From NCBI RefSeq assembly GCF_003626635.1, contig NZ_RAZT01000002.1, positions 310,001-374,000 of the forward strand: 64,000 nt of DNA, written 5' to 3'. Both the position numbers and the translations under genes were made by a program. Under the pieces are notes generated by a model. That model worked only from the letters and a program-made list of their open reading frames with translations. It made no database searches and had not been told where the DNA came from. How positions within the stretch are numbered: position 1 is the stretch's first letter; each line of letters starts with the position of its first letter. The stretch is from Micromonospora musae. Its GTDB lineage: Bacteria; Actinomycetota; Actinomycetes; Mycobacteriales; Micromonosporaceae. Shown here in pieces: positions 1 to 64,000 of the stretch.

Positions 1-4144
<4,144 letters not shown>

Positions 4145-4192
4145 CGCGCTGATGGTGCCGCGCCACGGTCTTCCGTGATGCGGCACCGAAGC

Positions 4193-4242
4193 AACCGGGC
4201 CCTGTCCTGCGACGCGATCGCGTCGCAGGACAGGGCCCGGTT
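4193..4242. terminator. Perfect 50-bp palindrome, bidirectional terminator
   Basis: A perfect inverted repeat centred between 4217 and 4218 (arms begin AACCGGGCCCTGTCC) lies just after the stop of the large secreted protein and before the convergent phosphatase gene. There is no long T-run, as is usual for actinomycete terminators. Confidence 0.75.
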
Positions 4243-4330
4243 CTCGCTGCGGCTCGACGTTGCTCGTCACCGAGGTCGGCGATGAGCCTGAGGTACCGCC
4301 GCTGGGCGTCCGCTGGCCCCGACCAGCCGC

Positions 4331-4410
4331 TTGATCGACTCGACCTTCGGGCAGGTTGGGGTGTCGCGAGCGGGCGGACACCCCGACTTCAAGGAAGCCG
4401 AGTCGATCAA
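4331..4410. repeat. 80-bp interrupted palindrome downstream of the phosphatase gene
   Basis: Outer arms 4331-4342 and 4399-4410 are perfect 12-bp complements (TTGATCGACTCG), and an inner pair 4358-4365/4377-4384 (GGGGTGTC) is also perfect. It ends 14 bp from the stop of the minus-strand gene, so it can serve as a terminator. The two-tier structure also resembles a small mobile palindromic element. Confidence 0.5.
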
Positions 4411-4423
4411 CACCGGCCGTACG

Positions 4424-5467
4424 TCAGACCAGCTCCGCCTCGCAGAGCAGCTTCCAGAGCCCGGCGCCGTCGGGGGCGGAGAACCACCGCTGCCCCACCG
4501 GCCCCTCCGCGTGCGGGCGCTCCGCCGGGGCGGGCAGGCCACCGGCGAGCACCGCCTGGGTGGGTGAGAGGCGGCGGATCGCCACCCCGGCCACGTTCTC
4601 CGGGTGGGCCGCCGCGAACTCGCGGTAGATCTCCTGGTCGTGCTGGCCGTCGTCGCCCACGAGCAGCCAGCGCACGTCCGGGAACTCGCGGGCCAGCCGG
4701 GCCAGGGTCTTGCGCTTGTGCTCCATGCCGCTGCGGAACCACCGGTCGGCCGTCGGCCCCCAGTCGGTGAGCAGCAGCGGGCCGGCCGGGTAGAGGTGCC
4801 GAGAGAGGAACCGGGTGAGCGTCGGCGCGACGTTCCACGCGCCGGTGGAGAGGTAGAAGACGGGCGCGCCCGGGTGCGCGGTGACGAGCCGTTCGTAGAG
4901 CACCGCCATGCCGGGCACGGCGGCCCGGGCATGCTCGTCGAGCACGAACGTGTTCCACGCGGCGAGCAGCGGCCGCGGCAGGGTGGTCACCATGACCGTG
5001 TCGTCGATGTCGGAGAGGATGCCGAAGCGCACGGCCGGGTCGAGGATGCGCACGGGTGCCTCGACGGCCTCGGCGTCGGGCATGCTCAGCCGTACGCTGC
5101 CCCAGCCCGGCGGCAGTTCCGCCTCGACCACCGTGTCGATGAACCCGCTGCGGTCGGTCTGCGTCTCGTGCCGCACGCCGCCCGCCTCGATGGTGACCGT
5201 CACGTGCTTCGCGGGGAGGGTGGTGAAGCTGCGCCAGCCACGGACCTTCTCCAGCCGGGACCGCTGCCGGGTGTCCGGGCGGCCGATCAGCACCCGGCAC
5301 ATCACCCGCACCCAGCCGGGGGCGCCGTAGCAGGTGTACGCGACGATGTTGATCCGCCAGCCCGTGCGCCGCAGGCGACGCTCGAAGAACTGGTGGACGG
5401 CGTCCTCCATCCGCGCCGCCCGGTGCAGACGCGGAACGGCCAACTGGCCGGCAGGAGTCGGTGGCAC
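4424..5467 (-). CDS. APP1/DUF2183-family phosphatase-domain protein
   Basis: The protein contains the HAD-like signature FGILSDIDDTVMVT near residue 155, with the DxDxT catalytic aspartates, followed by VFYLSTGAWNV and KRKTLARL, the pattern of the DUF2183/APP1 family. Fungal APP1 is a phosphatidate phosphatase; bacterial members are assumed to be phosphatases, substrate unproven. About 347 residues from the GTG at 5467, preceded by a GCAGGG-like site. An ATG at 5410 (MEDAVHQFFERR) is an alternative start. No signal peptide is evident. The gene is divergent from the membrane glycosyltransferase at 5629 and convergent with the large secreted protein. Confidence 0.8.
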   Translation of the reverse strand: MPPTPAGQLAVPRLHRAARMEDAVHQFFERRLRRTGWRINIVAYTCYGAPGWVRVMCRVLIGRPDTRQRSRLEKVRGWRSFTTLPAKHVTVTIEAGGVRHETQTDRSGFIDTVVEAELPPGWGSVRLSMPDAEAVEAPVRILDPAVRFGILSDIDDTVMVTTLPRPLLAAWNTFVLDEHARAAVPGMAVLYERLVTAHPGAPVFYLSTGAWNVAPTLTRFLSRHLYPAGPLLLTDWGPTADRWFRSGMEHKRKTLARLAREFPDVRWLLVGDDGQHDQEIYREFAAAHPENVAGVAIRRLSPTQAVLAGGLPAPAERPHAEGPVGQRWFSAPDGAGLWKLLCEAELV

Positions 5468-5628
5468 GCTGACACCCTGCCACACGCGCGCGGCGGCGGC
5501 CACGCGGGCGATCTCCGTTCGACGGCCCGCCCGGCAGGGTCCGAGGTCGCGGAGCCGACCCGGTCTGCCCGATCGCCCTCGCCCGGCTCGGCGAACGTGA
5601 AACACTCCGGTCGGACGACGACGGGGGC

Positions 5629-7257
5629 GTGGTCGTGGCGCAACCTGTGCAGCAGCACCGCCGGCGGCGGCGTCGGCGGCTCGACCGCCCGGCGCTGGTC
5701 GCGCTGCTGCTCGGGCTCGCCGGGTTCGGCTATCGGCTGGTCCTGACGCTGTTCACGGTGCCGGTGTCGAACAGCGACGAGGCCACCTTCGGCCTGGCCG
5801 CCCTGCACATCGCGCAGGGGCGGGAGCATCCGGTCTTCCTCTACGGCCAGCGCTACATGGGGATGCTCGAGTCGTACCTGGCCGCGCCGCTGATCGCGCT
5901 CTCCGGACCGAACTGGCCGGTGCTGCGGGTGCCGATGCTCGTCCTCTACGCGGTCTTCCTCTACCTGATCCACCGCCTGATGCGCCGGATCTGCTCGCCC
6001 TGGTTCGCCACGTTCGTGATCGGCCTGCTCGCGCTCGGCCCGGAGCGGGTCGTCCGGGACCAGTTGACGGTGGTCGGCGGCCGGCCCGAGGCGAAGGCGG
6101 CGGTGCTGCTGATGCTGCTGATCGCGGTGGGGTTGGCCGGCGGCACGATCCGACGCCGCCGGCCGGCCGTCGGGCTCTTCGGGCTCCTTGCCGGCCTGGC
6201 CCTCTGGTCCGACTGGCTGATCGTTCCGTACCTGGCGGTGGTCGGGCTGCTGCTGGTCTACGCGGTACGCCGGGACCTTCTCGGTTGGGCCGGGGCGCTG
6301 CTGGTGGTCGGCTTCGTGGTCGGCGTCGCCCCGATGATCTGGGACAACGCCGTCGCGCCACCCGGCCAGGACTCGCTGTCGGTGTTCCGGGAGATCAGCA
6401 CCAAGGAGGGTCCGTCGCCGCCGTGGTCGCAGCGCCTGGAGGGCGGTCTGCTGGAGGGGGTGCCGCTGGCCAGCGGGCTCTGCCCGATCGGCGGCTGCGC
6501 CCCGTCGCAGCAGTGGTTCGGGGCGATCTACCCGCTGCTGCTGGTCGGCTCGGCGGCGTTCGCGCTGATCGCGTACCGACGCACCGCCGGTGCGCCGCTC
6601 GCGGCTCGGATCCGGTGGGTCACGCACCTCGCGCTGGTCGCGGGCGCGGTGCTCACCCTGCTGGCGTACGTGCGCAGCCCGCTCTCCGCCACCGACCCGC
6701 TGGGCTACGCCCGGTACCTGTCGGTGCTCCAGCTCTCCCTGCCGGCGGTGCTCTGGCCGCTCTGGCTGGCGGCGGAGGCCTGCTGGCGGGGCACGGTGGG
6801 CGCGCTCGGCCGGTTGACCGGGGCGGTCACGACCGGGGTGCTGGCCGGGCTGGCGGCGGCCGGCCTGGTGGTCACGGTGCTTTTCGCCGCGACCGGTCTG
6901 GCGGCGTCCCGCGACGAGGAGCGGCAGGCCCGCGAGCTCGCCGCCACCCTGCGCGCCGACGGTCCCCGCGAGGTGTACGCCGGCTACTGGGTCTGCAACC
7001 GGCTGGTCTTCAACACCGACGAAGAGGTGATCTGCGGGGTGCTCGACGACAACCTGATGCCCGGGCAGAACCGGTACCTGCCGTACTGGCGGCAGCTGGG
7101 TCGGGCCGAGCGGCCGGGCTACGTGGTGGAGGCCGGTTCGGCGGCGGACCGGCACCTGCGGGGGCTGCTCGGCGACCGGGTCGAGACGACCCCGGTACGC
7201 GACGTCGGCCGCTACCGCGTCTACCACCCGGAGACCCCGCTGCGGCCCTGGCGGTAG
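5629..7257 (+). CDS. GT-C type membrane glycosyltransferase-like protein
   Basis: Polytopic membrane protein of 542 residues. The first luminal loop carries NSDEATFGLAALH near residue 44, an acidic DE pair of the kind that acts in GT-C enzymes of the ArnT/PMT type, and a QRYMGMLESYLAAPL stretch typical of the family. It is followed by about ten hydrophobic segments and a C-terminal soluble part. Such enzymes move a sugar from a polyprenyl phosphate donor to a protein or lipid outside the membrane. Acceptor unknown. Start GTG 5629; a GTG two codons later is equally possible. It is followed after 10 bp by yaaA. Confidence 0.65.
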   Translation: MVVAQPVQQHRRRRRRRLDRPALVALLLGLAGFGYRLVLTLFTVPVSNSDEATFGLAALHIAQGREHPVFLYGQRYMGMLESYLAAPLIALSGPNWPVLRVPMLVLYAVFLYLIHRLMRRICSPWFATFVIGLLALGPERVVRDQLTVVGGRPEAKAAVLLMLLIAVGLAGGTIRRRRPAVGLFGLLAGLALWSDWLIVPYLAVVGLLLVYAVRRDLLGWAGALLVVGFVVGVAPMIWDNAVAPPGQDSLSVFREISTKEGPSPPWSQRLEGGLLEGVPLASGLCPIGGCAPSQQWFGAIYPLLLVGSAAFALIAYRRTAGAPLAARIRWVTHLALVAGAVLTLLAYVRSPLSATDPLGYARYLSVLQLSLPAVLWPLWLAAEACWRGTVGALGRLTGAVTTGVLAGLAAAGLVVTVLFAATGLAASRDEERQARELAATLRADGPREVYAGYWVCNRLVFNTDEEVICGVLDDNLMPGQNRYLPYWRQLGRAERPGYVVEAGSAADRHLRGLLGDRVETTPVRDVGRYRVYHPETPLRPWR

Positions 7258-7267
7258 ATTCCACCGG

Positions 7268-8065
7268 GTGCTCATCCTGCTGCCGCCCTCCGAGGGGAAG
7301 GCCGACACCGGCACCGGCCGGCCGCTCGACCTGGCCAAACTTTCCCTGCCGGAGCTGAACCCGGCCCGCGAGGAGGTGCTCGCCGCGCTGGTCGCGCTCT
7401 GCGCCGGGCCGGACGAGGCCACGGCCCGCGCGGCGCTCGGGCTCAGCGAGGGTCAGCAGCACGAACTGCGGCGCAACGCTCGGCTGCCGCGGGTCGCCGC
7501 CGCGCCGGCCGCCCGGATCTACACCGGGGTGCTCTACGAGGCGCTGGACCTCCCGTCGCTCCCCCCGGAGGCCACCCGGGCCGCGCGCCGCTCGGTGCTG
7601 ATCAGCTCCGGGCTCTGGGGCGCCGTACGCCTCACCGACCGGATCCCGCCCTACCGCTGCCCGGTCGGGGCGAAGCTGCCCGGCCCGGGCGCGTTGGGGG
7701 CGTACTGGCGGCGGGTGCTGGGGCCGGTGCTGACCGCGGCGGCCGGCAATCGCCCCGTGCTCGACCTGCGCTCCGGCGCGTACGCCGCGATGTGGGCCCC
7801 GCGCGGCGAGGTCGCGGAGCGGACGGTGACCGTCCGGGTGCTGCACGAACGCGAGGTGGACGGGGTTCCGGTCCGCTCCGTGGTGAGCCACTTCAACAAG
7901 GCCACCAAGGGACGGCTGGTCCGCGACCTGCTGCTCGCCGGCGCCCGGCCACGGACCGCCGACGACCTGATCGGCGCGCTGCGGGACCTGAAGCACACGG
8001 TGGTGGAGCAGCCGGCGGCGGTGGGCCGACCACGGCAGGTCGATCTGGTGGTCACGCAGCTGTAA
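7268..8065 (+). CDS. yaaA: YaaA/DUF328 peroxide-stress family protein
   Basis: 265 residues, the usual size. The N-terminus MLILLPPSEGKAD matches the invariant start of the YaaA family (LxPPSEGK). Later conserved pieces are YTGVLYEALD, SGLWGAVRLTDRIPPYR and VVSHFNKATKGRLVRDL (close to the family's HxxKxxxG motif). E. coli YaaA limits DNA damage from hydrogen peroxide by lowering free iron and binds DNA in vitro. GTG start 10 bp after the membrane glycosyltransferase, so co-transcription is likely, though no functional link is obvious. Confidence 0.9.
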   Translation: MLILLPPSEGKADTGTGRPLDLAKLSLPELNPAREEVLAALVALCAGPDEATARAALGLSEGQQHELRRNARLPRVAAAPAARIYTGVLYEALDLPSLPPEATRAARRSVLISSGLWGAVRLTDRIPPYRCPVGAKLPGPGALGAYWRRVLGPVLTAAAGNRPVLDLRSGAYAAMWAPRGEVAERTVTVRVLHEREVDGVPVRSVVSHFNKATKGRLVRDLLLAGARPRTADDLIGALRDLKHTVVEQPAAVGRPRQVDLVVTQL

Positions 8066-8168
8066 GGGCGTGCGCAAGATTTCCTCAAGGCTGGGCCGGA
8101 TCGGTTCCGTGCCCGGCCCGTACCGGTCACGGTAGGAATACCCCGACTCCGACAAAGGAGTACCTCCG

Positions 8169-8843
8169 TTGGCCCCCGACCCCGCCCTGCTAGACCGGCC
8201 GCGTCGCCCGTCGACGCCGCCCCCGCTGGACTGGCTGACCCTGGCCGACGCCTTCGAGGCCGCCTGCCTGCTGCGCTGCACGCCACCGCCGGCCGGGCCG
8301 CGCCCCCATCGCGCGGTGGGCCGGCACTCGGCCGCGGTGGTGGAGTTCAACCGGGAGGACGCCGCACAGCGGATGCGGCAGCTGCTGGACCGGCTGGACA
8401 TCCCCGTCGAGCACGAGATGGCCTTCGGTGGCCTGCGCCGCCGCTACGAGCTGCACCGCCTGCGGGTGCCGGCGGCGCACCGGGCGCGCTACGCCCGGCT
8501 GATGGAGGCCGGCTGGTGGCAGGGGCGGCGCGAGCTGCTCGCCGCCCCGGTGCCCGGCGCGTCGACGCCACGCCGGGTCTGGGTGCCGCGGTTGGCCGCC
8601 GCGGCCTGGCGCTCCGCGCTGCTGGCCGGGGGGCGGCACGTCCGCCGGCACATCCTGGGGGTACGCCTCACCGACCGTGAGCTGGCGGCCGTGCTGATCC
8701 GCAGCGCCGCCCTGCTCCGGGTGCCGGCCGAGCTGCGCCCGGGCACCGGCTGTTTCCTGGTCAGCGTGGCCGACGGCCCGGACCGGCGAAGGATCCTGCA
8801 ACACACCGCGCTGGCGCCCGCCCCGGCTGCCGAGTCGGCCTGA
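8169..8843 (+). CDS. Hypothetical basic protein, TTG start
   Basis: 224 residues rich in Arg and Ala, with no signal peptide or membrane segment. The start is TTG at 8169, supported by AAGGAG at 8155-8160, eight bases upstream. Recognisable stretches are LTLADAFEAACLLRC, HSAAVVEFNREDAAQRM and a C-terminal VLIRSAALLRVPAELRPG. The repeated LxxRxxxL helices suggest a small DNA-binding or regulatory protein, but no domain can be named. It is preceded by a 103-bp gap and is convergent with the SDR gene at 8934. Confidence 0.65.
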   Translation: MAPDPALLDRPRRPSTPPPLDWLTLADAFEAACLLRCTPPPAGPRPHRAVGRHSAAVVEFNREDAAQRMRQLLDRLDIPVEHEMAFGGLRRRYELHRLRVPAAHRARYARLMEAGWWQGRRELLAAPVPGASTPRRVWVPRLAAAAWRSALLAGGRHVRRHILGVRLTDRELAAVLIRSAALLRVPAELRPGTGCFLVSVADGPDRRRILQHTALAPAPAAESA

Positions 8844-8883
8844 CCACAGGCCGGGGCGACGGCGACCTGATCAGGCGCGCCCG

Positions 8884-8916
8884 GCCGGGGCGAGCGTCGA
8901 CGACGCCGGCCCCGGC
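8884..8916. terminator. Hairpin between convergent genes
   Basis: Eight-base arms GCCGGGGC (8884-8891) and GCCCCGGC (8909-8916) with a 17-base loop, in the 90-bp space between two convergent genes. Confidence 0.45.
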
Positions 8917-8933
8917 GGGAACCGGGTCGCCCG

Positions 8934-9899
8934 TCAGCGGGAGGTCAGGGCCTGCTCCGCGTACGCCCAGAGACGATCGGCCGTGGCCGGGTCCGTCGCG
9001 TGCACGGCCACCCCGCCGTTCGCCTCCGGCCCGCCGACCACCACCTCGACCTCCTGGTTGTCGCTGAAGTAGCGGCCGGTGACCCCGTCGACCAGCGGCG
9101 AGGCCGCCAGCAGCACGGTGGTCGCCGCGCCCTGGGCGGGTGTCTTGTAGTAGGGCAGGTCGATCCGGTTGCCGGCCTCGTCCAGCACCCCGAACGACCG
9201 CAGGGTCTCCTCGTCCATGTGACGTTGCAGCTGGGTGTTGATGTAGCCGGGGTTGAGCGCGTTGGCGACGATGCCGTCGGCGGCCCACCGCCGGGCGATG
9301 CCCACGGCGAGCAGCACGTCGGCCGTCTTCGACCGCCCGTACGCCGCCCACTGGTCGTACGGCTGGCGCGCGAACTGCGGATCGTCGAAGTCGAACGCCT
9401 CCCGCAGGTGCGCGCCGGAGCTGACCACCACGACCCGGGCCGAGCCGGCGGCACGCAGGCTGTCGTGCAGGCCGCGGGCGAGCGCGAAGTGGCCGAGGTA
9501 GTTGGTGCCGAGCTGCAGCTCCCAGCCCTGCGGGGTGAGCTGCCGGGTGGGGATCGCCATGATCCCGGCGTTGGCGACGAGCGCGTGCAGCGGCCCCTCC
9601 CAGGCCGCGACGAACGCGTCGACCGAGGCCAGGTCGGCCAGGTCGAGGGCGGCCGCCCGCACGACGCCGGGGCCCGGTCCGGCGAACTCCGCCACCAGCT
9701 CGTCGGCGCCGGCCGGGTTCCGGGTGGCGACGGTGACCTCCGCCCCGGCCCCGGCGAGGGCGCGGACGGCCGCGGCGCCGATGCCGGAGGCGCCGCCGGT
9801 GACGATCATCCGGCGACCGGTGAGGTCGACGCCGTCGAGGATCTCTGCGGCGGTGGTACGGGCCGTGAAGGGCGTACGGGTTCGGGTCTCGGCGCTCAT
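8934..9899 (-). CDS. Short-chain dehydrogenase/reductase
   Basis: 321 residues from the ATG at 9899. An upstream in-frame extension to 9953 overlaps the promoter region and is unlikely. Classical SDR features: nucleotide motif TGGASGIG near residue 35, NAG motif in LHALVANAGIMAI, and the catalytic YGRSK (YxxxK). The length and the C-terminus SDNQEVEVVVGG resemble the retinol dehydrogenase/oxidoreductase-like subgroup. Substrate unknown. The AraC regulator starting at 9982 is divergent and shares the 82-bp control region, so it probably governs this gene. Confidence 0.85.
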   Translation of the reverse strand: MSAETRTRTPFTARTTAAEILDGVDLTGRRMIVTGGASGIGAAAVRALAGAGAEVTVATRNPAGADELVAEFAGPGPGVVRAAALDLADLASVDAFVAAWEGPLHALVANAGIMAIPTRQLTPQGWELQLGTNYLGHFALARGLHDSLRAAGSARVVVVSSGAHLREAFDFDDPQFARQPYDQWAAYGRSKTADVLLAVGIARRWAADGIVANALNPGYINTQLQRHMDEETLRSFGVLDEAGNRIDLPYYKTPAQGAATTVLLAASPLVDGVTGRYFSDNQEVEVVVGGPEANGGVAVHATDPATADRLWAYAEQALTSR

Positions 9900-9981
9900 G
9901 GGATCCACGCTACGAACGCCCCCTCGGACTGTCTGTAGTTTAGAGTCCGTCACTCTTTAGTGAGCGTCCATTGGAGCGGTC
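9900..9981. promoter_or_regulatory. Shared control region of the SDR and AraC genes
   Basis: 82-bp divergent spacer, unusually AT-rich in its middle part (9930-9960, with GTAGTTTAGAGT and CACTCTTTAGTGAG). The near-palindrome CACTCTTTAGTGAG at about 9952-9965 is a candidate operator for the AraC protein. On the minus strand TAAACT could be a -10 for the SDR gene. Confidence 0.35.
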
Positions 9982-10893
9982 GTGGATCCGTTGGAAGAGG
10001 TGCTCGCGCTGGTCGGCGTGACCAGTCAGCTCTCCGCCGCGCTGGCGGCGGGCGGCCGCTGGGCGCTCCGCTTCGACCCGCCGGCCGGCGTCAAGTTCAA
10101 CGCCGTGCGGAGGGGCAGCTGCCTGCTGCGGGTCGACGGCGTACCCGAGCCGGTGGCCCTCGCCGCGGGCGACTGCTTCCTGCTGACCCGGCCCCGGGCG
10201 TTCACCCTGGCCGGCGACCCGGACACCCCGCCCGAACCGGCCGGCCCGATCTTCCAGACGGCCGCCGACGGCGTGGCCCGGGCCGGCACCGGCGACGACG
10301 TCCTCCTCATCGGCGGCGCGTTCTCCTTCACCGAGCGCGCCCGCACCCTGCTCCTGGAGGCCCTGCCTCCGGTCATCCACGTTCCGGCCACGACGCCCGA
10401 GGCCGCGACCGTGCGCTGGGCCGTCGGGGAGATCGGCAACGAGCTGCGGACGACAGCGCTGGGCGGCACCCTGGTCGCCGAGCATCTCGCCCTGGTCATG
10501 CTGATCCGCATCCTGCGGCTGCACCTCGCCCGCGCCGGCGGCTCCGGCTGGCTGGCCGGCCTCACCGACCCGGTGCTCGCACCCGCGCTGCGGGCGATGC
10601 ACGCCCACCCCGCCCAGCCCTGGACCGTGGGCGAGCTGGCCCGGGTCGCGGCGGTCTCCCGGTCCACGCTCGCCGCCCGGTTCAAGGAGGTCGTCGGCCG
10701 GAGCCCCGTCGAGTACCTCACCGGCTGGCGGATCGAGCTCGCCGCCGACCGGATCCGGCGCGGCGACGACACGCTGGCCGGCGTCGCCCGGGCGGTCGGG
10801 TACGGCTCGGAGAGCGCGCTCAGCGTCGCGTTCAAACGCACCACCGGCCTCACCCCGCGCGCCTACCGCAGCCGATTCGCCCCGACGGGCTGA
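9982..10893 (+). CDS. AraC-family regulator with N-terminal cupin domain
   Basis: 303 residues. The N-terminal half (residues 1-170) is an AraC-type cupin sensor (RRGSCLLRVDG, LAAGDCFLLTRP). The C-terminal 100 residues hold two helix-turn-helix motifs: WTVGELARVAAVSRSTLAARFKE and the second at GVARAVGYGSESALSVAFK, followed by the family's TTGLTPRAYR ending. GTG start at 9982 with GGAG eight bases upstream. Divergent from the SDR gene, the usual arrangement for local activation by AraC regulators of this subclass. Confidence 0.9.
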   Translation: MDPLEEVLALVGVTSQLSAALAAGGRWALRFDPPAGVKFNAVRRGSCLLRVDGVPEPVALAAGDCFLLTRPRAFTLAGDPDTPPEPAGPIFQTAADGVARAGTGDDVLLIGGAFSFTERARTLLLEALPPVIHVPATTPEAATVRWAVGEIGNELRTTALGGTLVAEHLALVMLIRILRLHLARAGGSGWLAGLTDPVLAPALRAMHAHPAQPWTVGELARVAAVSRSTLAARFKEVVGRSPVEYLTGWRIELAADRIRRGDDTLAGVARAVGYGSESALSVAFKRTTGLTPRAYRSRFAPTG

Positions 10894-10997
10894 GATCCAC
10901 ACCGGCGCATTGCCGCGGTTCACACGAGCCGGACGGCCAGCCACGCCCGACGGCGCGGGGGTTGCGCGGGTGGGACGCCGGGCGCAGAGTGCAGCCC

Positions 10998-11948
10998 GTG
11001 AGTCGTACCCGGCCCGGACGCGCCGCCCCACCCGCCACGCTGCTGGCCGTGCTGCTCGCCGTGAGCCTCACTGTCGCCGGCTGCCGGGACGCGCCGGGCG
11101 AGCCGGTGACGATCCGGATCGCGACGGGCTCCCCGACCGCCGTCTACCACGCGTTCGGGGAGTCGCTGGCCGCCATCCTCAACCGGGAGCTGCCCGGGGT
11201 GCGGGCCAGCGTCGTGGTGACCGCCGCGTCGGCGGAGAACGTCCGCCTGGTCGGCGGCGGCCAGGCCGAACTCGGCTTCACCCAGGCCGACGTGCTGCCC
11301 GCCGCCCCCGGCGCGGACCCGCGGGTGGCCGCGATCGCCCGGGTCTACGACGACCAACTGCACCTCGTCACGTCCGGCGGCGGCCCGGTGCGCACGGTCG
11401 CCGACCTGCGTGGCCGGCGGGTCTCCCTCGGCCCCGCCGGCTCCGGCACCGAGATCACCGCGACCCGACTGCTGGACGTCGCCGGGCTCGGCGGTGACCG
11501 GGTCCGCCGGACCCGGCTCAACCTGGACGACTCGGTGGCCGCGCTGCGGTCCGGCCGGATCGACGCGTTCTTCTTCTCCGGCGGCCTGCCGGTGGGGGCG
11601 ATCGCCGACCTGGCCGGCGGCAGCCCCACCCGGATCATCGATCTCGGCGCGTGGACGCAGCCGCTGCGGGAGCGCTACGGCGAGTTCTACGTCTCCCGGG
11701 ACATCCCGCGCTCGGTGTACGGGTTGGATCCGGTCACCACGGTCGCCAACCCGAACTTCCTGATCGTCCGCGCCGACCTGCCCGAGCCGCTGGTCCGGAA
11801 CGTGACCCGGCTGCTCATGGAGCGCCGTTCGGAGCTGGCCGCCGCGCATCCCGCGGCCCGACGGATGAGCCCTCGCTCGGCGATCGCCACCTCGCCGCTG
11901 CCGCTGCACTCCGGCGCCGCCGCCTGGTACCGAGCGGCGAAGCCCTGA
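10998..11948 (+). CDS. TAXI-family solute-binding lipoprotein
   Basis: 316 residues from GTG 10998. The N-terminus has Arg residues, a hydrophobic core (LLAVLLAVSLTVAGC) and a lipobox with the acylated Cys near residue 29, so the mature protein is a lipoprotein facing outwards. ITIRIATGSPTAVYH-like sequence (here VTIRIATGSPTAVYHAFGE), then QAELGFTQADVL, LRGRRVSLGPAGSGTEITA and IDAFFFSGGLP are classic TAXI signatures of TRAP-transporter binding proteins. No TRAP membrane subunits lie in the window, so it may be an orphan binding protein. Its convergent neighbour is a sensor kinase, which suggests it could act as an extracellular co-sensor. Confidence 0.85.
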   Translation: MSRTRPGRAAPPATLLAVLLAVSLTVAGCRDAPGEPVTIRIATGSPTAVYHAFGESLAAILNRELPGVRASVVVTAASAENVRLVGGGQAELGFTQADVLPAAPGADPRVAAIARVYDDQLHLVTSGGGPVRTVADLRGRRVSLGPAGSGTEITATRLLDVAGLGGDRVRRTRLNLDDSVAALRSGRIDAFFFSGGLPVGAIADLAGGSPTRIIDLGAWTQPLRERYGEFYVSRDIPRSVYGLDPVTTVANPNFLIVRADLPEPLVRNVTRLLMERRSELAAAHPAARRMSPRSAIATSPLPLHSGAAAWYRAAKP

Positions 11949-11967
11949 CCCGGCTCGAAACCGACCC

Positions 11968-12135
11968 TAGTGCGGTGTCCAGAAACGTTCACCGGGCCGC
12001 GCCGGGCCCAGACGACGACCGGCCGCGTTGGAGTCGGGCCTGGATACAACACCGGTATCCAGGCCCGACTCCGCCTTGCCGGACCGCCGCCTGGACCTCG
12101 CCGCGACACCGCCAACGTTCCTGGACACCGCACTA
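11968..12135. mobile_element. 168-bp MITE-like element with 22-bp terminal inverted repeats
   Basis: Left end 11968-11989 and right end 12114-12135 are inverted copies beginning TAGTGCGGTGTCCAG, identical at 21 of 22 positions. Both ends start with TA, as expected for the TA target duplication of IS630/mariner-type elements. The interior contains a perfect hairpin (12031-12071) and no coding sequence. No transposase is present. The right-hand TA/G forms the TAG stop codon of the sensor kinase gene (complement of 12133-12135). Confidence 0.6.
12031..12071. terminator. 17-bp perfect stem inside the MITE-like element
   Basis: Arms 12031-12047 (GAGTCGGGCCTGGATAC) and 12055-12071 are perfect complements with a 7-base loop. 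It sits between the convergent TAXI and sensor kinase genes and can terminate both. Confidence 0.65.
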
Positions 12136-13569
12136 GCCGGCGGCGGCGGGCAACCGCCGCGGCACCGGGTCGGCCTCGGACGCGGGGGGCGGCGGCCCGT
12201 CGTCGGGCCCCGGGAACCAGAGCCCGGCGACCAGGCCGCGCGGCTCGCCCGCCCACATGGTGAGCCGTCCGCCCGAGGCGTCGACCAGCACCGCCGCGAT
12301 GGCCAGGCCGAGGCCCGCGCCGTCCAGGTTCTGCACGTCCGGCGCCCGCCAGAACCGCTCGGTCGCCTGGCCGAGCTGGCTGGCGGTCATTCCCGGCCCG
12401 TTGTCGCGCACCTCGAGCGCCACTCCACCCTCGTGGGCCGCCACCGTCACGCTGACCTCTCCGCCGGTGCCGCTGAACTTGACGGCGTTGTCGATGAGCG
12501 CGTCGAGGGCCTGGTCGACGGCGGTCGGGACGGTCCGGGCGTACACCGGCGCGTCGCACGTGACGAGGTTGAGCGCTACCGATCGGTGCCGGGCCAGTGG
12601 TCGCCAGGCGGCGACCCGGGAGGCCGCCACCTCGGCCGCGTCGACGGTGACCCGCTCGTTCTCCTGACGCTCGGCGCGGGCGAGGGTGAGCAGCCCGTCC
12701 AGCACCAGCGCCAGCCGGTCGGTCTCCTCCAGGGCGAGCCGGTGCTCGGCCCGGCCCTGCGGATCGGTCAGGCTCGGGCCCAGCTCCTCCACCCGCAGCC
12801 GCAGCGCGGTCAGCGGGTTGCGGAGTTGATGGCTCGCGTGGGCGACGAAGGCCCGTTGCCGGTCCATCACGTCCGAGACCGCGTCCGCCATCGTGTTGAA
12901 GCTGGCCACCAGCCGGCGCAGCTCCGGCGGGCCGAGGTGGTGCTGCACCCGGGCGCTGCGGTCACCCTTCGTGATCTCGTGGGTGACCGCGTCCAGTTCG
13001 GTGACCGGTCGCAGCACCCAGCCGGCCAGCCCGAAGGCCGTCAGCACACACGCCAGCACGGCGAGCAGGCCGATCCCGGCGAGCAGCAGCCACCAGGTGG
13101 TGACCGTACGGCGCAGCGCGGCGGAGGGGCTGGCGGTGACGACCGCCCCGAGCACCTCGCCGCCGTCGTTGATGGGCACCGCGACGATCACCGGCCCGCT
13201 CTGCCACGGCCACACCGACTCAGGGCCGCTGACCTGCTGCCCGGCGAGGGCGGCGTCCAGCGCCAGCGTGGTGCCCGGGGCGCCGTGCCAGCTGATCGAG
13301 TCGACGACGGTGTCGCGGTCCCGGTCGACCACCACCGCGCCGATGCCGTAGAGCGCGTCGTAGCTGCGCAGCTCGCTCTGCAACGGGCCGGTGCTGCCGC
13401 CGCGCAGCGCGGGCCCGGCGAGCGAGGCGAACCGGGTGGCGTCGGCGAGCCGGTCGGCGCGTACCCGGTCGGTCTCCCGGGTGGCGAGGATCAACGCGAG
13501 CGGGGTCTCCAGCGCGATGAGGACCAGCACCATCAGCAGCAGGTAGCTGATCACCAGCCGACGACGCAC
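12133..13569 (-). CDS. Sensor histidine kinase (HAMP, HisKA, HATPase)
   Basis: 478 residues. N-terminal membrane helix (residues 5-28), extracellular domain of about 120 residues, second helix near 150-175, HAMP region (VLRPVTELDAVTHEI), dimerisation/H-box with the phosphoacceptor in FVAHASHQLRNPLTAL, then N-box DQALDALIDNAVKFSG, G1 box VRDNGPGM and G2 box GAGLGLAI. Membrane kinase that phosphorylates the regulator encoded just upstream (9-bp gap). GTG start with GAGGTGA upstream. The stop codon is contributed by the end of the adjacent MITE-like element, so the last residues (about 25, Pro- and Ala-rich, after the HATPase domain) may have been altered by insertion. Confidence 0.93.
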   Translation of the reverse strand: MRRRLVISYLLLMVLVLIALETPLALILATRETDRVRADRLADATRFASLAGPALRGGSTGPLQSELRSYDALYGIGAVVVDRDRDTVVDSISWHGAPGTTLALDAALAGQQVSGPESVWPWQSGPVIVAVPINDGGEVLGAVVTASPSAALRRTVTTWWLLLAGIGLLAVLACVLTAFGLAGWVLRPVTELDAVTHEITKGDRSARVQHHLGPPELRRLVASFNTMADAVSDVMDRQRAFVAHASHQLRNPLTALRLRVEELGPSLTDPQGRAEHRLALEETDRLALVLDGLLTLARAERQENERVTVDAAEVAASRVAAWRPLARHRSVALNLVTCDAPVYARTVPTAVDQALDALIDNAVKFSGTGGEVSVTVAAHEGGVALEVRDNGPGMTASQLGQATERFWRAPDVQNLDGAGLGLAIAAVLVDASGGRLTMWAGEPRGLVAGLWFPGPDDGPPPPASEADPVPRRLPAAAG

Positions 13570-13578
13570 CGGATCACC

Positions 13579-14247
13579 TCACTCGCTCCGCAGCCGATAG
13601 CCGATGCCGCGTACGGTCTCCACCAGCCGGGGATCGCCGAGCTTGCCGCGCAGCGAGCCGACGTGCACCTCGACGGTGTGCCGGTCGGTCCACGTGGTGC
13701 CCCAGGCGTCCAGGAGGATCCGGTCGCGGGGCACCGCCACGCCGGGCTGCCGGGCGAGGGAGAGCAGGACGTCGAACTCCTTGCGGGTGAGCGTGACGTC
13801 CCGGCCGTCGACGGTCACCGTACGCGCCGACACGTCGATGCGGACCGCACCGGCCTCGATCAGGTTCCGCTCCGGCGCGGCCTGCGCCGTACGACGCAGC
13901 ACCGCCTCGATCCGGGCCTGCAGCTCCACCATCGAGAAGGGCTTCACCACGTAGTCGTCGGCGCCGAGCCGCAGGCCGAGCACCCGGTCGCGCTCCTCAC
14001 CGCGGGCGGTCACCGCGATGATGCCGAGCTGGCTGCTGCGCCGGCGCAGCTCCCGGCACAGGTCCGTGCCGTCCCCGTCGGGCAGGGTCAGGTCGAGCAG
14101 CACCAGGTCGCACGGCGCCGCGGAGAGCGCCGCGGCCACCGTCGCCGCGTGCTCCACCTGGTAGCCGCGGCGGCTCAGCGCGGACGACAGGGCGGCGGCC
14201 ACCCGGCGATCGTCCTCGACCAGCAGGATGCGCACCGTGCCCCCCAT
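13579..14247 (-). CDS. OmpR/PhoB-type response regulator
   Basis: 222 residues from ATG 14247 (a GTG at 14235 is possible). Receiver domain begins VRILLVEDD, with the phosphoacceptor Asp in VLLDLTLPDGDG, the Thr in AVTARGEE and Lys in DDYVVKPFS. The C-terminal winged helix ends HTVEVHVGSLRGKLGD and VRGIGYRL, the OmpR/PhoB signature. First gene of a two-gene operon with the sensor kinase. The length and sequence place it with TcrA/MprA-like actinobacterial regulators. Targets unknown. Confidence 0.93.
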   Translation of the reverse strand: MGGTVRILLVEDDRRVAAALSSALSRRGYQVEHAATVAAALSAAPCDLVLLDLTLPDGDGTDLCRELRRRSSQLGIIAVTARGEERDRVLGLRLGADDYVVKPFSMVELQARIEAVLRRTAQAAPERNLIEAGAVRIDVSARTVTVDGRDVTLTRKEFDVLLSLARQPGVAVPRDRILLDAWGTTWTDRHTVEVHVGSLRGKLGDPRLVETVRGIGYRLRSE

Positions 14248-14413
14248 CCGTCGAACCCTCGTCCTGCGAAATGGTGGCAGAAGCTGGGTGCGGGCGGGAG
14301 GGCCGCCCCGGTGGCAGGCCCCGCCGGACGGCCGAGGCCGCGGCTGCCGGCCCGCCCGACCACGCCGGGCGGCGCGTCGGCGGGCCCGGCGCGGGCCCGG
14401 GTCGGGCCGGCGG

Positions 14414-14725
14414 TCAGAGACCGAAGGTGTCGTCCGCGATGCCGTCGCGTACGCCGTCGACGAAGCCACGGAAGGCCGGGTCGTCGTGGCTCGCGGGCAC
14501 GCTCGTGATGTTCTCCCCGGTGGCCTCGGTGACCGCGTCGACCAAGGGTGGATAGTCGAGCTCCGAGTCGCCGAGGGAGTCGTCGTCCCCCTCGGCCAGG
14601 TTGATCACGTACTGCACGTCGTCGGAGGGGGTCTCCGGATCCTGGGCCCAGTCGCTGCCGGCCTGGTAGCACTCGTCGTACAGCGCACGCTGGCTGTCGG
14701 TCCAGTCGTCGTCGTAGTTCCGCAT
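14414..14725 (-). CDS. Small acidic hypothetical protein
   Basis: 103 residues, very acidic (many Asp and Glu), no signal peptide and no membrane segment. ATG at 14725 is chosen because GGAGGG lies seven bases upstream; longer upstream frames lack this. The sequence MRNYDDDWTDSQRALYDECY and the C-terminal FRGFVDGVRDGIADDTFGL are not recognised. It is on the same strand as the two-component operon, 166 bp upstream of it, with a GC-rich spacer that can form hairpins. Confidence 0.6.
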   Translation of the reverse strand: MRNYDDDWTDSQRALYDECYQAGSDWAQDPETPSDDVQYVINLAEGDDDSLGDSELDYPPLVDAVTEATGENITSVPASHDDPAFRGFVDGVRDGIADDTFGL

Positions 14726-14847
14726 CGCCCATCCCTCCGCGATCCGCTCCACCTTCGAGCATGCCGGGCCGGACCCGGGCCTCGGGCCGGTACCGGGGAA
14801 ACGGCGCGCGCCGGTCGTACCCACAGCCGCCCGCGTACGCTGCTGAA

Positions 14848-15186
14848 ATGATCTACAAGCTGCTGCCGACGATCGAGTGGGACGACGCCCGCGCCGCCGG
14901 CCACCTCTCCGGCACGGCGGTGGACCACCAGGACGGCTTCATCCACCTCTCCGGCCACGACCAGCTGGTGGGTACGGCTCGGCGGCACTTCGCCGGGGCC
15001 ACCGGACTGACCCTGCTCACCGTGGATCCGGCCCGGCTCGGCGAGCGCCTGCGCTGGGAGCCGTCGCGCGGCGGGGAGCTCTTTCCGCACCTCTACGGCC
15101 CGCTGCCGGTGGCGGCGGTGGTCGAGGCGCGGGCGTTGCCGGCGGACGTGCCGGCCGCCGACGCGGTGGCCGCGTTGATCGGTTGA
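14848..15186 (+). CDS. DUF952-family protein
   Basis: 112 residues. The start MIYKLLPTIEWDDA, the central DGFIHLSGHDQL with conserved His, and FPHLYGPLPVAAV near the end are the hallmarks of DUF952, a small cytosolic family seen across actinobacteria and proteobacteria with no established activity. ATG 14848 is the only start consistent with the family length; the ribosome-binding site is weak. Divergent from the acidic hypothetical gene. Confidence 0.85.
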   Translation: MIYKLLPTIEWDDARAAGHLSGTAVDHQDGFIHLSGHDQLVGTARRHFAGATGLTLLTVDPARLGERLRWEPSRGGELFPHLYGPLPVAAVVEARALPADVPAADAVAALIG

Positions 15187-15350
15187 GGGCTCGCTATGCT
15201 ACGCCGGGTCCCGCGCCCGGCCCGCACACTCCGTCCCGTCGCCGGCGCGGCAGCCCGATCCGCGCGGCCGCCGGCCGGTCTCCCGGCGTACGGCGGCGCG
15301 GCTCACCGACGGCGCCCCGGCGCACCCTGCGACCCGATGCGAGTTGAACG

Positions 15351-15890
15351 ATGACTGACAACACTTCCCCGGCACCCTCCGTCTTCGTGCACCCCACCGC
15401 CGAGGTGGAGGAGGGCGCCCAGGTGGGCGACGGCACGAAGGTCTGGCACCTGGCCCACGTCCGGTCGTCGGCGACGGTGGGGGCCGGCTGCGTCATCGGC
15501 CGCAACGTGTACGTCGACGCGAACGTCACCGTCGGTGACCGGGTCAAGATCCAGAACAACGTCTCGGTCTACCAGGGCGTGACCCTGGAGGACGAGGTCT
15601 TCGTCGGGCCGAGCGCCGTCTTCACCAACGACTTCCGGCCCCGGGCGCAGAACCCGGACTGGACGATCACGCCGACCGTGGTGCGTCGGGGCGCCTCGAT
15701 CGGCGCGAACGCGACCCTCGTCTGCGGGGTCGAGATCGGCGAGTACGCGATGATCGCGGCCGGCTCGGTGGTGACCCGGGACGTGGCGCCGTACCAGCTC
15801 GTCGTCGGCAACCCCGCCCGGCCGCGGGGCTGGGTCGACGAGAAGGGCGAGGTCATCTCCCGCGACGTGGCGAACCCGCCCCAGCGGTAG
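15351..15890 (+). CDS. Hexapeptide N-acetyltransferase, WlbB/WbpD-like
   Basis: 179 residues built of left-handed beta-helix hexads (VGDGTKVWHLAHVRSSATVGAG and following) and ending EYAMIAAGSVVTRDV, then VGNPARPRGWV. FVHPTAEVEEGAQVGDGT, KIQNNVSVYQGVTLEDEVF and FTNDFRPRAQ match the WbpD/WlbB enzymes, which use acetyl-CoA to acetylate the 3-amino group of UDP-GlcNAc3N(A). The likely oxidoreductase and aminotransferase partners are at 20166 and 21128. WbpA (UDP-GlcNAc 6-dehydrogenase) is absent here, so the product may be the neutral diacetamido sugar or the acid made with a dehydrogenase encoded elsewhere. Confidence 0.85.
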   Translation: MTDNTSPAPSVFVHPTAEVEEGAQVGDGTKVWHLAHVRSSATVGAGCVIGRNVYVDANVTVGDRVKIQNNVSVYQGVTLEDEVFVGPSAVFTNDFRPRAQNPDWTITPTVVRRGASIGANATLVCGVEIGEYAMIAAGSVVTRDVAPYQLVVGNPARPRGWVDEKGEVISRDVANPPQR

Positions 15891-15904
15891 GGACCACGAA
15901 CGAC

Positions 15905-15944
15905 GCGACGGCGGTGGACGGAGCACTCCGTCCACCGCCGTCGC
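15905..15944. terminator. 19-bp stem bidirectional terminator
   Basis: Perfect palindrome with arms 15905-15923 and 15926-15944 (GCGACGGCGGTGGACGGAG), between the convergent acetyltransferase and TagF-like genes. Confidence 0.75.
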
Positions 15945-15956
15945 GGATAAGCCGGG

Positions 15957-17759
15957 TCAGCCGCAGAGGCGGCCGACCTCCTCCCGGAACCGGTCCATCG
16001 GGTTCGCGTCGGCCGGGCCGAGCAGGTAGGTCTTCAGCTCCCGCCGGGCCTCGGTCATCGGGTCGTCGCCGGCGCGGGTCACCGCGACGATCTTCTCCAG
16101 CTCGCCGCAGTCGCGGGCCAGCAGGTACGCCGCCCGCGAGGTCGGGTACTGCCGGCGGAACTCGTCCTCCGGCAGCCCACCCGGATTCGCCACCACGTAC
16201 GGCCGCTCGCTCTGCACGAAGTCCGAGACCACACTGGACACGTCGCTGATCAGCAGATCCGTCTGGTTGAAGCAGTCGAAGAGGCCCGGCGTGCGGCCGG
16301 TGACCACGAGGTGCCGGGTGCCGTCGAGGGAGGTCGCGTCGACGTCACCGCCGGCGGCCCGGATCAGCTCCACCACCCGCTCGTGCACCGCCCTGGCCTC
16401 CTTGGCCCGGGAGCCGGTCAACGGGTGCGGCTTGTAGATCAGCCGCAGTCCGGGCGTGGCCTTCAGCAGTCCCCGGACGATCCGCTCCCCCATCAGCACG
16501 AGCGAGGTGTGGTACGGATCGTCGTCCAGCCACCCCTCCCAGGTGGGGGCGTAGAGGACGGTGAACGGCCGGTCGACCGACTCCGCGCCGAAGGTGGTCA
16601 CCCCGGCGAGCTGCGGGCGTCCGATCTCGACGATGTCGGCGTCGAGCACGCCGACCCCGGCGCGGGCGTACCGCTCCCGGCCGGCGAGACCGGCGACCCA
16701 CACCTCGTCGTACACCTTGCTGTACGGGTTGACGCTCGCGGCCTTGTCGCTGTCGCCGTGCCCGACGAAGACGTGCTTCATGCCCGGCTCCCGGAGCATG
16801 TGGATGTTCGCTCCGACGTTCGCCGCGTAGAGCGCTGCGCGGATGCTGCCGAACTCCAGGTTCATGAAGTCCACACCGGCCGGTACGCAGATCACCGGCA
16901 GCCGGGTGTCGGCGAGTTCGGAGAACGCCTCCCGGCTGCGCATCAGCACCACCGCCCGCCGGTCGAGCGCCTCGGTCGGCGCGAGCCACATGTTCGCCTG
17001 GTAGACGTCCTTGGCCGGGCCGGCGAAGTAGAGCGCCGCCTCCGGCCGGTACGAGTCGAGCCAGCGCTGCACGGCGGGCATCAGCGGGCCGGGCCCGCTG
17101 CCACGGCCGCGCAGCCAGGTGACGGCGACGATCGCGCCGACCACCGCCGCGGCGGCCAGCGCCGCCACGCCCACGGCGACGACCGGGGTGGCGGTGTCCC
17201 GCACCGCCCCGACGACCGCGGCGGGCGCGATCGCGATGTTGACCAGGGCCAGCCGGTCACCCGCGAGCCGGGACGTCCAGGCCGGCGGCCGGGGCGCGAA
17301 GTTGATCGGCCCCAGGTCGATGTTGCGGACCAGCGCGGAGACGGGGTTACGCCGGTCGATCATGGTGTTGAGCGCTCCGGCGAAGATCGCGATGAGCCAG
17401 ACCGCGCCCGGCAGCAGCAGGATCAGGCTCAGCTCGCCCATGCTCGGGCCGACCGCGGCCACCACCAGCAGGACGGTGGCGAGGTCCCGGGCGAGCTGCC
17501 GGTAGTCACCACGCAGACCGACCTTCTCCAGGAGGGTGTGCGTGGCGGGCGACCAGCGGGCGAGCGCGTACTCACCGGCGAGCGCGACCAGTCCGGCCAC
17601 GGCGAAGACGACGGCCCAGCCGAGCGCCCCGGAGGCGAGCATCACGAAGTAGGCCACCAGCAGCAGCGCGCCACGGGCGGCGACTCCCGCCGGTCCCATC
17701 AACTTGCCGAACAACGAGGACGCTCCCATCGGGTGGGGCCCGGGCTCAGCCCAGGGCAT
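15957..17759 (-). CDS. CDP-glycerol/ribitol phosphotransferase family protein with membrane domain
   Basis: 600 residues. The first 240 are membrane-associated (several hydrophobic helices). The C-terminal part is the TagF/TagB glycosyltransferase-like fold: GHGDSDKAASVNPYSK near residue 330, VAGLAGRERYARAGV, APTWEGW, YKPHPLTGSRAKEA with the catalytic HP pair, and LISDVSSVVSDFVQSERPYVV. Such enzymes add polyol-phosphate units to wall teichoic acid. It is paralogous to the gene at 38159, sharing the GDSDKA(A/P)SxNP and SDVS(S/G)VxSD motifs and the same domain plan. The start is uncertain: ATG 17759 or ATG 17729 (MGASSLFGKLMG); neither has a strong ribosome-binding site. Confidence 0.85.
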   Translation of the reverse strand: MPWAEPGPHPMGASSLFGKLMGPAGVAARGALLLVAYFVMLASGALGWAVVFAVAGLVALAGEYALARWSPATHTLLEKVGLRGDYRQLARDLATVLLVVAAVGPSMGELSLILLLPGAVWLIAIFAGALNTMIDRRNPVSALVRNIDLGPINFAPRPPAWTSRLAGDRLALVNIAIAPAAVVGAVRDTATPVVAVGVAALAAAAVVGAIVAVTWLRGRGSGPGPLMPAVQRWLDSYRPEAALYFAGPAKDVYQANMWLAPTEALDRRAVVLMRSREAFSELADTRLPVICVPAGVDFMNLEFGSIRAALYAANVGANIHMLREPGMKHVFVGHGDSDKAASVNPYSKVYDEVWVAGLAGRERYARAGVGVLDADIVEIGRPQLAGVTTFGAESVDRPFTVLYAPTWEGWLDDDPYHTSLVLMGERIVRGLLKATPGLRLIYKPHPLTGSRAKEARAVHERVVELIRAAGGDVDATSLDGTRHLVVTGRTPGLFDCFNQTDLLISDVSSVVSDFVQSERPYVVANPGGLPEDEFRRQYPTSRAAYLLARDCGELEKIVAVTRAGDDPMTEARRELKTYLLGPADANPMDRFREEVGRLCG

Positions 17760-17863
17760 TCTGGGGTCGATCGCACGAGCCGTCCGGTTTCGGTAACAAC
17801 GGCCGGCGTCAGGGACCTTAACTCCATTCGATACATGGGTGACGGCCGGGTGCCACGCAACGG

Positions 17864-19942
17864 TCAGGCGGTGCGGCGGTAACAGGTGACCGCGCCCGGC
17901 GCCTTGCGCGAGGCGAACTTCACCAGGCCCAGCTCAGGGGCGAGATCACGAGCCTTCCGGTTGCCGTTGTAGACGCAGACCGTGCCGACGTCCAGTCGGT
18001 CCATCGCCGCGGCCAGCTCGGAGACCGGCGCGATCTGGTCCACGCCGTCCGCGAACGCCGCGAGTTTGAGCCGGTCCTGGGAGAACTGGGAGTTCATGTC
18101 GTAGTCGACCAGGTAGCCGTTACGGGCCATGACGACCCGCACCTCGCTGGTGACGATCGGCATGGTGCGCATCAGCGTCGACGGCGCGAGCAGTAGGCCC
18201 GGCGGGCGGTCGTCGAGGTTCCAGATCCAGAAGTCGATCTTCTGCCGCTGCTGGGGCAACTTCCAGGTCGGGCGCTCGTGGACCTCGACGAAGCTACGCA
18301 CAGACCACATCGGCGTACCCGCCACCGCGAAGGCGCCGACCAGCACCGCGGCGAGCGCGGCACCCACCACCGCGCGCAGGGCGGCCACCCGGGCCAGCGG
18401 TGCGAAGTCGATCGTGCAGAGCAACCCGATCAGTGCGGGCAGGGGCACGAACCAGGGCACCCGCCAGAGCACCGCTGCCAGCCCGGACCCGGCACTGAGT
18501 GCCTCGAGCACCCCCGGGACGAGCAGCACGCTCATGGCCGCGGTCGCGCCCGCGGCGAAGAGCGCCGGAGTGCCGCGACGGACCAGGAACGGGCCGCACC
18601 ACAGCCCGAGCCCGCAGATCACCCCGAGCACACCGATCAGCAGGGTCCGCCGGTAGGTGCCCTCCGCGTCGAAGAACTGGGCGCTGGCGATCACCGATGT
18701 CATCGGGCCCAGGGCGATGCGGGTGACGATCACCGCGCCGATGGGGTACGCCATGACGGCCACCCCGGCCACCAGGGCGTCCCGCCAGCGACCGACCAGC
18801 AGCATGCCCAGTCCGGCGGCGCCCACCAGCAACGGGAGGATCATCACGGAGGTCGAGGTGAGCCCGGTCGCGACGATCGAGATCGCGATGATCGGGGCCA
18901 GGTCCTTGCGCGAGCGGGTGTCGAACCAGCGGGTCAGGTAGACCCAGAGCAGCGGGACCACCGCCGAGACGAACATGCCCTTGCCCTCGTGCAGCCGGGG
19001 CAGGTGGAAGGTGCCGAGCGCAGCGTCGTCACCACAGACGAAGGCGAGGAAGGCGAGGGCGACGGTGAACGCCAGCACCGGCCGGCGCGGCGCCCAGCGC
19101 TGGATGAGCCGCCACAGCGACAGTGCCGCGAGCACCGCGAGCACCGGGAGCAGCACGTACCAGGTGGCCGAGGCGGCGTGGATGCCGAGGAACCGGCCGA
19201 GCGCGCCGGCCAGCACCTCGATCGAGGCGATCGGCGGCTGCGACGACAGCGGCGCGGCCACCTGCTCGGTGAAGAGGAAGTCGCGCAGCGGCACGATGTC
19301 GCGCTCGGCGACCCAGACCGACTTGCCGACGTAGAACACGTCGTCAGGGGTGTTCCGGGCGATGAAGAGCGAGGCGATGCCGACGAGCCCCGAGGCGACC
19401 AGGGCGTAGCCGGACTGCCAGGACCGTTCGGTGGGGGCGTCCGACCCGACGCCGGGACGGGCGAGCCAGGCCCGCCGGGTGAGCAGCACCGCGCCGACGG
19501 CGGCGGCGACGCCGGCGACCGCCGGCACCAGCCAGGGAACTCCGTCGAGGCCCGCAGTGACCGCGGCGAGCACCGCCGCCGCGATGGTCGGCAGCAGCCA
19601 CCGCCGGTCCATCGTCGCCGCCGGGGATTCGGCCGGGCCGTCTCGTTCGTCGGAGGACGCCGCGCCGGTGCGGCGCCGCCAGCGCCGGAGGGCGACGTAG
19701 CCGCCGACGAGCACGCACCCGACCAGCCAGACCAGGAAGGTCACCGACGGCCGGAGGTCGAAGAGGAAGGCCGCGTGGTACAGGACGGTCCAGAGCGCGA
19801 ACGCGTAGACCGCACCGTCGGTGAGTAGCGCCGGAAGAGCGCTGACGAGCGAACCGAGCCGCCCCGTCCTCGCCTGCTCGCGCTCGCCGGACGGCGCCGA
19901 CGCGCCGCCCCGCTCGGTCACGAGGGTATCCACATTCGGCAC
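17864..19942 (-). CDS. Large polytopic membrane protein, glycan-locus associated
   Basis: About 692 residues from GTG 19942, chosen because AAGGA lies six bases upstream. More than ten hydrophobic helices follow a charged N-terminus. The extracellular loop after the early helices reads FIARNTPDDVFYVGKSVWVAERDIVPLRDFLF, acidic like the catalytic loop of GT-C enzymes, and the C-terminal soluble part has VGTVCVYNGNRKARDLAPEL. No named family is certain; GT-C glycosyltransferase or another polymer-handling membrane enzyme is the best guess. Lies upstream, on the same strand, of the TagF-like gene (104-bp gap). Confidence 0.6.
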   Translation of the reverse strand: MPNVDTLVTERGGASAPSGEREQARTGRLGSLVSALPALLTDGAVYAFALWTVLYHAAFLFDLRPSVTFLVWLVGCVLVGGYVALRRWRRRTGAASSDERDGPAESPAATMDRRWLLPTIAAAVLAAVTAGLDGVPWLVPAVAGVAAAVGAVLLTRRAWLARPGVGSDAPTERSWQSGYALVASGLVGIASLFIARNTPDDVFYVGKSVWVAERDIVPLRDFLFTEQVAAPLSSQPPIASIEVLAGALGRFLGIHAASATWYVLLPVLAVLAALSLWRLIQRWAPRRPVLAFTVALAFLAFVCGDDAALGTFHLPRLHEGKGMFVSAVVPLLWVYLTRWFDTRSRKDLAPIIAISIVATGLTSTSVMILPLLVGAAGLGMLLVGRWRDALVAGVAVMAYPIGAVIVTRIALGPMTSVIASAQFFDAEGTYRRTLLIGVLGVICGLGLWCGPFLVRRGTPALFAAGATAAMSVLLVPGVLEALSAGSGLAAVLWRVPWFVPLPALIGLLCTIDFAPLARVAALRAVVGAALAAVLVGAFAVAGTPMWSVRSFVEVHERPTWKLPQQRQKIDFWIWNLDDRPPGLLLAPSTLMRTMPIVTSEVRVVMARNGYLVDYDMNSQFSQDRLKLAAFADGVDQIAPVSELAAAMDRLDVGTVCVYNGNRKARDLAPELGLVKFASRKAPGAVTCYRRTA

Positions 19943-20109
19943 GGCGCATCCTTGGTCTGGGTGGCGAACGAGGTGTGGGGTGGGCACCGAACCGGCACCC
20001 GCTGTTGTCCGGGCGGCAGCTTACCCGAAACCTTCGGGTCGCCGACCTCTGCGGGCAACACCGCAGAGCGGGGCACGGAACAGGCGAATGGTACGAATCA
20101 GACGACAAA

Positions 20110-20144
20110 GCCCCTGGCGCCCGGGACGTCCGGACACCAGGGGC
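20110..20144 (-). terminator. Hairpin after the oxidoreductase gene
   Basis: Arms GCCCCTGG (20110-20117) and CCAGGGGC (20137-20144), with additional GTCC/GGAC pairing inside, directly downstream of the minus-strand operon ending at 20166. Confidence 0.55.
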
Positions 20145-20165
20145 AGGTACGCGTCGTGGTGCGCC

Positions 20166-21131
20166 TCAGGCGCCGGTGTCGTCGAAGAGCCGGCCGACCA
20201 CCCGGTGCGCCGGCAGGATCCGCTGCCGCTCGACGTCGGCGTCGGCGGTGCCGGCGACGATGTCGAGGAAGTGGTCCAGCTGGGCGGCGAGCGGCTCCCG
20301 GTTCGTGAGCAGCTCCGGCACCTCGATGATGCTCTGCTGGCGGTAGCCGCGGCCGTCCGGTGTGGCGGCGTCCAGCGAGACGTGCCGGTAGATGGTGACG
20401 TCCTTGCGGATCAGGTCGGCCTCGATCAATCGGTCGACCTCGCTGATGACCAACGTCCGGACCTTGCGCTGTCCGATCCGGCTCGCGGAGACGTTCGCCA
20501 TGGCGCCGGAACCGAAGCTCAGCAGGGTCTCGGCCAAGTCCTCGGCCTCAGCCAGCGAGTCCGGGTGGAAGTGGCCGAGCGTTCCCCGGACCAACGTGGG
20601 CTCCTCGCCGCCGAAGGCCTGGATGGCCAGGTCGACGTCGTGGATGAGCAGGTCCCAGGCGACGCCGGTGCGGATCCGCGGCGCGTACGGCGAGTGCCGG
20701 GTCGCGCTCAGGTGGACCGGACGGTCGACCAGGGCCAGTGCCGTCTGCACGGCGGGGTTGAAGCGCTCCAGCAGGCCGCAGAGCAGGGGAAGACCGCGCT
20801 TCTCGGCGGTCGCGACGATCTCCTCGGTCTCGGCGAGGCTGCCGCAGACCGGCTTCTCGATCAGCAACGGCTTGTCGGCGGCGAGCACCTGGTGGGCGAG
20901 GTCGTGGTGAAACTCGGTGGGGGCCGCGATCACGACCGCGTCGACGTCGGAGAGATCGTCGGCGTCCGGCGCCCAGCCGGCGCCGTACTGCTCGGCGACC
21001 TGCTGACCGACCGAGGGCCGGGGTTCGATCACGCGGACCAGCTCGGCCCGCTCCGACTGCGCGACCACGCGGGCGTGCAGGGACCCCATCACCCCGGTAC
21101 CGACCAGGGCGACACGCAGCTTGCCGCTCAC
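20166..21131 (-). CDS. Gfo/Idh/MocA oxidoreductase, WlbA/GnnA-like
   Basis: 321 residues. Rossmann motif VALVGTGVMGSLHARV at residue 7, the EKPVCGSLAETEE lysine motif (catalytic Lys of EKP) near residue 95, and HDVDLAIQAFGG near 165 as in the C-terminal catalytic domain. Enzymes of this group oxidise C3 of UDP-GlcNAc or UDP-GlcNAcA so that the partner aminotransferase can install an amine. The GTG start overlaps the stop of the upstream aminotransferase by 4 bp, so the two are translationally coupled. Confidence 0.82.
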   Translation of the reverse strand: MSGKLRVALVGTGVMGSLHARVVAQSERAELVRVIEPRPSVGQQVAEQYGAGWAPDADDLSDVDAVVIAAPTEFHHDLAHQVLAADKPLLIEKPVCGSLAETEEIVATAEKRGLPLLCGLLERFNPAVQTALALVDRPVHLSATRHSPYAPRIRTGVAWDLLIHDVDLAIQAFGGEEPTLVRGTLGHFHPDSLAEAEDLAETLLSFGSGAMANVSASRIGQRKVRTLVISEVDRLIEADLIRKDVTIYRHVSLDAATPDGRGYRQQSIIEVPELLTNREPLAAQLDHFLDIVAGTADADVERQRILPAHRVVGRLFDDTGA

Positions 21132-22228
21132 GCGCCCACCGCCGTCCGGACGGCCTCGACGACCTGGTCGACCTCACCGTCGGTCAGGTGGTGGTGCACC
21201 GGCAGGGAGACGCACTGCCGGACGACGCGCTCGGTCACCGGGGCCGGGTCGGCGATGACGCGGGGGTGGTCGCGGTAGCAGTCGTAGTCGTAGACCGTCT
21301 TCGGGTAGTAGGTGCCACAGCCGACACCCTGCTCGGTCAGCCGGGCGATCACCTCGTCCCGGCTGACCGGGGCCTCGTCGGTGATCAGCACGGTGTACTG
21401 GTGCCAGACGTGCGACCGGCCGGGCAGCTCGGTCGGCAGGCGCAGCCCGGGGACGTCGGCCAGGCCGGCGGAGAGCCGGGCGGCGTTGTCCTTGCGGCGC
21501 TTGACGCTGTCGCCGTACGTGGCGATCTGCGGGATACCGAGCGCGGCCTGCAGGTCGGTGAGGCGGTAGTTGTGGCCGGCCACCTCGTACTGGTAGCGCT
21601 GGCGCATGCCCTGGTTGCGCAGCACCCGCAGCCGGTCGGCGAGCGCCTCGTCGTTCGTCGTGATCATGCCGCCCTCACCGGTGGTGAGGTTCTTCGTCGC
21701 GTAGAGCGAGAAGGTGCCGAGCCCGAAGCTGCCCGCACCACGTCCGGAGATCGTCGCGCCCAGCGACTGGGCGGTGTCCTCGACCAGGCCCAGGCCGTGC
21801 CGCTCGGCGAGCGGGGCGATCGCGTCCATGTCGGCGGGCTGCCCGTAGAGGTGGACCGGCATGAGGACCTTGGTACGCGGGCCGATCGCAGCGGCGAGCG
21901 CCTCCGGGTCGACGCAGAAGTCGTCCTCGCGGATGTCGGCGAAGCGTGCGGTGGCACCGGCTTCCAGGATGGCGTTGAGCGTGGCGACGAAGGTGAAGGG
22001 GCTGGTCACGACCTCGTCGCCGGGCTGGAGGTCGAGCACCTCCAGCGCCGCGACCAACGCGGTGGTGCCGTTGTTGACCGCCACCGCGTGCTCTACCCCG
22101 ACCACGTCGGCGAACTCGCTCTCCAGTCGAGCCACCATCGGCCCCTGAGCGATTCTGCCTGATCGGATCACTTCGACCGCCAGCTGTTCAGCCGCCTCGT
22201 CCAGCTTGACGACGGAAATGGGGATCAC
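21128..22228 (-). CDS. DegT/DnrJ/EryC1 sugar aminotransferase, WlbC/GnnB-like
   Basis: 366 residues, PLP enzyme of the sugar aminotransferase class. Visible signatures: VNNGTTALVAALEVLDLQPGDEV at residue 55, VEDTAQSLGA with the PLP-binding Asp, and FSLYATKNLTTGEGGM with the Schiff-base Lys near residue 183. It ends with a HHHLTDGEVDQVVEA pattern. Expected to transaminate the 3-keto sugar made by the coupled oxidoreductase, giving a 3-amino sugar that the acetyltransferase at 15351 can acetylate. GTG start with GAGGAG upstream; first gene of a two-gene operon. Confidence 0.88.
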   Translation of the reverse strand: MIPISVVKLDEAAEQLAVEVIRSGRIAQGPMVARLESEFADVVGVEHAVAVNNGTTALVAALEVLDLQPGDEVVTSPFTFVATLNAILEAGATARFADIREDDFCVDPEALAAAIGPRTKVLMPVHLYGQPADMDAIAPLAERHGLGLVEDTAQSLGATISGRGAGSFGLGTFSLYATKNLTTGEGGMITTNDEALADRLRVLRNQGMRQRYQYEVAGHNYRLTDLQAALGIPQIATYGDSVKRRKDNAARLSAGLADVPGLRLPTELPGRSHVWHQYTVLITDEAPVSRDEVIARLTEQGVGCGTYYPKTVYDYDCYRDHPRVIADPAPVTERVVRQCVSLPVHHHLTDGEVDQVVEAVRTAVGA

Positions 22229-22423
22229 AGCGTCTCTCCTCGGGGGGTCGGTGGCAGCGAGCAGACGTTAACGGCGGCACACGCTCACAAATTACGTTGC
22301 CCGCCGTTGGATACGGAGGTCACGTCGGGGTGCGTGGCGGCACCAAGCCTGGGCTAGTGTAGTGCCTTGCTTTGTCAACCCCTCCCCCGATCGGGTGGAC
22401 AACGACGCGGAGGCAGATAACCA
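22229..22423. promoter_or_regulatory. Divergent promoter region with GTTAAC motif
   Basis: 195 bp between the divergent aminotransferase and flippase-like genes. It contains GTTAAC at 22267-22272, a hexamer also found upstream of the genes at 36600 and 50068. The spacer is more AT-rich than the coding DNA (ACAAATTACGTTG at 22288-22300). No clear consensus promoter could be fixed. Confidence 0.35.
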
Positions 22424-23479
22424 GTGGTAGATACCGCTACGCGGCCCGACACCGAAGCCACCCCGGCCGCCGCTCCCCGCAGCTCCCGAAAGTGGCTGTC
22501 TCTCGCCGTACGCGTCGTGGTCATTGCCGCCATCGTGGCCGGGATGGCCTGGAGTGTCGTCGACCAGTGGCCCCAGGTCCGCTCGACCTGGCTGGGCCTG
22601 GCCTGGCCGTCAGTCGTCCTGTCGGTCCTCGCGGCGCTGCTGGGCATGGTGGCCAACACGATGGCCTGGCGGGCCGCCGTGGCCGACCTCGAGCACCGCG
22701 TCTCGATCGCCGCCGCACTGCGCATCTGCCTGGTCGGCCAGCTGGGCAAGTACATCCCCGGCAGTGTCTGGGCCTACGTGCTCCAGATCGAGCTCAGCAA
22801 GCGGGTGGGTCTGCCCCGGGCCCGGGCTTTCCTGGCCACCCTCGTGACCGTCGGGCTCAGCGTCACCGCCGCGCTCGGCCTGGGACTGCTCAGTCTGCCC
22901 TCGTTGCGGGAGGCAGCGGCGGGCGCCGACTCCAACTACGCCGAGCCGGTCCGGGTGGCGCTCTGGATCGTGGCGGTCCTCTTCCCGATCGCCCTGATCT
23001 GCGCGATTCCCCGGGTGCTCACCATGCTCGTGCAGCTCGCGCTCAAGCTGCTGCGCCGGCCGCCGCTGGAACACCGGCTCACCTGGCCGGGTGTGCTCCG
23101 GGTCGTCGGCTGGAGCGCGCTCGGCTACACCTTGTTCGGGGTGCACCTGTGGCTGTTGGCGAACGCGCAGGCCGCGCCCGGTGTCGGTGGGCTGCTGCGC
23201 AGCATCGGGTCCTTCGCGATCGCGATGACCGTCGGCATGTTCGCCTTCCTCTCCCCGTCCGGGCTCGGCGTGCGGGAAGCCGTGCTGGTGGCCGCGCTGG
23301 CGCCGTTCCTGCTGGGCAGTGGCGGGGTCGGAGCCGCGATGGGCATCGCCCTGGCGTCCCGGCTGATCTTCACCATCGCCGACGTGCTCGCCGCGGGCAT
23401 CGCGGCCCTGTCCGGCATGCGGCAGCTGCGCGGCGGACCCGAAACGGTGCCGATCGGCGCGCCGACCGCCGCCTCCTGA
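22424..23479 (+). CDS. YbhN/UPF0104-type integral membrane protein
   Basis: 351 residues with about eight membrane helices. LVGQLGKYIPGSVWAYVLQIE near residue 105, then FLSPSGLGVREAVLVAAL near 270, are the conserved signatures of the lysylphosphatidylglycerol synthetase transmembrane (UPF0104/AglD) family. Members next to glycan genes are thought to help move or use lipid-linked intermediates; the activity here is unproven. Start GTG 22424. Monocistronic, closed by a strong palindromic terminator. Confidence 0.8.
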   Translation: MVDTATRPDTEATPAAAPRSSRKWLSLAVRVVVIAAIVAGMAWSVVDQWPQVRSTWLGLAWPSVVLSVLAALLGMVANTMAWRAAVADLEHRVSIAAALRICLVGQLGKYIPGSVWAYVLQIELSKRVGLPRARAFLATLVTVGLSVTAALGLGLLSLPSLREAAAGADSNYAEPVRVALWIVAVLFPIALICAIPRVLTMLVQLALKLLRRPPLEHRLTWPGVLRVVGWSALGYTLFGVHLWLLANAQAAPGVGGLLRSIGSFAIAMTVGMFAFLSPSGLGVREAVLVAALAPFLLGSGGVGAAMGIALASRLIFTIADVLAAGIAALSGMRQLRGGPETVPIGAPTAAS

Positions 23480-23487
23480 CGTAGCGA

Positions 23488-23533
23488 ACGACAGGGGCCC
23501 GGTACGCCACGTGGCGTACCGGGCCCCTGTCGT
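23488..23533. terminator. Perfect 46-bp palindrome, bidirectional terminator
   Basis: Centred between 23510 and 23511, arms ACGACAGGGGCCCGGTACG onwards, between the convergent flippase-like and LuxC-like genes. Confidence 0.8.
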
Positions 23534-23542
23534 ACGGGCGGG

Positions 23543-24778
23543 TCAGCGGGCGATGATGCTGGTGATGCGGGTGAACTCCCGCATCAGGTCGTATCCGTCC
23601 CAGGTGGCGGCGAAGCTGAGCGCATCACCGATCGGGACGATCCGGTCCACACCGCGACCGGCCACAGTCCGGGCGAAATCGACTAGTTCTTCGGCCTTGA
23701 ACCCGAAGTGGGTGACGGTCTGGTCGCGGCGAACCACGAGCGGGGCGAGCTCGGCCAGCGTGTCGACCCGCGCCTGCGGGAAGGTGCCGACGCCGAGCCA
23801 GCGTCGCGGGATGTCCGCCGGATCGGCGAGCTCCACCGTCGCCAACTCGTTGCCGTCGAAGCGGATGGCAGTCGCGGTGCCGTCGACGGCCAGTCCGTAC
23901 GTGGCGACCCGCTTCTCCACCGCCATCGCCGCGTCGACCTCCGGCCGCTTGCCGTCCAGCACCGCGCGCAAGCGGGCCAACAGGTCGGTCCGGGCCGCCT
24001 CGGTGTCCGCCGCGTCGCCGACCCAGTACAGGGTGCGCGGTGAGGAGCACGCCGCCTGGTCGAACCAGTACGAGTCGTTGTAGAGCCCGAGAGCCGCCGC
24101 GTCCCGCTCCCGCTCGTCGGCGCCCAACCAACCGGCGCTGCTGAGAACGGTGAACGACGAACGGTCCGGGAAGGTCACGTCGCGGGCGTGCGGAGCGAGC
24201 GGGTGCCGTCGGATCTCGTTCACCGAGCGGTCCCCGCCCCAGATGACCCGGAGGTCGGCCGCGGCGGAGAGCGCTCCTGTGACGACGTCGTCACGCCCGT
24301 ACGTCACCATCCGCTGAGTCTGCCGAACCGCTTCGTCCGCCTCGGCCAGGGTGTCGTTCAGGGCGTCGAGAACGGCGTCCGCCGCACCTGCCGAGCGGGA
24401 CGAGATTCGAACCACGTTGGCGTTGCCGGCCAGAGCGGAGAGCGCCCACGAGTAGACGAAGATGGTGTCCACGTTCGCGGGCGGCACGTGGAAGACCGTG
24501 CCTCGGGGAAAGCGCAGCTGTCCCGGCTCGTCGGCCACTCGGGCCAACAGCTTGTTGATCTCCGCGCGACGCAGGAAGAAGCCGAGTGAGCCCAGTTCGG
24601 GGTAGCGCCGGGCGACGGCCGGACGGAGCAGCCGCCGCGCGAACGCGACGAGGAACTCCACCACCCGATCGTCACCGACGGTGAGCGGCCCGCCCGCCGG
24701 GGTGTTCCGCAGAGCCGCCAGCAGGTCGTCGACGTCGATCGCACCGCCGGCGGGGAACCTCTCGATGACCTTGCTCAT
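23543..24778 (-). CDS. LuxC-family acyl-CoA/acyl-protein reductase
   Basis: 411 residues. The aldehyde-dehydrogenase-like fold of LuxC is seen in PRGTVFHVPPANVDTIFVYS near residue 92, VVRISSRSAGAADAVLDAL (nucleotide-binding region), VIWGGDRSVNEIR, and the active-site Cys in FDQAACSSPRTLYWVG near residue 245. LuxC reduces a fatty acyl thioester, handed over by LuxE, to an aldehyde with NADPH. No luxAB genes lie nearby, so the aldehyde is not for bioluminescence. Last gene of the operon; its ATG overlaps the LuxE-like stop as ATGA. Confidence 0.88.
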   Translation of the reverse strand: MSKVIERFPAGGAIDVDDLLAALRNTPAGGPLTVGDDRVVEFLVAFARRLLRPAVARRYPELGSLGFFLRRAEINKLLARVADEPGQLRFPRGTVFHVPPANVDTIFVYSWALSALAGNANVVRISSRSAGAADAVLDALNDTLAEADEAVRQTQRMVTYGRDDVVTGALSAAADLRVIWGGDRSVNEIRRHPLAPHARDVTFPDRSSFTVLSSAGWLGADERERDAAALGLYNDSYWFDQAACSSPRTLYWVGDAADTEAARTDLLARLRAVLDGKRPEVDAAMAVEKRVATYGLAVDGTATAIRFDGNELATVELADPADIPRRWLGVGTFPQARVDTLAELAPLVVRRDQTVTHFGFKAEELVDFARTVAGRGVDRIVPIGDALSFAATWDGYDLMREFTRITSIIAR

Positions 24779-25821
24779 GCCGCCTCCGCAAAGGTGTCGC
24801 TGCAGCCACGGGCCTCCGCCCGCGGCAGGCGTCCCAGGATCGAGAAGCGCTTACCCGGCCAGACGCCGTCGTCGACGCCGTGCACCACGCCCTGGTCCTC
24901 GGTGAGCAGCAGGTGCCCGGGGTACGACCGCGGCAGGGTGCTGACCACCTGGACGACGCCCGGCGTGCCGACCGGCACCTCCTCCCAGGTGCGGGGGTCG
25001 CGGATGATGATGTCGGAGAAGTCCGGGCAGTACAGCCCTCCGCCGTCCGTCCCCTCCAGGAACGTCAGTCCGATCTGCTCGACCATGCCGTAGAAATTGT
25101 GGATCCGCCGCAGCCCGGTCTCCTCGGCAAAACGGCGCCGGAACTCGTCGTTGTCGACAGCCCGGTCCGTCAGCTTCTTCCACCCACCACTGTGGATCAG
25201 AATGCCGTTGCTCAGGTCGAGCTTGTTCTCCCGTGCCAGCTCGTAGAGGTAGAGCCAGGTCATGAAGGTGAAGCCGAAGATGAGGAACGGCTGGTCACCG
25301 TGCTTGTCGAGGAAGGCGCGCACCGCCTCCAGGTCGGGCCGGTCGTTCTCGTCGAGCACGAACGTGTGATCGCGGCCGAAGTTCATCAGGCCGAGCACTC
25401 CGGCGCCGCGGGCCGAGAACGACCGACGGTCCTTGAACAGTGCCCGGGTGTCAACCAGCAGCATCGGCAGCCGGCGCGGCCCGATCACCGGGCTGAGCGT
25501 CGCGGACAGCATCTTCTGCTGCAGCCCGGCCGCCTCCTTGTCGAGGTAGATGCGGCTCACGTCGCCGGTCGTACCGGACGAGGTGAGCACCTTGAACACC
25601 TCGTCGTCGGTGATGCTCTTGAGCACGTGGTGCTTGAACAGCCGTACCGGCAGCCAGGGCAGATCCGCGATCCGCTCGTAACGCCGTCCGGGATGATGGC
25701 CGAGCGAGGCGAGCAGCCGCGCGTACTCCGGACTGTTGGCCCGGTGATGCTCGGTGAGCTCGACCAGCTCCGGCAGCAGCCGCGCTTCACGAGTGGCCTG
25801 GTCGAGGGTGAACAGGGTCAT
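24775..25821 (-). CDS. LuxE-family acyl-protein synthetase
   Basis: 348 residues of the LuxE/adenylate-forming fold: LTSSGTTGDVSRIYLD near residue 90 is the phosphate-binding loop, followed by FLIFGFTFMTWLY and HSGGWKK and NFYGMVEQIGL (the adenylation-core YGxxE-like motif). The extreme C-terminus is RGCSDTFAEAA, with Cys340, matching the flexible C-terminal Cys of LuxE that carries the acyl group to LuxC. The acyl donor could be acyl-AMP or acyl-ACP. Coupled by ATGA overlaps with both neighbours, so LuxE and LuxC are probably made in equal amounts. Confidence 0.88.
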   Translation of the reverse strand: MTLFTLDQATREARLLPELVELTEHHRANSPEYARLLASLGHHPGRRYERIADLPWLPVRLFKHHVLKSITDDEVFKVLTSSGTTGDVSRIYLDKEAAGLQQKMLSATLSPVIGPRRLPMLLVDTRALFKDRRSFSARGAGVLGLMNFGRDHTFVLDENDRPDLEAVRAFLDKHGDQPFLIFGFTFMTWLYLYELARENKLDLSNGILIHSGGWKKLTDRAVDNDEFRRRFAEETGLRRIHNFYGMVEQIGLTFLEGTDGGGLYCPDFSDIIIRDPRTWEEVPVGTPGVVQVVSTLPRSYPGHLLLTEDQGVVHGVDDGVWPGKRFSILGRLPRAEARGCSDTFAEAA

Positions 25822-27239
25822 ACCTGCGCCTCCAGGGAGCGGTAATCAATCTTGCCGTTGGGCAGTTGCGGCAACCGCTCGATGGTCCGGACGTCGAATC
25901 CGGACCGGTGCAGCTTGAGCCGCTCGGCGAGCCGTCCGGCGAGGTCGCGGGCGGCATTTTCGTCGATGCCCTCGACGAAGACGACGACCTTGTCCGGACC
26001 GGACACCGCGACCACCGGCCCCTGGTCACGCAGCATCTCCTCGATGTCGTGCAGGTTGACCCGGATACCGAAGATCTTGCCGAACCGCTTGATCCGACCA
26101 CGCAGCCAGACGAACCCGTCCTCGTCGAGGTGGCCGAGGTCACCGGTGCGCAGCACCCCGCCCTGGTCGTCACCCCGAGTCAGGTCGGCGGAGTTCTCGG
26201 CGTACCCCATCATCACGTTCGGACCGCGGTACACCAGCTCCCCGATCACGCCCGGGGCTGCCGTCTCGGCGCCCTCGGCGTTCACCACGCTGAAGGACCC
26301 ACCGGCCAGCGCGGGCCCGACCGAGCCCACCCGGGCCGGCAGCGCGTCCGCGGGCAGCGTGCTCATTCGCGGGCCGGCCTCCGTGCAGCCCCACATGACG
26401 TGGAACCGGCCACCGGCCGCACTGATCTTCTCGTGGAAGGCGAGGATCATCTCGTCGCGCAGCTTGCCGCCGGCCTGCGTGAGGGTACGGATCGACGGAT
26501 ACTTCGCGGGTGACCAGCGGATGCGGTGCAGCATCTCGTAGTTGTAGGGGACGCCGGCCAGCGACGTCGCGCCGTACGTCTGCACCGCCTGCCAGAACTC
26601 CCGGGCCAGCACACCGCCGTCGACCACCAGCACGGTGGCGCCGGCCGCGAGATGGCTGTTGAGCACGGACATGCCGAAGCTGTAATACAGCGGCAGGCTG
26701 GTCGGCGCGATCTCGTCCGGGCCGATCGCCAACGCCTCGGCGATGGCCGCGGCGTTCGACGACACCGCGGAGCTGGAGAGCCGGACGAACTTCGGATCAC
26801 CGGTCGAACCTGAGGTCGCCAGCAGCACGGCCAGCTCCGGGTGCGGCTCGTCGGCCGGCGGGACCTCCCGGCGCCACACCGGCCCGAGGACTTCGTCGTC
26901 CACCTGCTGGTAGGACTTCGGTCGCTCGCCCGAGTCCGCGCCCGCGCCGCCTTCTGCCAGGCCGACGACCACCGCCGGTTCGAACCGACCGATGAAATCG
27001 GCGAGCACGGCGGGGTCGAGCGCCGGGTCCAGCAGGGCGACCGCCCGTCCAGCGCGCAGCGCACCGGCGTACCGCAGCACAGTCGGCACCGACGTGCCGG
27101 CGCGGGCGAAGACGACGCCCGGCGGCAGGGCCGCGTACGCCTCGGCCGTGCGGTCGACCGCGGCGCTGAGCTCCGCTCCGGCGAGGATCTCACCGGTGGC
27201 GGCGTCGATGAGCCGCGCCGATGGTGCGATGAGATTCAT
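25818..27239 (-). CDS. AMP-dependent acyl-ACP/acyl-CoA ligase
   Basis: 473 residues, the short form of the ANL superfamily. P-loop LLATSGSTGDPKFVRLSSS near residue 140, A5-type MWGCTEAGPRMS near 285, A7 YRGPNVMMGYAENSADL, LRTGDLGHLDEDGFVWLRGRIKRFGKIFG near 390 (A8 hinge), and the A10 Lys in LPNGKIDYRSL at the C-terminus. It would adenylate a carboxylic acid and load it on a thiol, most likely the acyl carrier protein encoded two genes upstream. Both ends overlap neighbours by ATGA. Acid specificity cannot be read from sequence. Confidence 0.88.
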   Translation of the reverse strand: MNLIAPSARLIDAATGEILAGAELSAAVDRTAEAYAALPPGVVFARAGTSVPTVLRYAGALRAGRAVALLDPALDPAVLADFIGRFEPAVVVGLAEGGAGADSGERPKSYQQVDDEVLGPVWRREVPPADEPHPELAVLLATSGSTGDPKFVRLSSSAVSSNAAAIAEALAIGPDEIAPTSLPLYYSFGMSVLNSHLAAGATVLVVDGGVLAREFWQAVQTYGATSLAGVPYNYEMLHRIRWSPAKYPSIRTLTQAGGKLRDEMILAFHEKISAAGGRFHVMWGCTEAGPRMSTLPADALPARVGSVGPALAGGSFSVVNAEGAETAAPGVIGELVYRGPNVMMGYAENSADLTRGDDQGGVLRTGDLGHLDEDGFVWLRGRIKRFGKIFGIRVNLHDIEEMLRDQGPVVAVSGPDKVVVFVEGIDENAARDLAGRLAERLKLHRSGFDVRTIERLPQLPNGKIDYRSLEAQV

Positions 27240-27991
27240 GCGACAAGTCCCCCGTCGACGCCGAGCACCTGCCCGGTGACGTACCGTGCGCCATCCCCGG
27301 CGAGGAACCGGATCACGTCGGCGACCTCGTCGGCGTCACCGAGGCGGCCGAGCGCGGCGGCGCCCGCCTGGTTGTCGAGCACCTCCGCCGGGAGGCCGGC
27401 GGTGAGGTCGGTACGGATGACCCCGGGGGCCACCGCGTTCACCCGGACACCCCGACCGCCCAGTTCCCGCGCTGCGGAGCGGGCCAGCGCCGCGACCGCC
27501 GCCTTCGAGGCCGCGTACACGGACTGGCCGGCCGCGCCGTAGATGCCGACGACCGACGCCAGCAGCACGATCGAGCCGCCCCGACGCTCGCTGCCGTCGG
27601 ACGCCTTCCGGCGACGCGCCATCGCCCGACCGGCCGCCTGCACCGCGGCGACGGCACCCGAGACGTTGACGTCCAGGGTGCGGCGAACGTCCTCGCCGCG
27701 CAGCATGCCGAGCAGGCCGTTCTCCATGATCCCGGCGTTGGCGACCAGAATGTCGAGCCCACCGTGCTCGGTGGTGACCCGCTTGACCGCCGCGCCGACC
27801 GCGTCGAAGTCCGCGACGTCGAGACCCAGGCCGTACCCGCCGAACTCCTTGGCCACGGTCGCGGCATTGGCCGCGTCCCGACCGGTGATGACCACGGTCG
27901 CGCCGGCGTCGGTGAGTGCCCGGGCGGTCGCCAGACCGATGCCCCGGGTCCCGCCCGTGACCAGCGCGACGCGGCCGGTCAGCTCACTCAT
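27236..27991 (-). CDS. FabG-like short-chain dehydrogenase
   Basis: 251 residues from ATG 27991. NADP-binding TGGTRGIGLATA near residue 12, NAG motif LVANAGIMENG, catalytic Ser in VLLASVVGIYGAAGQ and YAASK (Tyr and Lys), ending VTGQVLGVDGGLV as in 3-oxoacyl-ACP reductases. In this context it probably reduces a beta-keto acyl-ACP or forms a hydroxyacyl group for transfer to the sugar. It overlaps the acyl carrier protein gene by 8 bp (ATGAGTGA) and the ligase gene by 4 bp. Confidence 0.88.
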   Translation of the reverse strand: MSELTGRVALVTGGTRGIGLATARALTDAGATVVITGRDAANAATVAKEFGGYGLGLDVADFDAVGAAVKRVTTEHGGLDILVANAGIMENGLLGMLRGEDVRRTLDVNVSGAVAAVQAAGRAMARRRKASDGSERRGGSIVLLASVVGIYGAAGQSVYAASKAAVAALARSAARELGGRGVRVNAVAPGVIRTDLTAGLPAEVLDNQAGAAALGRLGDADEVADVIRFLAGDGARYVTGQVLGVDGGLVA

Positions 27992-28223
27992 CGACGGAGA
28001 GGCCCCGAAGCATGTCGAGCGCAACCTTGAAGCTGCTCATGTCGATGACCTGGTCGGTCTCCAGCTGGACGTCGAACTCGTCCTCGATCGCGGCGACCAG
28101 GGTCATGTGTCCCAGGGAGTCCCACTGCTCGATCCCGCGGTAGTTGAGGTTCTCCACATCCGTGCCCTCGGGCAGCTCCAGCGCGTCCACGAAGACGGCA
28201 CGCAGGCGGTCGTTCAGGGTCAT
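27984..28223 (-). CDS. Acyl carrier protein (first copy)
   Basis: 79 residues. The phosphopantetheine site is QWDSLGHMTLV, with Ser38 in the DSL motif. The four-helix ACP pattern is clear (IEQWDSLGHM, IEDEFDVQLETDQVIDM). ATG 28223 is preceded by GGAGAT. It is strongly similar to the second ACP at 49581-49823: both share YRGIEQWDSL and LVAAIEDEFDV. An ACP in the middle of a ligase-reductase operon argues that the acyl group is processed while tethered. Confidence 0.92.
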   Translation of the reverse strand: MTLNDRLRAVFVDALELPEGTDVENLNYRGIEQWDSLGHMTLVAAIEDEFDVQLETDQVIDMSSFKVALDMLRGLSVDE

Positions 28224-28267
28224 GGTCGAGTATCTCCGTCGTTCTCGGTGGCTCGTGGTGACGGGCG

Positions 28268-28894
28268 TCACTGATCGTCGCGGCTGGCGGCGGGTGCGCC
28301 CCACACCTGAGTCTCTCCCCGCGCCTCAGCGCGGGCTCTGCGGGCTGCGTTCTCGGCTCGTACCCGGTCCGCTTCGCCGCGGAGGTATTCCTGGTCGTAG
28401 CGCTGGAAGACGCGGGCCGGATTGCCCGAGACCAAACTGTAGGCGGGAACGTCCTTGGTCACCACCGACAGGGGGCTGATCGTGGCGCAGTCACCGATCG
28501 TGACTCCCATCATGATCACGCTGTTGCCACCGATGAAGCAACCCTTGCCGATCTTGACCGGCTTGCGCTCGATCAGATCGCTGCCCGAATGGTTCTCCAG
28601 CATCATGTTCGCCAGCCAGCTGGAGTGGGTGAAGACCAGGCAGTTCAACCCGATGCTGGTGTGGTCACCGATCTCCAGCCCACCGCTGGCGTCCAGAACC
28701 GTGTTCTCACCGACCCAGCAGTGCTCGCCCATGACGAGGTTCTCCGGGCTGACGATCTTCGTACGTTCACGGATCCGAGTGGTCTCCGGAAGACCCAGGT
28801 AGCGCGCCCGCTCGACGTCGTTGAGCAGGTTACCGACGAGATCGTTCAGGATGGCGGGGCGCAGCCGGTTGCTGCGCTCGTCGTCGAGGAACAT
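28268..28894 (-). CDS. Hexapeptide-repeat acyltransferase
   Basis: 208 residues. Left-handed beta-helix hexads run from about residue 50 (GEHCWVGENTVLDASGG, IGDHTSIGLN) to 160 (IGGNSVIMMGVTIGDCATISPLSVVTKDV), ending SGNPARVFQRYDQEYL, the CysE/LacA/WbbJ type. Such enzymes acylate sugar hydroxyls or amines. Here it lies directly before the ACP gene (44-bp gap), so it may use an acyl-ACP donor rather than acetyl-CoA. Its DNA is clearly lower in GC than the window average (about 60% over sampled lines), a sign of separate ancestry. Confidence 0.85.
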   Translation of the reverse strand: MFLDDERSNRLRPAILNDLVGNLLNDVERARYLGLPETTRIRERTKIVSPENLVMGEHCWVGENTVLDASGGLEIGDHTSIGLNCLVFTHSSWLANMMLENHSGSDLIERKPVKIGKGCFIGGNSVIMMGVTIGDCATISPLSVVTKDVPAYSLVSGNPARVFQRYDQEYLRGEADRVRAENAARRARAEARGETQVWGAPAASRDDQ

Positions 28895-28896
28895 GT

Positions 28897-30084
28897 TCAG
28901 ACTCGCCCCGTCATGCGCTCGAAGGCGTCCAGGTGCTGGCGGGTCACCACGTCGAGGGTGAAGTGGCCGTAGACCAGGTCCCGCTGCCGCTTGGCGATGA
29001 TTTCCCGCTCCTCTGGATCGTCCAGCAGCCGGATCACCGCGTCAGCGAGCCCGCTCGGATCGTTCGGCGGAACCAGCACGAAGTTCTCCCAGTTGCGGAG
29101 CTGGACCGCAGGGAAATTGGTCTCGGTGACCGTGCCGATGGTCGCCCGGCCGGACGCCATCGCCTCCAGGCTCGCCGTGCCGAATCCACCGCCCTGCAGA
29201 TCGTGCGCGACGACGTCGGCCGCGGCGAAGTACGCGGGCACCTCGGTCGAGGGGACGACGCCCGTGGTGATGATGGCCTCGCTGACGCCGAGTTCGGCAG
29301 CCCGCTTGGCGAAGGCGTCGTAGTAGACCCGGCCGATGACCATCACCTTGGTCTCGGGGTGCTTGCCGAGGATCGTCGGCAGCGCCTCGACCAGGGCGAG
29401 GCGGTCCCGCAACGGGATCACGTGGCCGAGGGACACGATCAGAGGAGCGTCGCCGACACCGTGTCGCGAGCGGATGTCGAGTGTCGACTCGACGGCGAAT
29501 CGTGACGGTTCGACCGCGACTGGGATGTACTCGTAATCCACCGTGGTCGCACCGTAACGCTGCGCACAGTAGCTGGCGGCCAGCTCATCCATGATCACGT
29601 ATCGCGGGTGGAACCGCGTGATGATCGGCTTGACCAGGCACCGGTCCAGCACCTTGAAGAGCGCGGCGTACTTCGGATCGGGGCTCTCCAGCCGGGTGTG
29701 GATGGAGAGCAGCACGGGCAGCTTGCGTCGGCGCGCGTACCAGCCGGAGATCCAGCTCAGATCGAAGAACTGACCGTGCTGGTGGATGACGTCGGGCCCA
29801 AACTCGTCCAACAGCCGCCGGACCCGGCGCATGTTGCCCGGCCGGGCCAGGGCGAACGCCATGTCGAAGTCGATGGAGAGGCCGAGCTTCGGCATCGGCA
29901 TCGCCGGCAGCCGCACGACCTTGTAGCCGTGACGCTCCTCCTCGGCGGGAGCACCGGGATACGCCGCGGTTAGCACCAACACCTCGTGGCCTGCGGCGAC
30001 ATAACGCTCCGCCAACGCAGCTGCCAGGTGCGAACTCCCGCCGGGACGGGGCGGAAAGAAGTTGTTGACGACCGCGATCCGCAC
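28897..30084 (-). CDS. Family 4 glycosyltransferase
   Basis: 395 residues, GT-B fold. The N-terminus MRIAVVNNFFPPRPGGSSHLAAAL has the acceptor-side Gly-rich loop of GT4. The C-terminal donor domain shows PLIVSLGHVIPLRDRLALVEALP, ADVVAHDLQGGGFGTASLEAMASGRATIG (the E-x7-E motif region) and LADAVIRLLDD. Cytosolic retaining transferase that uses a nucleotide sugar. First gene of the seven-gene acyl-processing operon, two bases upstream of the hexapeptide acyltransferase. GTG start at 30084. Confidence 0.9.
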   Translation of the reverse strand: MRIAVVNNFFPPRPGGSSHLAAALAERYVAAGHEVLVLTAAYPGAPAEEERHGYKVVRLPAMPMPKLGLSIDFDMAFALARPGNMRRVRRLLDEFGPDVIHQHGQFFDLSWISGWYARRRKLPVLLSIHTRLESPDPKYAALFKVLDRCLVKPIITRFHPRYVIMDELAASYCAQRYGATTVDYEYIPVAVEPSRFAVESTLDIRSRHGVGDAPLIVSLGHVIPLRDRLALVEALPTILGKHPETKVMVIGRVYYDAFAKRAAELGVSEAIITTGVVPSTEVPAYFAAADVVAHDLQGGGFGTASLEAMASGRATIGTVTETNFPAVQLRNWENFVLVPPNDPSGLADAVIRLLDDPEEREIIAKRQRDLVYGHFTLDVVTRQHLDAFERMTGRV

Positions 30085-30450
30085 AGCGGTACTCCTGTCG
30101 AGGTCGGCGAAGGGTCGGGGGGGTCCGGCCCATCGGTGGATAGTACGCCGGGCCAGGAGAGTTGTCGGGAGGCGAGCGGGCCCACGCTACCTCAGCCGGC
30201 ACCGGCGGTGGAACCTGACCGCCCCGGCAACCGCACGGCCCCAACCGTGCACGGCGACAACAGTCCCCGGTGGAACGACCCACCAGGGACTGTCGCCGTG
30301 CCGGCCGGGACGGACGTGGCGCCGGTGACGCGACGGCCGTGACCGCGGCAAGCGGAACCGCTCGCCCAGCGGCCTTGCGACGGCGGATCTCCGGTGATGC
30401 CGGCGCCCGCCGTCAAGGTCAGTACGGGCTGTCAGGCGGGTAACGCCGGG
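30085..30450. other. Intergenic region, 366 bp
   Basis: No gene is supported here. It contains the promoter side of the GT4 operon (30085-30200) and the terminator of the epimerase gene (30249-30301). The remainder is GC-rich and shows nothing else. Confidence 0.5.
30249..30301 (-). terminator. Long bulged hairpin
   Basis: The right arm 30286-30301 (GGGACTGTCGCCGTGC) pairs with 30249-30267 apart from a three-base bulge. It lies downstream of the epimerase gene on the minus strand. Confidence 0.6.
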
Positions 30451-31383
30451 TCACGCCACCTCGGTCTTGATCAGGTCGGTCATCCCGTCCTCGACCGCGA
30501 TGGTCGGCTCCCAGCCGAGCACCTCACGAGCCCGGGTGATGTCGGCGGCGCGGCGGCTGACCAGCACCTCACGCGGGTTGAACTGCGGCTGGACGTCGAC
30601 GCCGACGGCGTTGATCAGGATCTCGGCCAGGCTGGCGATCGAGGTGTCGAGGCCGGTGCCGATGTTGACCGGCACGTTGCCCTGCTCGGCCTCCATCGCC
30701 ATGACGACCGAACGCGCGATGTCGTGGACGTGGATGAAGTCCATCGACTGCTCGCCCTTGCCGTCGATGACCGGCGGCTCGCCGTTCTTCAACCGCTTCA
30801 CGAAGTGGTTGATGACCGAGGTGTAGTAGGCGGTCGGCTTCTGGCCCGGGCCGTACACGTTGAAGAAGCGCAGGGCGATCCAGTTCAGGCCCTTGCTGCG
30901 CTGGTAGAAGCCGAGCAGGTCCTCACCGGCGCGCTTCGAGATGCAGTACGGGGTGAGCGGGTCGAGCCGGTCGTCCTCGTGCATCGGCAGCTTCTGCGGG
31001 TCGCCGTAGACCGAGGCCGACGAGGCGAAGACCAGCCGCTTGACACCGTGGTCGGCGGCGGCGGCGAAGACGTTGTGGTTGCCGACCATGTTGATGTCGA
31101 TCGACTCGTACGGGTCGGCCTGGCTCTTGTTGATCGAGACCGCGGCGAGGTGGATGACGTAGTCGCAGCCCTTCATGGCCGCGTGGACCGCGCCGCCGTA
31201 ACGGACGTCCTGGTCGATCAGCTCGACGTCGCCGGTGGCGACGAGTTCGTTGATCCGGTCCCGGTCACCGCGGAACATGTTGTCGAAGATGCGGACCCGG
31301 TAGCCCTTCTCCAACAGCATCGGCACCACGTGCAGGCCGATGAAACCGGCGCCTCCGGTGATGAAGACGGTCTGCTTCGACAT
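30451..31383 (-). CDS. NAD-dependent sugar epimerase/dehydratase
   Basis: 310 residues, extended SDR. ITGGAGFIGLHVVPMLLEKG at residue 7 binds NAD; FASSASVYGDPQ and YCISKRAGEDLLGFY supply the catalytic Ser, Tyr and Lys; LRFFNVYGPGQKP follows. The order and length fit UDP-hexose 4-epimerases or related nucleotide-sugar epimerase/dehydratases (WbpP/GalE-like). It follows the aminotransferase gene by 26 bp on the same strand, so the pair may make one amino sugar. Start ATG 31383. Exact substrate not readable. Confidence 0.85.
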   Translation of the reverse strand: MSKQTVFITGGAGFIGLHVVPMLLEKGYRVRIFDNMFRGDRDRINELVATGDVELIDQDVRYGGAVHAAMKGCDYVIHLAAVSINKSQADPYESIDINMVGNHNVFAAAADHGVKRLVFASSASVYGDPQKLPMHEDDRLDPLTPYCISKRAGEDLLGFYQRSKGLNWIALRFFNVYGPGQKPTAYYTSVINHFVKRLKNGEPPVIDGKGEQSMDFIHVHDIARSVVMAMEAEQGNVPVNIGTGLDTSIASLAEILINAVGVDVQPQFNPREVLVSRRAADITRAREVLGWEPTIAVEDGMTDLIKTEVA

Positions 31384-31409
31384 GGCGGAGCCTGTCCTTC
31401 CTTGGGGGA

Positions 31410-32549
31410 TCAGCGGCCGGTGGCCGTGGTGTTGACGACGTCGATGAGCGTGGTGGCCACGGTCTCGACCTGCGCGTCGGTGAGGTTGGCGTGCATCGGG
31501 ATGGCCAGGTGGCGGGCGAAGAGGTCCGCCGAGACCGGGCACGGCGCGGTCTCGCCGTAGAGCGGCTGGAGGTGCGAGGCGTACGTGCCGAAGGTGCACT
31601 GCACGCCGCGCTGGCGCAGCGCCATGGCGACCGTCCCCCGGTCGACCGAGGGCGCGAGCGTCACGACGTACGACTGCCAGGGGTGCTCGCGGTCGGGCGC
31701 CTCGTACGGCGTGGTGATGAGCTCGTGGTCCTTGAGCAGCTCACCGTAGCGGGCGGCGACGCGGCGCTTGGTGGCGAGCAGGTCGGGCAGCCGGTCGAGC
31801 TGGGCCAGCATGATGGCGGCCGAGATGTCGGAGAGCCGGTAGTTGTAGCCCAGCTCGGTGAAGGTCGGGATCGGCAGGTTCGACAGCTCGGCGCGGGTGA
31901 GCGCCCCCTCGACACCGTACGTGTGCAGCTTGCGCGCGTGCGTGGCGAGGTCCTCACGGTCGGTGACGTACGCCCCGCCCTCACCCGCCGTGATGCCCTT
32001 GCGGCCGTGGAAGCTGAACGTGGCCACGTCGGCGAGGCTGCCCGCCGGGCGACCCTTGTAGGTGGCGCCGGCCGAGCAGGCGGCGTCCTCCACCAGGAAC
32101 AGGCCGTGCTTGTCGGCGACGGCGCGCAGCTCGTCGTAGTCGGCGGGCTGCCCGAAGGCGTCCACGGCGATGATGCCTACCGTGCGCGGGGTGATCGCGG
32201 CCTCGACGGCCGCCGGGTCGACGGTCCAGGTGTCGGGCCGGACGTCGGCGAAGACCGGGGTCGCGCCGGCCCACATCACCGAGTGGCCGGTGGCCGGGAA
32301 GGTGTAGTCGGCGACGACCACCTCGTCGCCGGGCTTCACGCCGAGGGTGAGCAGCGCCAGGTGCAGCGCCGAACCGCAGCTGCTGGTGGCGAGGGCGTGC
32401 CGGGTGCCGACGGCGGCGGCGAAGCGCTCCTCGAAACGACGAGCGGTCGGACCGCCGCCGGCGAGCCAGCCGGAGGCGAAGACCTCGGCGATGGCGGCCA
32501 GTTCCGGCTCCCCGACGGTGGGCTGACCGAGCGCGATGACCTCAGACAT
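31410..32549 (-). CDS. DegT/DnrJ/EryC1 sugar aminotransferase
   Basis: 379 residues from ATG 32549, which has GGGGGAG upstream. PLP fold signatures: TSSCGSALHLALLTLGVKPGDEV near residue 48, VEDAACSAGATYKGRP, and FSFHGRKGITAGEGGAYV with the Schiff-base Lys near residue 185. It ends CPVSADLFARHLAIPMHANL. First gene of a pair with the epimerase. It is a separate lineage from the WlbC-like gene at 21128 and from PseC at 51048; the window thus encodes three sugar aminotransferases. Confidence 0.87.
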   Translation of the reverse strand: MSEVIALGQPTVGEPELAAIAEVFASGWLAGGGPTARRFEERFAAAVGTRHALATSSCGSALHLALLTLGVKPGDEVVVADYTFPATGHSVMWAGATPVFADVRPDTWTVDPAAVEAAITPRTVGIIAVDAFGQPADYDELRAVADKHGLFLVEDAACSAGATYKGRPAGSLADVATFSFHGRKGITAGEGGAYVTDREDLATHARKLHTYGVEGALTRAELSNLPIPTFTELGYNYRLSDISAAIMLAQLDRLPDLLATKRRVAARYGELLKDHELITTPYEAPDREHPWQSYVVTLAPSVDRGTVAMALRQRGVQCTFGTYASHLQPLYGETAPCPVSADLFARHLAIPMHANLTDAQVETVATTLIDVVNTTATGR

Positions 32550-32664
32550 GTGACTCCCCCAGAGATGGACCCGCAGCAGTCTAGGGCAACCTCTGCAGTG
32601 GTGCCTCGGTCGGGCGCGGCGCGCTTGGTTACCATCGGTCCCGGCATCGGGCAGGGGAGACGAA

Positions 32665-33861
32665 ATGACCAGGTTTGTGGTGGTGGGCGGCGGTATCGTC
32701 GGGCTCGCCGTGGCGCACCGGCTGATGATCGACCGGCCGGGTGACCAGGTCACCGTGCTCGAGAAGGAGGCCGGCTGGGCGGCCCACCAGACCGGCCACA
32801 ACTCCGGCGTCATCCACGCCGGCGTCTACTACAAGCCCGGCAGCCTGAAGGCCACGCTCTGCAAGGCCGGCAGCGCCTCCATGGTCGAGTTCTGCCGCGA
32901 GCACGGGCTGGCGTACGACATCTGCGGGAAGCTGATCGTCGCCACCGACACCGAGGAACTGCCCCGGCTGCACGACCTGCACCAGCGGGCGCTCGCCAAC
33001 GGCCTGCCGGCACGTCTGATCGAGGGGGCCGAGGCGGCCGAGTACGAGCCGCACGTGGCCGCCGTCGCGGCGCTGCACGTCTCCTCGACCGGCATCGTCG
33101 ACTTCGGCGCGGTCTGCCGCAAGCTCGCCGAGCTGCTCACCGCGGGCGGGGCGGACCTGCGGACCGGCACCGAGGTGACCGGGGTGGTGACCCGCCCGGA
33201 GAGCGTCGTGGTCAGCACCACCGCGGGCGAGTTCGTCGCCGACGTGCTGATCAACTGCGCCGGTCTGCACGCCGACCGGATCTCGCGGCTGGCGGGCGTA
33301 CCGACGCCGGTGCGGATCGTGCCGTTCCGCGGCGAGTACTACGAGCTGATCCCGCAGCGACGCGACCTGGTGCGCGGCCTGATCTACCCGGTGCCGGACC
33401 CGCAGTTCCCCTTCCTCGGCGTCCACCTGACCAAGATGATCGACGGCAGCGTGCACGCCGGGCCGAACGCGGTGCTGGCCACCGCCCGCGAGGGTTACTC
33501 GTGGAGCCGGGTCAGCCCCCGCGACGTCTGGGACGAACTCAGCTTCCGCGGGCTGTGGGCGCTGGGCCGGCGGCACTACCGGTACGGCCTGACCGAGGTG
33601 GCCCGGTCGCTGTCGAAGAAGCGCTTCGCGGCCAGCCTGGCGCGGCTGGTGCCGGAGTTGACCGCCACGGACATCGTCCGGGCCGGGGCGGGCGTCCGCG
33701 CCCAGGCGATCCGGCCCGACGGCGGGCTGGTGGACGACTTCCTCATCGTCGAGGCCGACCGCCAGGTGCACGTGCTCAACGCGCCCTCCCCCGCAGCGAC
33801 CAGCTCCCTGGAGATCGCGCGGCACATCGTCTCCCGGCTTCCGGTCGACGCCGTCCGCTGA
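32665..33861 (+). CDS. lhgO: L-2-hydroxyglutarate oxidase
   Basis: 398 residues. FAD-binding start VVVGGGIVGLAVAHRLMI at residue 4, then HQTGHNSGVIHAGVYYKPGS near 43, the signature of the L-2-hydroxyglutarate oxidase (LhgO/YgaF) group. VPFRGEYYELIPQR and GPNAVLATAREGY agree. The enzyme oxidises L-2-hydroxyglutarate to 2-oxoglutarate as metabolite repair. It is divergent from the aminotransferase gene and is not an obvious part of the glycan pathway. It ends 67 bp before the convergent TetR gene. Confidence 0.9.
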   Translation: MTRFVVVGGGIVGLAVAHRLMIDRPGDQVTVLEKEAGWAAHQTGHNSGVIHAGVYYKPGSLKATLCKAGSASMVEFCREHGLAYDICGKLIVATDTEELPRLHDLHQRALANGLPARLIEGAEAAEYEPHVAAVAALHVSSTGIVDFGAVCRKLAELLTAGGADLRTGTEVTGVVTRPESVVVSTTAGEFVADVLINCAGLHADRISRLAGVPTPVRIVPFRGEYYELIPQRRDLVRGLIYPVPDPQFPFLGVHLTKMIDGSVHAGPNAVLATAREGYSWSRVSPRDVWDELSFRGLWALGRRHYRYGLTEVARSLSKKRFAASLARLVPELTATDIVRAGAGVRAQAIRPDGGLVDDFLIVEADRQVHVLNAPSPAATSSLEIARHIVSRLPVDAVR

Positions 33862-33928
33862 CCGACGCCGGCCCACTCGGTCCACAGCAGACCGCGCGAT
33901 GGCCCTGCCACCGCCCCGCGACCGCGCC

Positions 33929-34570
33929 TCAGCGGTCGGCCGGCGCCGTCCGTCGCGGCCTCGGCACGGCCGCACCGGCCCCGAGCCCGACGGCCACCGA
34001 CTCCACCAGCGTCTCCAGGTAGCTGTCGGAGAGCGGGTTACGGGCGATGGCGAGCCGCCAGTAGAGCGGCCCGACGATGAGGTCGACGGCCACCTCCGGG
34101 TCGGTGTCGGCGGGCAGCTCGCCCCGCCGCACGGCCAGCTCGATCATGTGCCCGCCGACCTCCTGCTGCCGGGCCCGCAGCACCTTCTGCAGGGTCTCGT
34201 CGATGGCCGGATTGCGCGCGGCCTCGGCGAGCAGGTCGGGGATGATCTGCGAGGCGAGCGGGTGCCGCAGCGCGTGCGCCACCACCTGGAAGAGCAGCGT
34301 GAGGTCGCCGCGCAGGCTGCCGGTGTCCAGCGCGGGCAGCTTGCCGTGCGCGGCGGCCGCCACGATGTCCAGCACCAGCTCGACCTTGGAGCCCCACCGC
34401 CGGTAGATCGCGGTCTTGCTCACGCCCGCCCGGCGCGCCACCGCCTCGATCGAGAGGCGGCCATATCCCACCGCGGCGAGCTCCTGCATCAGGGCACGGC
34501 GGATGGCCGCGGTGATGTCGTCCCGCAGCACCGCCGCCCCGGCCGGAGCCCGCCGTTTTCCGTCCGTCAC
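33929..34570 (-). CDS. TetR-family transcriptional regulator
   Basis: About 213 residues. N-terminal helix-turn-helix: LSIEAVARRAGVSKTAIYRRWGSKVEL near residue 45. The C-terminal ligand domain (LTLLFQVVAHALRHPL, MIELAVRRGELPADTDPEVAVDLIVGPLYWRL) belongs to the TetR_C type common in actinobacteria. GTG at 34570 with GGAAAGAG six bases upstream is preferred to the GTG at 34588. Divergent from the ABC permease gene at 34748, so it might repress the exporter operon. Confidence 0.87.
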   Translation of the reverse strand: MTDGKRRAPAGAAVLRDDITAAIRRALMQELAAVGYGRLSIEAVARRAGVSKTAIYRRWGSKVELVLDIVAAAAHGKLPALDTGSLRGDLTLLFQVVAHALRHPLASQIIPDLLAEAARNPAIDETLQKVLRARQQEVGGHMIELAVRRGELPADTDPEVAVDLIVGPLYWRLAIARNPLSDSYLETLVESVAVGLGAGAAVPRPRRTAPADR

Positions 34571-34747
34571 CTGGGACTCTTTCCGCACGTCACGGGCACT
34601 ACCCTAGCGCAACGACGGTACGGTTGCGTCCCGACGTCTTTCGGACTACTGTCCACGCAGCGACGAGGCGGCGCTCCCCCGCACTGGCCACGTCTGAGAC
34701 CATCGAGCGCGCAACACCTCGACCTCCAAGATCGGAGCGCCACACCC

Positions 34748-35644
34748 ATGGCCAACACCGCGCTGGCCGATCCCGACGCTGGCCTGACCCAGGCACAGCT
34801 GGCCGCCCGGTACGGACTCCGGGTTGCCGGCGAGCGGCCGTCCCTGGCCGACTACAGCCGGCGGCTCTGGCACTACCGGCACTTCATCGCCGCCTACGCC
34901 AACGCCAAGCTGGTCGCGTCGTACAGCAACGCCCGACTCGGGCAGCTCTGGCAGGTCCTCACCCCGCTGACCAACGCGGCGGTCTACTTCCTGATCTTCG
35001 GCATCGTGCTGAAGCAGAACAGCATTCCGAACTTCATCGCGTACCTCTGTACCGGGCTGTTCATCTTCAACTTCACCCAGACCGCGGCACAGAACGGCAC
35101 GCAGGCCATCAGCGGCAACCTCGGGCTGATCCGGGCGCTGCACTTCCCCCGCGCCTGCCTGCCGCTCGCGATCACGGTCACCCAGTTCCAGCAGCTGCTC
35201 GGCTCGCTGGTGGTGCTGCTCGCGATCGTGCTGGTGACCGGCGAGCCGATCACCCTCGCCTGGCTGATCCTGGTGCCGGCGGTCCTGCTCCAGACGATCT
35301 TCAACGCCGGTCTCACCATGGCGGTGGCCCGGATGGGCGCGAAGGTCTCCGACCTGCGGCAGGTCATGCCGTTCGTCATGCGGGCCTGGATGTACGGCTC
35401 CGGCGTGCTCTACAGCGTCGTCCTCTTCGAGGAGAGCCTGCCCGGCTGGGCCACCAAGCTGGTCGAGTTCAATCCGATGCTGGTCTACATCGAGCTGGCC
35501 CGGGTCGCGCTGCTGGAGGAGGCGCCGGTGCTCAACTCGTCCCTTCCCCAGCTGTGGCTGGTCGCCACCGGCTGGGCGATCGTGATGGGCGTCGGGGGTT
35601 ACCTCTACTTCTGGCGCGGCGAACAGGAGTACGGCCGTGGCTGA
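34748..35644 (+). CDS. ABC-2 polysaccharide export permease (Wzm/TagG-like)
   Basis: 298 residues with six membrane helices after a cytosolic N-terminus. YSNARLGQLWQVLTPLTNAAVYFLIFGIVL near residue 60 is the typical entry of Wzm/TagG permeases, and WGLIFYNPMLVYIELAR-like sequence (here VEFNPMLVYIELARVAL) closes it. It pairs with the ATPase overlapping its end by 8 bp. Together they would flip and export a finished polyprenyl-linked polymer, as for teichoic acids. ATG 34748 is the first in-frame start with family-like length. Confidence 0.92.
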   Translation: MANTALADPDAGLTQAQLAARYGLRVAGERPSLADYSRRLWHYRHFIAAYANAKLVASYSNARLGQLWQVLTPLTNAAVYFLIFGIVLKQNSIPNFIAYLCTGLFIFNFTQTAAQNGTQAISGNLGLIRALHFPRACLPLAITVTQFQQLLGSLVVLLAIVLVTGEPITLAWLILVPAVLLQTIFNAGLTMAVARMGAKVSDLRQVMPFVMRAWMYGSGVLYSVVLFEESLPGWATKLVEFNPMLVYIELARVALLEEAPVLNSSLPQLWLVATGWAIVMGVGGYLYFWRGEQEYGRG

Positions 35645-36455
35645 GCTGAACGAGGCGTCGAACGATGCGACGCTCACGCTCCCGCAGATCCGCGAACGCA
35701 TCCCCACCGTCGTCGTCGACGACGCGCACGTGATCTACCGCGTGCACAAGGGGGCCAGCGGCGCCAGCAGCCCGGTGGCCGCGTTGCGCCGGATGATGAC
35801 CCGCACCTCCGAGCCGAACATCCGGGAGGTGCACGCGGTCAAGGGAGTCAGCTTCACCGCGTACCGGGGTGAGGCGATCGGCCTGATCGGTAGCAACGGC
35901 TCCGGCAAGTCCACCCTGCTGCGCGCCATCGCCGGCCTGCTGCCGGTGAACCGGGGCGGGATCTACACCCAGGGCCAGCCGTCGCTGCTCGGGGTGAACG
36001 CGGCCCTGCTCAACGACCTCCCGGGCGAGCGGAACGTGGTGCTGGGCTGCCTGGCGATGGGCATGTCCCCCGCCGAGGTGCAGCGGCAGACCCCGGAGAT
36101 CATCGAGTTCTCCGGCATCAACCAGCGCGGCGACTTCGCCTCGCTGCCGATGCGCACCTACTCCTCGGGCATGGCGGCCCGGCTCCGCTTCTCGATCGCG
36201 GCGGCGAAGAAGCACGACGTGCTGCTCATCGACGAGGCGCTCGCCACCGGCGACAAGGGCTTCCGCAAGCGCAGCGAGCAGCGGGTGCGCGAACTGCGGG
36301 AGAGCGCCGGAACCGTCTTCCTGGTCAGCCACCAGCTCTCCTCGGTCCGGGACACGTGTGAACGGACGATCTGGCTGGAATCAGGCGTACTCCGGATGGA
36401 CGGACCCACCGACGAGGTCGTGCGGGCGTACGAGGCGTTCGCCAACGGCAAGTGA
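35637..36455 (+). CDS. ABC polysaccharide exporter ATPase (Wzt/TagH-like)
   Basis: 272 residues. Walker A GSNGSGKSTLLRAI near residue 82, signature YSSGMAARLRFSIA near 178, Walker B VLLIDEALATGDKGF, H-loop LVSHQLSS. The N-terminal half carries YRVHKGASGASSPVAALRRM and EVHAVKGVSF typical of polysaccharide exporters. It lacks the long C-terminal carbohydrate-binding domain of O9a-type Wzt, so chain length is not sensed by this subunit. The GTG start overlaps the permease stop by 8 bp. Confidence 0.93.
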   Translation: MAELNEASNDATLTLPQIRERIPTVVVDDAHVIYRVHKGASGASSPVAALRRMMTRTSEPNIREVHAVKGVSFTAYRGEAIGLIGSNGSGKSTLLRAIAGLLPVNRGGIYTQGQPSLLGVNAALLNDLPGERNVVLGCLAMGMSPAEVQRQTPEIIEFSGINQRGDFASLPMRTYSSGMAARLRFSIAAAKKHDVLLIDEALATGDKGFRKRSEQRVRELRESAGTVFLVSHQLSSVRDTCERTIWLESGVLRMDGPTDEVVRAYEAFANGK

Positions 36456-36460
36456 TCCGG

Positions 36461-36502
36461 CGACGGGGCGGCCGCACCTGCACGGGTGCGGCCGCCCCGT
36501 CG
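36461..36502 (+). terminator. 18-bp stem terminator after the ABC exporter
   Basis: Perfect arms 36461-36478 (CGACGGGGCGGCCGCACC) and 36485-36502 with a six-base loop. Confidence 0.75.
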
Positions 36503-36599
36503 CCGCCGTTGGGGCGCCGAAGTTGACGCGTTAAGGTTCATCCCGTCGCCGCCTGGGCGGAATTTCTCGTTAACGCAAGCCTGGAAGTGAGGATCGGCA

Positions 36600-38114
36600 A
36601 TGACGCAGGACCACACCACTGGCCCGGACGCCGCCCCGGAGAATCCGGCACCCTGGCGCCCCTCGCGGACAGTGGCTGTGATCCTCGCCGGTGGGACAGG
36701 TACCCGCCTCGGGCTCGGCATCCCCAAGCAGCTGCTGAAGATCGCCGGCAAGCCGATCATCGAGCACACCCTGGCCGTCTTCGAGTCCGCGCCGGAGATC
36801 GACGAGATCATCGTGCTGATGGCCAGCGGCCACGTCGGCGAGGCGCAGGAGATCGTCGACAAGGCCGGCTTCCGCAAGGTCGGCAAGGTGATCGAGGGTG
36901 GCGAGAGCCGCAACGAGACCACCCGCATCGCGCTCGACGCGGTCGGCGAGGGGGACTGCAACATCCTCTTCCACGACGCGGTACGGCCCCTGGTCAGCCA
37001 CCGGATCGTCCGCGAGTGCGTGAACGCCCTCTGGACCTACTCGGCGGTCGACGTGGCCATCCCGTCGGCCGACACGATCATCCAGGTGGACGAGGAAGAG
37101 TGCATCACCGACATCCCGGTGCGCTCCTCCCTGCGCCGCGGCCAGACCCCGCAGGCGTTCCGCTCCGGCACCATCCGGGAGGCGTACCGGCTGGCCGAGG
37201 GCGACCCGCACTTCGCCGCCACCGACGACTGCGGCGTGGTGCTGCACTACCTGCCCGGCACGCCGATCAAGGTGATCGACGGCTCGGACGAGAACATCAA
37301 GGTCACCCACCCGGTCGACGTCCACCTCGCGGACAAGCTCTTCCAGCTCGCCGCCGCGCGGGTGCCCCGGCTCGCCGACCACCGCAGCTACCGCGAGGAG
37401 CTGACCGGGCGGACCGTGGTCGTCTTCGGCGGCAGCTACGGCATCGGCCACGACCTGGCCGAGCTGGCCCGCCGGCACGGCGCCCAGGTCTTCGCGTTCA
37501 GCCGGAGCAGCACGGAGACCCACGTCGAGCGGCCGGAGGACGTCGAGGCGGCGCTGAAGACGGCGTTCGAGGCGACCGGGCGGATCGACCACGTGGTGGT
37601 CACCGCGGGTGTCCTGGAGAAGGGCAACCTCGCCGAGATGGACGAGGAGACCATGGACCGGGTCCTCCAGGTCAACTTCGTCGGGCCGGTCACCGTCGCC
37701 CGCCTGGCCCTGCCCTACCTCCAGCAGACCAAGGGGCAGCTGCTGCTCTACACCTCCAGCTCGTACACCCGGGGTCGGGCGCGCTACGCGCTCTACTCGG
37801 CCACCAAGGCCGCACTGGTCAACCTCACCCAGGCGCTGGCCGACGAGTGGGCGGACGTCGGTGTCCGGGTCAACTGCGTCAACCCGGAGCGGACGGCCAC
37901 CCCGATGCGTACCCGGGCCTTCGGCGAGGAGCCGGAGCACACCCTGCTCTCGGCCGAGGCGGTGGCCCAGGCCTCGCTGGACGTGCTGATCTCGGAACTC
38001 ACCGGGCAGGTCATCGACGTACGCCGGCCGCAGGGCGAGGCGCCGCAGACGGTCCCGGCCCAGGCGGCGCCCTCCGACGGTGGCACGACCGCCACCCCGG
38101 CGACCGCCGGCTGA
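36600..38114 (+). CDS. Fused cytidylyltransferase/SDR (TarI-TarJ-like)
   Basis: 504 residues. Residues 20-255 are an IspD/TarI cytidylyltransferase: VAVILAGGTGTRLGLGIPKQLL, then HDAVRPLVS and RRGQTPQAFR. Residues 265-480 are an SDR: VVVFGGSYGIGHDLAELARR, with catalytic YSATK near 400. This matches bacterial fusions like Haemophilus Bcs1, which make CDP-ribitol from ribulose 5-phosphate and CTP. Here the reductase is an SDR rather than the zinc alcohol dehydrogenase TarJ, as in Bcs1. It should supply CDP-ribitol (or a similar CDP-polyol) for the TagF-like enzyme 45 bp downstream. Confidence 0.9.
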   Translation: MTQDHTTGPDAAPENPAPWRPSRTVAVILAGGTGTRLGLGIPKQLLKIAGKPIIEHTLAVFESAPEIDEIIVLMASGHVGEAQEIVDKAGFRKVGKVIEGGESRNETTRIALDAVGEGDCNILFHDAVRPLVSHRIVRECVNALWTYSAVDVAIPSADTIIQVDEEECITDIPVRSSLRRGQTPQAFRSGTIREAYRLAEGDPHFAATDDCGVVLHYLPGTPIKVIDGSDENIKVTHPVDVHLADKLFQLAAARVPRLADHRSYREELTGRTVVVFGGSYGIGHDLAELARRHGAQVFAFSRSSTETHVERPEDVEAALKTAFEATGRIDHVVVTAGVLEKGNLAEMDEETMDRVLQVNFVGPVTVARLALPYLQQTKGQLLLYTSSSYTRGRARYALYSATKAALVNLTQALADEWADVGVRVNCVNPERTATPMRTRAFGEEPEHTLLSAEAVAQASLDVLISELTGQVIDVRRPQGEAPQTVPAQAAPSDGGTTATPATAG

Positions 38115-38158
38115 CGTCGAACGTCTGCTGACCGCGAACGGCGGTTGAACGGAGCGAC

Positions 38159-39871
38159 ATGCGTGGTGACCTGTTCCGCAAGCTGATCGCTCGATGCCTG
38201 AGCATCGGGCTGGCCGTACTGGCCTTCCTCACCGCCGCGCTGACCGGCGCGACCGGCTGGGGCCTCGCGCTGGCGGTCGCCGCCCTCGCGGCGGCGGCCG
38301 TGGAGCGGCGGATCCGTCCCGGCGCGGACACCGCCGCCGAGACGACGTTGATCGCCGCGGCCGTGCTGGTCGCGTACGCACGACGGCTCGACCACGGGTT
38401 CGACCCGGCGCTGGCCGCCACCGCGCTCGCCCTGCTCGGGCTGGTGCTGCTGGTCGGGCCCTTGCGGCAGGCCGGCGACCTGGAGGTCCGCACCGCGAAC
38501 CTGCCGGTGCGGTCCTGGGCCCCGCTGGTCGCCACGCACCTCGGCGACGCGCTGCTCGGGCTGCTCGCCGTGGTGGCGCTGGCCGCCGCGGCGACCCTGC
38601 CGGCGCTGACGGCGCTGGTGGCGGCCGTGCTGGTCGGCGCCGGCGCCGGTGCGGTCGGGGCGGACCTGGCCCGGCGACGCTTCCGGCCGTCCGCGTCGGG
38701 CGGGGCGACGGCGCGGGCGCTGCGCGCATACGAACCGGAGTTCATCCTCTACTTCTCCGCACCGCCCGGGTCGGAGTACCAGGTCACCATGTGGCTGCCG
38801 TACCTGGAGCGGATCGGCCGCCCGTTCCTGGTGGTGCTCCGCGAGCCGGAGTTCCTGGCGCCGGTCGCCGCCGCCACCACCGCCCCGGTGGTCCACTGCC
38901 CCACCCTGCGGGCGCTGGACGAGGTGCTGGTGCCGAGCCTGAAGGCGGCGTTCTACGTCAACCACGGCGCCAAGAACAGCCACTTCATCCGGTTCACCCA
39001 GCTGACCCACGTGCAGCTGCACCACGGCGACAGCGACAAGGCGCCGAGCGCCAACCCGGTCTCCGCGATCTTCGACCGGATCTTCGTGGCCGGGCAGGCC
39101 GCGATCGAGCGGTACGCGCGCGTCGGCGTGGAGATCCCGGCGGAGAAGTTCGTGGTGGTCGGCCGCCCGCAGGTCGAGTCGATCGAGGTTCGCACCGAGC
39201 GGCTGCCCGCGCTGACCCCCCGCACCGTGCTCTACACCCCGACCTGGACCGGCCACCACGCGGACGCCGACTACTGCTCGCTGCCGGTGGCCGAGCCGCT
39301 GCTGCGGCGGCTGCTGGACCGGGGCGCGACGGTCATCCTGCGCGCACACCCGTACACCACGCAGAACCCGGCGTCCGCCCGGCAGCTCGGCCGGCTGACC
39401 GAGCTGCTCGCCGCCGACCGGGCCCGGACCGGCCGGCAGCACCTCTGGGGCGCGGCCGCGAGCCGGGACCTGAGCCTGGTGGAGTGCGTTAACCGCTCCG
39501 ACGCCCTGGTCTCCGACGTCTCCGGAGTCATCTCGGACTACCTCTACTCCGGCAAGCCGTTCGCGGTGACGGACATGGGGGCCGACGGCGACGCGTTCAC
39601 CGAGCGGTTCCCGCTGGCGGCCGCCGGGTACGTGCTGCGCCGGAACATGGCCGACCTGGACGAGGTGCTGGACCGGTTGCTCGACACCGACCCGCTCTCC
39701 GCGCAGCGCTGGGAGACCCGGCGACGCTACCTCGGCGACTTCCCGGCCGAGTCGTACGCCGAGGCCTTCCTCGCCGCCGCCCGGCGCGAGCTGGAGCCGG
39801 CCGGACGGACGCCGACGCCGCGCGTCGGCCGGCCGGCCGCAGCGGAGGCGGCACCCCTGCCGACCGCCTGA
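38159..39871 (+). CDS. CDP-glycerol/ribitol phosphotransferase family protein
   Basis: 570 residues, paralogue of the gene at 15957. Several hydrophobic helices cover residues 10-180. The catalytic part shows YFSAPPGSEYQVTMWLPYLE, QLTHVQLHHGDSDKAPSANP near 285, YTPTWTGHHADADY, LRAHPYTT (the catalytic HP) and NRSDALVSDVSGVISDYLYS. It would polymerise CDP-polyol units onto a lipid-linked primer, giving the teichoic-acid-type backbone. Follows the TarI-TarJ-like fusion by 44 bp in the same operon. Confidence 0.88.
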   Translation: MRGDLFRKLIARCLSIGLAVLAFLTAALTGATGWGLALAVAALAAAAVERRIRPGADTAAETTLIAAAVLVAYARRLDHGFDPALAATALALLGLVLLVGPLRQAGDLEVRTANLPVRSWAPLVATHLGDALLGLLAVVALAAAATLPALTALVAAVLVGAGAGAVGADLARRRFRPSASGGATARALRAYEPEFILYFSAPPGSEYQVTMWLPYLERIGRPFLVVLREPEFLAPVAAATTAPVVHCPTLRALDEVLVPSLKAAFYVNHGAKNSHFIRFTQLTHVQLHHGDSDKAPSANPVSAIFDRIFVAGQAAIERYARVGVEIPAEKFVVVGRPQVESIEVRTERLPALTPRTVLYTPTWTGHHADADYCSLPVAEPLLRRLLDRGATVILRAHPYTTQNPASARQLGRLTELLAADRARTGRQHLWGAAASRDLSLVECVNRSDALVSDVSGVISDYLYSGKPFAVTDMGADGDAFTERFPLAAAGYVLRRNMADLDEVLDRLLDTDPLSAQRWETRRRYLGDFPAESYAEAFLAAARRELEPAGRTPTPRVGRPAAAEAAPLPTA

Positions 39872-39881
39872 GGCCGGCCGC

Positions 39882-40625
39882 TCAGCGGTACGACTCGACG
39901 AGCGCCAGCACCGCCTCCGGGTCCTCGACGTGGGCGTTGTGGCCGAGCCCGGCAAGCGTGGCGACCGGAACCCCGTAGCGCCGGAGCTGCGCGTCGGTGA
40001 CCAACGGGTCGTGTTCGCCGCGCGCCAGCAGGATCGGCACGTCGGTGGCGGCGAGCAGCGCCGACAGGTCCGGCTCGCCGACCGCGAACGCCGCGGGGTC
40101 CATGGCCAGTCGCCAGCGCCCATCCACCTGGCGCAGCCCGGCCGTCACCCTCGGATCGTCGGGGGCGACCAGTCCGGCCAGCCCGGAGACCCGCAGGTAG
40201 CGCTCGGCGGCGGCGTCGCGGTCGGCGTACCAGGCGACCGGACGGGCGGCCAGCTCCCGCGCCTTCGCCAACTCGGCGCCGGACCAGACCGCCTTGATGC
40301 CGAGCCCGACGACAGCGGCGACCGGTAATCCGGCGTCCCGCGCGGCGAGCGTCAGGCCGACCACGCCGCCGAGCGAGTGCCCCAGCACGATCAGGCGGTC
40401 GTCCGGTGCGAGCGCCTCGGCCACCCGCTCGGCCAGCGTGGCGAAGTCGTAGGCGGGCAGCGGTGGTGAGGTGCCGTGGCCGGCGAGGTCCGGCGCCAGC
40501 CAGCGCCCCTCCCACCGGCGTTCCAGCAGGGCCGCCCAGGGCAGCCACACCTCGCCGGTCGCGCCCATGCCGTGCAGCAGCAGGAGCGCGGGTCGGCCGG
40601 GCGTACGGGCACCGGCGTCGGTCAT
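39882..40625 (-). CDS. Alpha/beta-hydrolase
   Basis: 247 residues. LLLHGMGATGEVW oxyanion region at residue 15, nucleophile elbow VLGHSLGGVVGLTLA with Ser near 95, Asp in ARGEHDPLVTD and His in LAGLGHNAHVEDP near the C-terminus, so the triad is complete. Typical size of single-domain esterase/C-C hydrolases; substrate unknown. Convergent with the glycan gene with only 10 bp between. ATG 40625. Confidence 0.85.
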   Translation of the reverse strand: MTDAGARTPGRPALLLLHGMGATGEVWLPWAALLERRWEGRWLAPDLAGHGTSPPLPAYDFATLAERVAEALAPDDRLIVLGHSLGGVVGLTLAARDAGLPVAAVVGLGIKAVWSGAELAKARELAARPVAWYADRDAAAERYLRVSGLAGLVAPDDPRVTAGLRQVDGRWRLAMDPAAFAVGEPDLSALLAATDVPILLARGEHDPLVTDAQLRRYGVPVATLAGLGHNAHVEDPEAVLALVESYR

Positions 40626-40683
40626 GGACGCAGTCTGCCATCGCGGCGTCGGCAGGGCGAGGGTGGAGATCCGGTACGACGAC

Positions 40684-40716
40684 GGGCGCCGGCCCCTTGA
40701 TCAGGTGCCGGCGCCC
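40684..40716 (-). terminator. Hairpin after the C39-like peptidase gene
   Basis: Arms 40684-40693 (GGGCGCCGGC) and 40707-40716 are perfect complements, 17 bp downstream of the stop at 40733. Confidence 0.6.
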
Positions 40717-40732
40717 GAGGTGAACGCGATCG

Positions 40733-41566
40733 TCAGGCGGAGTAACCGCGGGAGGTGATCCAGTTCGCCAGGTCGATCGTGGTGATCCAGTACGACGGCA
40801 CCGCCGGGTTCGCCGAGTCGGCGATCTTCACGGTGCGGCCCTGGTCCCGGTAGCCGACGACGGCGATGTAGTGCCCGCCGCCGAAGGAGTGCCAGCCGCC
40901 GTCGGTGTCGACGGCGTCGCCGACGATGTTCGCGACCACGCCGCGCCCGTCGGTGATGGCGCGGACGATGTCGGCCTGGAGCCGGTCCATCTGGGCGGGA
41001 CGCGGCGCGGTCGGGAACATGGTGGTCTTGTACGGGTTGCCCTTGACCACCGCGTTCAGCACCCGGGTGGTGTCCTCGGCGGAGTTGGTGCCCATCTCGG
41101 TGGTGCCGAGCTGCGTGGCGAGGTCGTCCTGGCCGCGCTCGATGCCGGTGGCGCTGAGCGCGTTGCGGGTGGCGGCGGGCCCGCAGTAGTAGAAGGTGGT
41201 CTGCGCCTGGTAGTCGTAGTCGAGGACCTTGCTCGACGGCGGCTTCGGCGGGGTCGGCTTGCGGGTCAGGTCGGGGTTCGCGGCCTTCTTCGCCGCCGGT
41301 GCGCCGGCGGTGGGCGAGCTGGCCGTGGGCGAGTCGGCCGCCGGTGTGGTGGGCTGCTGCTCGCTGAGCGAGGCGATGCCGGCGTCGCTGCGCAGTTCGG
41401 CCGCGACCGCGGCGGAGGCGCGCTGCGCGGCGGGCGCCTCGTCGGCGCCGTTGAGCAGGGCGCCGGTGGTGGTCGCCAGCACCAGCGCCGCGGCCGAGGC
41501 GGCGGCGATCTGGTACGGCCGCGCGGCGGCCAGGCGACGGAGCTGACGCTTCAGGGTGTGCTTCAC
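40733..41566 (-). CDS. Secreted C39-like cysteine peptidase domain protein
   Basis: 277 residues from GTG 41566, with GGAGGAACC just upstream. Signal peptide: basic KRQLRRLAAARPYQ, then a hydrophobic stretch AAASAAALVLATTTG. A Pro/Ala/Ser/Thr linker runs to about residue 105. The peptidase_C39-like domain contains the catalytic Cys in FYYCGPAATRNAL near 132 and His in GGGHYIAVVGYRD near 245, then an Asp in KIADSAN. Acts outside the cell, perhaps on peptidoglycan-linked or proteinaceous substrates. The mRNA starts with a c-di-AMP riboswitch, so expression should follow c-di-AMP and thus wall or turgor status. Confidence 0.85.
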   Translation of the reverse strand: MKHTLKRQLRRLAAARPYQIAAASAAALVLATTTGALLNGADEAPAAQRASAAVAAELRSDAGIASLSEQQPTTPAADSPTASSPTAGAPAAKKAANPDLTRKPTPPKPPSSKVLDYDYQAQTTFYYCGPAATRNALSATGIERGQDDLATQLGTTEMGTNSAEDTTRVLNAVVKGNPYKTTMFPTAPRPAQMDRLQADIVRAITDGRGVVANIVGDAVDTDGGWHSFGGGHYIAVVGYRDQGRTVKIADSANPAVPSYWITTIDLANWITSRGYSA

Positions 41567-41711
41567 GGTTCCTCCACGGTTCGGGGGGTGAGCGACCGGC
41601 CGCCGTACCGGGAATCGGGTAGGCGTCACCGCGCGGACCTGGTCCGCGTGCGGTTGGTGGATCGCTCAGGGGATCGCCCGGTGGACCGGGCGGCGTGACG
41701 CGGGTGCCGGA

Positions 41712-41798
41712 TCAGCTCGCCGCTACGAGGCGGGCGAGCGCGGGCACCGGGGCGCCGTGGAGGTTCGGGGACGGCCGAGGGGTGGGTTCGTGCACCAC
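41712..41798 (-). CDS. Short leader ORF (28 aa) between riboswitch and peptidase
   Basis: GTG at 41798 preceded by GGAAGGAG (41809-41816), ten bases upstream; stop TGA at 41712-41714. The peptide begins VVHEPTPRP and ends ARLVAAS. The ribosome-binding site abuts the 3' strand of riboswitch helix P1, so ligand binding could affect its translation. Two hairpins (41676-41691 and 41632-41648) follow before the peptidase start. It may be a regulatory leader or chance. Confidence 0.4.
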   Translation of the reverse strand: MVHEPTPRPSPNLHGAPVPALARLVAAS

Positions 41799-41814
41799 AG
41801 GGATGGAACTCCTT

Positions 41815-41955
41815 CCGGCACCGCCTACCGGGTTAGCTGACGGATTCGGGCGGGAAGATCGCCCTACCGCGGGCCGTGGCTCGCGGATTCACCCCGGACG
41901 TACATGTGGGTCCCCGGCTCGTGAAGAACAACGATTAGGCGGGTCGGCGCGGCGT
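41815..41955 (-). ncRNA. c-di-AMP riboswitch (ydaO/yuaA class)
   Basis: On the minus strand the order of conserved blocks matches the ydaO class: CCUAAUCG at the 5' side (41932-41940), GGGGACCCA (complement of 41907-41915), GGGGUGAAUCC (complement of 41885-41895), and the hallmark GAAUCCGUCAGCUAACC (complement of 41831-41847), followed by GUAGGCG. Helix P1 is perfect between 41936-41941 and 41822-41827. In actinomycetes these riboswitches usually control secreted wall-remodelling genes and act as off-switches on c-di-AMP binding. Downstream: leader ORF and C39-like peptidase. Confidence 0.9.
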
Positions 41956-42349
41956 CGCCTCTTGCGATCGGGTACCGCACCGGACGGGCCGACACTACTG
42001 GTCGACGAGGAGCCTGCCAACCCTTCGCCACCTGCTTAAACCTGTTCCGTCTGACAATTTTTCCGGGCGTTTGGCCGCTGACGGGACTCAATGGGACGGG
42101 CAGTTACGGCGGCGTTCGGGGGGCGCAACAGGACGGGCCGACGACAACCTTGTCAAAGGGCCGGGATGATTCGAACCGGCTGGACCCGCTGACCGTTTCC
42201 GGGCCGCTGTGACCGGGCTCACGGAGTTGCCGGCGGAATTCGACCGACATCCGCCGGCACGGCGATCAACTCCCACCCTGAGGTGCGGGGTCCGGACGAC
42301 CGGGCCGCCCGATCTTCCAGGAAGACGAGTCGGTCGGGGAGCGGCCCGG
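41956..42349. other. Non-coding region upstream of the riboswitch
   Basis: About 390 bp without a supported gene. It is AT-richer at 42035-42065 (TGACAATTTTTCC), and a minus-strand TTTGACA lies near 42132-42138; either may mark the promoter of the riboswitch transcript. The GGTTCGAATCAT-like stretch near 42166-42178 looks like a tRNA T-loop, but its stems do not pair. Confidence 0.45.
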
Positions 42350-43123
42350 TCAGCCGACCCTCGCCGGGCGCCAACGGGCGGTCACCAGGCGGGCGGGGGC
42401 GGTGCTCGCCGGCCGGGTCGCCGTCGACCGGCCCGGCCGGACGCGGACCGCCGCCGCGTACGCCTCGGTGGCCAGCGCGCGGGCCGCCTCGGCGGCGAGT
42501 TCGGCGTCCCGCCAGGCGCGACGCTCCCGCTCCTGAGCGGCCCGGTATCCGGCCAGCCGGCCGTCCCGGACCACCCGGGCCAGGCGCACCTCCTGCTCGA
42601 CCGGGTGCAGACGGGGATCCCAGCCGTCGCGGTGTCCGAAGACGTCGCCGAGTTGGCGCAGGGTGAGATCGCCCCGCCAGTACGCCGCCGTGGCCGCCCG
42701 GTGCAGGTGCCGCTCCCGGGCCGCGTACTCCGCTGGGGTGTGGGGCGTGCGGGGCGTCGGCAGGGCGCCCGCGCCGGCGAACCGGCGGGCGGCGCTGTCG
42801 GCCTCGTCGTACGCCGCCCAGGCCCGGTCCAGCTCGGCCTGGGCGGTCGACCACGCGTCCCGTCTCCGTCGGGCGGTCTGCGCCGCGCCCGCGGCGGCGA
42901 CCGCCACCTCCTCGGCGTACCGGCGCAGGTCTGTCGCCTCGGCCGCGGCCAGCTCGCGGTCGGACGGCACGGTCGGGGCGCTCCGGTCGTCCTCGGGGCG
43001 GTCGCGTTCGGGGCGGGCGACCAGCACGGTGAGCACGATCAGGGCCAGCACCAGCAGGGCCGACCAGATGGCGGCGGCCTGCGGCACCTCGACGAGGAAC
43101 TGGTAGAGGACGGTTTTCTCCAT
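42350..43123 (-). CDS. Hypothetical membrane-anchored helical protein
   Basis: 257 residues from ATG 43123 (GAGGTG upstream). One membrane helix near residues 15-35 (AAAIWSALLVLALIVLTVLV) is followed by a long Ala/Arg/Glu-rich helical region, probably coiled coil (ELAAAEATDLRRYAEEVAVAAAGAAQ and later repeats), and a basic C-terminus. Not a recognised family; appears lineage-specific. The upstream gene 43272-43700 is on the same strand with a 148-bp gap. Codon use and frame length support it as real. Confidence 0.65.
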   Translation of the reverse strand: MEKTVLYQFLVEVPQAAAIWSALLVLALIVLTVLVARPERDRPEDDRSAPTVPSDRELAAAEATDLRRYAEEVAVAAAGAAQTARRRRDAWSTAQAELDRAWAAYDEADSAARRFAGAGALPTPRTPHTPAEYAARERHLHRAATAAYWRGDLTLRQLGDVFGHRDGWDPRLHPVEQEVRLARVVRDGRLAGYRAAQERERRAWRDAELAAEAARALATEAYAAAVRVRPGRSTATRPASTAPARLVTARWRPARVG

Positions 43124-43271
43124 GTCGACACCTCGGGGCAGGCAGACGCGAATTTGGGAAGCCGCCCGGCCACCCGGGGCGGGGCCGACTCGGCCGCGCG
43201 GGGCGCCGGGGCGGGCGCGGTTGACGCGTTCGGCGGGCGCGGCGGGAGGGTTTCCTGCTCCCGCCGACGGG

Positions 43272-43700
43272 TCAGGCGCCGGGCGGGGCCCGGGGCGCTC
43301 GAACGGTCGGGAGCGCGTTGCGCTGCGGGTGCGCCTCGGTGGCCGCGACGGCGACCGCGGCGGCCACCGGTGCGACCAGGGCGAACGGCTCGACTGTGAC
43401 ACCGGGCGCGGACGGTGCGGCGGCCGGCGGGCCGGCGGCCTCGGCGGTGCTCTGCGGTGCGACGGTGCCGTGCGCGACGGCGACGACCGGGGAGTCGGGC
43501 GCGCCGACGAACGTGGGAGCGCAGTCGCAGGCCCACGAGCCGGTGAGCGACGGCGACTCGGTGGTGGCCTGCGCGTGCGGAGCCCCGAACGGCGCCAGCG
43601 ACCCGACGGTCAACGCGCCGGCCACCGCGAGGCTGGCCAGCAACCGAGCGGCCCAACGCGCCACCCACCACAGGGGATCGGTGAGCGCGAAGGAAGGCAT
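43272..43700 (-). CDS. Hypothetical secreted protein
   Basis: 142 residues. The N-terminus has a membrane or signal segment (WAARLLASLAVAGALTVGSLA), a possible cleavage after PHAQA, a two-Cys motif WACDCAP, and an Ala/Pro/Val-rich low-complexity tail. The function cannot be read. It is on the same strand as the coiled-coil protein downstream. Confidence is limited because low-complexity GC-rich DNA can stay open by chance. Confidence 0.5.
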   Translation of the reverse strand: MPSFALTDPLWWVARWAARLLASLAVAGALTVGSLAPFGAPHAQATTESPSLTGSWACDCAPTFVGAPDSPVVAVAHGTVAPQSTAEAAGPPAAAPSAPGVTVEPFALVAPVAAAVAVAATEAHPQRNALPTVRAPRAPPGA

Positions 43701-43906
43701 GGGGCAACGCTACCCCCGCACCACCGGAGTCGCACGGTAGCCGGGCGTGTCGCGACGCCGCGCCGACCGCACCGACCAGGGTGGACGTCCCAGCTCAGGA
43801 GCGGTTCGGCGTCGAGTCGGAGGGGCGCCCGGGGCCGGGGAAGCCGAGCGGCGGCGGGGCCGTCCGGCCCGCTCGACGAGGCGAGTCGAGCCGGCTCGGC
43901 CCGCGG

Positions 43907-45070
43907 TCAGCGGGAGCGTGCGGGGGCGGGGGCGGCGGCGGGGGCCGCGGGCGGACGGGCACGGCGTGGACCGAGCCGGCGCATCATCGGCATCTCGACC
44001 CAGCGGTGCAGGAGCCCGGCCAGGACCAGGTTCAGCAGGAGGAACCCGAGCACGGCGGCCGGCCCCCACCACCCGGGCAGGCCGACACCCCAGTCCCCGG
44101 TCAGCCGCAGCACGGTCGTCATGACGAGGACGTGGACGAGGTAGAAGGCGAAGGAGACCTCACCGAGCCAGATCATCGGACGGGACCGCCACGGCGAGCG
44201 GAGGCCGCGCACGTCGGCGTCCGCCGCCGCGGTGATGACCAGGAGGTAGGCGGCCGCCAGGAGCGCGGCCCAGAACTCGGCGCGGATCCATCCGGCGGCG
44301 GCCACCCAGACGGCGACGAAGAGGAGGCTGGCCAGGGGGAGCCGTGGACCGCGCCACCGGCCGCGCAGCATCAGCTCGGCGGCGGCCACCCCCATCCAGA
44401 ACTCCAGGGACCGGGTCAGCGGGAAGATCTGGGTGAACCACCAGCGGTACTCCTCGGGCACCAGCAACTGAGCCGGCCAGAGCGCCAGGATCAGCAGCGG
44501 CACCGCGACGACGACCGCCCAGAGCAGCCCGGCCCGCGCCCGGCGGACCAGCGGCAGCGCCAGCGGTAGGCAGAGGTAGAAGAAGAACTCGCAGGAGAGC
44601 GACCAGCTCACGTTGTTCATGCTGTAGAAGTGGCCGCCCCGGAAGTCCCAGGCCTGGAGCAGGAGGAGATTCTCCACCGCGACGTCGACCCGCACCGGAT
44701 CGGCGAACCAGAGCGCCACCAGCAGCGCCAGCGCCCAGAGCACCGCGTGGTTCGGCCAGATCTTGGCGAACCGGCGGCGCCAGAAGTTCCGCCGCCGCTC
44801 CCCGGGCCGCGCCGACCAGACCAGCACGAAGCCACTGAGGATGAAGAAGAACTCCACTCCGGACAGTCCGAGGCTGAAGACCTTGCTGACCACGCTCTGG
44901 TAGTCGGGCTCGGCGATGATCCGCATGGTGCCGGCGTGGAACCCGAAGACCAGCAACGCCGCGATCCAGCGCAGTCCGGTGAGGGAGGGTAGGCGACCGG
45001 CTGGAGCGCCGCCTCCGGCGGACGGTGTCGCCGTCGCCGTCGTGCTCGCCTGCCCCACCGTCACCAGCAT
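43907..45070 (-). CDS. Acyltransferase family 3 membrane protein (OafA-like)
   Basis: 387 residues from ATG 45070 (GGAGAGG upstream). About ten helices; SLTGLRWIAALLVFGFHAG near residue 28 contains the conserved R-x10-H of acyltransferase-3 enzymes, followed by EFFFILSGFVLVWSAR and WSLSCEFFFYLCLPL. Such proteins O-acetylate exported sugars or lipids across the membrane. In this locus it could decorate the wall glycopolymer. It is divergent from the pyruvyl-transferase gene at 45380. Confidence 0.9.
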   Translation of the reverse strand: MLVTVGQASTTATATPSAGGGAPAGRLPSLTGLRWIAALLVFGFHAGTMRIIAEPDYQSVVSKVFSLGLSGVEFFFILSGFVLVWSARPGERRRNFWRRRFAKIWPNHAVLWALALLVALWFADPVRVDVAVENLLLLQAWDFRGGHFYSMNNVSWSLSCEFFFYLCLPLALPLVRRARAGLLWAVVVAVPLLILALWPAQLLVPEEYRWWFTQIFPLTRSLEFWMGVAAAELMLRGRWRGPRLPLASLLFVAVWVAAAGWIRAEFWAALLAAAYLLVITAAADADVRGLRSPWRSRPMIWLGEVSFAFYLVHVLVMTTVLRLTGDWGVGLPGWWGPAAVLGFLLLNLVLAGLLHRWVEMPMMRRLGPRRARPPAAPAAAPAPARSR

Positions 45071-45379
45071 GTACCTCTCCTCCCCCGGCGGCGCCTCGAG
45101 CTGCGCGGGCTGCCGCCCGTGACCCGGCCGTCGCCCGGAGCCCCGGAGGCCGCCACGCCGGCGGCGCCACTGATCCGGGCCGCCCGTTCGGGGCACCCTA
45201 TCCGCCGCGCGGATGACGACCGCCGGCCGGTCGTACGACTCTGACGCCGCGGTGTGCCATGGATGTCCGGTGGCTTAATATCGCGGGGCTCGGAGGTGAT
45301 GGATGCGGCGCGCCTCCGAGGAGCCCCGCACCGACGGCAGCGAGGCGCCGTCGCGGACGGACGAGAATTGGAGCGACCG
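45071..45379. promoter_or_regulatory. Divergent control region with leader hairpin
   Basis: 309 bp between divergent genes. A bulged stem formed by 45283-45296 and 45313-45329 (GCGGGGCTCGGAGG against its complement with a three-base bulge) lies about 50 bp before the pyruvyl-transferase start and could act as an attenuator or leader structure. An AT patch GGCTTAATAT at 45272-45281 may be a -10 region for the plus-strand operon. Confidence 0.4.
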
Positions 45380-46705
45380 ATGCACCAGCGGATCCTGATG
45401 CGGGCCAAGAAGGGCCCCTTCGACGTCTACTCGCCGGAGGAGACCTTCGAGCAGAACTGGATCGGGGAGAACGCTGGCAATCTCGTGTTCAGCCACGCGG
45501 CGTACAAGCTGCTGGGCGCCGGGAACACGCAGATCGAGCCGACCGCGTTCCGGGCGAACCTCCGCGAGGCGGACATGATCAACGAGCGGTACGACGTGTT
45601 CGTCGTACCGCTGGCCAACGCCTTCCGGCGCAGCTACGCCGAGCGGCTGGGGAACCTGACCCGGCTCATCCAGCGGCTGCGGATCCCGGTGGTGGTGCTC
45701 GGGGTGGGCGCCCAGACGAACGTCAAGGGCGACCTGGAGTACCTGCGCCCGATCGACGACGCGGTGAAGGCGTTCGTCAAGGCGGTGCTCGACCGGTCGC
45801 ACAGCATCGGCGTCCGGGGGGAGATCACCGGGGACTACCTCCGTTCCCTGGGCTTCTCGGCGGTCGACGTGATCGGCTGCCCGTCGATGTTCCTGCACGG
45901 GGACAACCTGCGGGTGGAGAAGCGCAAGGCGTTCCTGGAGCCGCACGACCGGATCGCGATGACCATCTCGCCGTACGTCAAGTCGATGGCGAAGGTGGTG
46001 GGCAACCACCACCGCAAGTACCCGAACCTGCGCTACATCCCGCAGGACCTGAAGACCCTCGGCACCCTGCTCTACGGCGACGCGCCGGAGGACCGGGGCA
46101 AGACGAGCCAGATCCCGATCCACACCTCGCACCCGCTCTTCACCGAGGACAAGGTGCGGATGTTCGTGGACCCGTCCACCTGGATGGAGTACCTGTCGGG
46201 CTTCGACTTCAACTTCGGCACCCGGATCCACGGCACCATCACCGCGCTGATCGCCGGCACGCCGGGTTACCTGTTCGCGCACGACTCCCGCACGCTGGAG
46301 CTGGCGCGGTACTTCGAGATCCCGCACCGGGTGATGAAGGACGTGCCGGCCGACGTCGACGCGGCCGACCTGTACGAGGAGGCGGACTACACGGCCCTCA
46401 ACAACGGGCACAAGGCGCGATTCGCGGCGATGCTGTCGTTCCTCGCCAAGCACGACCTCCCGAACGCCTTCGCCGACGGCGACAGCCCCAGCCGCTTCGA
46501 CGAGCAGGTCCGCGCCACCACCTACCCGCCGGCCGTACGGCCCGCCGCCGCCGCCGACCAGGACGTCCTGCTGGGCCGGCTGCAGTGGTTGCGCGACCAC
46601 GCCGACGAGCTGCGCGGCGAGGTGGAGAGCCTCCAGCAGGTGCGGTTGCACGTCCGGATGCGGCAGGCCGTGGGCGGCCGGGTGCGGCGCATCCTGAACC
46701 GTTAA
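45380..46705 (+). CDS. Polysaccharide pyruvyl transferase family protein
   Basis: 441 residues from ATG 45380. NWIGENAGNLVFSHAAYKLL near residue 25, FVVPLANAFRRSY, VVVLGVGAQTNVKGDLEYLRP, GVRGEITGDYLRSLGF and IGCPSMFLHG, and a late GTRIHGTITALIAGTPGYL are the pattern of the pyruvyl-transferase fold (PF04230). Members add pyruvate ketals to surface sugars or act as related transferases. First gene of the plus-strand cluster that includes the Pse genes; the glycosyltransferase follows 89 bp downstream. Confidence 0.88.
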   Translation: MHQRILMRAKKGPFDVYSPEETFEQNWIGENAGNLVFSHAAYKLLGAGNTQIEPTAFRANLREADMINERYDVFVVPLANAFRRSYAERLGNLTRLIQRLRIPVVVLGVGAQTNVKGDLEYLRPIDDAVKAFVKAVLDRSHSIGVRGEITGDYLRSLGFSAVDVIGCPSMFLHGDNLRVEKRKAFLEPHDRIAMTISPYVKSMAKVVGNHHRKYPNLRYIPQDLKTLGTLLYGDAPEDRGKTSQIPIHTSHPLFTEDKVRMFVDPSTWMEYLSGFDFNFGTRIHGTITALIAGTPGYLFAHDSRTLELARYFEIPHRVMKDVPADVDAADLYEEADYTALNNGHKARFAAMLSFLAKHDLPNAFADGDSPSRFDEQVRATTYPPAVRPAAAADQDVLLGRLQWLRDHADELRGEVESLQQVRLHVRMRQAVGGRVRRILNR

Positions 46706-46794
46706 CCTCCCGCTCGGCCGCTGTTCAGTAAGCTCACCGCCACCGGTCATGTGAGGTTCCGGACCCGTCCACCCGCAGGGTCGAAGGTGGCGGC

Positions 46795-47931
46795 GTGGTC
46801 AATGAGCCGACGCATGCCCCGCTGCTGAGTCTCGTCGTGCCCGTCCACGGCGTCGAGGCCTACCTGTACCAGTGCCTGGAGTCGATTCGGGCCGACATCC
46901 CGGCCGCCGAGGCGCACCAGGTCGAGCTGGTCGCGGTCGACGACGCCTCGCCGGACCGCTGCGGTGAGATGCTGCGCTCGTACGCGGCCGACCGGTCCGG
47001 CATCCGGCTCGTGCACCTGACGCAGAACGTGGGCCTGGGGCTGGCCCGCAACGCGGGGCTCGACGTGGCGACCGGCCGGTACGTCTGGTTCGTCGACAGC
47101 GACGACTGGCTGCCGCCGGGCACCATCCCCGCGGTGCTGGACCGGCTGCGCCAGCACGAACCGGACGTACTGCTGCTCGATCACCTCCGGGTGCACGAGG
47201 ACGGCCGGCGGGAGGTCGACGCCAGCAGCCACCTGCTGCGTGACGTGCCGGGTGTGGTTCGGCTGGCCGACCGCCCGCAGCTGCTGCGGGTGCAGCACAC
47301 CGCCTGGAACAAGGTGGTCCGCCGCGGCTTCCTGGACGAGCTGGGGCTGCGGTTCCACGCGGGCTGGTACGAGGACATCCCGTTCAGCCACCCGCTGCTG
47401 ATCGGCGCCGAGAAGATCTCGGTGCTGGACCGGGTCTGCTACCTGTACCGCCGGGGCCGGCAGGGGGCCATCACCTCGACCCGCAGCGGCCGGCACTTCG
47501 ACGCCTTCGACCAGTACGAGCGGCTGATGGACTGGGTGCGCCGGCGCCACCCCGACGAGCAGCTGCAGGCCGACCTCTTCGGGTTGATGGTGAACCACTA
47601 CCTCGTGGTGGCGGGCAACGACGACCGGCTCCACCCCCACCTGCGCCGGGCCTTCTTCCGGCGGGTGACCGAGCACTACCGCCGCTACCTGCCGACCCGC
47701 GGCTACACGCTGCCCGGCGGTGTTCCGGGGCTGAAGCACCGGCTGGTCGGGCGGGGCGACTACCTGGCGTACGCGGCCCTGCGGCAGGCGCACCGGGTGA
47801 CCGGCCGGCTGCGCGCCACCCGCGACGGCGGTCCGGGTGAGGACGCCGACACCGACCCGGAGACCGTGGGCGCGTCGATCGGGCAGCCGCTCCCCGCCGA
47901 GCAGGCCGGTGTGCTGACGGTGCGGGCATGA
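46795..47931 (+). CDS. Family 2 glycosyltransferase
   Basis: 378 residues, GT-A fold. LLSLVVPVHGVEAYLYQCLESI at residue 10, VELVAVDDASPDRCGE near 43, NVGLGLARNAGLDVATGRYVWFVDSDDWL near 80 with the DxD-type motif in VDSDDW. The C-terminal 150 residues resemble TagF/WcaA-like GT2 extensions. Cytosolic inverting transferase that likely builds the linkage or side chain. GTG start; its TGA overlaps the ATG of pseH. Confidence 0.88.
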   Translation: MVNEPTHAPLLSLVVPVHGVEAYLYQCLESIRADIPAAEAHQVELVAVDDASPDRCGEMLRSYAADRSGIRLVHLTQNVGLGLARNAGLDVATGRYVWFVDSDDWLPPGTIPAVLDRLRQHEPDVLLLDHLRVHEDGRREVDASSHLLRDVPGVVRLADRPQLLRVQHTAWNKVVRRGFLDELGLRFHAGWYEDIPFSHPLLIGAEKISVLDRVCYLYRRGRQGAITSTRSGRHFDAFDQYERLMDWVRRRHPDEQLQADLFGLMVNHYLVVAGNDDRLHPHLRRAFFRRVTEHYRRYLPTRGYTLPGGVPGLKHRLVGRGDYLAYAALRQAHRVTGRLRATRDGGPGEDADTDPETVGASIGQPLPAEQAGVLTVRA

Positions 47932-48470
47932 GCGAGCACCGCGAGCGGGTCGAGGAGGAGAGTGCGGCCGGTGCGGGGTTTCGCCCCGCCGACGACGGCG
48001 ACGTGCGGCGGATGCTGCAGTGGCGTAACCACCCGCAGGTTCGAGGGGTGAGCCTGACCAGCCACGAGATCGGCTTGGACGAGCACACCGCCTGGTGGAC
48101 GCGGGCCCGGGTCGACCCGGACCGTCGGGTGCTGATGCACCTGCACCGGGGCGTCCCGTCGGGGGTCGTCACCTTCGCCGGCCTCACCTCCCCGGAGCGG
48201 GCCCTCACCTGGGGTTTCTATCTCGACGTCGCCGGGCTGGACGCGCGGGGCGAGCTGCTGCCGGCATGGCTCTCCCTGGAGCGGGCGGCGATCGCGTACG
48301 CGTTCGAGACGCTCGGCGCGCACACGCTCGGCGGCGAGACGTTGACCAGTAACCAGCCGGTGCTCGCCCTGCACCGGCGGTTCGGCTTCCGCGTCGTGCG
48401 GCAGTACGAGCGGGAGATCGAGGGCAGGCCGCATCAGGTGGTCTGGACGGAGATGAGCAGAGGAAAATGA
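47928..48470 (+). CDS. pseH: PseH-like GNAT N-acetyltransferase
   Basis: 180 residues, GNAT fold. FRPADDGDVRRMLQWRNHPQVR at residue 15 and HTAWWTRA near 45 are typical of PseH. ERAAIAYAFETLGAHTLGGETLTSNQPVLALHRRFGF closes with the acetyl-CoA-binding and C-terminal pattern. It should acetylate the 4-amino group of UDP-4-amino-4,6-dideoxy-N-acetyl-altrosamine in pseudaminic acid biosynthesis. ATGA overlaps both with the glycosyltransferase before and pseI after, so all three are coupled. Confidence 0.85.
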   Translation: MSEHRERVEEESAAGAGFRPADDGDVRRMLQWRNHPQVRGVSLTSHEIGLDEHTAWWTRARVDPDRRVLMHLHRGVPSGVVTFAGLTSPERALTWGFYLDVAGLDARGELLPAWLSLERAAIAYAFETLGAHTLGGETLTSNQPVLALHRRFGFRVVRQYEREIEGRPHQVVWTEMSRGK

Positions 48471-49513
48471 CAGTCAGCATCGGGCCGCACCGGGTCGGCC
48501 CTGGAGAGCGTCCCCTCGTGGTCGCCGAGATGTCCGGTAACCACAACGGCAGCCTCGATCGGGCTCTGGAGATCGTGGACGCGGTGGCGGCGAGCGGAGC
48601 GCACGCGCTCAAGCTCCAGACGTACCGTCCGGACACCATCACCATCGACGTGGACGCGGAGGCGTTCCGGATCTCCGACGAGCACGGCCTCTGGGGCGGT
48701 GAGAACCTCTACCGGCTCTTCGAGCGGGCGCACACCCCGTACGAGTGGCACGAGCCGATCTTCGAGCGGGCCCGCCGGCACGGGCTGACGGTCTTCTCCT
48801 CCCCGTTCGACCACACGGCCGTGGAGCTGCTGGAGAAGCTGGACGTACCGGCGTACAAGATCGCCTCGTCGGAGCTGGTGGACCTGCCGCTGATCCGCCT
48901 CGTGGCGAGCACCGGCAAGCCGATGGTGATCTCCACGGGGATGGCCACCGTCGGTGAGATCGACGCCGCCGTGCGGACCGCCCGCGAGGGTGGCGCCGGG
49001 GGCATCGTGCTGCTCGCCTGCACCGCCTCCTACCCGGCGCCGCCGCAGGACAGCAACCTTCGCCGGATCCCGGTGCTGGCCGACACGTTCGGCGTGCCCG
49101 TGGGACTCTCCGACCACACGCCCGGCATCGGCGTGCCGGTCGCCTCGGTGGCGCTCGGCGCCTGCCTGATCGAGAAGCACGTGACGCTGCGCCGGACCGA
49201 CGGCGGCGTCGACTCGGACTTCTCGCTGGAGCCGGCCGAGTTGGCCGCGCTCACCGTCGAGTCGGAGCGGGCCTGGGCCGCGCTCGGCACCACCCACATC
49301 GGCCCCACCCCGACCGAGCGCGAGGGGTTGCGGTTCCGCCGCTCCCTCTTCGTCGTCGCCGACGTACGGGCCGGTGACCCGGTGACCGCGGCGAACGTCC
49401 GCTCGATCCGGCCCGCCGGCGGGCTGCCCCCGGCCGATCTGGACAAGGTGCTCGGGCGGACCTTCGCCAGTGACGTCTCGCGCGGGACGCCGCTCTCCTG
49501 GGATCTGATCTGA
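48467..49513 (+). CDS. pseI: Pseudaminic acid synthase
   Basis: 348 residues, NeuB-superfamily. LVVAEMSGNHNGSLDRALEIVDA near residue 15 and ALKLQTYRPDTITID mark the PseI subgroup; VFSSPFDHTAVELLEKLDVPAYKIASSEL follows. The C-terminal SAF-type domain begins after residue 280 (FRRSLFVVADVRAGDPV). It condenses phosphoenolpyruvate with 2,4-diacetamido-2,4,6-trideoxy-L-altrose to give pseudaminic acid. Last gene of this sub-operon, closed by a terminator. Confidence 0.92.
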   Translation: MTVSIGPHRVGPGERPLVVAEMSGNHNGSLDRALEIVDAVAASGAHALKLQTYRPDTITIDVDAEAFRISDEHGLWGGENLYRLFERAHTPYEWHEPIFERARRHGLTVFSSPFDHTAVELLEKLDVPAYKIASSELVDLPLIRLVASTGKPMVISTGMATVGEIDAAVRTAREGGAGGIVLLACTASYPAPPQDSNLRRIPVLADTFGVPVGLSDHTPGIGVPVASVALGACLIEKHVTLRRTDGGVDSDFSLEPAELAALTVESERAWAALGTTHIGPTPTEREGLRFRRSLFVVADVRAGDPVTAANVRSIRPAGGLPPADLDKVLGRTFASDVSRGTPLSWDLI

Positions 49514-49519
49514 CACGTG

Positions 49520-49553
49520 CGACGGGCCTGGTCCGTGCGGACCAGGCCCGTCG
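49520..49553. terminator. Hairpin between pseI and the second ACP gene
   Basis: Perfect palindrome 49520-49553 with arms CGACGGGCCTGGTCCG and a two-base centre; convergent genes on both sides. Confidence 0.75.
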
Positions 49554-49580
49554 TCGACTCTCCGGGAGCCGGCCGCGGGA

Positions 49581-49823
49581 TCAATCGGTGAGAACGGTCC
49601 CGTGCTTTTCCAAAATCTGCCGGGCGCGGTCGAAGGAACTGAGATCGATAACCTCGTCGGTCTCCAACATCACGTCGAACTCGTCCTCGATCGCGGCGAC
49701 GAGCGACATGTGCGCGAGCGAGTCCCACTGCTCGATCCCGCGATATTCCAGACTCTCCACCTCAGCGTCCTCGGGCAGTTCCAGGGCGGTTCGGAAGACG
49801 GTCCTCAGTCGCTGCAGTTCCAC
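49581..49823 (-). CDS. Acyl carrier protein (second copy)
   Basis: 80 residues. Phosphopantetheine Ser in QWDSLAHMSLV near residue 36; the body is strongly similar to the ACP at 27984 (YRGIEQWDSL, AAIEDEFDVMLETDEVIDLSSF). It is a lone gene, inserted on the minus strand between pseI and pseB and sharing the 244-bp divergent spacer with pseB. The duplication implies that an acyl group carried by ACP is also needed by the Pse half of the locus, perhaps as N-acyl donor. Confidence 0.92.
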   Translation of the reverse strand: MELQRLRTVFRTALELPEDAEVESLEYRGIEQWDSLAHMSLVAAIEDEFDVMLETDEVIDLSSFDRARQILEKHGTVLTD

Positions 49824-49963
49824 TGTTTTCCTCCGTGACAGGCACGCACGACCACGCGTGCCGGCCGAGTGTAGCCGAGGTCCGGGACCTCACCACCTGC
49901 GCTGGAATACACAGGAGATGTTCGCCTGGACGGCATTCCGCATTCACCTTGCCCGCGACGGCA

Positions 49964-50007
49964 GTTAACGGGAGTGCGTTGGCGTGTTAACCCACCGGGT
50001 CTACCGT
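49964..50007 (+). promoter_or_regulatory. Candidate promoter/operator of pseB
   Basis: Two GTTAAC hexamers (49964-49969 and 49986-49991) lie two helical turns apart. TTGGCG (49979-49984) and TACCGT (50002-50007) are spaced by 17 bp and could be -35 and -10 elements. Similar GTTAAC motifs precede the genes at 22228 and 36600. Confidence 0.3.
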
Positions 50008-50067
50008 CACGATCCGTTCCGTCAGCCGGGCGCCGACCGTAAGCCACCACGACCGCGGGAGAAGCAA

Positions 50068-51048
50068 TTGAAAGAGTTGAATGGGTCTTCCATTCTTATC
50101 ACCGGGGGAACGGGTTCCTTCGGGAAGGCCTTCCTCCGGCACGTCCTCGCCGAGGCCGACCCGGCCCGGGTCGTGGTCTTCTCCCGTGACGAACTCAAGC
50201 AGTACGAGCTGCGCCAGCAGCTGGGCGACGACCCGCGGCTGCGCTGGTTCATCGGCGACATCCGCGACCGGCACCGGCTGACCCGGGCCATGCACGGGGT
50301 GGACCACGTCGTGCACGCCGCGGCGCTCAAGCAGGTGGACACCGCCGAGTACAACCCGTCGGAGTTCATCGCCACCAACATCACCGGCTGCCAGCACGTG
50401 GTCGACGCCGCCATCGAGGCGGGCGTGAAGAAGGTCATCGCGCTCTCCACCGACAAGGCGTCCAGCCCGATCAACCTGTACGGCGCCACGAAGCTCGTCG
50501 GCGACAAGCTCTTCATCTCCGCGAACCACTACGCCGCCCACCACCCGACCCGGTTCGCCGTGGTGCGGTACGGCAACGTGGTCGGCAGCCGCGGCTCGGT
50601 GGTCCCGCTCTTCCGCCGGCTCGCCGCCGAGGGCAAGAGCCTGCCGATCACGGACAAGCGGATGACCCGCTTCTGGATCACCCTTCCGCAGGCCGTCCAG
50701 TTCGTCGTGGACTCGTTCGACCAGATGCAGGGCGGCGAGCTCTTCGTCCCGCGGATCCCGAGCATGCGGATCCTCGACCTGGTCGAGGCGGTCGCCCCGG
50801 ACGCCACCACCCACGAGGTCGGCATCCGCCCCGGCGAGAAGCTGCACGAAGAGATGATCTCCCTGGACGACAGCCGCCGGACGCTGCGCGCCCCGGACCG
50901 GTTCATCGTCCAGCCGACGATCGCCACCTGGGGTTACGAGCCGCCGGCCGACTGCGAGCCGGTGCCGGACAACTTCGCGTACCGGTCCGACAGCAACGAC
51001 GAGTGGCTGAGCGTCGAGCAGCTCCGCCACGTACTCAGCGAACAGTGA
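50068..51048 (+). CDS. pseB: UDP-GlcNAc 4,6-dehydratase (inverting)
   Basis: 326 residues from TTG 50068, preceded by GGGAGAAG; this start aligns with the family N-terminus (SSILITGGTGSFGKAFLRHVL), while a longer frame reaches back to 49984. HAAALKQVDTAEYNPSEFIATNI near residue 85 and YGATKLVGDKLFISAN near 140 (catalytic Lys) are diagnostic of PseB/FlaA1-type short dehydratases; FWITLPQAVQFV follows. First step of pseudaminic acid biosynthesis. Its stop overlaps the pseC start by one base (TGATG). Confidence 0.93.
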   Translation: MKELNGSSILITGGTGSFGKAFLRHVLAEADPARVVVFSRDELKQYELRQQLGDDPRLRWFIGDIRDRHRLTRAMHGVDHVVHAAALKQVDTAEYNPSEFIATNITGCQHVVDAAIEAGVKKVIALSTDKASSPINLYGATKLVGDKLFISANHYAAHHPTRFAVVRYGNVVGSRGSVVPLFRRLAAEGKSLPITDKRMTRFWITLPQAVQFVVDSFDQMQGGELFVPRIPSMRILDLVEAVAPDATTHEVGIRPGEKLHEEMISLDDSRRTLRAPDRFIVQPTIATWGYEPPADCEPVPDNFAYRSDSNDEWLSVEQLRHVLSEQ

Positions 51049-52205
51049 TGGCGATGCTTCCGTACGGTCGGCAGTCGATCACCGAGGACGACGTCGAAGC
51101 CGTCGTCGCCGCCCTGCGTAGCGACTGGCTCACCACCGGCCCACAGGTCGACGGCTTCGAGGCCGACCTGGCCGAGTGGGCCGGTGGGGTCGGCTGCGCC
51201 GCCGTCTCCAACGGCACCGCGGCGCTGCACGTCGCCTACGCGGCGGCCGGGGTGGGCCCCGGCGACGAGGTCGTCGTCCCGCCCATGACGTTCGTCGCGA
51301 CGGCGAGCAGCGCCGTCGCGCTCGGCGCGAAGATCGTCTTCGCCGACGTCGAGGAGGAGACCTTCACCCTCGACCCGGCCGCCGTCGCCGCCGCCACCAC
51401 CTCACGTACCCGGGTCGTCTCGGCGGTCGACTACGCCGGCCACCCGGCCGACTACGACGCCCTGCGAAGCGCGATGGGCGGCTCGGACGCGCTGCTGCTG
51501 GCCGACGCCGCGCACTCGATCGGCGCCACCTACAAGGACCGGCCGGTCGGCACGCTCGCCGACCTGACCACCTTCTCGTTCTTCCCCACCAAGAACCTCA
51601 CCACGGCCGAGGGCGGCGCGGTCGCCGCCACCGACCCGCGGCTGCTGGAGCGGGCCCGCCGGTTCCGCAACATCGGGCTGGTTCGGGACCGGAACGAGCA
51701 GCGCTGGCCGGACGAGGGTGGCTGGCACCAGGAGGTGCACGAGTTCGGGCTGAACTACCGGCTGCCGGACGTGCTCTGCGCGCTGGGCCGCAGCCAGCTG
51801 CGCCGGCTCGACGGTTTCCTCGCCCGCCGGGCCGAGCTGGTGGCCCGCTACGACGAGGCCCTGGCCGACCTGCCCGGTGTGCTCACCCCGGGCCGGCGGT
51901 CCTGGGCCCGGCCGGCGTGGCACCTCTACCCCGTCCGGATCCTCGACGGGCGTCGCCGCGAGGTGTACGACCGGATGCGCGAGGCTGGCATCGGCGTGCA
52001 GGTCAACTACATCCCGGTGCACTGGCACCCGGCCTTCGCCGACCTCGGCTACCGGCGCGGGTCCTGCCCGGTGGCTGAGTCGTTCTACGCCCAGGAGCTC
52101 TCGCTGCCGCTCTACCCGACGCTGAGCGACGCCGACCAGGAGCGGGTCGTGGACGCGCTCGCCGCAGCGTTGCGCGGGCGGACGGCGCGGCCCGCCGCCG
52201 CCTGA
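51048..52205 (+). CDS. pseC: UDP-4-amino-4,6-dideoxy-AltNAc transaminase
   Basis: 385 residues. PYGRQSITEDDVEAVVAALRSDWLTTGPQV at residue 4 is the PseC N-terminal signature. PLP motifs: VSNGTAALHVAYAAAGVGPGDEV, LLADAAHSIGATYKDRPVG and FSFFPTKNLTTAEGGAV with the Schiff-base Lys near 183. NYRLPDVLCALGRSQLRRLD and HLYPVRI complete it. It converts the 4-keto sugar from PseB to the 4-amino sugar with glutamate. Confidence 0.93.
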   Translation: MAMLPYGRQSITEDDVEAVVAALRSDWLTTGPQVDGFEADLAEWAGGVGCAAVSNGTAALHVAYAAAGVGPGDEVVVPPMTFVATASSAVALGAKIVFADVEEETFTLDPAAVAAATTSRTRVVSAVDYAGHPADYDALRSAMGGSDALLLADAAHSIGATYKDRPVGTLADLTTFSFFPTKNLTTAEGGAVAATDPRLLERARRFRNIGLVRDRNEQRWPDEGGWHQEVHEFGLNYRLPDVLCALGRSQLRRLDGFLARRAELVARYDEALADLPGVLTPGRRSWARPAWHLYPVRILDGRRREVYDRMREAGIGVQVNYIPVHWHPAFADLGYRRGSCPVAESFYAQELSLPLYPTLSDADQERVVDALAAALRGRTARPAAA

Positions 52206-52215
52206 TGGGACGCTG

Positions 52216-53058
52216 ATGCACCACGCCAACCACTTCTACGGCCACGCCCACGTGCTGGCCCGCTACGCGGGGCTGGGCGACCGGCACCCGCCGCGGATCA
52301 ACGGCTACGTCCAGCACGGATGGAACATCGGCGACGGGCTGGCCCCCGGCCACCCGTACGCCGAACGCACCCCGAGCCTGCTCTGGTCGGAGCAGACCCG
52401 GCGGCGCGCCTGGTCCGTGGGGCGGCGCAACGTCTCCGTCATCGGTGCGCCCTTCACGTACCTGCTGGCGATGGAGCCGGACGACCCGCCGGCCGAGGAG
52501 CGGGAGGGCACCATCTGGTACCCGTTCCACGGCTGGGAGGGGCAGCACGTACACGGCGACCACAAGAAGCTGATCGCGCTGATCCGAGAGACCGAGCCGG
52601 GTCCGGTGACCGTCTGCCTCTACTGGCACGAGTACGGCATGCGCGGGGTGCGGCGGCTCTACGAGAACGCCGGCTTCCGGGTGATCTGCCACGGTTACCG
52701 GGGGCACTGGTGGAAGGACACCGACCCGTACTTCCTCGACAAGCAGCTCGTCGAACTGCGCCGGCACCGTCGGGTGGCCTCGAACCGGCTGACCAGCGCG
52801 ATCTTCTACGGCATCGCGGCGGGCTGCGAGCCGGCCGTCTACGGCGACCCGATGGTGCTCGCCGACGAGGATCCCACCTTCGGCGGTACCGCCCGGATCC
52901 GTCGGCAGTGGCCGGAGCTGCACGGAGCGTCGGTCGACCTCCCCACCGCCGTCGCGATAGCCCGGGACGAGTTGGGCACCGACCACCGCTGCACGCCGGC
53001 CGCGCTGCGCGAGCTGCTCGGCTGGGCGAATCTCCAGGAGGAACCAGTTGACCACTGA
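52216..53058 (+). CDS. Unknown protein in the Pse cluster, possible glycosyltransferase
   Basis: 280 residues, no signal peptide or membrane helix. Recognisable stretches: NGYVQHGWNIGDG near residue 30, SLLWSEQTRRRAWSVG, VSVIGAPFTYLL, IWYPFHGWEGQHVHGDHKKLI, VTVCLYWHEYG and FRVICHGYRG. HGWN followed by a W-x4-R-x2-A motif and IGAPFxYL recalls uncharacterised capsule-cluster proteins with a GT-B-like fold. No transferase with the obvious job of adding pseudaminic acid is otherwise present between 45 and 57 kb, so this is a candidate for it. Start 10 bp after pseC; it overlaps the next gene by 11 bp. Confidence 0.65.
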   Translation: MHHANHFYGHAHVLARYAGLGDRHPPRINGYVQHGWNIGDGLAPGHPYAERTPSLLWSEQTRRRAWSVGRRNVSVIGAPFTYLLAMEPDDPPAEEREGTIWYPFHGWEGQHVHGDHKKLIALIRETEPGPVTVCLYWHEYGMRGVRRLYENAGFRVICHGYRGHWWKDTDPYFLDKQLVELRRHRRVASNRLTSAIFYGIAAGCEPAVYGDPMVLADEDPTFGGTARIRRQWPELHGASVDLPTAVAIARDELGTDHRCTPAALRELLGWANLQEEPVDH

Positions 53059-54865
53059 AACGGCGCCGGCCGACCGGATCGTCCTCCCGGGCGGGGAGAT
53101 GCTGACCTGGTCGGACCTGCCGGAGCAGCGTCCGGGCACGGCGGGAGCGCTGGCGGCGCTGGCGGCGCGCGTCGTACCGGCCGGAGCCGCCGTGCTGGTC
53201 GCCGGGCCGCACGACCCGGCGTTGCTGGACCGGCTCGCCCACGCCGAGGTCACCTGCCTGCTGCGCGGCTACCCCGACGGGGCGGCCCTGGCGTCGCGCG
53301 CCGCCCGGGTGGTGGTGGGCGGCCCCACCGGTCTCGGCGACGACGAGCGCTTCGACGTGGTGATCGCGGGCGCCGGGCTCGACCCGGTCGAGTCGGTCGA
53401 GGGGGCGCGGCTGGGCTGGGGCGCCGTCCTCGCCCGGCTCACCGGCGCGCTACGCCCCGGCGGCACCCTGCTGCTCTGGGCGCAGAACCCGATGGGGCTG
53501 CGCCGGCTCGTCGACACCGATGCCTGGTACGCCCGCCGGGACGACGCCGCCTGGACCGTGACCGGTGTGCTGGACGTCGACCACCCGGCGAACCGGGAGC
53601 AGCTGCGCGACCGCCTGGCCGGGGCCGGCCTGCGACCGGACGCCTTCTTCGCGGCGTACCCCGACGTCGGCGGGCGGGCCCTGATCGACGCCGACGAGCT
53701 GGCCGCCGCAACGACGTGCGGGCTCTTCGACGCGGTGCTGCACGACGCCGGCGGCAACGGGTTCGCCGCCACCACCGTGCTGCAGGACCCCGCCCGGCTC
53801 GCCGTGGACGCGCTGCACACCGGGCTCGGCGCCGCGCTGGCCCCGGGCTGGGTCGTGCTCGCGACCAAGGCGCCGGCGTCCGGGCCGGTCGACGGCGAGC
53901 CGTCGAGGGTGCTGCCGGTGGCGCTGCTGCAGACCGGACCCGCGGCGGACGTGCTGGAGGTCGTGACCGGTCCGCAGGGGTGGCGTTGGCAGGTGACGCC
54001 GGCCGAGCGCAGCGAGAATCCGGCCGCGCCCTTCGCGACCCGCGAGGCGGCCTGCCGCGACCTGGCCACGCTCGACGGTCAGCCGGTGCCGCAGGGACGG
54101 CTGCTGCGTACGCTGCTGCTCGACACCGCCCTGCGCCAGGACCTGGACGGGCTGCGCCGGACGCTGCGCGGGTACGCGGACTGGCTGGCCGGGCAGGCCG
54201 ACCCGGACGGGGAGCTCGGTGGCGCGGTGGCGCTGGCGACCGTCGACAACGTGCTGGTCGCCGACGGCGCGTACGCGCTGCTCGACCCGAGCTGGCAGGC
54301 CACGGCGCCGCTGCGCACGGAGGTGGTGCTCGCCCGCGGGCTCCGGCGGTTCGCCATCACCCTGGTCACCGGCGGGTACGCCCACCCATGGCCCTCCACG
54401 CTGGACATCGCGGGGCTCACCGTGGTGCTGGGCGGGGTGGCCGGCCACGACCTGGCCCGGGCGACCGTGTCGGCGGCCGTGGAGACCGAGGCCGCCGTGA
54501 CGGCCGCGGTGCGCGGGCTGGACAACGAGGGGCGGGGCGTGCTCCTGAGCGAGCTGCGCGCGGTCGAGCCGACCGACCCGCCGGCCGGGCCCCGCAGCTA
54601 CCAGCAGCTACGCGAGGCGTGGCTGCGCCAGCGGGAGGAGCTGACCCGGCTCACGGCGCTGCTCAAGTGGACCGAGGAGTTGCTCACCTCGCGGGAGCGG
54701 GCGCTGCGCCGGGCCGAAGTGAAGATCAACCTGCTCAGCGGCTCGGTGAGCTACCAGGTGGGCAGACTCGCCATCACCCCGGCCCGGCTCGCCCGGCGCG
54801 GGGCCCGCGCGGCCAAGCGCCGCGTCCGTGAGGTGCTGGCGCCCAAGCCCCAGGAGGGGCAGTGA
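53048..54865 (+). CDS. WbdD-like multidomain protein: methyltransferase-like, possible degenerate kinase, coiled coil
   Basis: 605 residues from TTG 53048, which has AGGAGGAACCAG directly upstream. Residues 35-190 look like a class I methyltransferase fold (AAVLVAGPHDPALLDRLAHA, FDVVIAGAGLDPVESVEG, LTGALRPGGTLLLWAQNP), but the Gly-rich motif I is degenerate. Residues 340-500 contain VALATVDNVLVADGAYALLDPSWQ, which resembles the DN...D motif order of kinase-like domains. Residues 515-570 form a heptad-rich coiled coil (QREELTRLTALLKWTEELL), then a basic tail. This order is that of WbdD, which caps O-antigen chains and sets their length. Assignment is inference. Confidence 0.6.
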   Translation: MTTETAPADRIVLPGGEMLTWSDLPEQRPGTAGALAALAARVVPAGAAVLVAGPHDPALLDRLAHAEVTCLLRGYPDGAALASRAARVVVGGPTGLGDDERFDVVIAGAGLDPVESVEGARLGWGAVLARLTGALRPGGTLLLWAQNPMGLRRLVDTDAWYARRDDAAWTVTGVLDVDHPANREQLRDRLAGAGLRPDAFFAAYPDVGGRALIDADELAAATTCGLFDAVLHDAGGNGFAATTVLQDPARLAVDALHTGLGAALAPGWVVLATKAPASGPVDGEPSRVLPVALLQTGPAADVLEVVTGPQGWRWQVTPAERSENPAAPFATREAACRDLATLDGQPVPQGRLLRTLLLDTALRQDLDGLRRTLRGYADWLAGQADPDGELGGAVALATVDNVLVADGAYALLDPSWQATAPLRTEVVLARGLRRFAITLVTGGYAHPWPSTLDIAGLTVVLGGVAGHDLARATVSAAVETEAAVTAAVRGLDNEGRGVLLSELRAVEPTDPPAGPRSYQQLREAWLRQREELTRLTALLKWTEELLTSRERALRRAEVKINLLSGSVSYQVGRLAITPARLARRGARAAKRRVREVLAPKPQEGQ

Positions 54866-54884
54866 ACGGGTGGAGGTGCCGCTG

Positions 54885-55613
54885 ATGCGGATCGTGGGGA
54901 TCGTCCAGGCCCGGATGGGCTCGTCCCGGCTGCCGGGGAAGGTGTTGCGCCCGCTCGCCGGACGCAGCGTGCTGTCCCGGGTGGTCCGGGCTGCCCGGGA
55001 CAGCGGGGTGCTCGCCGACCTGGTGGTGGCGACCAGCACCGACGCGGTGGACGACGCGGTGGCCGTCGAGTGCGAGCGGCTCGCCGTGCCGTGCCATCGG
55101 GGCCCGGTCGACGACGTGCTGAGCCGGTTCGTCGGCGCGCTCGACGCCCACCCCGGGGACGCGGTCATGCGCTTCACCGCCGACTGCCCGCTGCTCGACC
55201 CGGAGATCATCACGACGGTGGCCTCGGTCTACCAGGCGGTGCCCGGGCTCGACTACGCCAGCACCTCGATCGCCCGTACGCTGCCGCGCGGGCTCGACGT
55301 GGAGATCATCCGCGCCGAGGCGCTGCGGACGCTGGATCGGCTCGCCACCGACCACCACCGGGTGCACGTCACCTCTTACGCCTACACCCACCCGGAGCTG
55401 TTCCGGGTGCTCGGGGTTACCCTCACCCCGGACCGGTCCGGGCTGCGGCTCACGCTCGACACCGAGCAGGACTGGGCCCTGCTCCGGGCGGTCGTCGACC
55501 ACTTCGGTGACGTCAGCGTGCCGCTGGCGAAGCTCGCCGACTGGCTCGACGGGCAGCCGGCGCTGCGCGCGCTCAACGCCGACGTACGCCAGAAGCGGCT
55601 GGAGGAGTCCTGA
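54885..55613 (+). CDS. pseF: CMP-pseudaminic acid cytidylyltransferase (SpsF-type)
   Basis: 242 residues from ATG 54885 (GGAGGTG seven bases before). MRIVGIVQARMGSSRLPGKVLRPLAG at the start is the SpsF/CTP_transf_3 nucleotide-binding loop; RFTADCPLLDPEIITTV near 105 has the metal-binding Asp; YASTSIARTLPRGLDVEII and LTLDTEQDWALLRAVVDHF complete the family pattern. It activates pseudaminic acid with CTP as the last step before transfer. A GTG at 54870 is a less likely start. Confidence 0.85.
   Translation: MRIVGIVQARMGSSRLPGKVLRPLAGRSVLSRVVRAARDSGVLADLVVATSTDAVDDAVAVECERLAVPCHRGPVDDVLSRFVGALDAHPGDAVMRFTADCPLLDPEIITTVASVYQAVPGLDYASTSIARTLPRGLDVEIIRAEALRTLDRLATDHHRVHVTSYAYTHPELFRVLGVTLTPDRSGLRLTLDTEQDWALLRAVVDHFGDVSVPLAKLADWLDGQPALRALNADVRQKRLEES
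55600..55613 (+). promoter_or_regulatory. Ribosome-binding site deciding the CTG start of pseG
   Basis: GGAGGAG at 55601-55607 lies only two bases before the CTG at 55610, closer than usual, so re-initiation after pseF termination (CTGA overlap) probably contributes. Confidence 0.5.
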
Positions 55614-56662
55614 GAACCGTACGTGTCGGGCTCCGCTGCGACGCCGGCCCCCAGCGGGGCGTCGGCCACCTGGTCCGCTCCCTCGCGCTCGGCGAGGAGT
55701 TCCTCGCCCGCGGCGCCCGGGTCGAGATGTTCGGCTCGGTCGAGTCGGTCGGCTGGGCCGCCGCGCAGCTCGCGGCGCGCGACGTCCCACTGCACCCGGG
55801 TCCGCAGACCCCGGCCGAGCTGGTCGAGACGGCCCGCCGGCACCGGTTGGACGTGATGGTCCTCGACTCGTACGAGCTGGACCCGGCCGGGGCGGGCGCG
55901 CTGCGCGCCGCCGGCGTGGTCACGCTCGCGGTGGTAGACGGTGACACCCGGGGCCAGGACGCCGACCTCTACCTCGACCAGAACTTCGGCACGCGGATCG
56001 ACGCCCCGGCGTCCCGGCTGCTGGCCGGCGCCGAGTACGCCCTGCTCCGCGACTCGGTGGTGGCCGCCCGGCCACCGGCCCCCCGGCAGGCCACCGAGGC
56101 GGCGCGCCCTCGGGTGTTCGCCTTCTTCGGCGGCACCGACGCGGTCGGTGCCGCCCCGGTGCTCGCCCGGCTCCTCTTCGAGACCGGGCTACCGATGGAG
56201 CTGACAGTCGTCGTCGGACGGCCGGAGATCGGCGCGGAGCTGGCCGAGGTGCCCCGGGGGCACGATCAGGTGCTGCGTCCGATCCCGCCCACCGACGCGC
56301 TACCCGCGCTGATCCAGGCGGCGGACCTGGTGGTCAGCGCCGCCGGCACCTCCACCTGGGAGCTGTGCTGCCTCGGTGCGCCCTCGGCACTGGTCTGCGT
56401 GGTCGAGAACCAGCGGGAGTCGTACCACCGGGTGGTGCGGCACGGGCTGGCCGCCGGGGTCGGCGTGCTGCCGGAGCTGACCGAGGACGCGGTGGCGGGG
56501 CAGGCGGCCCGGGCGCACGCGGGCCGGGTCCTCGCCGAGCTGCTCACCTCCCCGTCCGGGCGCGCCGAGCTCTCCGCGCGGGCCTGGTCGGTGGTGGACG
56601 GTCGCGGGCGGGGCCGGGTGGCCGAGGCCGTCCTGGCCCGCCTCGGCGCCGTACCGGCCTGA
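55610..56662 (+). CDS. pseG: UDP-diacetamido-trideoxy-altropyranose hydrolase, CTG start
   Basis: 350 residues. RCDAGPQRGVGHLVRSLALGEEFL near residue 9 is the PseG signature with the catalytic-region GxGH. The rest follows the GT-B/MurG-like plan: VLDSYELDP, RVFAFFGGTDAVG, ADLVVSAAGTSTWELCCLGAPSALV. No ATG, GTG or TTG exists in frame upstream of 55727, yet the conserved part begins at about 55616. A CTG at 55610, behind GGAGGAG, overlaps the pseF stop as CTGA, mimicking the ATGA overlaps of this locus, so CTG is taken as start. It removes UDP to free the sugar for PseI. Confidence 0.85.
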   Translation: MRTVRVGLRCDAGPQRGVGHLVRSLALGEEFLARGARVEMFGSVESVGWAAAQLAARDVPLHPGPQTPAELVETARRHRLDVMVLDSYELDPAGAGALRAAGVVTLAVVDGDTRGQDADLYLDQNFGTRIDAPASRLLAGAEYALLRDSVVAARPPAPRQATEAARPRVFAFFGGTDAVGAAPVLARLLFETGLPMELTVVVGRPEIGAELAEVPRGHDQVLRPIPPTDALPALIQAADLVVSAAGTSTWELCCLGAPSALVCVVENQRESYHRVVRHGLAAGVGVLPELTEDAVAGQAARAHAGRVLAELLTSPSGRAELSARAWSVVDGRGRGRVAEAVLARLGAVPA

Positions 56663-56724
56663 GCCGGAGCGGACTCCGCGCCACCACCACCATCCGGCCG
56701 GAGGGGCGATCGTCGCCACGGCCC

Positions 56725-56814
56725 GCCCACGCGACCGCACGCCGGGGCTACCTGCCCAAACGATGGCACGTCGGGCTGTCCGCTCACGCGACGGCCCGTC
56801 GGGGCTACCCGTCC
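56725..56814. repeat. Two imperfect 33-bp direct repeats
   Basis: Units 56725-56757 and 56782-56814 match at 27 of 33 positions (GCGAC...GGGGCTACC core), separated by 24 bp, in the 214-bp gap between pseG and the convergent membrane protein. No gene lies here. Confidence 0.5.
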
Positions 56815-56876
56815 CGGGGTGAACGCTCCTCGCCGCGACACCCGGCACGCCGGTCGCGGCGAGCAGCGGCGGCGGG

Positions 56877-58847
56877 TCAGCGCAGCGGTTCGACGGTCAC
56901 CCGCGCCCGCAGCCCCGGCCGTTCGGTGAGCAGCTCCTCGACCACCGCGGCGGCCTCCGGGCTGGTGGTCAGGAAACGGATGGGACGCTTCTCGGCCGCG
57001 ACGACGGCCGCGCTGCGGGCCGGCTCGGAGAGCGGAAGGTTGTAGAACGCCGGAGCGGAGTCGCCGTGGCTGCCCTGCAGGGTGGCGACGAAGAGCGTCT
57101 CCAGGTACCCCTCCCGCCGGTGGTCGCTGACCACCACCGTCACCTCGCCGGGCCGGGCCGGTGCCTGGGCGAGGGCCCGCACGGTCACGTCGGCCTGCCG
57201 GGGGCGGTCCAGCGTCCCCGACCACCAGGCCTGCGCCCAGGTGGTGCTCCGGTTGCCGAAGGGCTGCGCGAAGACGCCACCGCCGCGCAGCAGGCCGGCC
57301 ACGCCCGCCGCGCCCGCCACCAGCGACAGCGCGACGGCGACCCGGGCCAGCCGCGCCGCCCGCGGGCGAGCGCCGGCCGGGGACGCGGCACGCCACGGCA
57401 CGGGCCGCAGCAGCAGCACCGCCCCGAGGCCGATGAGCAGGACGACCAGCAGCAGGTGCAGGGTCTTGCCGTAGTAGTAGCGCGGATCGGTGCCGAGCGC
57501 CTGGAAGTAGATGCGGAACCCGAGCGCGAAGGCGACGGTCGCGGCGAGCGCGCCGACGTACCGACGCCAGACCGGCAACCGCAGCCCACCGGCGGCAAGC
57601 CCGGCGCCCACCACCCCGGCGAGCGCCAGGAACGCGTCGTAGCGCGGGAAGACGCCGCCGCCGGTGGCCACGTTGTCGACCTGGTCGGTGAAGAGCAGCC
57701 CCGCCACGCTCGGCAGCGGCGTGAGCACGGCGGTGACCAGCGCGACCGTCACGAGCAGCCACGGCCGGCGGCGCACCGCCCGCCGGTGCCGGACCAGCCA
57801 GGCGAGCACCAGCACCCCGACCACCGGCAGGAACATCAGGTACGCGAAGCCGATCCCGACGCAGAGCGCCCCGAGCAGGCAGAGCTGGGTGCCGGTGCGG
57901 GCGACCGGCCGGCAGACCAGCCCGATCAGGATCGCGGTCAGCGCCAGACCGAGGCTCTCCCCCGGGTAGCCGTAGACCACGAACCGGGTCAGCTCGGAGC
58001 CGAGGGCGAGGGCGGTCACCGCGCCGGCCAGGGCGAAGGCCCGGACCGGGTCCAGCAGCCGCCCGGCGATCCGGCCGGCGGCCCAGACCACCGCGAGCAC
58101 CAGCAGGGCGTACGCCGCCAGCGCCCAGCCGAGGTAGTGGTCGAGGGTGCTCGCCGGCCCGCCCGGGGCGGTCGAGGAGCGCAGGAACGTGTCCAGCAGC
58201 GCGGCCGTGAGGTGGAAGCCCTGGGGGTAGTAGACCATCCCCTCCGGCGCGATCCGGGCCGCCGCGTCCGAGTGCGCGAAGAGGTAACCGCCCACCGCGC
58301 GGATGCCCTCCATGGTGGCCAGGTGCCGGCTGTTGTCCTCGCCGGTCATCGCGTACGCCAACCGGCCGGCCAGCCCGTCGGCGCGCAGGTACGGCCAGGC
58401 GAGGGCGAGCGCCGCGAACGCCGCCGCGAGCACCGGGGCCAGGTCGGCGGCCGTCGGGCGCGGCAGGCGGGGCCGGACTCCGGTGACCAGGGCGTAGCCG
58501 AGCAGCACGGTCAACGCGCTGCCCGCCACCGGCACCGGATGCAGCCCCCACGGCCAGTACGAGAAGAGCAGGCCGGCGGCGCAGATCGCGCCGAGCAGCA
58601 GCGCCGCCGCGAGCACCAGCCGGTCCAGCAGGGTCCGCCCGACCCGCAGCAGCGCGGCGGTGGTCACCAGCACCAGCGGCGGCAGCAGCCCCGCCACGTG
58701 CAGCGCGTACGCCAGCAGGGGCACGACCCAGGCGGCGAGCAGTGCGACCGCCACCACGAGCGCGCGCCGGCGGCCGGCGGGTGGCGCCGCCGTCGGCGGA
58801 ACCGGCGGCGGGGTCGCCACGGCGGTGCTGGTGGAGCTGCTCGACAC
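56877..58847 (-). CDS. Large polytopic membrane protein, GT-C/DUF6541-like
   Basis: 656 residues. A Ser/Thr/Pro-rich cytosolic N-terminus is followed by about twelve membrane helices and a short soluble C-terminus. The first long loop reads AMTGEDNSRHLATMEGIRAVGGYLF and APEGMVYYPQGFHLTAALLD, a pattern seen in actinobacterial membrane proteins annotated as glycosyltransferase-like (DUF6541). The acidic E-D-N in the loop could be catalytic. It lies at the edge of the glycan locus, convergent with pseG, and may use polyprenyl-linked sugars. The family call is tentative. Confidence 0.65.
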   Translation of the reverse strand: MSSSSTSTAVATPPPVPPTAAPPAGRRRALVVAVALLAAWVVPLLAYALHVAGLLPPLVLVTTAALLRVGRTLLDRLVLAAALLLGAICAAGLLFSYWPWGLHPVPVAGSALTVLLGYALVTGVRPRLPRPTAADLAPVLAAAFAALALAWPYLRADGLAGRLAYAMTGEDNSRHLATMEGIRAVGGYLFAHSDAAARIAPEGMVYYPQGFHLTAALLDTFLRSSTAPGGPASTLDHYLGWALAAYALLVLAVVWAAGRIAGRLLDPVRAFALAGAVTALALGSELTRFVVYGYPGESLGLALTAILIGLVCRPVARTGTQLCLLGALCVGIGFAYLMFLPVVGVLVLAWLVRHRRAVRRRPWLLVTVALVTAVLTPLPSVAGLLFTDQVDNVATGGGVFPRYDAFLALAGVVGAGLAAGGLRLPVWRRYVGALAATVAFALGFRIYFQALGTDPRYYYGKTLHLLLVVLLIGLGAVLLLRPVPWRAASPAGARPRAARLARVAVALSLVAGAAGVAGLLRGGGVFAQPFGNRSTTWAQAWWSGTLDRPRQADVTVRALAQAPARPGEVTVVVSDHRREGYLETLFVATLQGSHGDSAPAFYNLPLSEPARSAAVVAAEKRPIRFLTTSPEAAAVVEELLTERPGLRARVTVEPLR

Positions 58848-59011
58848 GGGTCGCCTCCTCCTGGCGTCGCCCGCCGGGTGGGGCGGAGGCGACTCACCGT
58901 AGGGAGGTTCCGCCGACGCTCGGCGACATCCATGTGTGCGCCAGGTGACCGGCGGGCGACAAGATGCCTGGCCTCGTACACCTGTTCCAACGGGGCAGGT
59001 AGGGTGGGTGC

Positions 59012-59647
59012 ATGTCCGAGGTCGCCTACCAGCCGTCGATGCTGGACCTCACCGCTGCGGCGCCGTCGCTCGACCCGCTCGGCGGCCGGCTGCGCCGGCA
59101 CGAGCTCTCCCGGGGCGCCTGGGTCGACCACCTCCCCGGCTGGGTCAACGGCTCGGACGCGATCTTCGACCTCCTGCTGCGGGAGGTGCCGTGGCGGGCC
59201 GAACGCCGCAGGATGTACGACAACGAGGTCGACGTGCCCCGCCTGCTCTGCTGGTACGGGCCCGACCGCCCGCTGCCGCACACCCTGCTGACCGAGGCGC
59301 GCACCGTGCTCACCCGGCACTACGCCGCGGAGCTCGGCGAGCCGTTCGTCACCGCCGGCATGTGCCTCTATCGCAGCGGTCGGGACAGCGTCGCCTGGCA
59401 CGGCGACACGCACGGCCGGTCGGCGCACTCGGACACCATGGTGGCCATCGTCTCGTTCGGCTCACCGCGGTCGCTGCTGCTGCGCCCGCGCGGCGGCGGC
59501 GCCAGCCTGCGCTTCCCGCTCGGCCACGGCGACCTGGTGGTGATGGGCGGCTCCTGCCAACGCACCTGGGAGCACGCCGTGCCGAAGACCAGCCGACCGG
59601 TCGGCCCCCGGGTGAGCGTGCAGTTCCGGCCCGCCGGGGTCGCCTGA
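59012..59647 (+). CDS. AlkB-family Fe(II)/2-oxoglutarate dioxygenase
   Basis: 211 residues. Iron ligands are seen in WHGDTHG (HxD) near residue 130 and in the His of WEHAVPK near 190; the 2-oxoglutarate-binding Arg lies in RVSVQFRP at the C-terminus. NSVGAMRYR-like nucleotide-recognition lid appears as MYDNEVDVPRLLCWYG. AlkB proteins remove methyl groups from DNA bases by oxidation. Monocistronic; ATG at 59012. Divergent from the membrane protein gene. Confidence 0.9.
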   Translation: MSEVAYQPSMLDLTAAAPSLDPLGGRLRRHELSRGAWVDHLPGWVNGSDAIFDLLLREVPWRAERRRMYDNEVDVPRLLCWYGPDRPLPHTLLTEARTVLTRHYAAELGEPFVTAGMCLYRSGRDSVAWHGDTHGRSAHSDTMVAIVSFGSPRSLLLRPRGGGASLRFPLGHGDLVVMGGSCQRTWEHAVPKTSRPVGPRVSVQFRPAGVA

Positions 59648-59763
59648 GCCACCGCCGCCGGTCGGCGCCGCCCTGCCCGAGCACCGCTCAGGCACCTGAC
59701 CTCTGCTAGAAACGTCCAGGGTCGATCACGCCCCCGTCACGATGACGAACGAAGGGTGTGCTG

Positions 59764-61110
59764 ATGACCCGACCCCTCACCGAGCCGCGTTCGCGCTGGT
59801 TCGCCTGGTCGTTGCATGGCGACGGACGCTCCGTACGCCCCGGCGACGTGGTCCACCCCGACCAACGGCTCTCCTGGCCCCGGACGTTGGGCATCGGTGT
59901 CCAGCACGTGGTGGCGATGTTCGGCGCCACCTTCACGGTGCCGCTGATCACCGGCTTTCCCCCGGCGACCACGCTCTTCTTCTCCGGGCTGGGCACCCTG
60001 CTGTTTCTGCTGATCACCGGCAACCGGCTGCCGTCGTACCTCGGCTCGTCGTTCGCCTTCATCGCGCCGGTGCTGGCGGCGAAGGCCGGCGGGGACCTCG
60101 GCCCCGCCCTCGGCGGCATCGTCGTCGCCGGTGTGGCGCTCGCGCTGGTCGGCGTCGTCGTGCAGCTCGCCGGTTCGCGGTGGATCGACGCGCTGATGCC
60201 GCCGGTGGTCACCGGCGCGATCGTCGCGTTGATCGGGCTCAACCTGGCCCCGGTCGCGTGGGACGGCGGCGGCGCCGGTACCGGGGTGAAGGCCCAGCCG
60301 CTCATCGCGGTGGTGACCCTCGCTGCCATCCTGCTCGCCACCGTGCTCTTCCGCGGCTTCCTGGCCCGGCTCTCCATCCTGCTCGGTGTCCTGGTCGGCT
60401 GGCTGCTCGCCGCCGCACTCGGCGAGCTGGATCCGACGGCGGTGACCGGGCTGCGGGAGGCCGCCTGGGTCGGGCTGCCCGACTTCCACGCGCCCAGCTT
60501 CAGCCTGCGGGCCGTGGTGCTGGTCATCCCGGTGATCCTCGTGCTGGTCGCGGAGAACGCCGGGCACGTGAAGGCGGTCGCCGCGATGACCGGCCGCAAC
60601 CTCGACCGGGACATGGGCCGGGCCTTCCTGGGCGACGGGCTCGCCACCGTCCTGGCCGGTTCGGGTGGCGGCTCCGGCACCACCACGTACGCGGAGAACA
60701 TCGGAGTGATGGCGGCGACCCGGGTCTACTCCACCGCCGCGTACTGGGTGGCCGGTCTGACCGCGGTGCTGCTCGGGTTGAGCCCGAAGTTCGGCGCGCT
60801 GATCCTCACCGTGCCGGCCGGGGTGCTCGGCGGCGCCACCACCGCCCTGTACGGGCTGATCGCCATCCTCGGCGCCCGGATCTGGATCGAGAACCGGGTG
60901 AACTTCCATGACCCGGTGAACCTGATGACCGCCGCGGTCGCGGTGATCGTCGGCGCGGCGAACTACACCCTCACCGCCGGCGACCTCTCCTTCAACGGCA
61001 TCGCCCTCGGCACCGCCGCCGCCCTGGTGATCTACCACGGCATGCGGCTGATCGCCCGCCTGCGCGGCACCGCCGAGCAGGCCCGCTCCGCCCCCGAACC
61101 CGAACTCTGA
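59764..61110 (+). CDS. NCS2 uracil/xanthine permease
   Basis: 448 residues, about 14 helices. QHVVAMFGATFTVPLITGFPPATTLFFSG near residue 40 and GNRLPSYLGSSFAFIAPVLAA are the NCS2 signature (QH motif and substrate region). LVIPVILVLVAENAGHVKAVAAMTGRN and SGGGSGTTTYAENIGVMAATRVYS carry the conserved Glu residues of TM8 and TM10. Imports uracil or a related base with protons. ATG 59764 with GAAGGG upstream is preferred to GTG 59758. Confidence 0.92.
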   Translation: MTRPLTEPRSRWFAWSLHGDGRSVRPGDVVHPDQRLSWPRTLGIGVQHVVAMFGATFTVPLITGFPPATTLFFSGLGTLLFLLITGNRLPSYLGSSFAFIAPVLAAKAGGDLGPALGGIVVAGVALALVGVVVQLAGSRWIDALMPPVVTGAIVALIGLNLAPVAWDGGGAGTGVKAQPLIAVVTLAAILLATVLFRGFLARLSILLGVLVGWLLAAALGELDPTAVTGLREAAWVGLPDFHAPSFSLRAVVLVIPVILVLVAENAGHVKAVAAMTGRNLDRDMGRAFLGDGLATVLAGSGGGSGTTTYAENIGVMAATRVYSTAAYWVAGLTAVLLGLSPKFGALILTVPAGVLGGATTALYGLIAILGARIWIENRVNFHDPVNLMTAAVAVIVGAANYTLTAGDLSFNGIALGTAAALVIYHGMRLIARLRGTAEQARSAPEPEL

Positions 61111-61141
61111 CCCCCCACTCCCTCCCCTCCCCTGCCCTGCG

Positions 61142-61174
61142 CTCGGTGCGCTCGGTGCGCTCGGTGCGCTCGGT
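61142..61174. repeat. Tandem 9-bp repeat
   Basis: CTCGGTGCG is repeated three times (61142-61168) and followed by a partial fourth copy, right before an inverted repeat. Confidence 0.8.
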
Positions 61175-61230
61175 GATCATGAAGTTATTGCTCGGACACG
61201 CCGGTCACGAGGGCGATAACTTCATGATCA
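61174..61230. repeat. 15-bp inverted repeat with 27-base loop
   Basis: Perfect arms TGATCATGAAGTTAT (61174-61188) and its complement (61216-61230). The arms are strikingly AT-rich for this genome, and the loop contains a small CTCG/CGAG pair. It lies between the convergent permease and parC genes and may serve as terminator or be a dispersed palindromic unit. Confidence 0.7.
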
Positions 61231-61268
61231 GCCCGGGCAGGGGGAGGGAGGAAGAGGGGAGGGTGGGG

Positions 61269-63752
61269 TCAGTCGCGTTCTACCTGGTGGCCGATGACGG
61301 TGGGGCCGAGCATCACGGCGAAGCCGCTGCCGTCGCGGCGCGGGTCGGCGGCGGGCAGCTCGACCGGCTCGCCGTTCGCCGTGGAGCCCACCGGGCGCGG
61401 CCCGACCCAGCCGACCACCACGTCGGTCTCACCCTTGAGGAAACGCTGGGCGCGGACGCCGGCCGTCGCCCGCCCCTTCGCCGGATACGCCGCGAAGGGA
61501 GTCACCTTGACCGTGGCGCCCGTCGAGGTGACCACCATCGGCTCCCCGTGCGTCGAGTCGTCCGTGCGGACCGCGCCGAAGAAGACCACCCGGGCCTCAC
61601 CGGGGAGGTTGATGCCGGCCATGCCGCCACCCCGGATGCCCTGCGGGCGGACCAGCTTCGCCGGGAAGCGCAGCAGCGACGCCTCGGAGGTGAGGAACGT
61701 CAGCGCCTCGGCGCCGTCGGTGAGCCAGGTCGCCCCGACCACCTCGTCGCCTTCACGCAGGCCGATCACCTCGAACTCGTCGGCGCGTACCGGCCACTCC
61801 GGCGCGCAGACCTTCACCGCGCCCTGCCGAGTGCCGAGCGCCAGCCCCGGTGAGCCCTCCGCGGCGGCGCCGAGCGGCGCCAGCCCCACCACGGACTCCC
61901 CCGGCTGAAGCGGCACCAGTTCGGCGGCGGACATCCCGCCGCGCAGCGAGAGCGTGCCGGCCTGCTCGGGCAGCACCGGCAGCGGCAGCACATCGATCTT
62001 GAACGCTCGGCCGGCGCTGGTGACCAGCAGCACCCGGCCACGGGCGGTGGAGGGCACGCTGGCGCGTACGACGTCGTGCTTGACCCGGCCGTGCCGGCGA
62101 CGCCCCTCGGCGGTCTCCTCCGACTCGGCCGCGGTCCGGGCCACCAGCCCGGTCGCGGAGAGGATGACCTGACACGGGTCGTCGGCCACCTCCAGCGGGC
62201 CGGCCGGCGCGGAGGCGGCCAGCACCTCCTTGAGGTCGCCGTCGATCAGAGTGGTGCGACGCGCCGTGCCGAACTGCTTCAACACGGCGGCCAGCTCGTC
62301 CGAGACGAGCTTCCGGAGCACCTTCGGGTCATCGAGGATCTTCGACAACTCGGCGATCTCGGCGCGGAGCTTCTCCTGCTCCGCCTCCAGCTCCAGACGG
62401 TCGTACTTGGTGAGCCGGCGCAGCGGAGTGTCCAGGATGTAGGTGGCCTGGATCTCGGAGAGCTTGAACTTCTGCATCAGGGCGTCCTTCGCCGCCGCCG
62501 CGTCCTCGCTGGCCCGGATCAGCTTCACCACCTTGTCGATGTCGAGCAGGGCGATCAGCAGGCCGTCGACGAGGTGCAGCCGCTCCCCGCGCTTACGGCG
62601 GCGGTAGGAGCTGCGTCGGGTCACCACCTCGTAGCGGTGGGCCAGGAAGACCTCCAGCAGCGCCTTCAACCCGAGGGTCTGCGGCTGCCCGTCGACCAGC
62701 ACCAGATTGTTGACGCCGAAGGACTGCTCCAGCGGGGTGAGCCGGTAGAGGTCGGCCAGGAGCGCCTGCGGATTCACCCCGACCTTGCACTCGATGACCA
62801 GGCGGGTGCCGTTCTCCCGGTCGGTGAGGTCCTTCACGTCGGCGATCCCGCTCAGCCGCTTGGTCTTGTTGACCTCGTTGGTGATCGCCGCGATGACCTT
62901 CTCCCCGCCGACGCCGTACGGCAGCTCGACCACGGTGATCGCCTGCCGGCCGCGGCTGCCCTCCAGCGGGCCGATCTCCACCTTGGCGCGCATCCGGACC
63001 ACGCCGCGCCCGGTCTCGTACGCCCGGCGCACCTCGTCGAGGCCGAGCAGCAGCCCACCGGTGGGCAGGTCGGGGCCCGGTACGAACTCCATCAGCTTGT
63101 CCAGCGAGGCGTCCGGGTGGTTGATCAGCCAGCGGGCGGCCTGGACGACCTCGGCCAGGTTGTGCGGGATCATGTTGGTGGCCATGCCCACCGCGATCCC
63201 GGACGCGCCGTTGACGAGCAGGTTGGGGAAGGCGGCCGGCAGCACCGTCGGCTGGGTCAACGAGCCGTCGTAGTTCGGCTCGACGTCGACCGTCTCCTCG
63301 CCGAGCTCGCCCACGAGCAGCATCGCCTCGCGGGACATCCGCGCCTCGGTGTAGCGGGCGGCCGCGGGGCCGTCGTCCGGCGACCCGAAGTTGCCGTGCC
63401 CGTCGATCAGCGGGGCGTTGAGCGAGAAGTCCTGCGCCAGCCGCACCATGGCGTCGTAGATGGCCGCGTCGCCGTGCGGATGGTACTTACCCATCACGTC
63501 GCCGACGATCCGCGCGGACTTCACGTGCCCGCGGTCGGGGCGGTGGCCCTGCTCGTGCATGGACCAGAGGATGCGCCGGTGCACCGGCTTCAGGCCGTCG
63601 CGGGCGTCCGGCAGCGCACGGGAGTGGATGACCGAGAAGGCGTACTCCAGGTAGGAGTCCGACACCTCGGTGACCAGCGGGTTGTCGAAGACCCGCGCCC
63701 CGGCCTGGTCGAACGCGGAGAGGTCGACCTTCGTTTCCTTGCGGCGTGCCAT
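61269..63752 (-). CDS. parC: DNA topoisomerase IV-type subunit A
   Basis: 827 residues from ATG 63752. YAFSVIHSRALPDARDGLKPVHRRILW near residue 36, YHPHGDAAIYDAMVRLAQ near 90, and the catalytic Tyr134 in ARYTEARMS define the breakage-reunion domain. A C-terminal beta-pinwheel region starts near 520 (GRVLLVTSAGRAF). The GyrA box (QRRGGxG) is not seen, so a ParC-like second type IIA enzyme is more likely than gyrase. The quinolone-site residue equivalent to E. coli GyrA Ser83 is Ala. Partner gene parE lies directly upstream (43-bp gap). Confidence 0.88.
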   Translation of the reverse strand: MARRKETKVDLSAFDQAGARVFDNPLVTEVSDSYLEYAFSVIHSRALPDARDGLKPVHRRILWSMHEQGHRPDRGHVKSARIVGDVMGKYHPHGDAAIYDAMVRLAQDFSLNAPLIDGHGNFGSPDDGPAAARYTEARMSREAMLLVGELGEETVDVEPNYDGSLTQPTVLPAAFPNLLVNGASGIAVGMATNMIPHNLAEVVQAARWLINHPDASLDKLMEFVPGPDLPTGGLLLGLDEVRRAYETGRGVVRMRAKVEIGPLEGSRGRQAITVVELPYGVGGEKVIAAITNEVNKTKRLSGIADVKDLTDRENGTRLVIECKVGVNPQALLADLYRLTPLEQSFGVNNLVLVDGQPQTLGLKALLEVFLAHRYEVVTRRSSYRRRKRGERLHLVDGLLIALLDIDKVVKLIRASEDAAAAKDALMQKFKLSEIQATYILDTPLRRLTKYDRLELEAEQEKLRAEIAELSKILDDPKVLRKLVSDELAAVLKQFGTARRTTLIDGDLKEVLAASAPAGPLEVADDPCQVILSATGLVARTAAESEETAEGRRRHGRVKHDVVRASVPSTARGRVLLVTSAGRAFKIDVLPLPVLPEQAGTLSLRGGMSAAELVPLQPGESVVGLAPLGAAAEGSPGLALGTRQGAVKVCAPEWPVRADEFEVIGLREGDEVVGATWLTDGAEALTFLTSEASLLRFPAKLVRPQGIRGGGMAGINLPGEARVVFFGAVRTDDSTHGEPMVVTSTGATVKVTPFAAYPAKGRATAGVRAQRFLKGETDVVVGWVGPRPVGSTANGEPVELPAADPRRDGSGFAVMLGPTVIGHQVERD

Positions 63753-63795
63753 GCTCAGCTTTCCCCTCGGGTGGACCCGGCGCTCAAAAGCTCGC

Positions 63796-64000
63796 TCATG
63801 CGTCGATCGCCTCGCGGTCGACCCGATCGGCGGAGTCAATCAGCCAGTTGCGACGCGGTTCGACCTTCTCCCCCATCAGCAGGTCGAGGATCCGCTCGGC
63901 GGCGTCGACGTCGTCCATGGTGATCCGGCGGACGGCGCGGGTGGCCGGGTTCATCGTGGTCTCCCAGAGCTCGTCGGCGTCCATCTCGCCGAGGCCCTTG
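63796..64000 (-). CDS. parE: Topoisomerase IV-type subunit B, C-terminal fragment (window edge)
   Basis: Only the last 67 residues lie in the window. They read KGLGEMDADELWETTMNPATR followed by ERILDLLMGEKVEPRRNWL, the end of the TOPRIM/C-terminal region of GyrB/ParE proteins. The stop at 63796 is 43 bp before parC, so both are in one operon. Truncation is due to the window boundary, not a mutation. Confidence 0.9.
   Translation of the reverse strand, partial: KGLGEMDADELWETTMNPATRAVRRITMDDVDAAERILDLLMGEKVEPRRNWLIDSADRVDREAIDA

Follow-up and report, generated by a model that had tools for sequence, protein, structure and literature searches.

The luxE/luxC five-gene set (ACP, SDR, ligase, LuxE, and LuxC) is already known from many flagellar glycosylation islands, where its purpose has only been guessed. 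In the glycosylation island of the Aeromonas group II polar flagella, these five genes occur in identical order next to pseH, within a pseudaminic acid locus; its authors left them without an assigned function but suggested either fatty acid synthesis or a liposugar (PMC7874193). Enterobacterial flagellin glycosylation islands carry Acp, FabG, CaiC, LuxE, and LuxC (PMC4875605), and a Dickeya zeae variant combines the gene families of our locus with a VioA aminotransferase and a hexapeptide acyltransferase, but also has a transketolase pair and an extra FabG that are not in our set (PMC7575072). The same LuxC and LuxE families make up the LuxC-LuxE(-LuxD) system of bioluminescence, which has both catalytic cysteines and presumably performs the same acyl transfer and reduction. 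Pseudaminic acid (Pse), a sialic-acid-like surface sugar, is made in its di-N-acetyl form by the canonical PseB/C/H/G/I/F pathway, in which PseH uses acetyl-CoA.

A lux-type cassette and Pse genes in Micromonospora musae

We analysed a window of 64,000 nt from Micromonospora musae (contig NZ_RAZT01000002.1 of GCF_003626635.1, positions 310,001-374,000 of the forward strand; Table 1). Seven minus-strand genes run from a GT4 glycosyltransferase through a hexapeptide acyltransferase, ACP, SDR, and AMP-ligase to LuxE and LuxC, as the first-pass annotation had described. The last five overlap as it had claimed, by 8 bp between ACP and SDR and by 4 bp at each of the SDR/ligase, ligase/LuxE, and LuxE/LuxC joints, and the two cysteines it had pointed out are present in the motifs RGCS (LuxE) and AACSS (LuxC). 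The five-gene order matches the Aeromonas island as described in PMC7874193, so that the window carries a cassette of the flagellar-island type; however, the Aeromonas island serves a flagellin glycan in a Gram-negative bacterium, whereas the window is an actinomycete wall glycopolymer locus that holds two ACPs and an additional sugar partner. This partner may be a 3-amino sugar, for which the Gfo/Idh/MocA and DegT proteins encoded next to the cassette are the candidate makers.

Table 1. Features of the M. musae window (positions counted from the first nucleotide of the window)
Feature	Position	Strand	Evidence and remarks
Gfo/Idh/MocA dehydrogenase, UDP-GlcNAc 3-dehydrogenase-like	20166..21131	-	Pfam PF01408; best NCBIfam match NF040723 1.3e-39, under its cut-off
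DegT aminotransferase	21128..22228	-	Pfam PF01041; conserved neighbour of window-type cassettes
LuxC-like acyl reductase, 411 aa	23543..24778	-	Pfam PF05893 1.7e-27, 96.8 bits (gathering cut-off 21); catalytic Cys244
LuxE-like acyl-protein synthetase, 348 aa	24775..25821	-	Pfam PF04443 3.7e-44, 151.6 bits (gathering cut-off 24.9); C-terminal Cys340
AMP-dependent ligase, 473 aa	25818..27239	-	Pfam PF00501 5e-43; C-terminal Lys463 kept
SDR, 3-oxoacyl-ACP reductase type, 251 aa	27236..27991	-	Pfam adh_short_C2 1.9e-57; TIGR01830 5.8e-64, under its cut-off
Cassette ACP, 79 aa, WDSLGH	27984..28223	-	Pfam PP-binding 1.2e-4
Hexapeptide acyltransferase, 208 aa	28268..28894	-	Pfam Hexapep 2.9e-10; candidate N-acyltransferase of window-type cassette
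GT4 glycosyltransferase, 395 aa	28897..30084	-	Pfam Glycos_transf_1 9.6e-23
PseH-like GNAT N-acyltransferase, type A	47928..48470	+	TIGR03585 1.3e-24, 87.1 bits (cut-off 93.1)
PseI pseudaminic acid synthase	48467..49513	+	TIGR03586 461.8 bits, above cut-off
Orphan ACP, 80 aa, WDSLAH	49581..49823	-	Between pseI and pseB; GGAGG ribosome-binding site; PP-binding 20.4 bits, narrowly under the 20.8 cut-off
PseB UDP-GlcNAc 4,6-dehydratase (inverting)	49984..51048	+	TIGR03589 491.5 bits, above cut-off
PseC aminotransferase	51003..52205	+	TIGR03588 408.6 bits (cut-off 423.5)
PseF-like cytidylyltransferase	54828..55613	+	Pfam CTP_transf_3; weak TIGR03584
PseG-like hydrolase	55727..56662	+	TIGR03590 8e-29, below cut-off

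LuxC and LuxE score above the gathering cut-offs of their Pfam families. Cys244 of LuxC aligns with a cysteine of the solved Photobacterium LuxC (7xc6), and LuxE matches the solved LuxE of the same structure in phmmer (7xc6_E, 6.5e-12). The AlphaFold2 model of LuxC (pLDDT 87.6) likewise finds 7xc6 as its best PDB match, with low TM-scores (0.38) that confirm the fold family only; the LuxE model is poor (pLDDT 65.7). The bioluminescence equivalogs NF052251 and NF052244 (LuxC/LuxE) are missed by a wide margin, at 45.1 of 750 and 61.8 of 550. No luxA, luxB, or luxD was found among the annotated neighbours in the window, in line with the earlier remark that no luciferase gene lies nearby. The cassette shows low identity to the bioluminescence reductase, lacks luxD and luxAB, and is accompanied by ACP, SDR, ligase, and sugar genes. 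The best solved relatives of the ligase include an NRPS domain, an oxalate-CoA ligase, and malonyl-CoA synthetases.

Both the Pse pathway at 47928-56662 and the orphan ACP at 49581-49823 had been missed by the first-pass annotation. Homologues of all canonical steps are present: PseB and PseI lie above their equivalog cut-offs, PseC and PseH just below, and PseG and PseF match more weakly. Unlike the canonical enzyme, the window PseH probably takes a hydroxyacyl-ACP instead of acetyl-CoA.

Conservation and gene neighbourhood of the five-gene set

Of 105 non-redundant loci, 91 preserve the order ACP-SDR-ligase-LuxE-LuxC; the arrangement is therefore not due to chance. Most incomplete loci run into the end of a contig or of the analysed stretch, and a few are rearranged or split (e.g. 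L110, L128, L129, L133, and L168). The residues expected to be catalytic do not vary: the cysteines of LuxE (105/105) and LuxC (103/103), the serine of the ACP (95/95), and the lysine of the ligase (100/100) are invariant, while the tyrosine and lysine of the SDR are kept in 96 of 97 proteins, the remaining one being not aligned.

The set recurs across distant bacteria next to Pse genes. Among the full-length named loci, 65 of 66 adjoin amino-sugar genes, 58 of them Pse genes and seven a DegT/Gfo pair; L081, L082, and the group L019-L026 were included by virtue of a single Pse-type gene each. A glycan role had been put at risk beforehand by asking whether the LuxE/LuxC pair occurs mostly without glycan genes; it does not. 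Window-type cassettes in Micromonosporaceae and Pseudonocardiaceae have Gfo, DegT, and hexapeptide genes as conserved neighbours, and a Deinococcus cassette continues directly into a gene for a PglD-type N-acyltransferase.

Cassette exchange and the orphan ACP

In Actinoplanes, LuxE is present in 49 of 50 PseI-positive genomes and, as that type, in none of the 11 PseI-negative ones; in 48 of 49 genomes, LuxE and PseI lie on one contig, 6-28 kb apart. In Micromonospora, PseH is of type A (68-91% identity) in all nine cassette-positive genomes and of type B (43-52% identity) in all 36 cassette-negative ones, where the pseI-pseB interval carries a different ligase and SDR segment without LuxE and LuxC. 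As types A and B of PseH separate only once on the PseI tree, neither the count of nine against 36 nor the associated Fisher value (1e-9) is independent evidence. Within the type-A clade, changes between a cassette inside the pse locus and one of the window type require at least four steps on the PseI tree, in which some forks are weak, and one cassette is kept per genome. PseH, where present, stays of the cassette-linked type in genomes with a window-type cassette. One such Micromonospora genome (L014) and Planosporangium (L016) gave no PseH match, and many Pseudonocardiaceae have the window-type cassette without PseI, so that the acceptor is not always Pse.

The orphan ACP occupies the exact place where related strains have a whole cassette. 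It is 92-94% identical to the ACPs of intact in-locus cassettes and 60-70% identical to those of window-type cassettes, it retains the serine, and its dN/dS is about 0.14 (against L091). It is found in the window, L193, and L194, the last of which also keeps a broken SDR at this site (fragment 81-83% identical to in-locus SDRs); five other in-locus-negative type-A genomes retain no orphan ACP. These comparisons identify the orphan ACP as what is left of an in-locus cassette, and it is under purifying selection. The window cassette at 23.5-28.2 kb probably also charges this ACP beside pseI and pseH. As a separate observation, the orphan ACP shares three derived amino acid changes with the ACP of the window cassette; gene conversion between the two was examined, but the comparison is post hoc and covers a short tract.

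A predicted acyl-ACP donor for sugar N-acylation

Taken together, we propose, with a probability of roughly 70%, that the five genes make a small hydroxyacyl-ACP from which a sugar N-acyltransferase moves the acyl group to a nucleotide-activated amino sugar. LuxE would adenylate a small dicarboxylic acid, such as malate or succinate, at one carboxyl and hand the thioester to LuxC, which would reduce it to a semialdehyde; the SDR would turn this into an alcohol, and the ligase would load the hydroxy acid so formed (3,4-dihydroxybutyrate or 4-hydroxybutyrate) on the ACP, although loading could also precede reduction. In pse loci the acyltransferase would be PseH, and the acyl group would accordingly end at N7 of Pse. 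For window-type loci, the hexapeptide enzyme encoded beside the ACP is the likelier candidate, and it would act on the Gfo/DegT 3-amino sugar. The predicted role of acyl-ACP as final donor is well supported by the genome comparison, whereas the half-reduction of a dicarboxylate is less certain, as is the choice of acyl group.

The first-pass annotation had suggested a glycan-modifying system without luxAB whose aldehyde, or a derived alcohol, decorates the polymer. Its first part agrees with the near-universal amino-sugar neighbourhood, but the proposed end product is not favoured. A fatty acyl group that is reduced by LuxE/LuxC and itself joined to the glycan would be in keeping with the homology to the fatty acid reductase of bioluminescence and with the liposugar suggested in the Aeromonas and enterobacterial island papers; yet the partners of the cassette are aminotransferases and N-acyltransferases of the PseH, hexapeptide, and PglD types, and the part retained beside the pse genes after cassette loss is the ACP, which would be superfluous if an aldehyde were the end product. 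Furthermore, the set activates carboxylates with ATP twice, by LuxE and by the ligase, which speaks for an acyl-ACP donor and for an aldehyde that is no more than an intermediate, and the sole available mass, 376 Da, leaves no space for a long chain. We therefore regard a lipid-modified sugar as highly doubtful.

Two other accounts keep a donor role. The window cassette might serve only the Gfo/DegT 3-amino sugar through the hexapeptide acyltransferase, with PseH using another donor and the orphan ACP being a slowly decaying relic, as could be expected from the conserved Gfo, DegT, and hexapeptide genes beside window-type cassettes even where Pse is absent. The serine, ribosome-binding site, and low dN/dS of the orphan ACP, together with the persistence of the cassette-linked PseH in all such genomes that have PseH, make this unlikely. 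Alternatively, the ligase could load a ready hydroxy or keto acid and the SDR set its 3-hydroxyl, while LuxE/LuxC act elsewhere, removing or editing a carboxyl. The closeness of the SDR to 3-oxoacyl-ACP reductases and the ligase and SDR segment of LuxE-negative Micromonospora are consistent with such a scheme, but it leaves no clear step for LuxE and LuxC, whose catalytic cysteines never vary, and we consider it distinctly unlikely.

For the preferred acyl-ACP donor reading, a more specific version can be put forward only tentatively, at somewhat less than even odds: malate would be half-reduced by the LuxC/LuxE route to give 3,4-dihydroxybutyryl-ACP for PseH, along one conserved route that serves both the wall teichulosonic acids of actinomycetes and the flagellins of Gram-negative bacteria, and one enzyme set would supply two ACPs in the window genome. 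The mass of the Pse derivative of Aeromonas AH-3 (376.14 Da) agrees with a Pse in which dihydroxybutyryl takes the place of one acetyl (376.148) and not with the monohydroxybutyryl form (360.153), but O-methylglyceryl would match as well, and AH-3 and the window strain are from different phyla. Streshinskaya et al. are said to have described, in 2011, an Actinoplanes utahensis wall teichulosonic acid with N-(3,4-dihydroxybutanoyl) at C7 of Pse; our literature search did not confirm this group in Actinoplanes. Yersinia ruckeri O1 has a 4-hydroxybutyramido nonulosonic acid, and a search on this strain, in which the cassette was expected, found no gene listing.

The cassette swaps, the losses, and the orphan ACP give the five-gene set a specific predicted role as the source of an acyl donor for amino-sugar N-acylation, especially at N7 of Pse. 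If this is correct, N-acyl variants of sialic-like sugars on the walls and flagella of different phyla could be tied to gene content, and the LuxC-LuxE reductase would have an unusual role outside luminescence.

Gene content of the window locus and conservation of the cassette

On rereading the window sequence, we could confirm the run of seven genes described in the first-pass annotation, in which genes for a GT4 glycosyltransferase and a hexapeptide acyltransferase precede a cassette of five genes (ACP, SDR, AMP-ligase, LuxE and LuxC), together with the overlaps reported at its joints. LuxC and LuxE each have one match in the genome of the window, which its closest named matches place in Micromonospora. 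The region is likely a wall glycopolymer locus, since it also encodes two TagF-like proteins, an ABC-2 exporter pair, an IspD-SDR fusion, a polysaccharide pyruvyl transferase and several sugar genes. In addition, the window contains homologues of six enzymes of pseudaminic acid (Pse) synthesis, among which PseI and PseB score over the curated cut-offs. These features, along with segments of comparison loci from other genomes (L-numbers), are listed in the table.

Features of the window and of comparison loci
Locus	Coordinates	Strand	Feature
Window	5629-7257		542-aa protein; coding-like composition, no Pfam match
Window	23543-30084	minus	Cassette with GT4 glycosyltransferase and hexapeptide acyltransferase
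Window	36600-38114		IspD-type cytidylyltransferase-SDR fusion; adjoins TagF-like gene, resembles bifunctional CDP-ribitol synthase
Window	47928-56662		Homologues of PseH, PseI, PseB, PseC, PseF and PseG
Window	49521-49554		Near-perfect inverted repeat, terminator-like stem, between convergent pseI and orphan ACP genes
Window	49581-49823	minus	Orphan ACP; intact gene in pseI-pseB gap, GGAGG ribosome-binding site
Window	52216-53058		280-aa protein, no Pfam/NCBIfam match; conserved next to PseC/PseF in pse loci across several families
Window	53048-54865		605-aa protein; as for the 280-aa protein
L101	10985-16481		Alternative pseI-pseB segment; equivalents in L096-L108 and L139-L165
L179 (Rhizobium plasmid)	5200-15271		LuxE/LuxC, ACP, ligase, SDR, acyltransferase, FabZ, split transketolase
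L180 (Rhizobium plasmid)	4363-13300		As for L179

For comparison, 80 named loci were gathered with the LuxE protein and supplemented with further loci from other genomes. The order ACP-SDR-ligase-LuxE-LuxC is kept in 91 of the 105 non-redundant loci. Across this set, each of the five proteins has conserved catalytic residues. The cassette is also found on a Deinococcus plasmid, where the LuxC gene overlaps a gene for a PglD-type N-acyltransferase. In Ponticoccus and Rhizobium, the five-gene set is present but rearranged. The sets on the two Rhizobium plasmids resemble that of Dickeya in the addition of a transketolase pair, and may serve chain extension of the aldehyde. A transketolase pair would fit an aldehyde intermediate in Dickeya and Rhizobium, which does not constitute evidence for the window.

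Exchange of segments in the Micromonospora pseI-pseB interval

In several Micromonospora loci (L091-L093, L095 and L131), the cassette lies exactly in the interval between pseI and pseB. Cassette-negative members of the genus have no PseH at the usual site before pseI, and their pseI-pseB interval is filled by another segment, which encodes an AMP-ligase, an SDR, a divergent PseH and two proteins of 194 and 663 aa without a Pfam match. This segment may represent a second module for supplying an acyl donor. Compared with the window protein, PseH is 68-91% identical in cassette-positive genomes and 43-52% identical in the 36 readable negatives, a contrast that corresponds to a single split on the PseI tree.

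Within the positive clade, the in-locus cassette has been lost from the window, L094, L138, L153 and L192-L195, which carry a cassette of the window type elsewhere. On the PseI tree, some forks of which are weak, no fewer than four changes between the in-locus and window-type states are required. The orphan ACP in the pseI-pseB gap of the window shares 92-94% identity with its counterpart in the intact L091 in-locus cassette, is far less like the ACP of the window's own cassette, and has a dN/dS of about 0.14. An ACP is retained at the same spot in L193 and L194, the latter also preserving an SDR fragment that is 81-83% identical to in-locus SDRs. These remnants provide direct evidence that the in-locus cassette was lost and that the carrier protein is the part retained beside PseH and PseI.

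A proposed route to the acyl group

PseH acylates the amine destined to become N7 of Pse. Retention of a carrier protein beside PseH suggests that acyl-ACP is the donor for this reaction. The cassette combines two independent carboxylate activators (LuxE and the ligase) with one acyl reductase and one SDR. In the simplest scheme that would use each activity once, a dicarboxylic acid would be half-reduced to an omega-hydroxy acid, which would then be loaded onto the ACP. As to the identity of the acyl group, we infer that malate as the substrate would give rise to a 3,4-dihydroxybutyryl group, and succinate to a 4-hydroxybutyryl group. The teichulosonic acid of Actinoplanes utahensis reportedly carries an N-(3,4-dihydroxybutanoyl) group at C7 of Pse. 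For Pse with one acetyl swapped, the computed mass is 376.148 with a dihydroxybutyryl and 360.153 with a monohydroxybutyryl group. Gammaproteobacterial loci were compared via published descriptions; the same cassette is described beside pseH in the Aeromonas AH-3 island group, and the Pse derivative of Aeromonas AH-3 has a mass of 376.14 Da (PMC7874193). Other amino sugars are known to bear the 4-hydroxybutyryl group (PMC9912281, PMC3210612).

Partners of the cassette across families

To describe its neighbours, we considered the 66 named loci that span 19 kb or more and counted Pse-type genes within approximately 10 kb of the cassette. Such genes are found in 58 loci (two or more in 49, one in 9), and a DegT1/Gfo pair, an aminotransferase and a dehydrogenase that are candidate makers of a 3-amino sugar, is found in 7; a single locus, L035, has neither by the thresholds used. 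Actinoplanes shows the tightest link between cassette and Pse genes in these comparisons. PseI and a pse-type LuxE occur together in 49 of the 61 genomes of the Actinoplanes group, PseI occurs alone in one and neither occurs in 11, two of which have a LuxE at 51-52% identity; none of the 61 has a pse-type LuxE without PseI. In 48 of the 49 positive genomes, the pair lies on a single contig with a spacing of 6-28 kb. Among 37 Micromonospora genomes, all six that are LuxE-positive also have PseI, which occurs alone in a further 15. PseH is missing from some cassette-positive genomes.

Pseudonocardiaceae frequently carry the cassette in the absence of PseI, accompanied instead by DegT1, Gfo and a hexapeptide acyltransferase. 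Taken with the Pse neighbours, this company points to amino-sugar N-acylation as the common partner of the cassette, with Pse as what would be its commonest acceptor.
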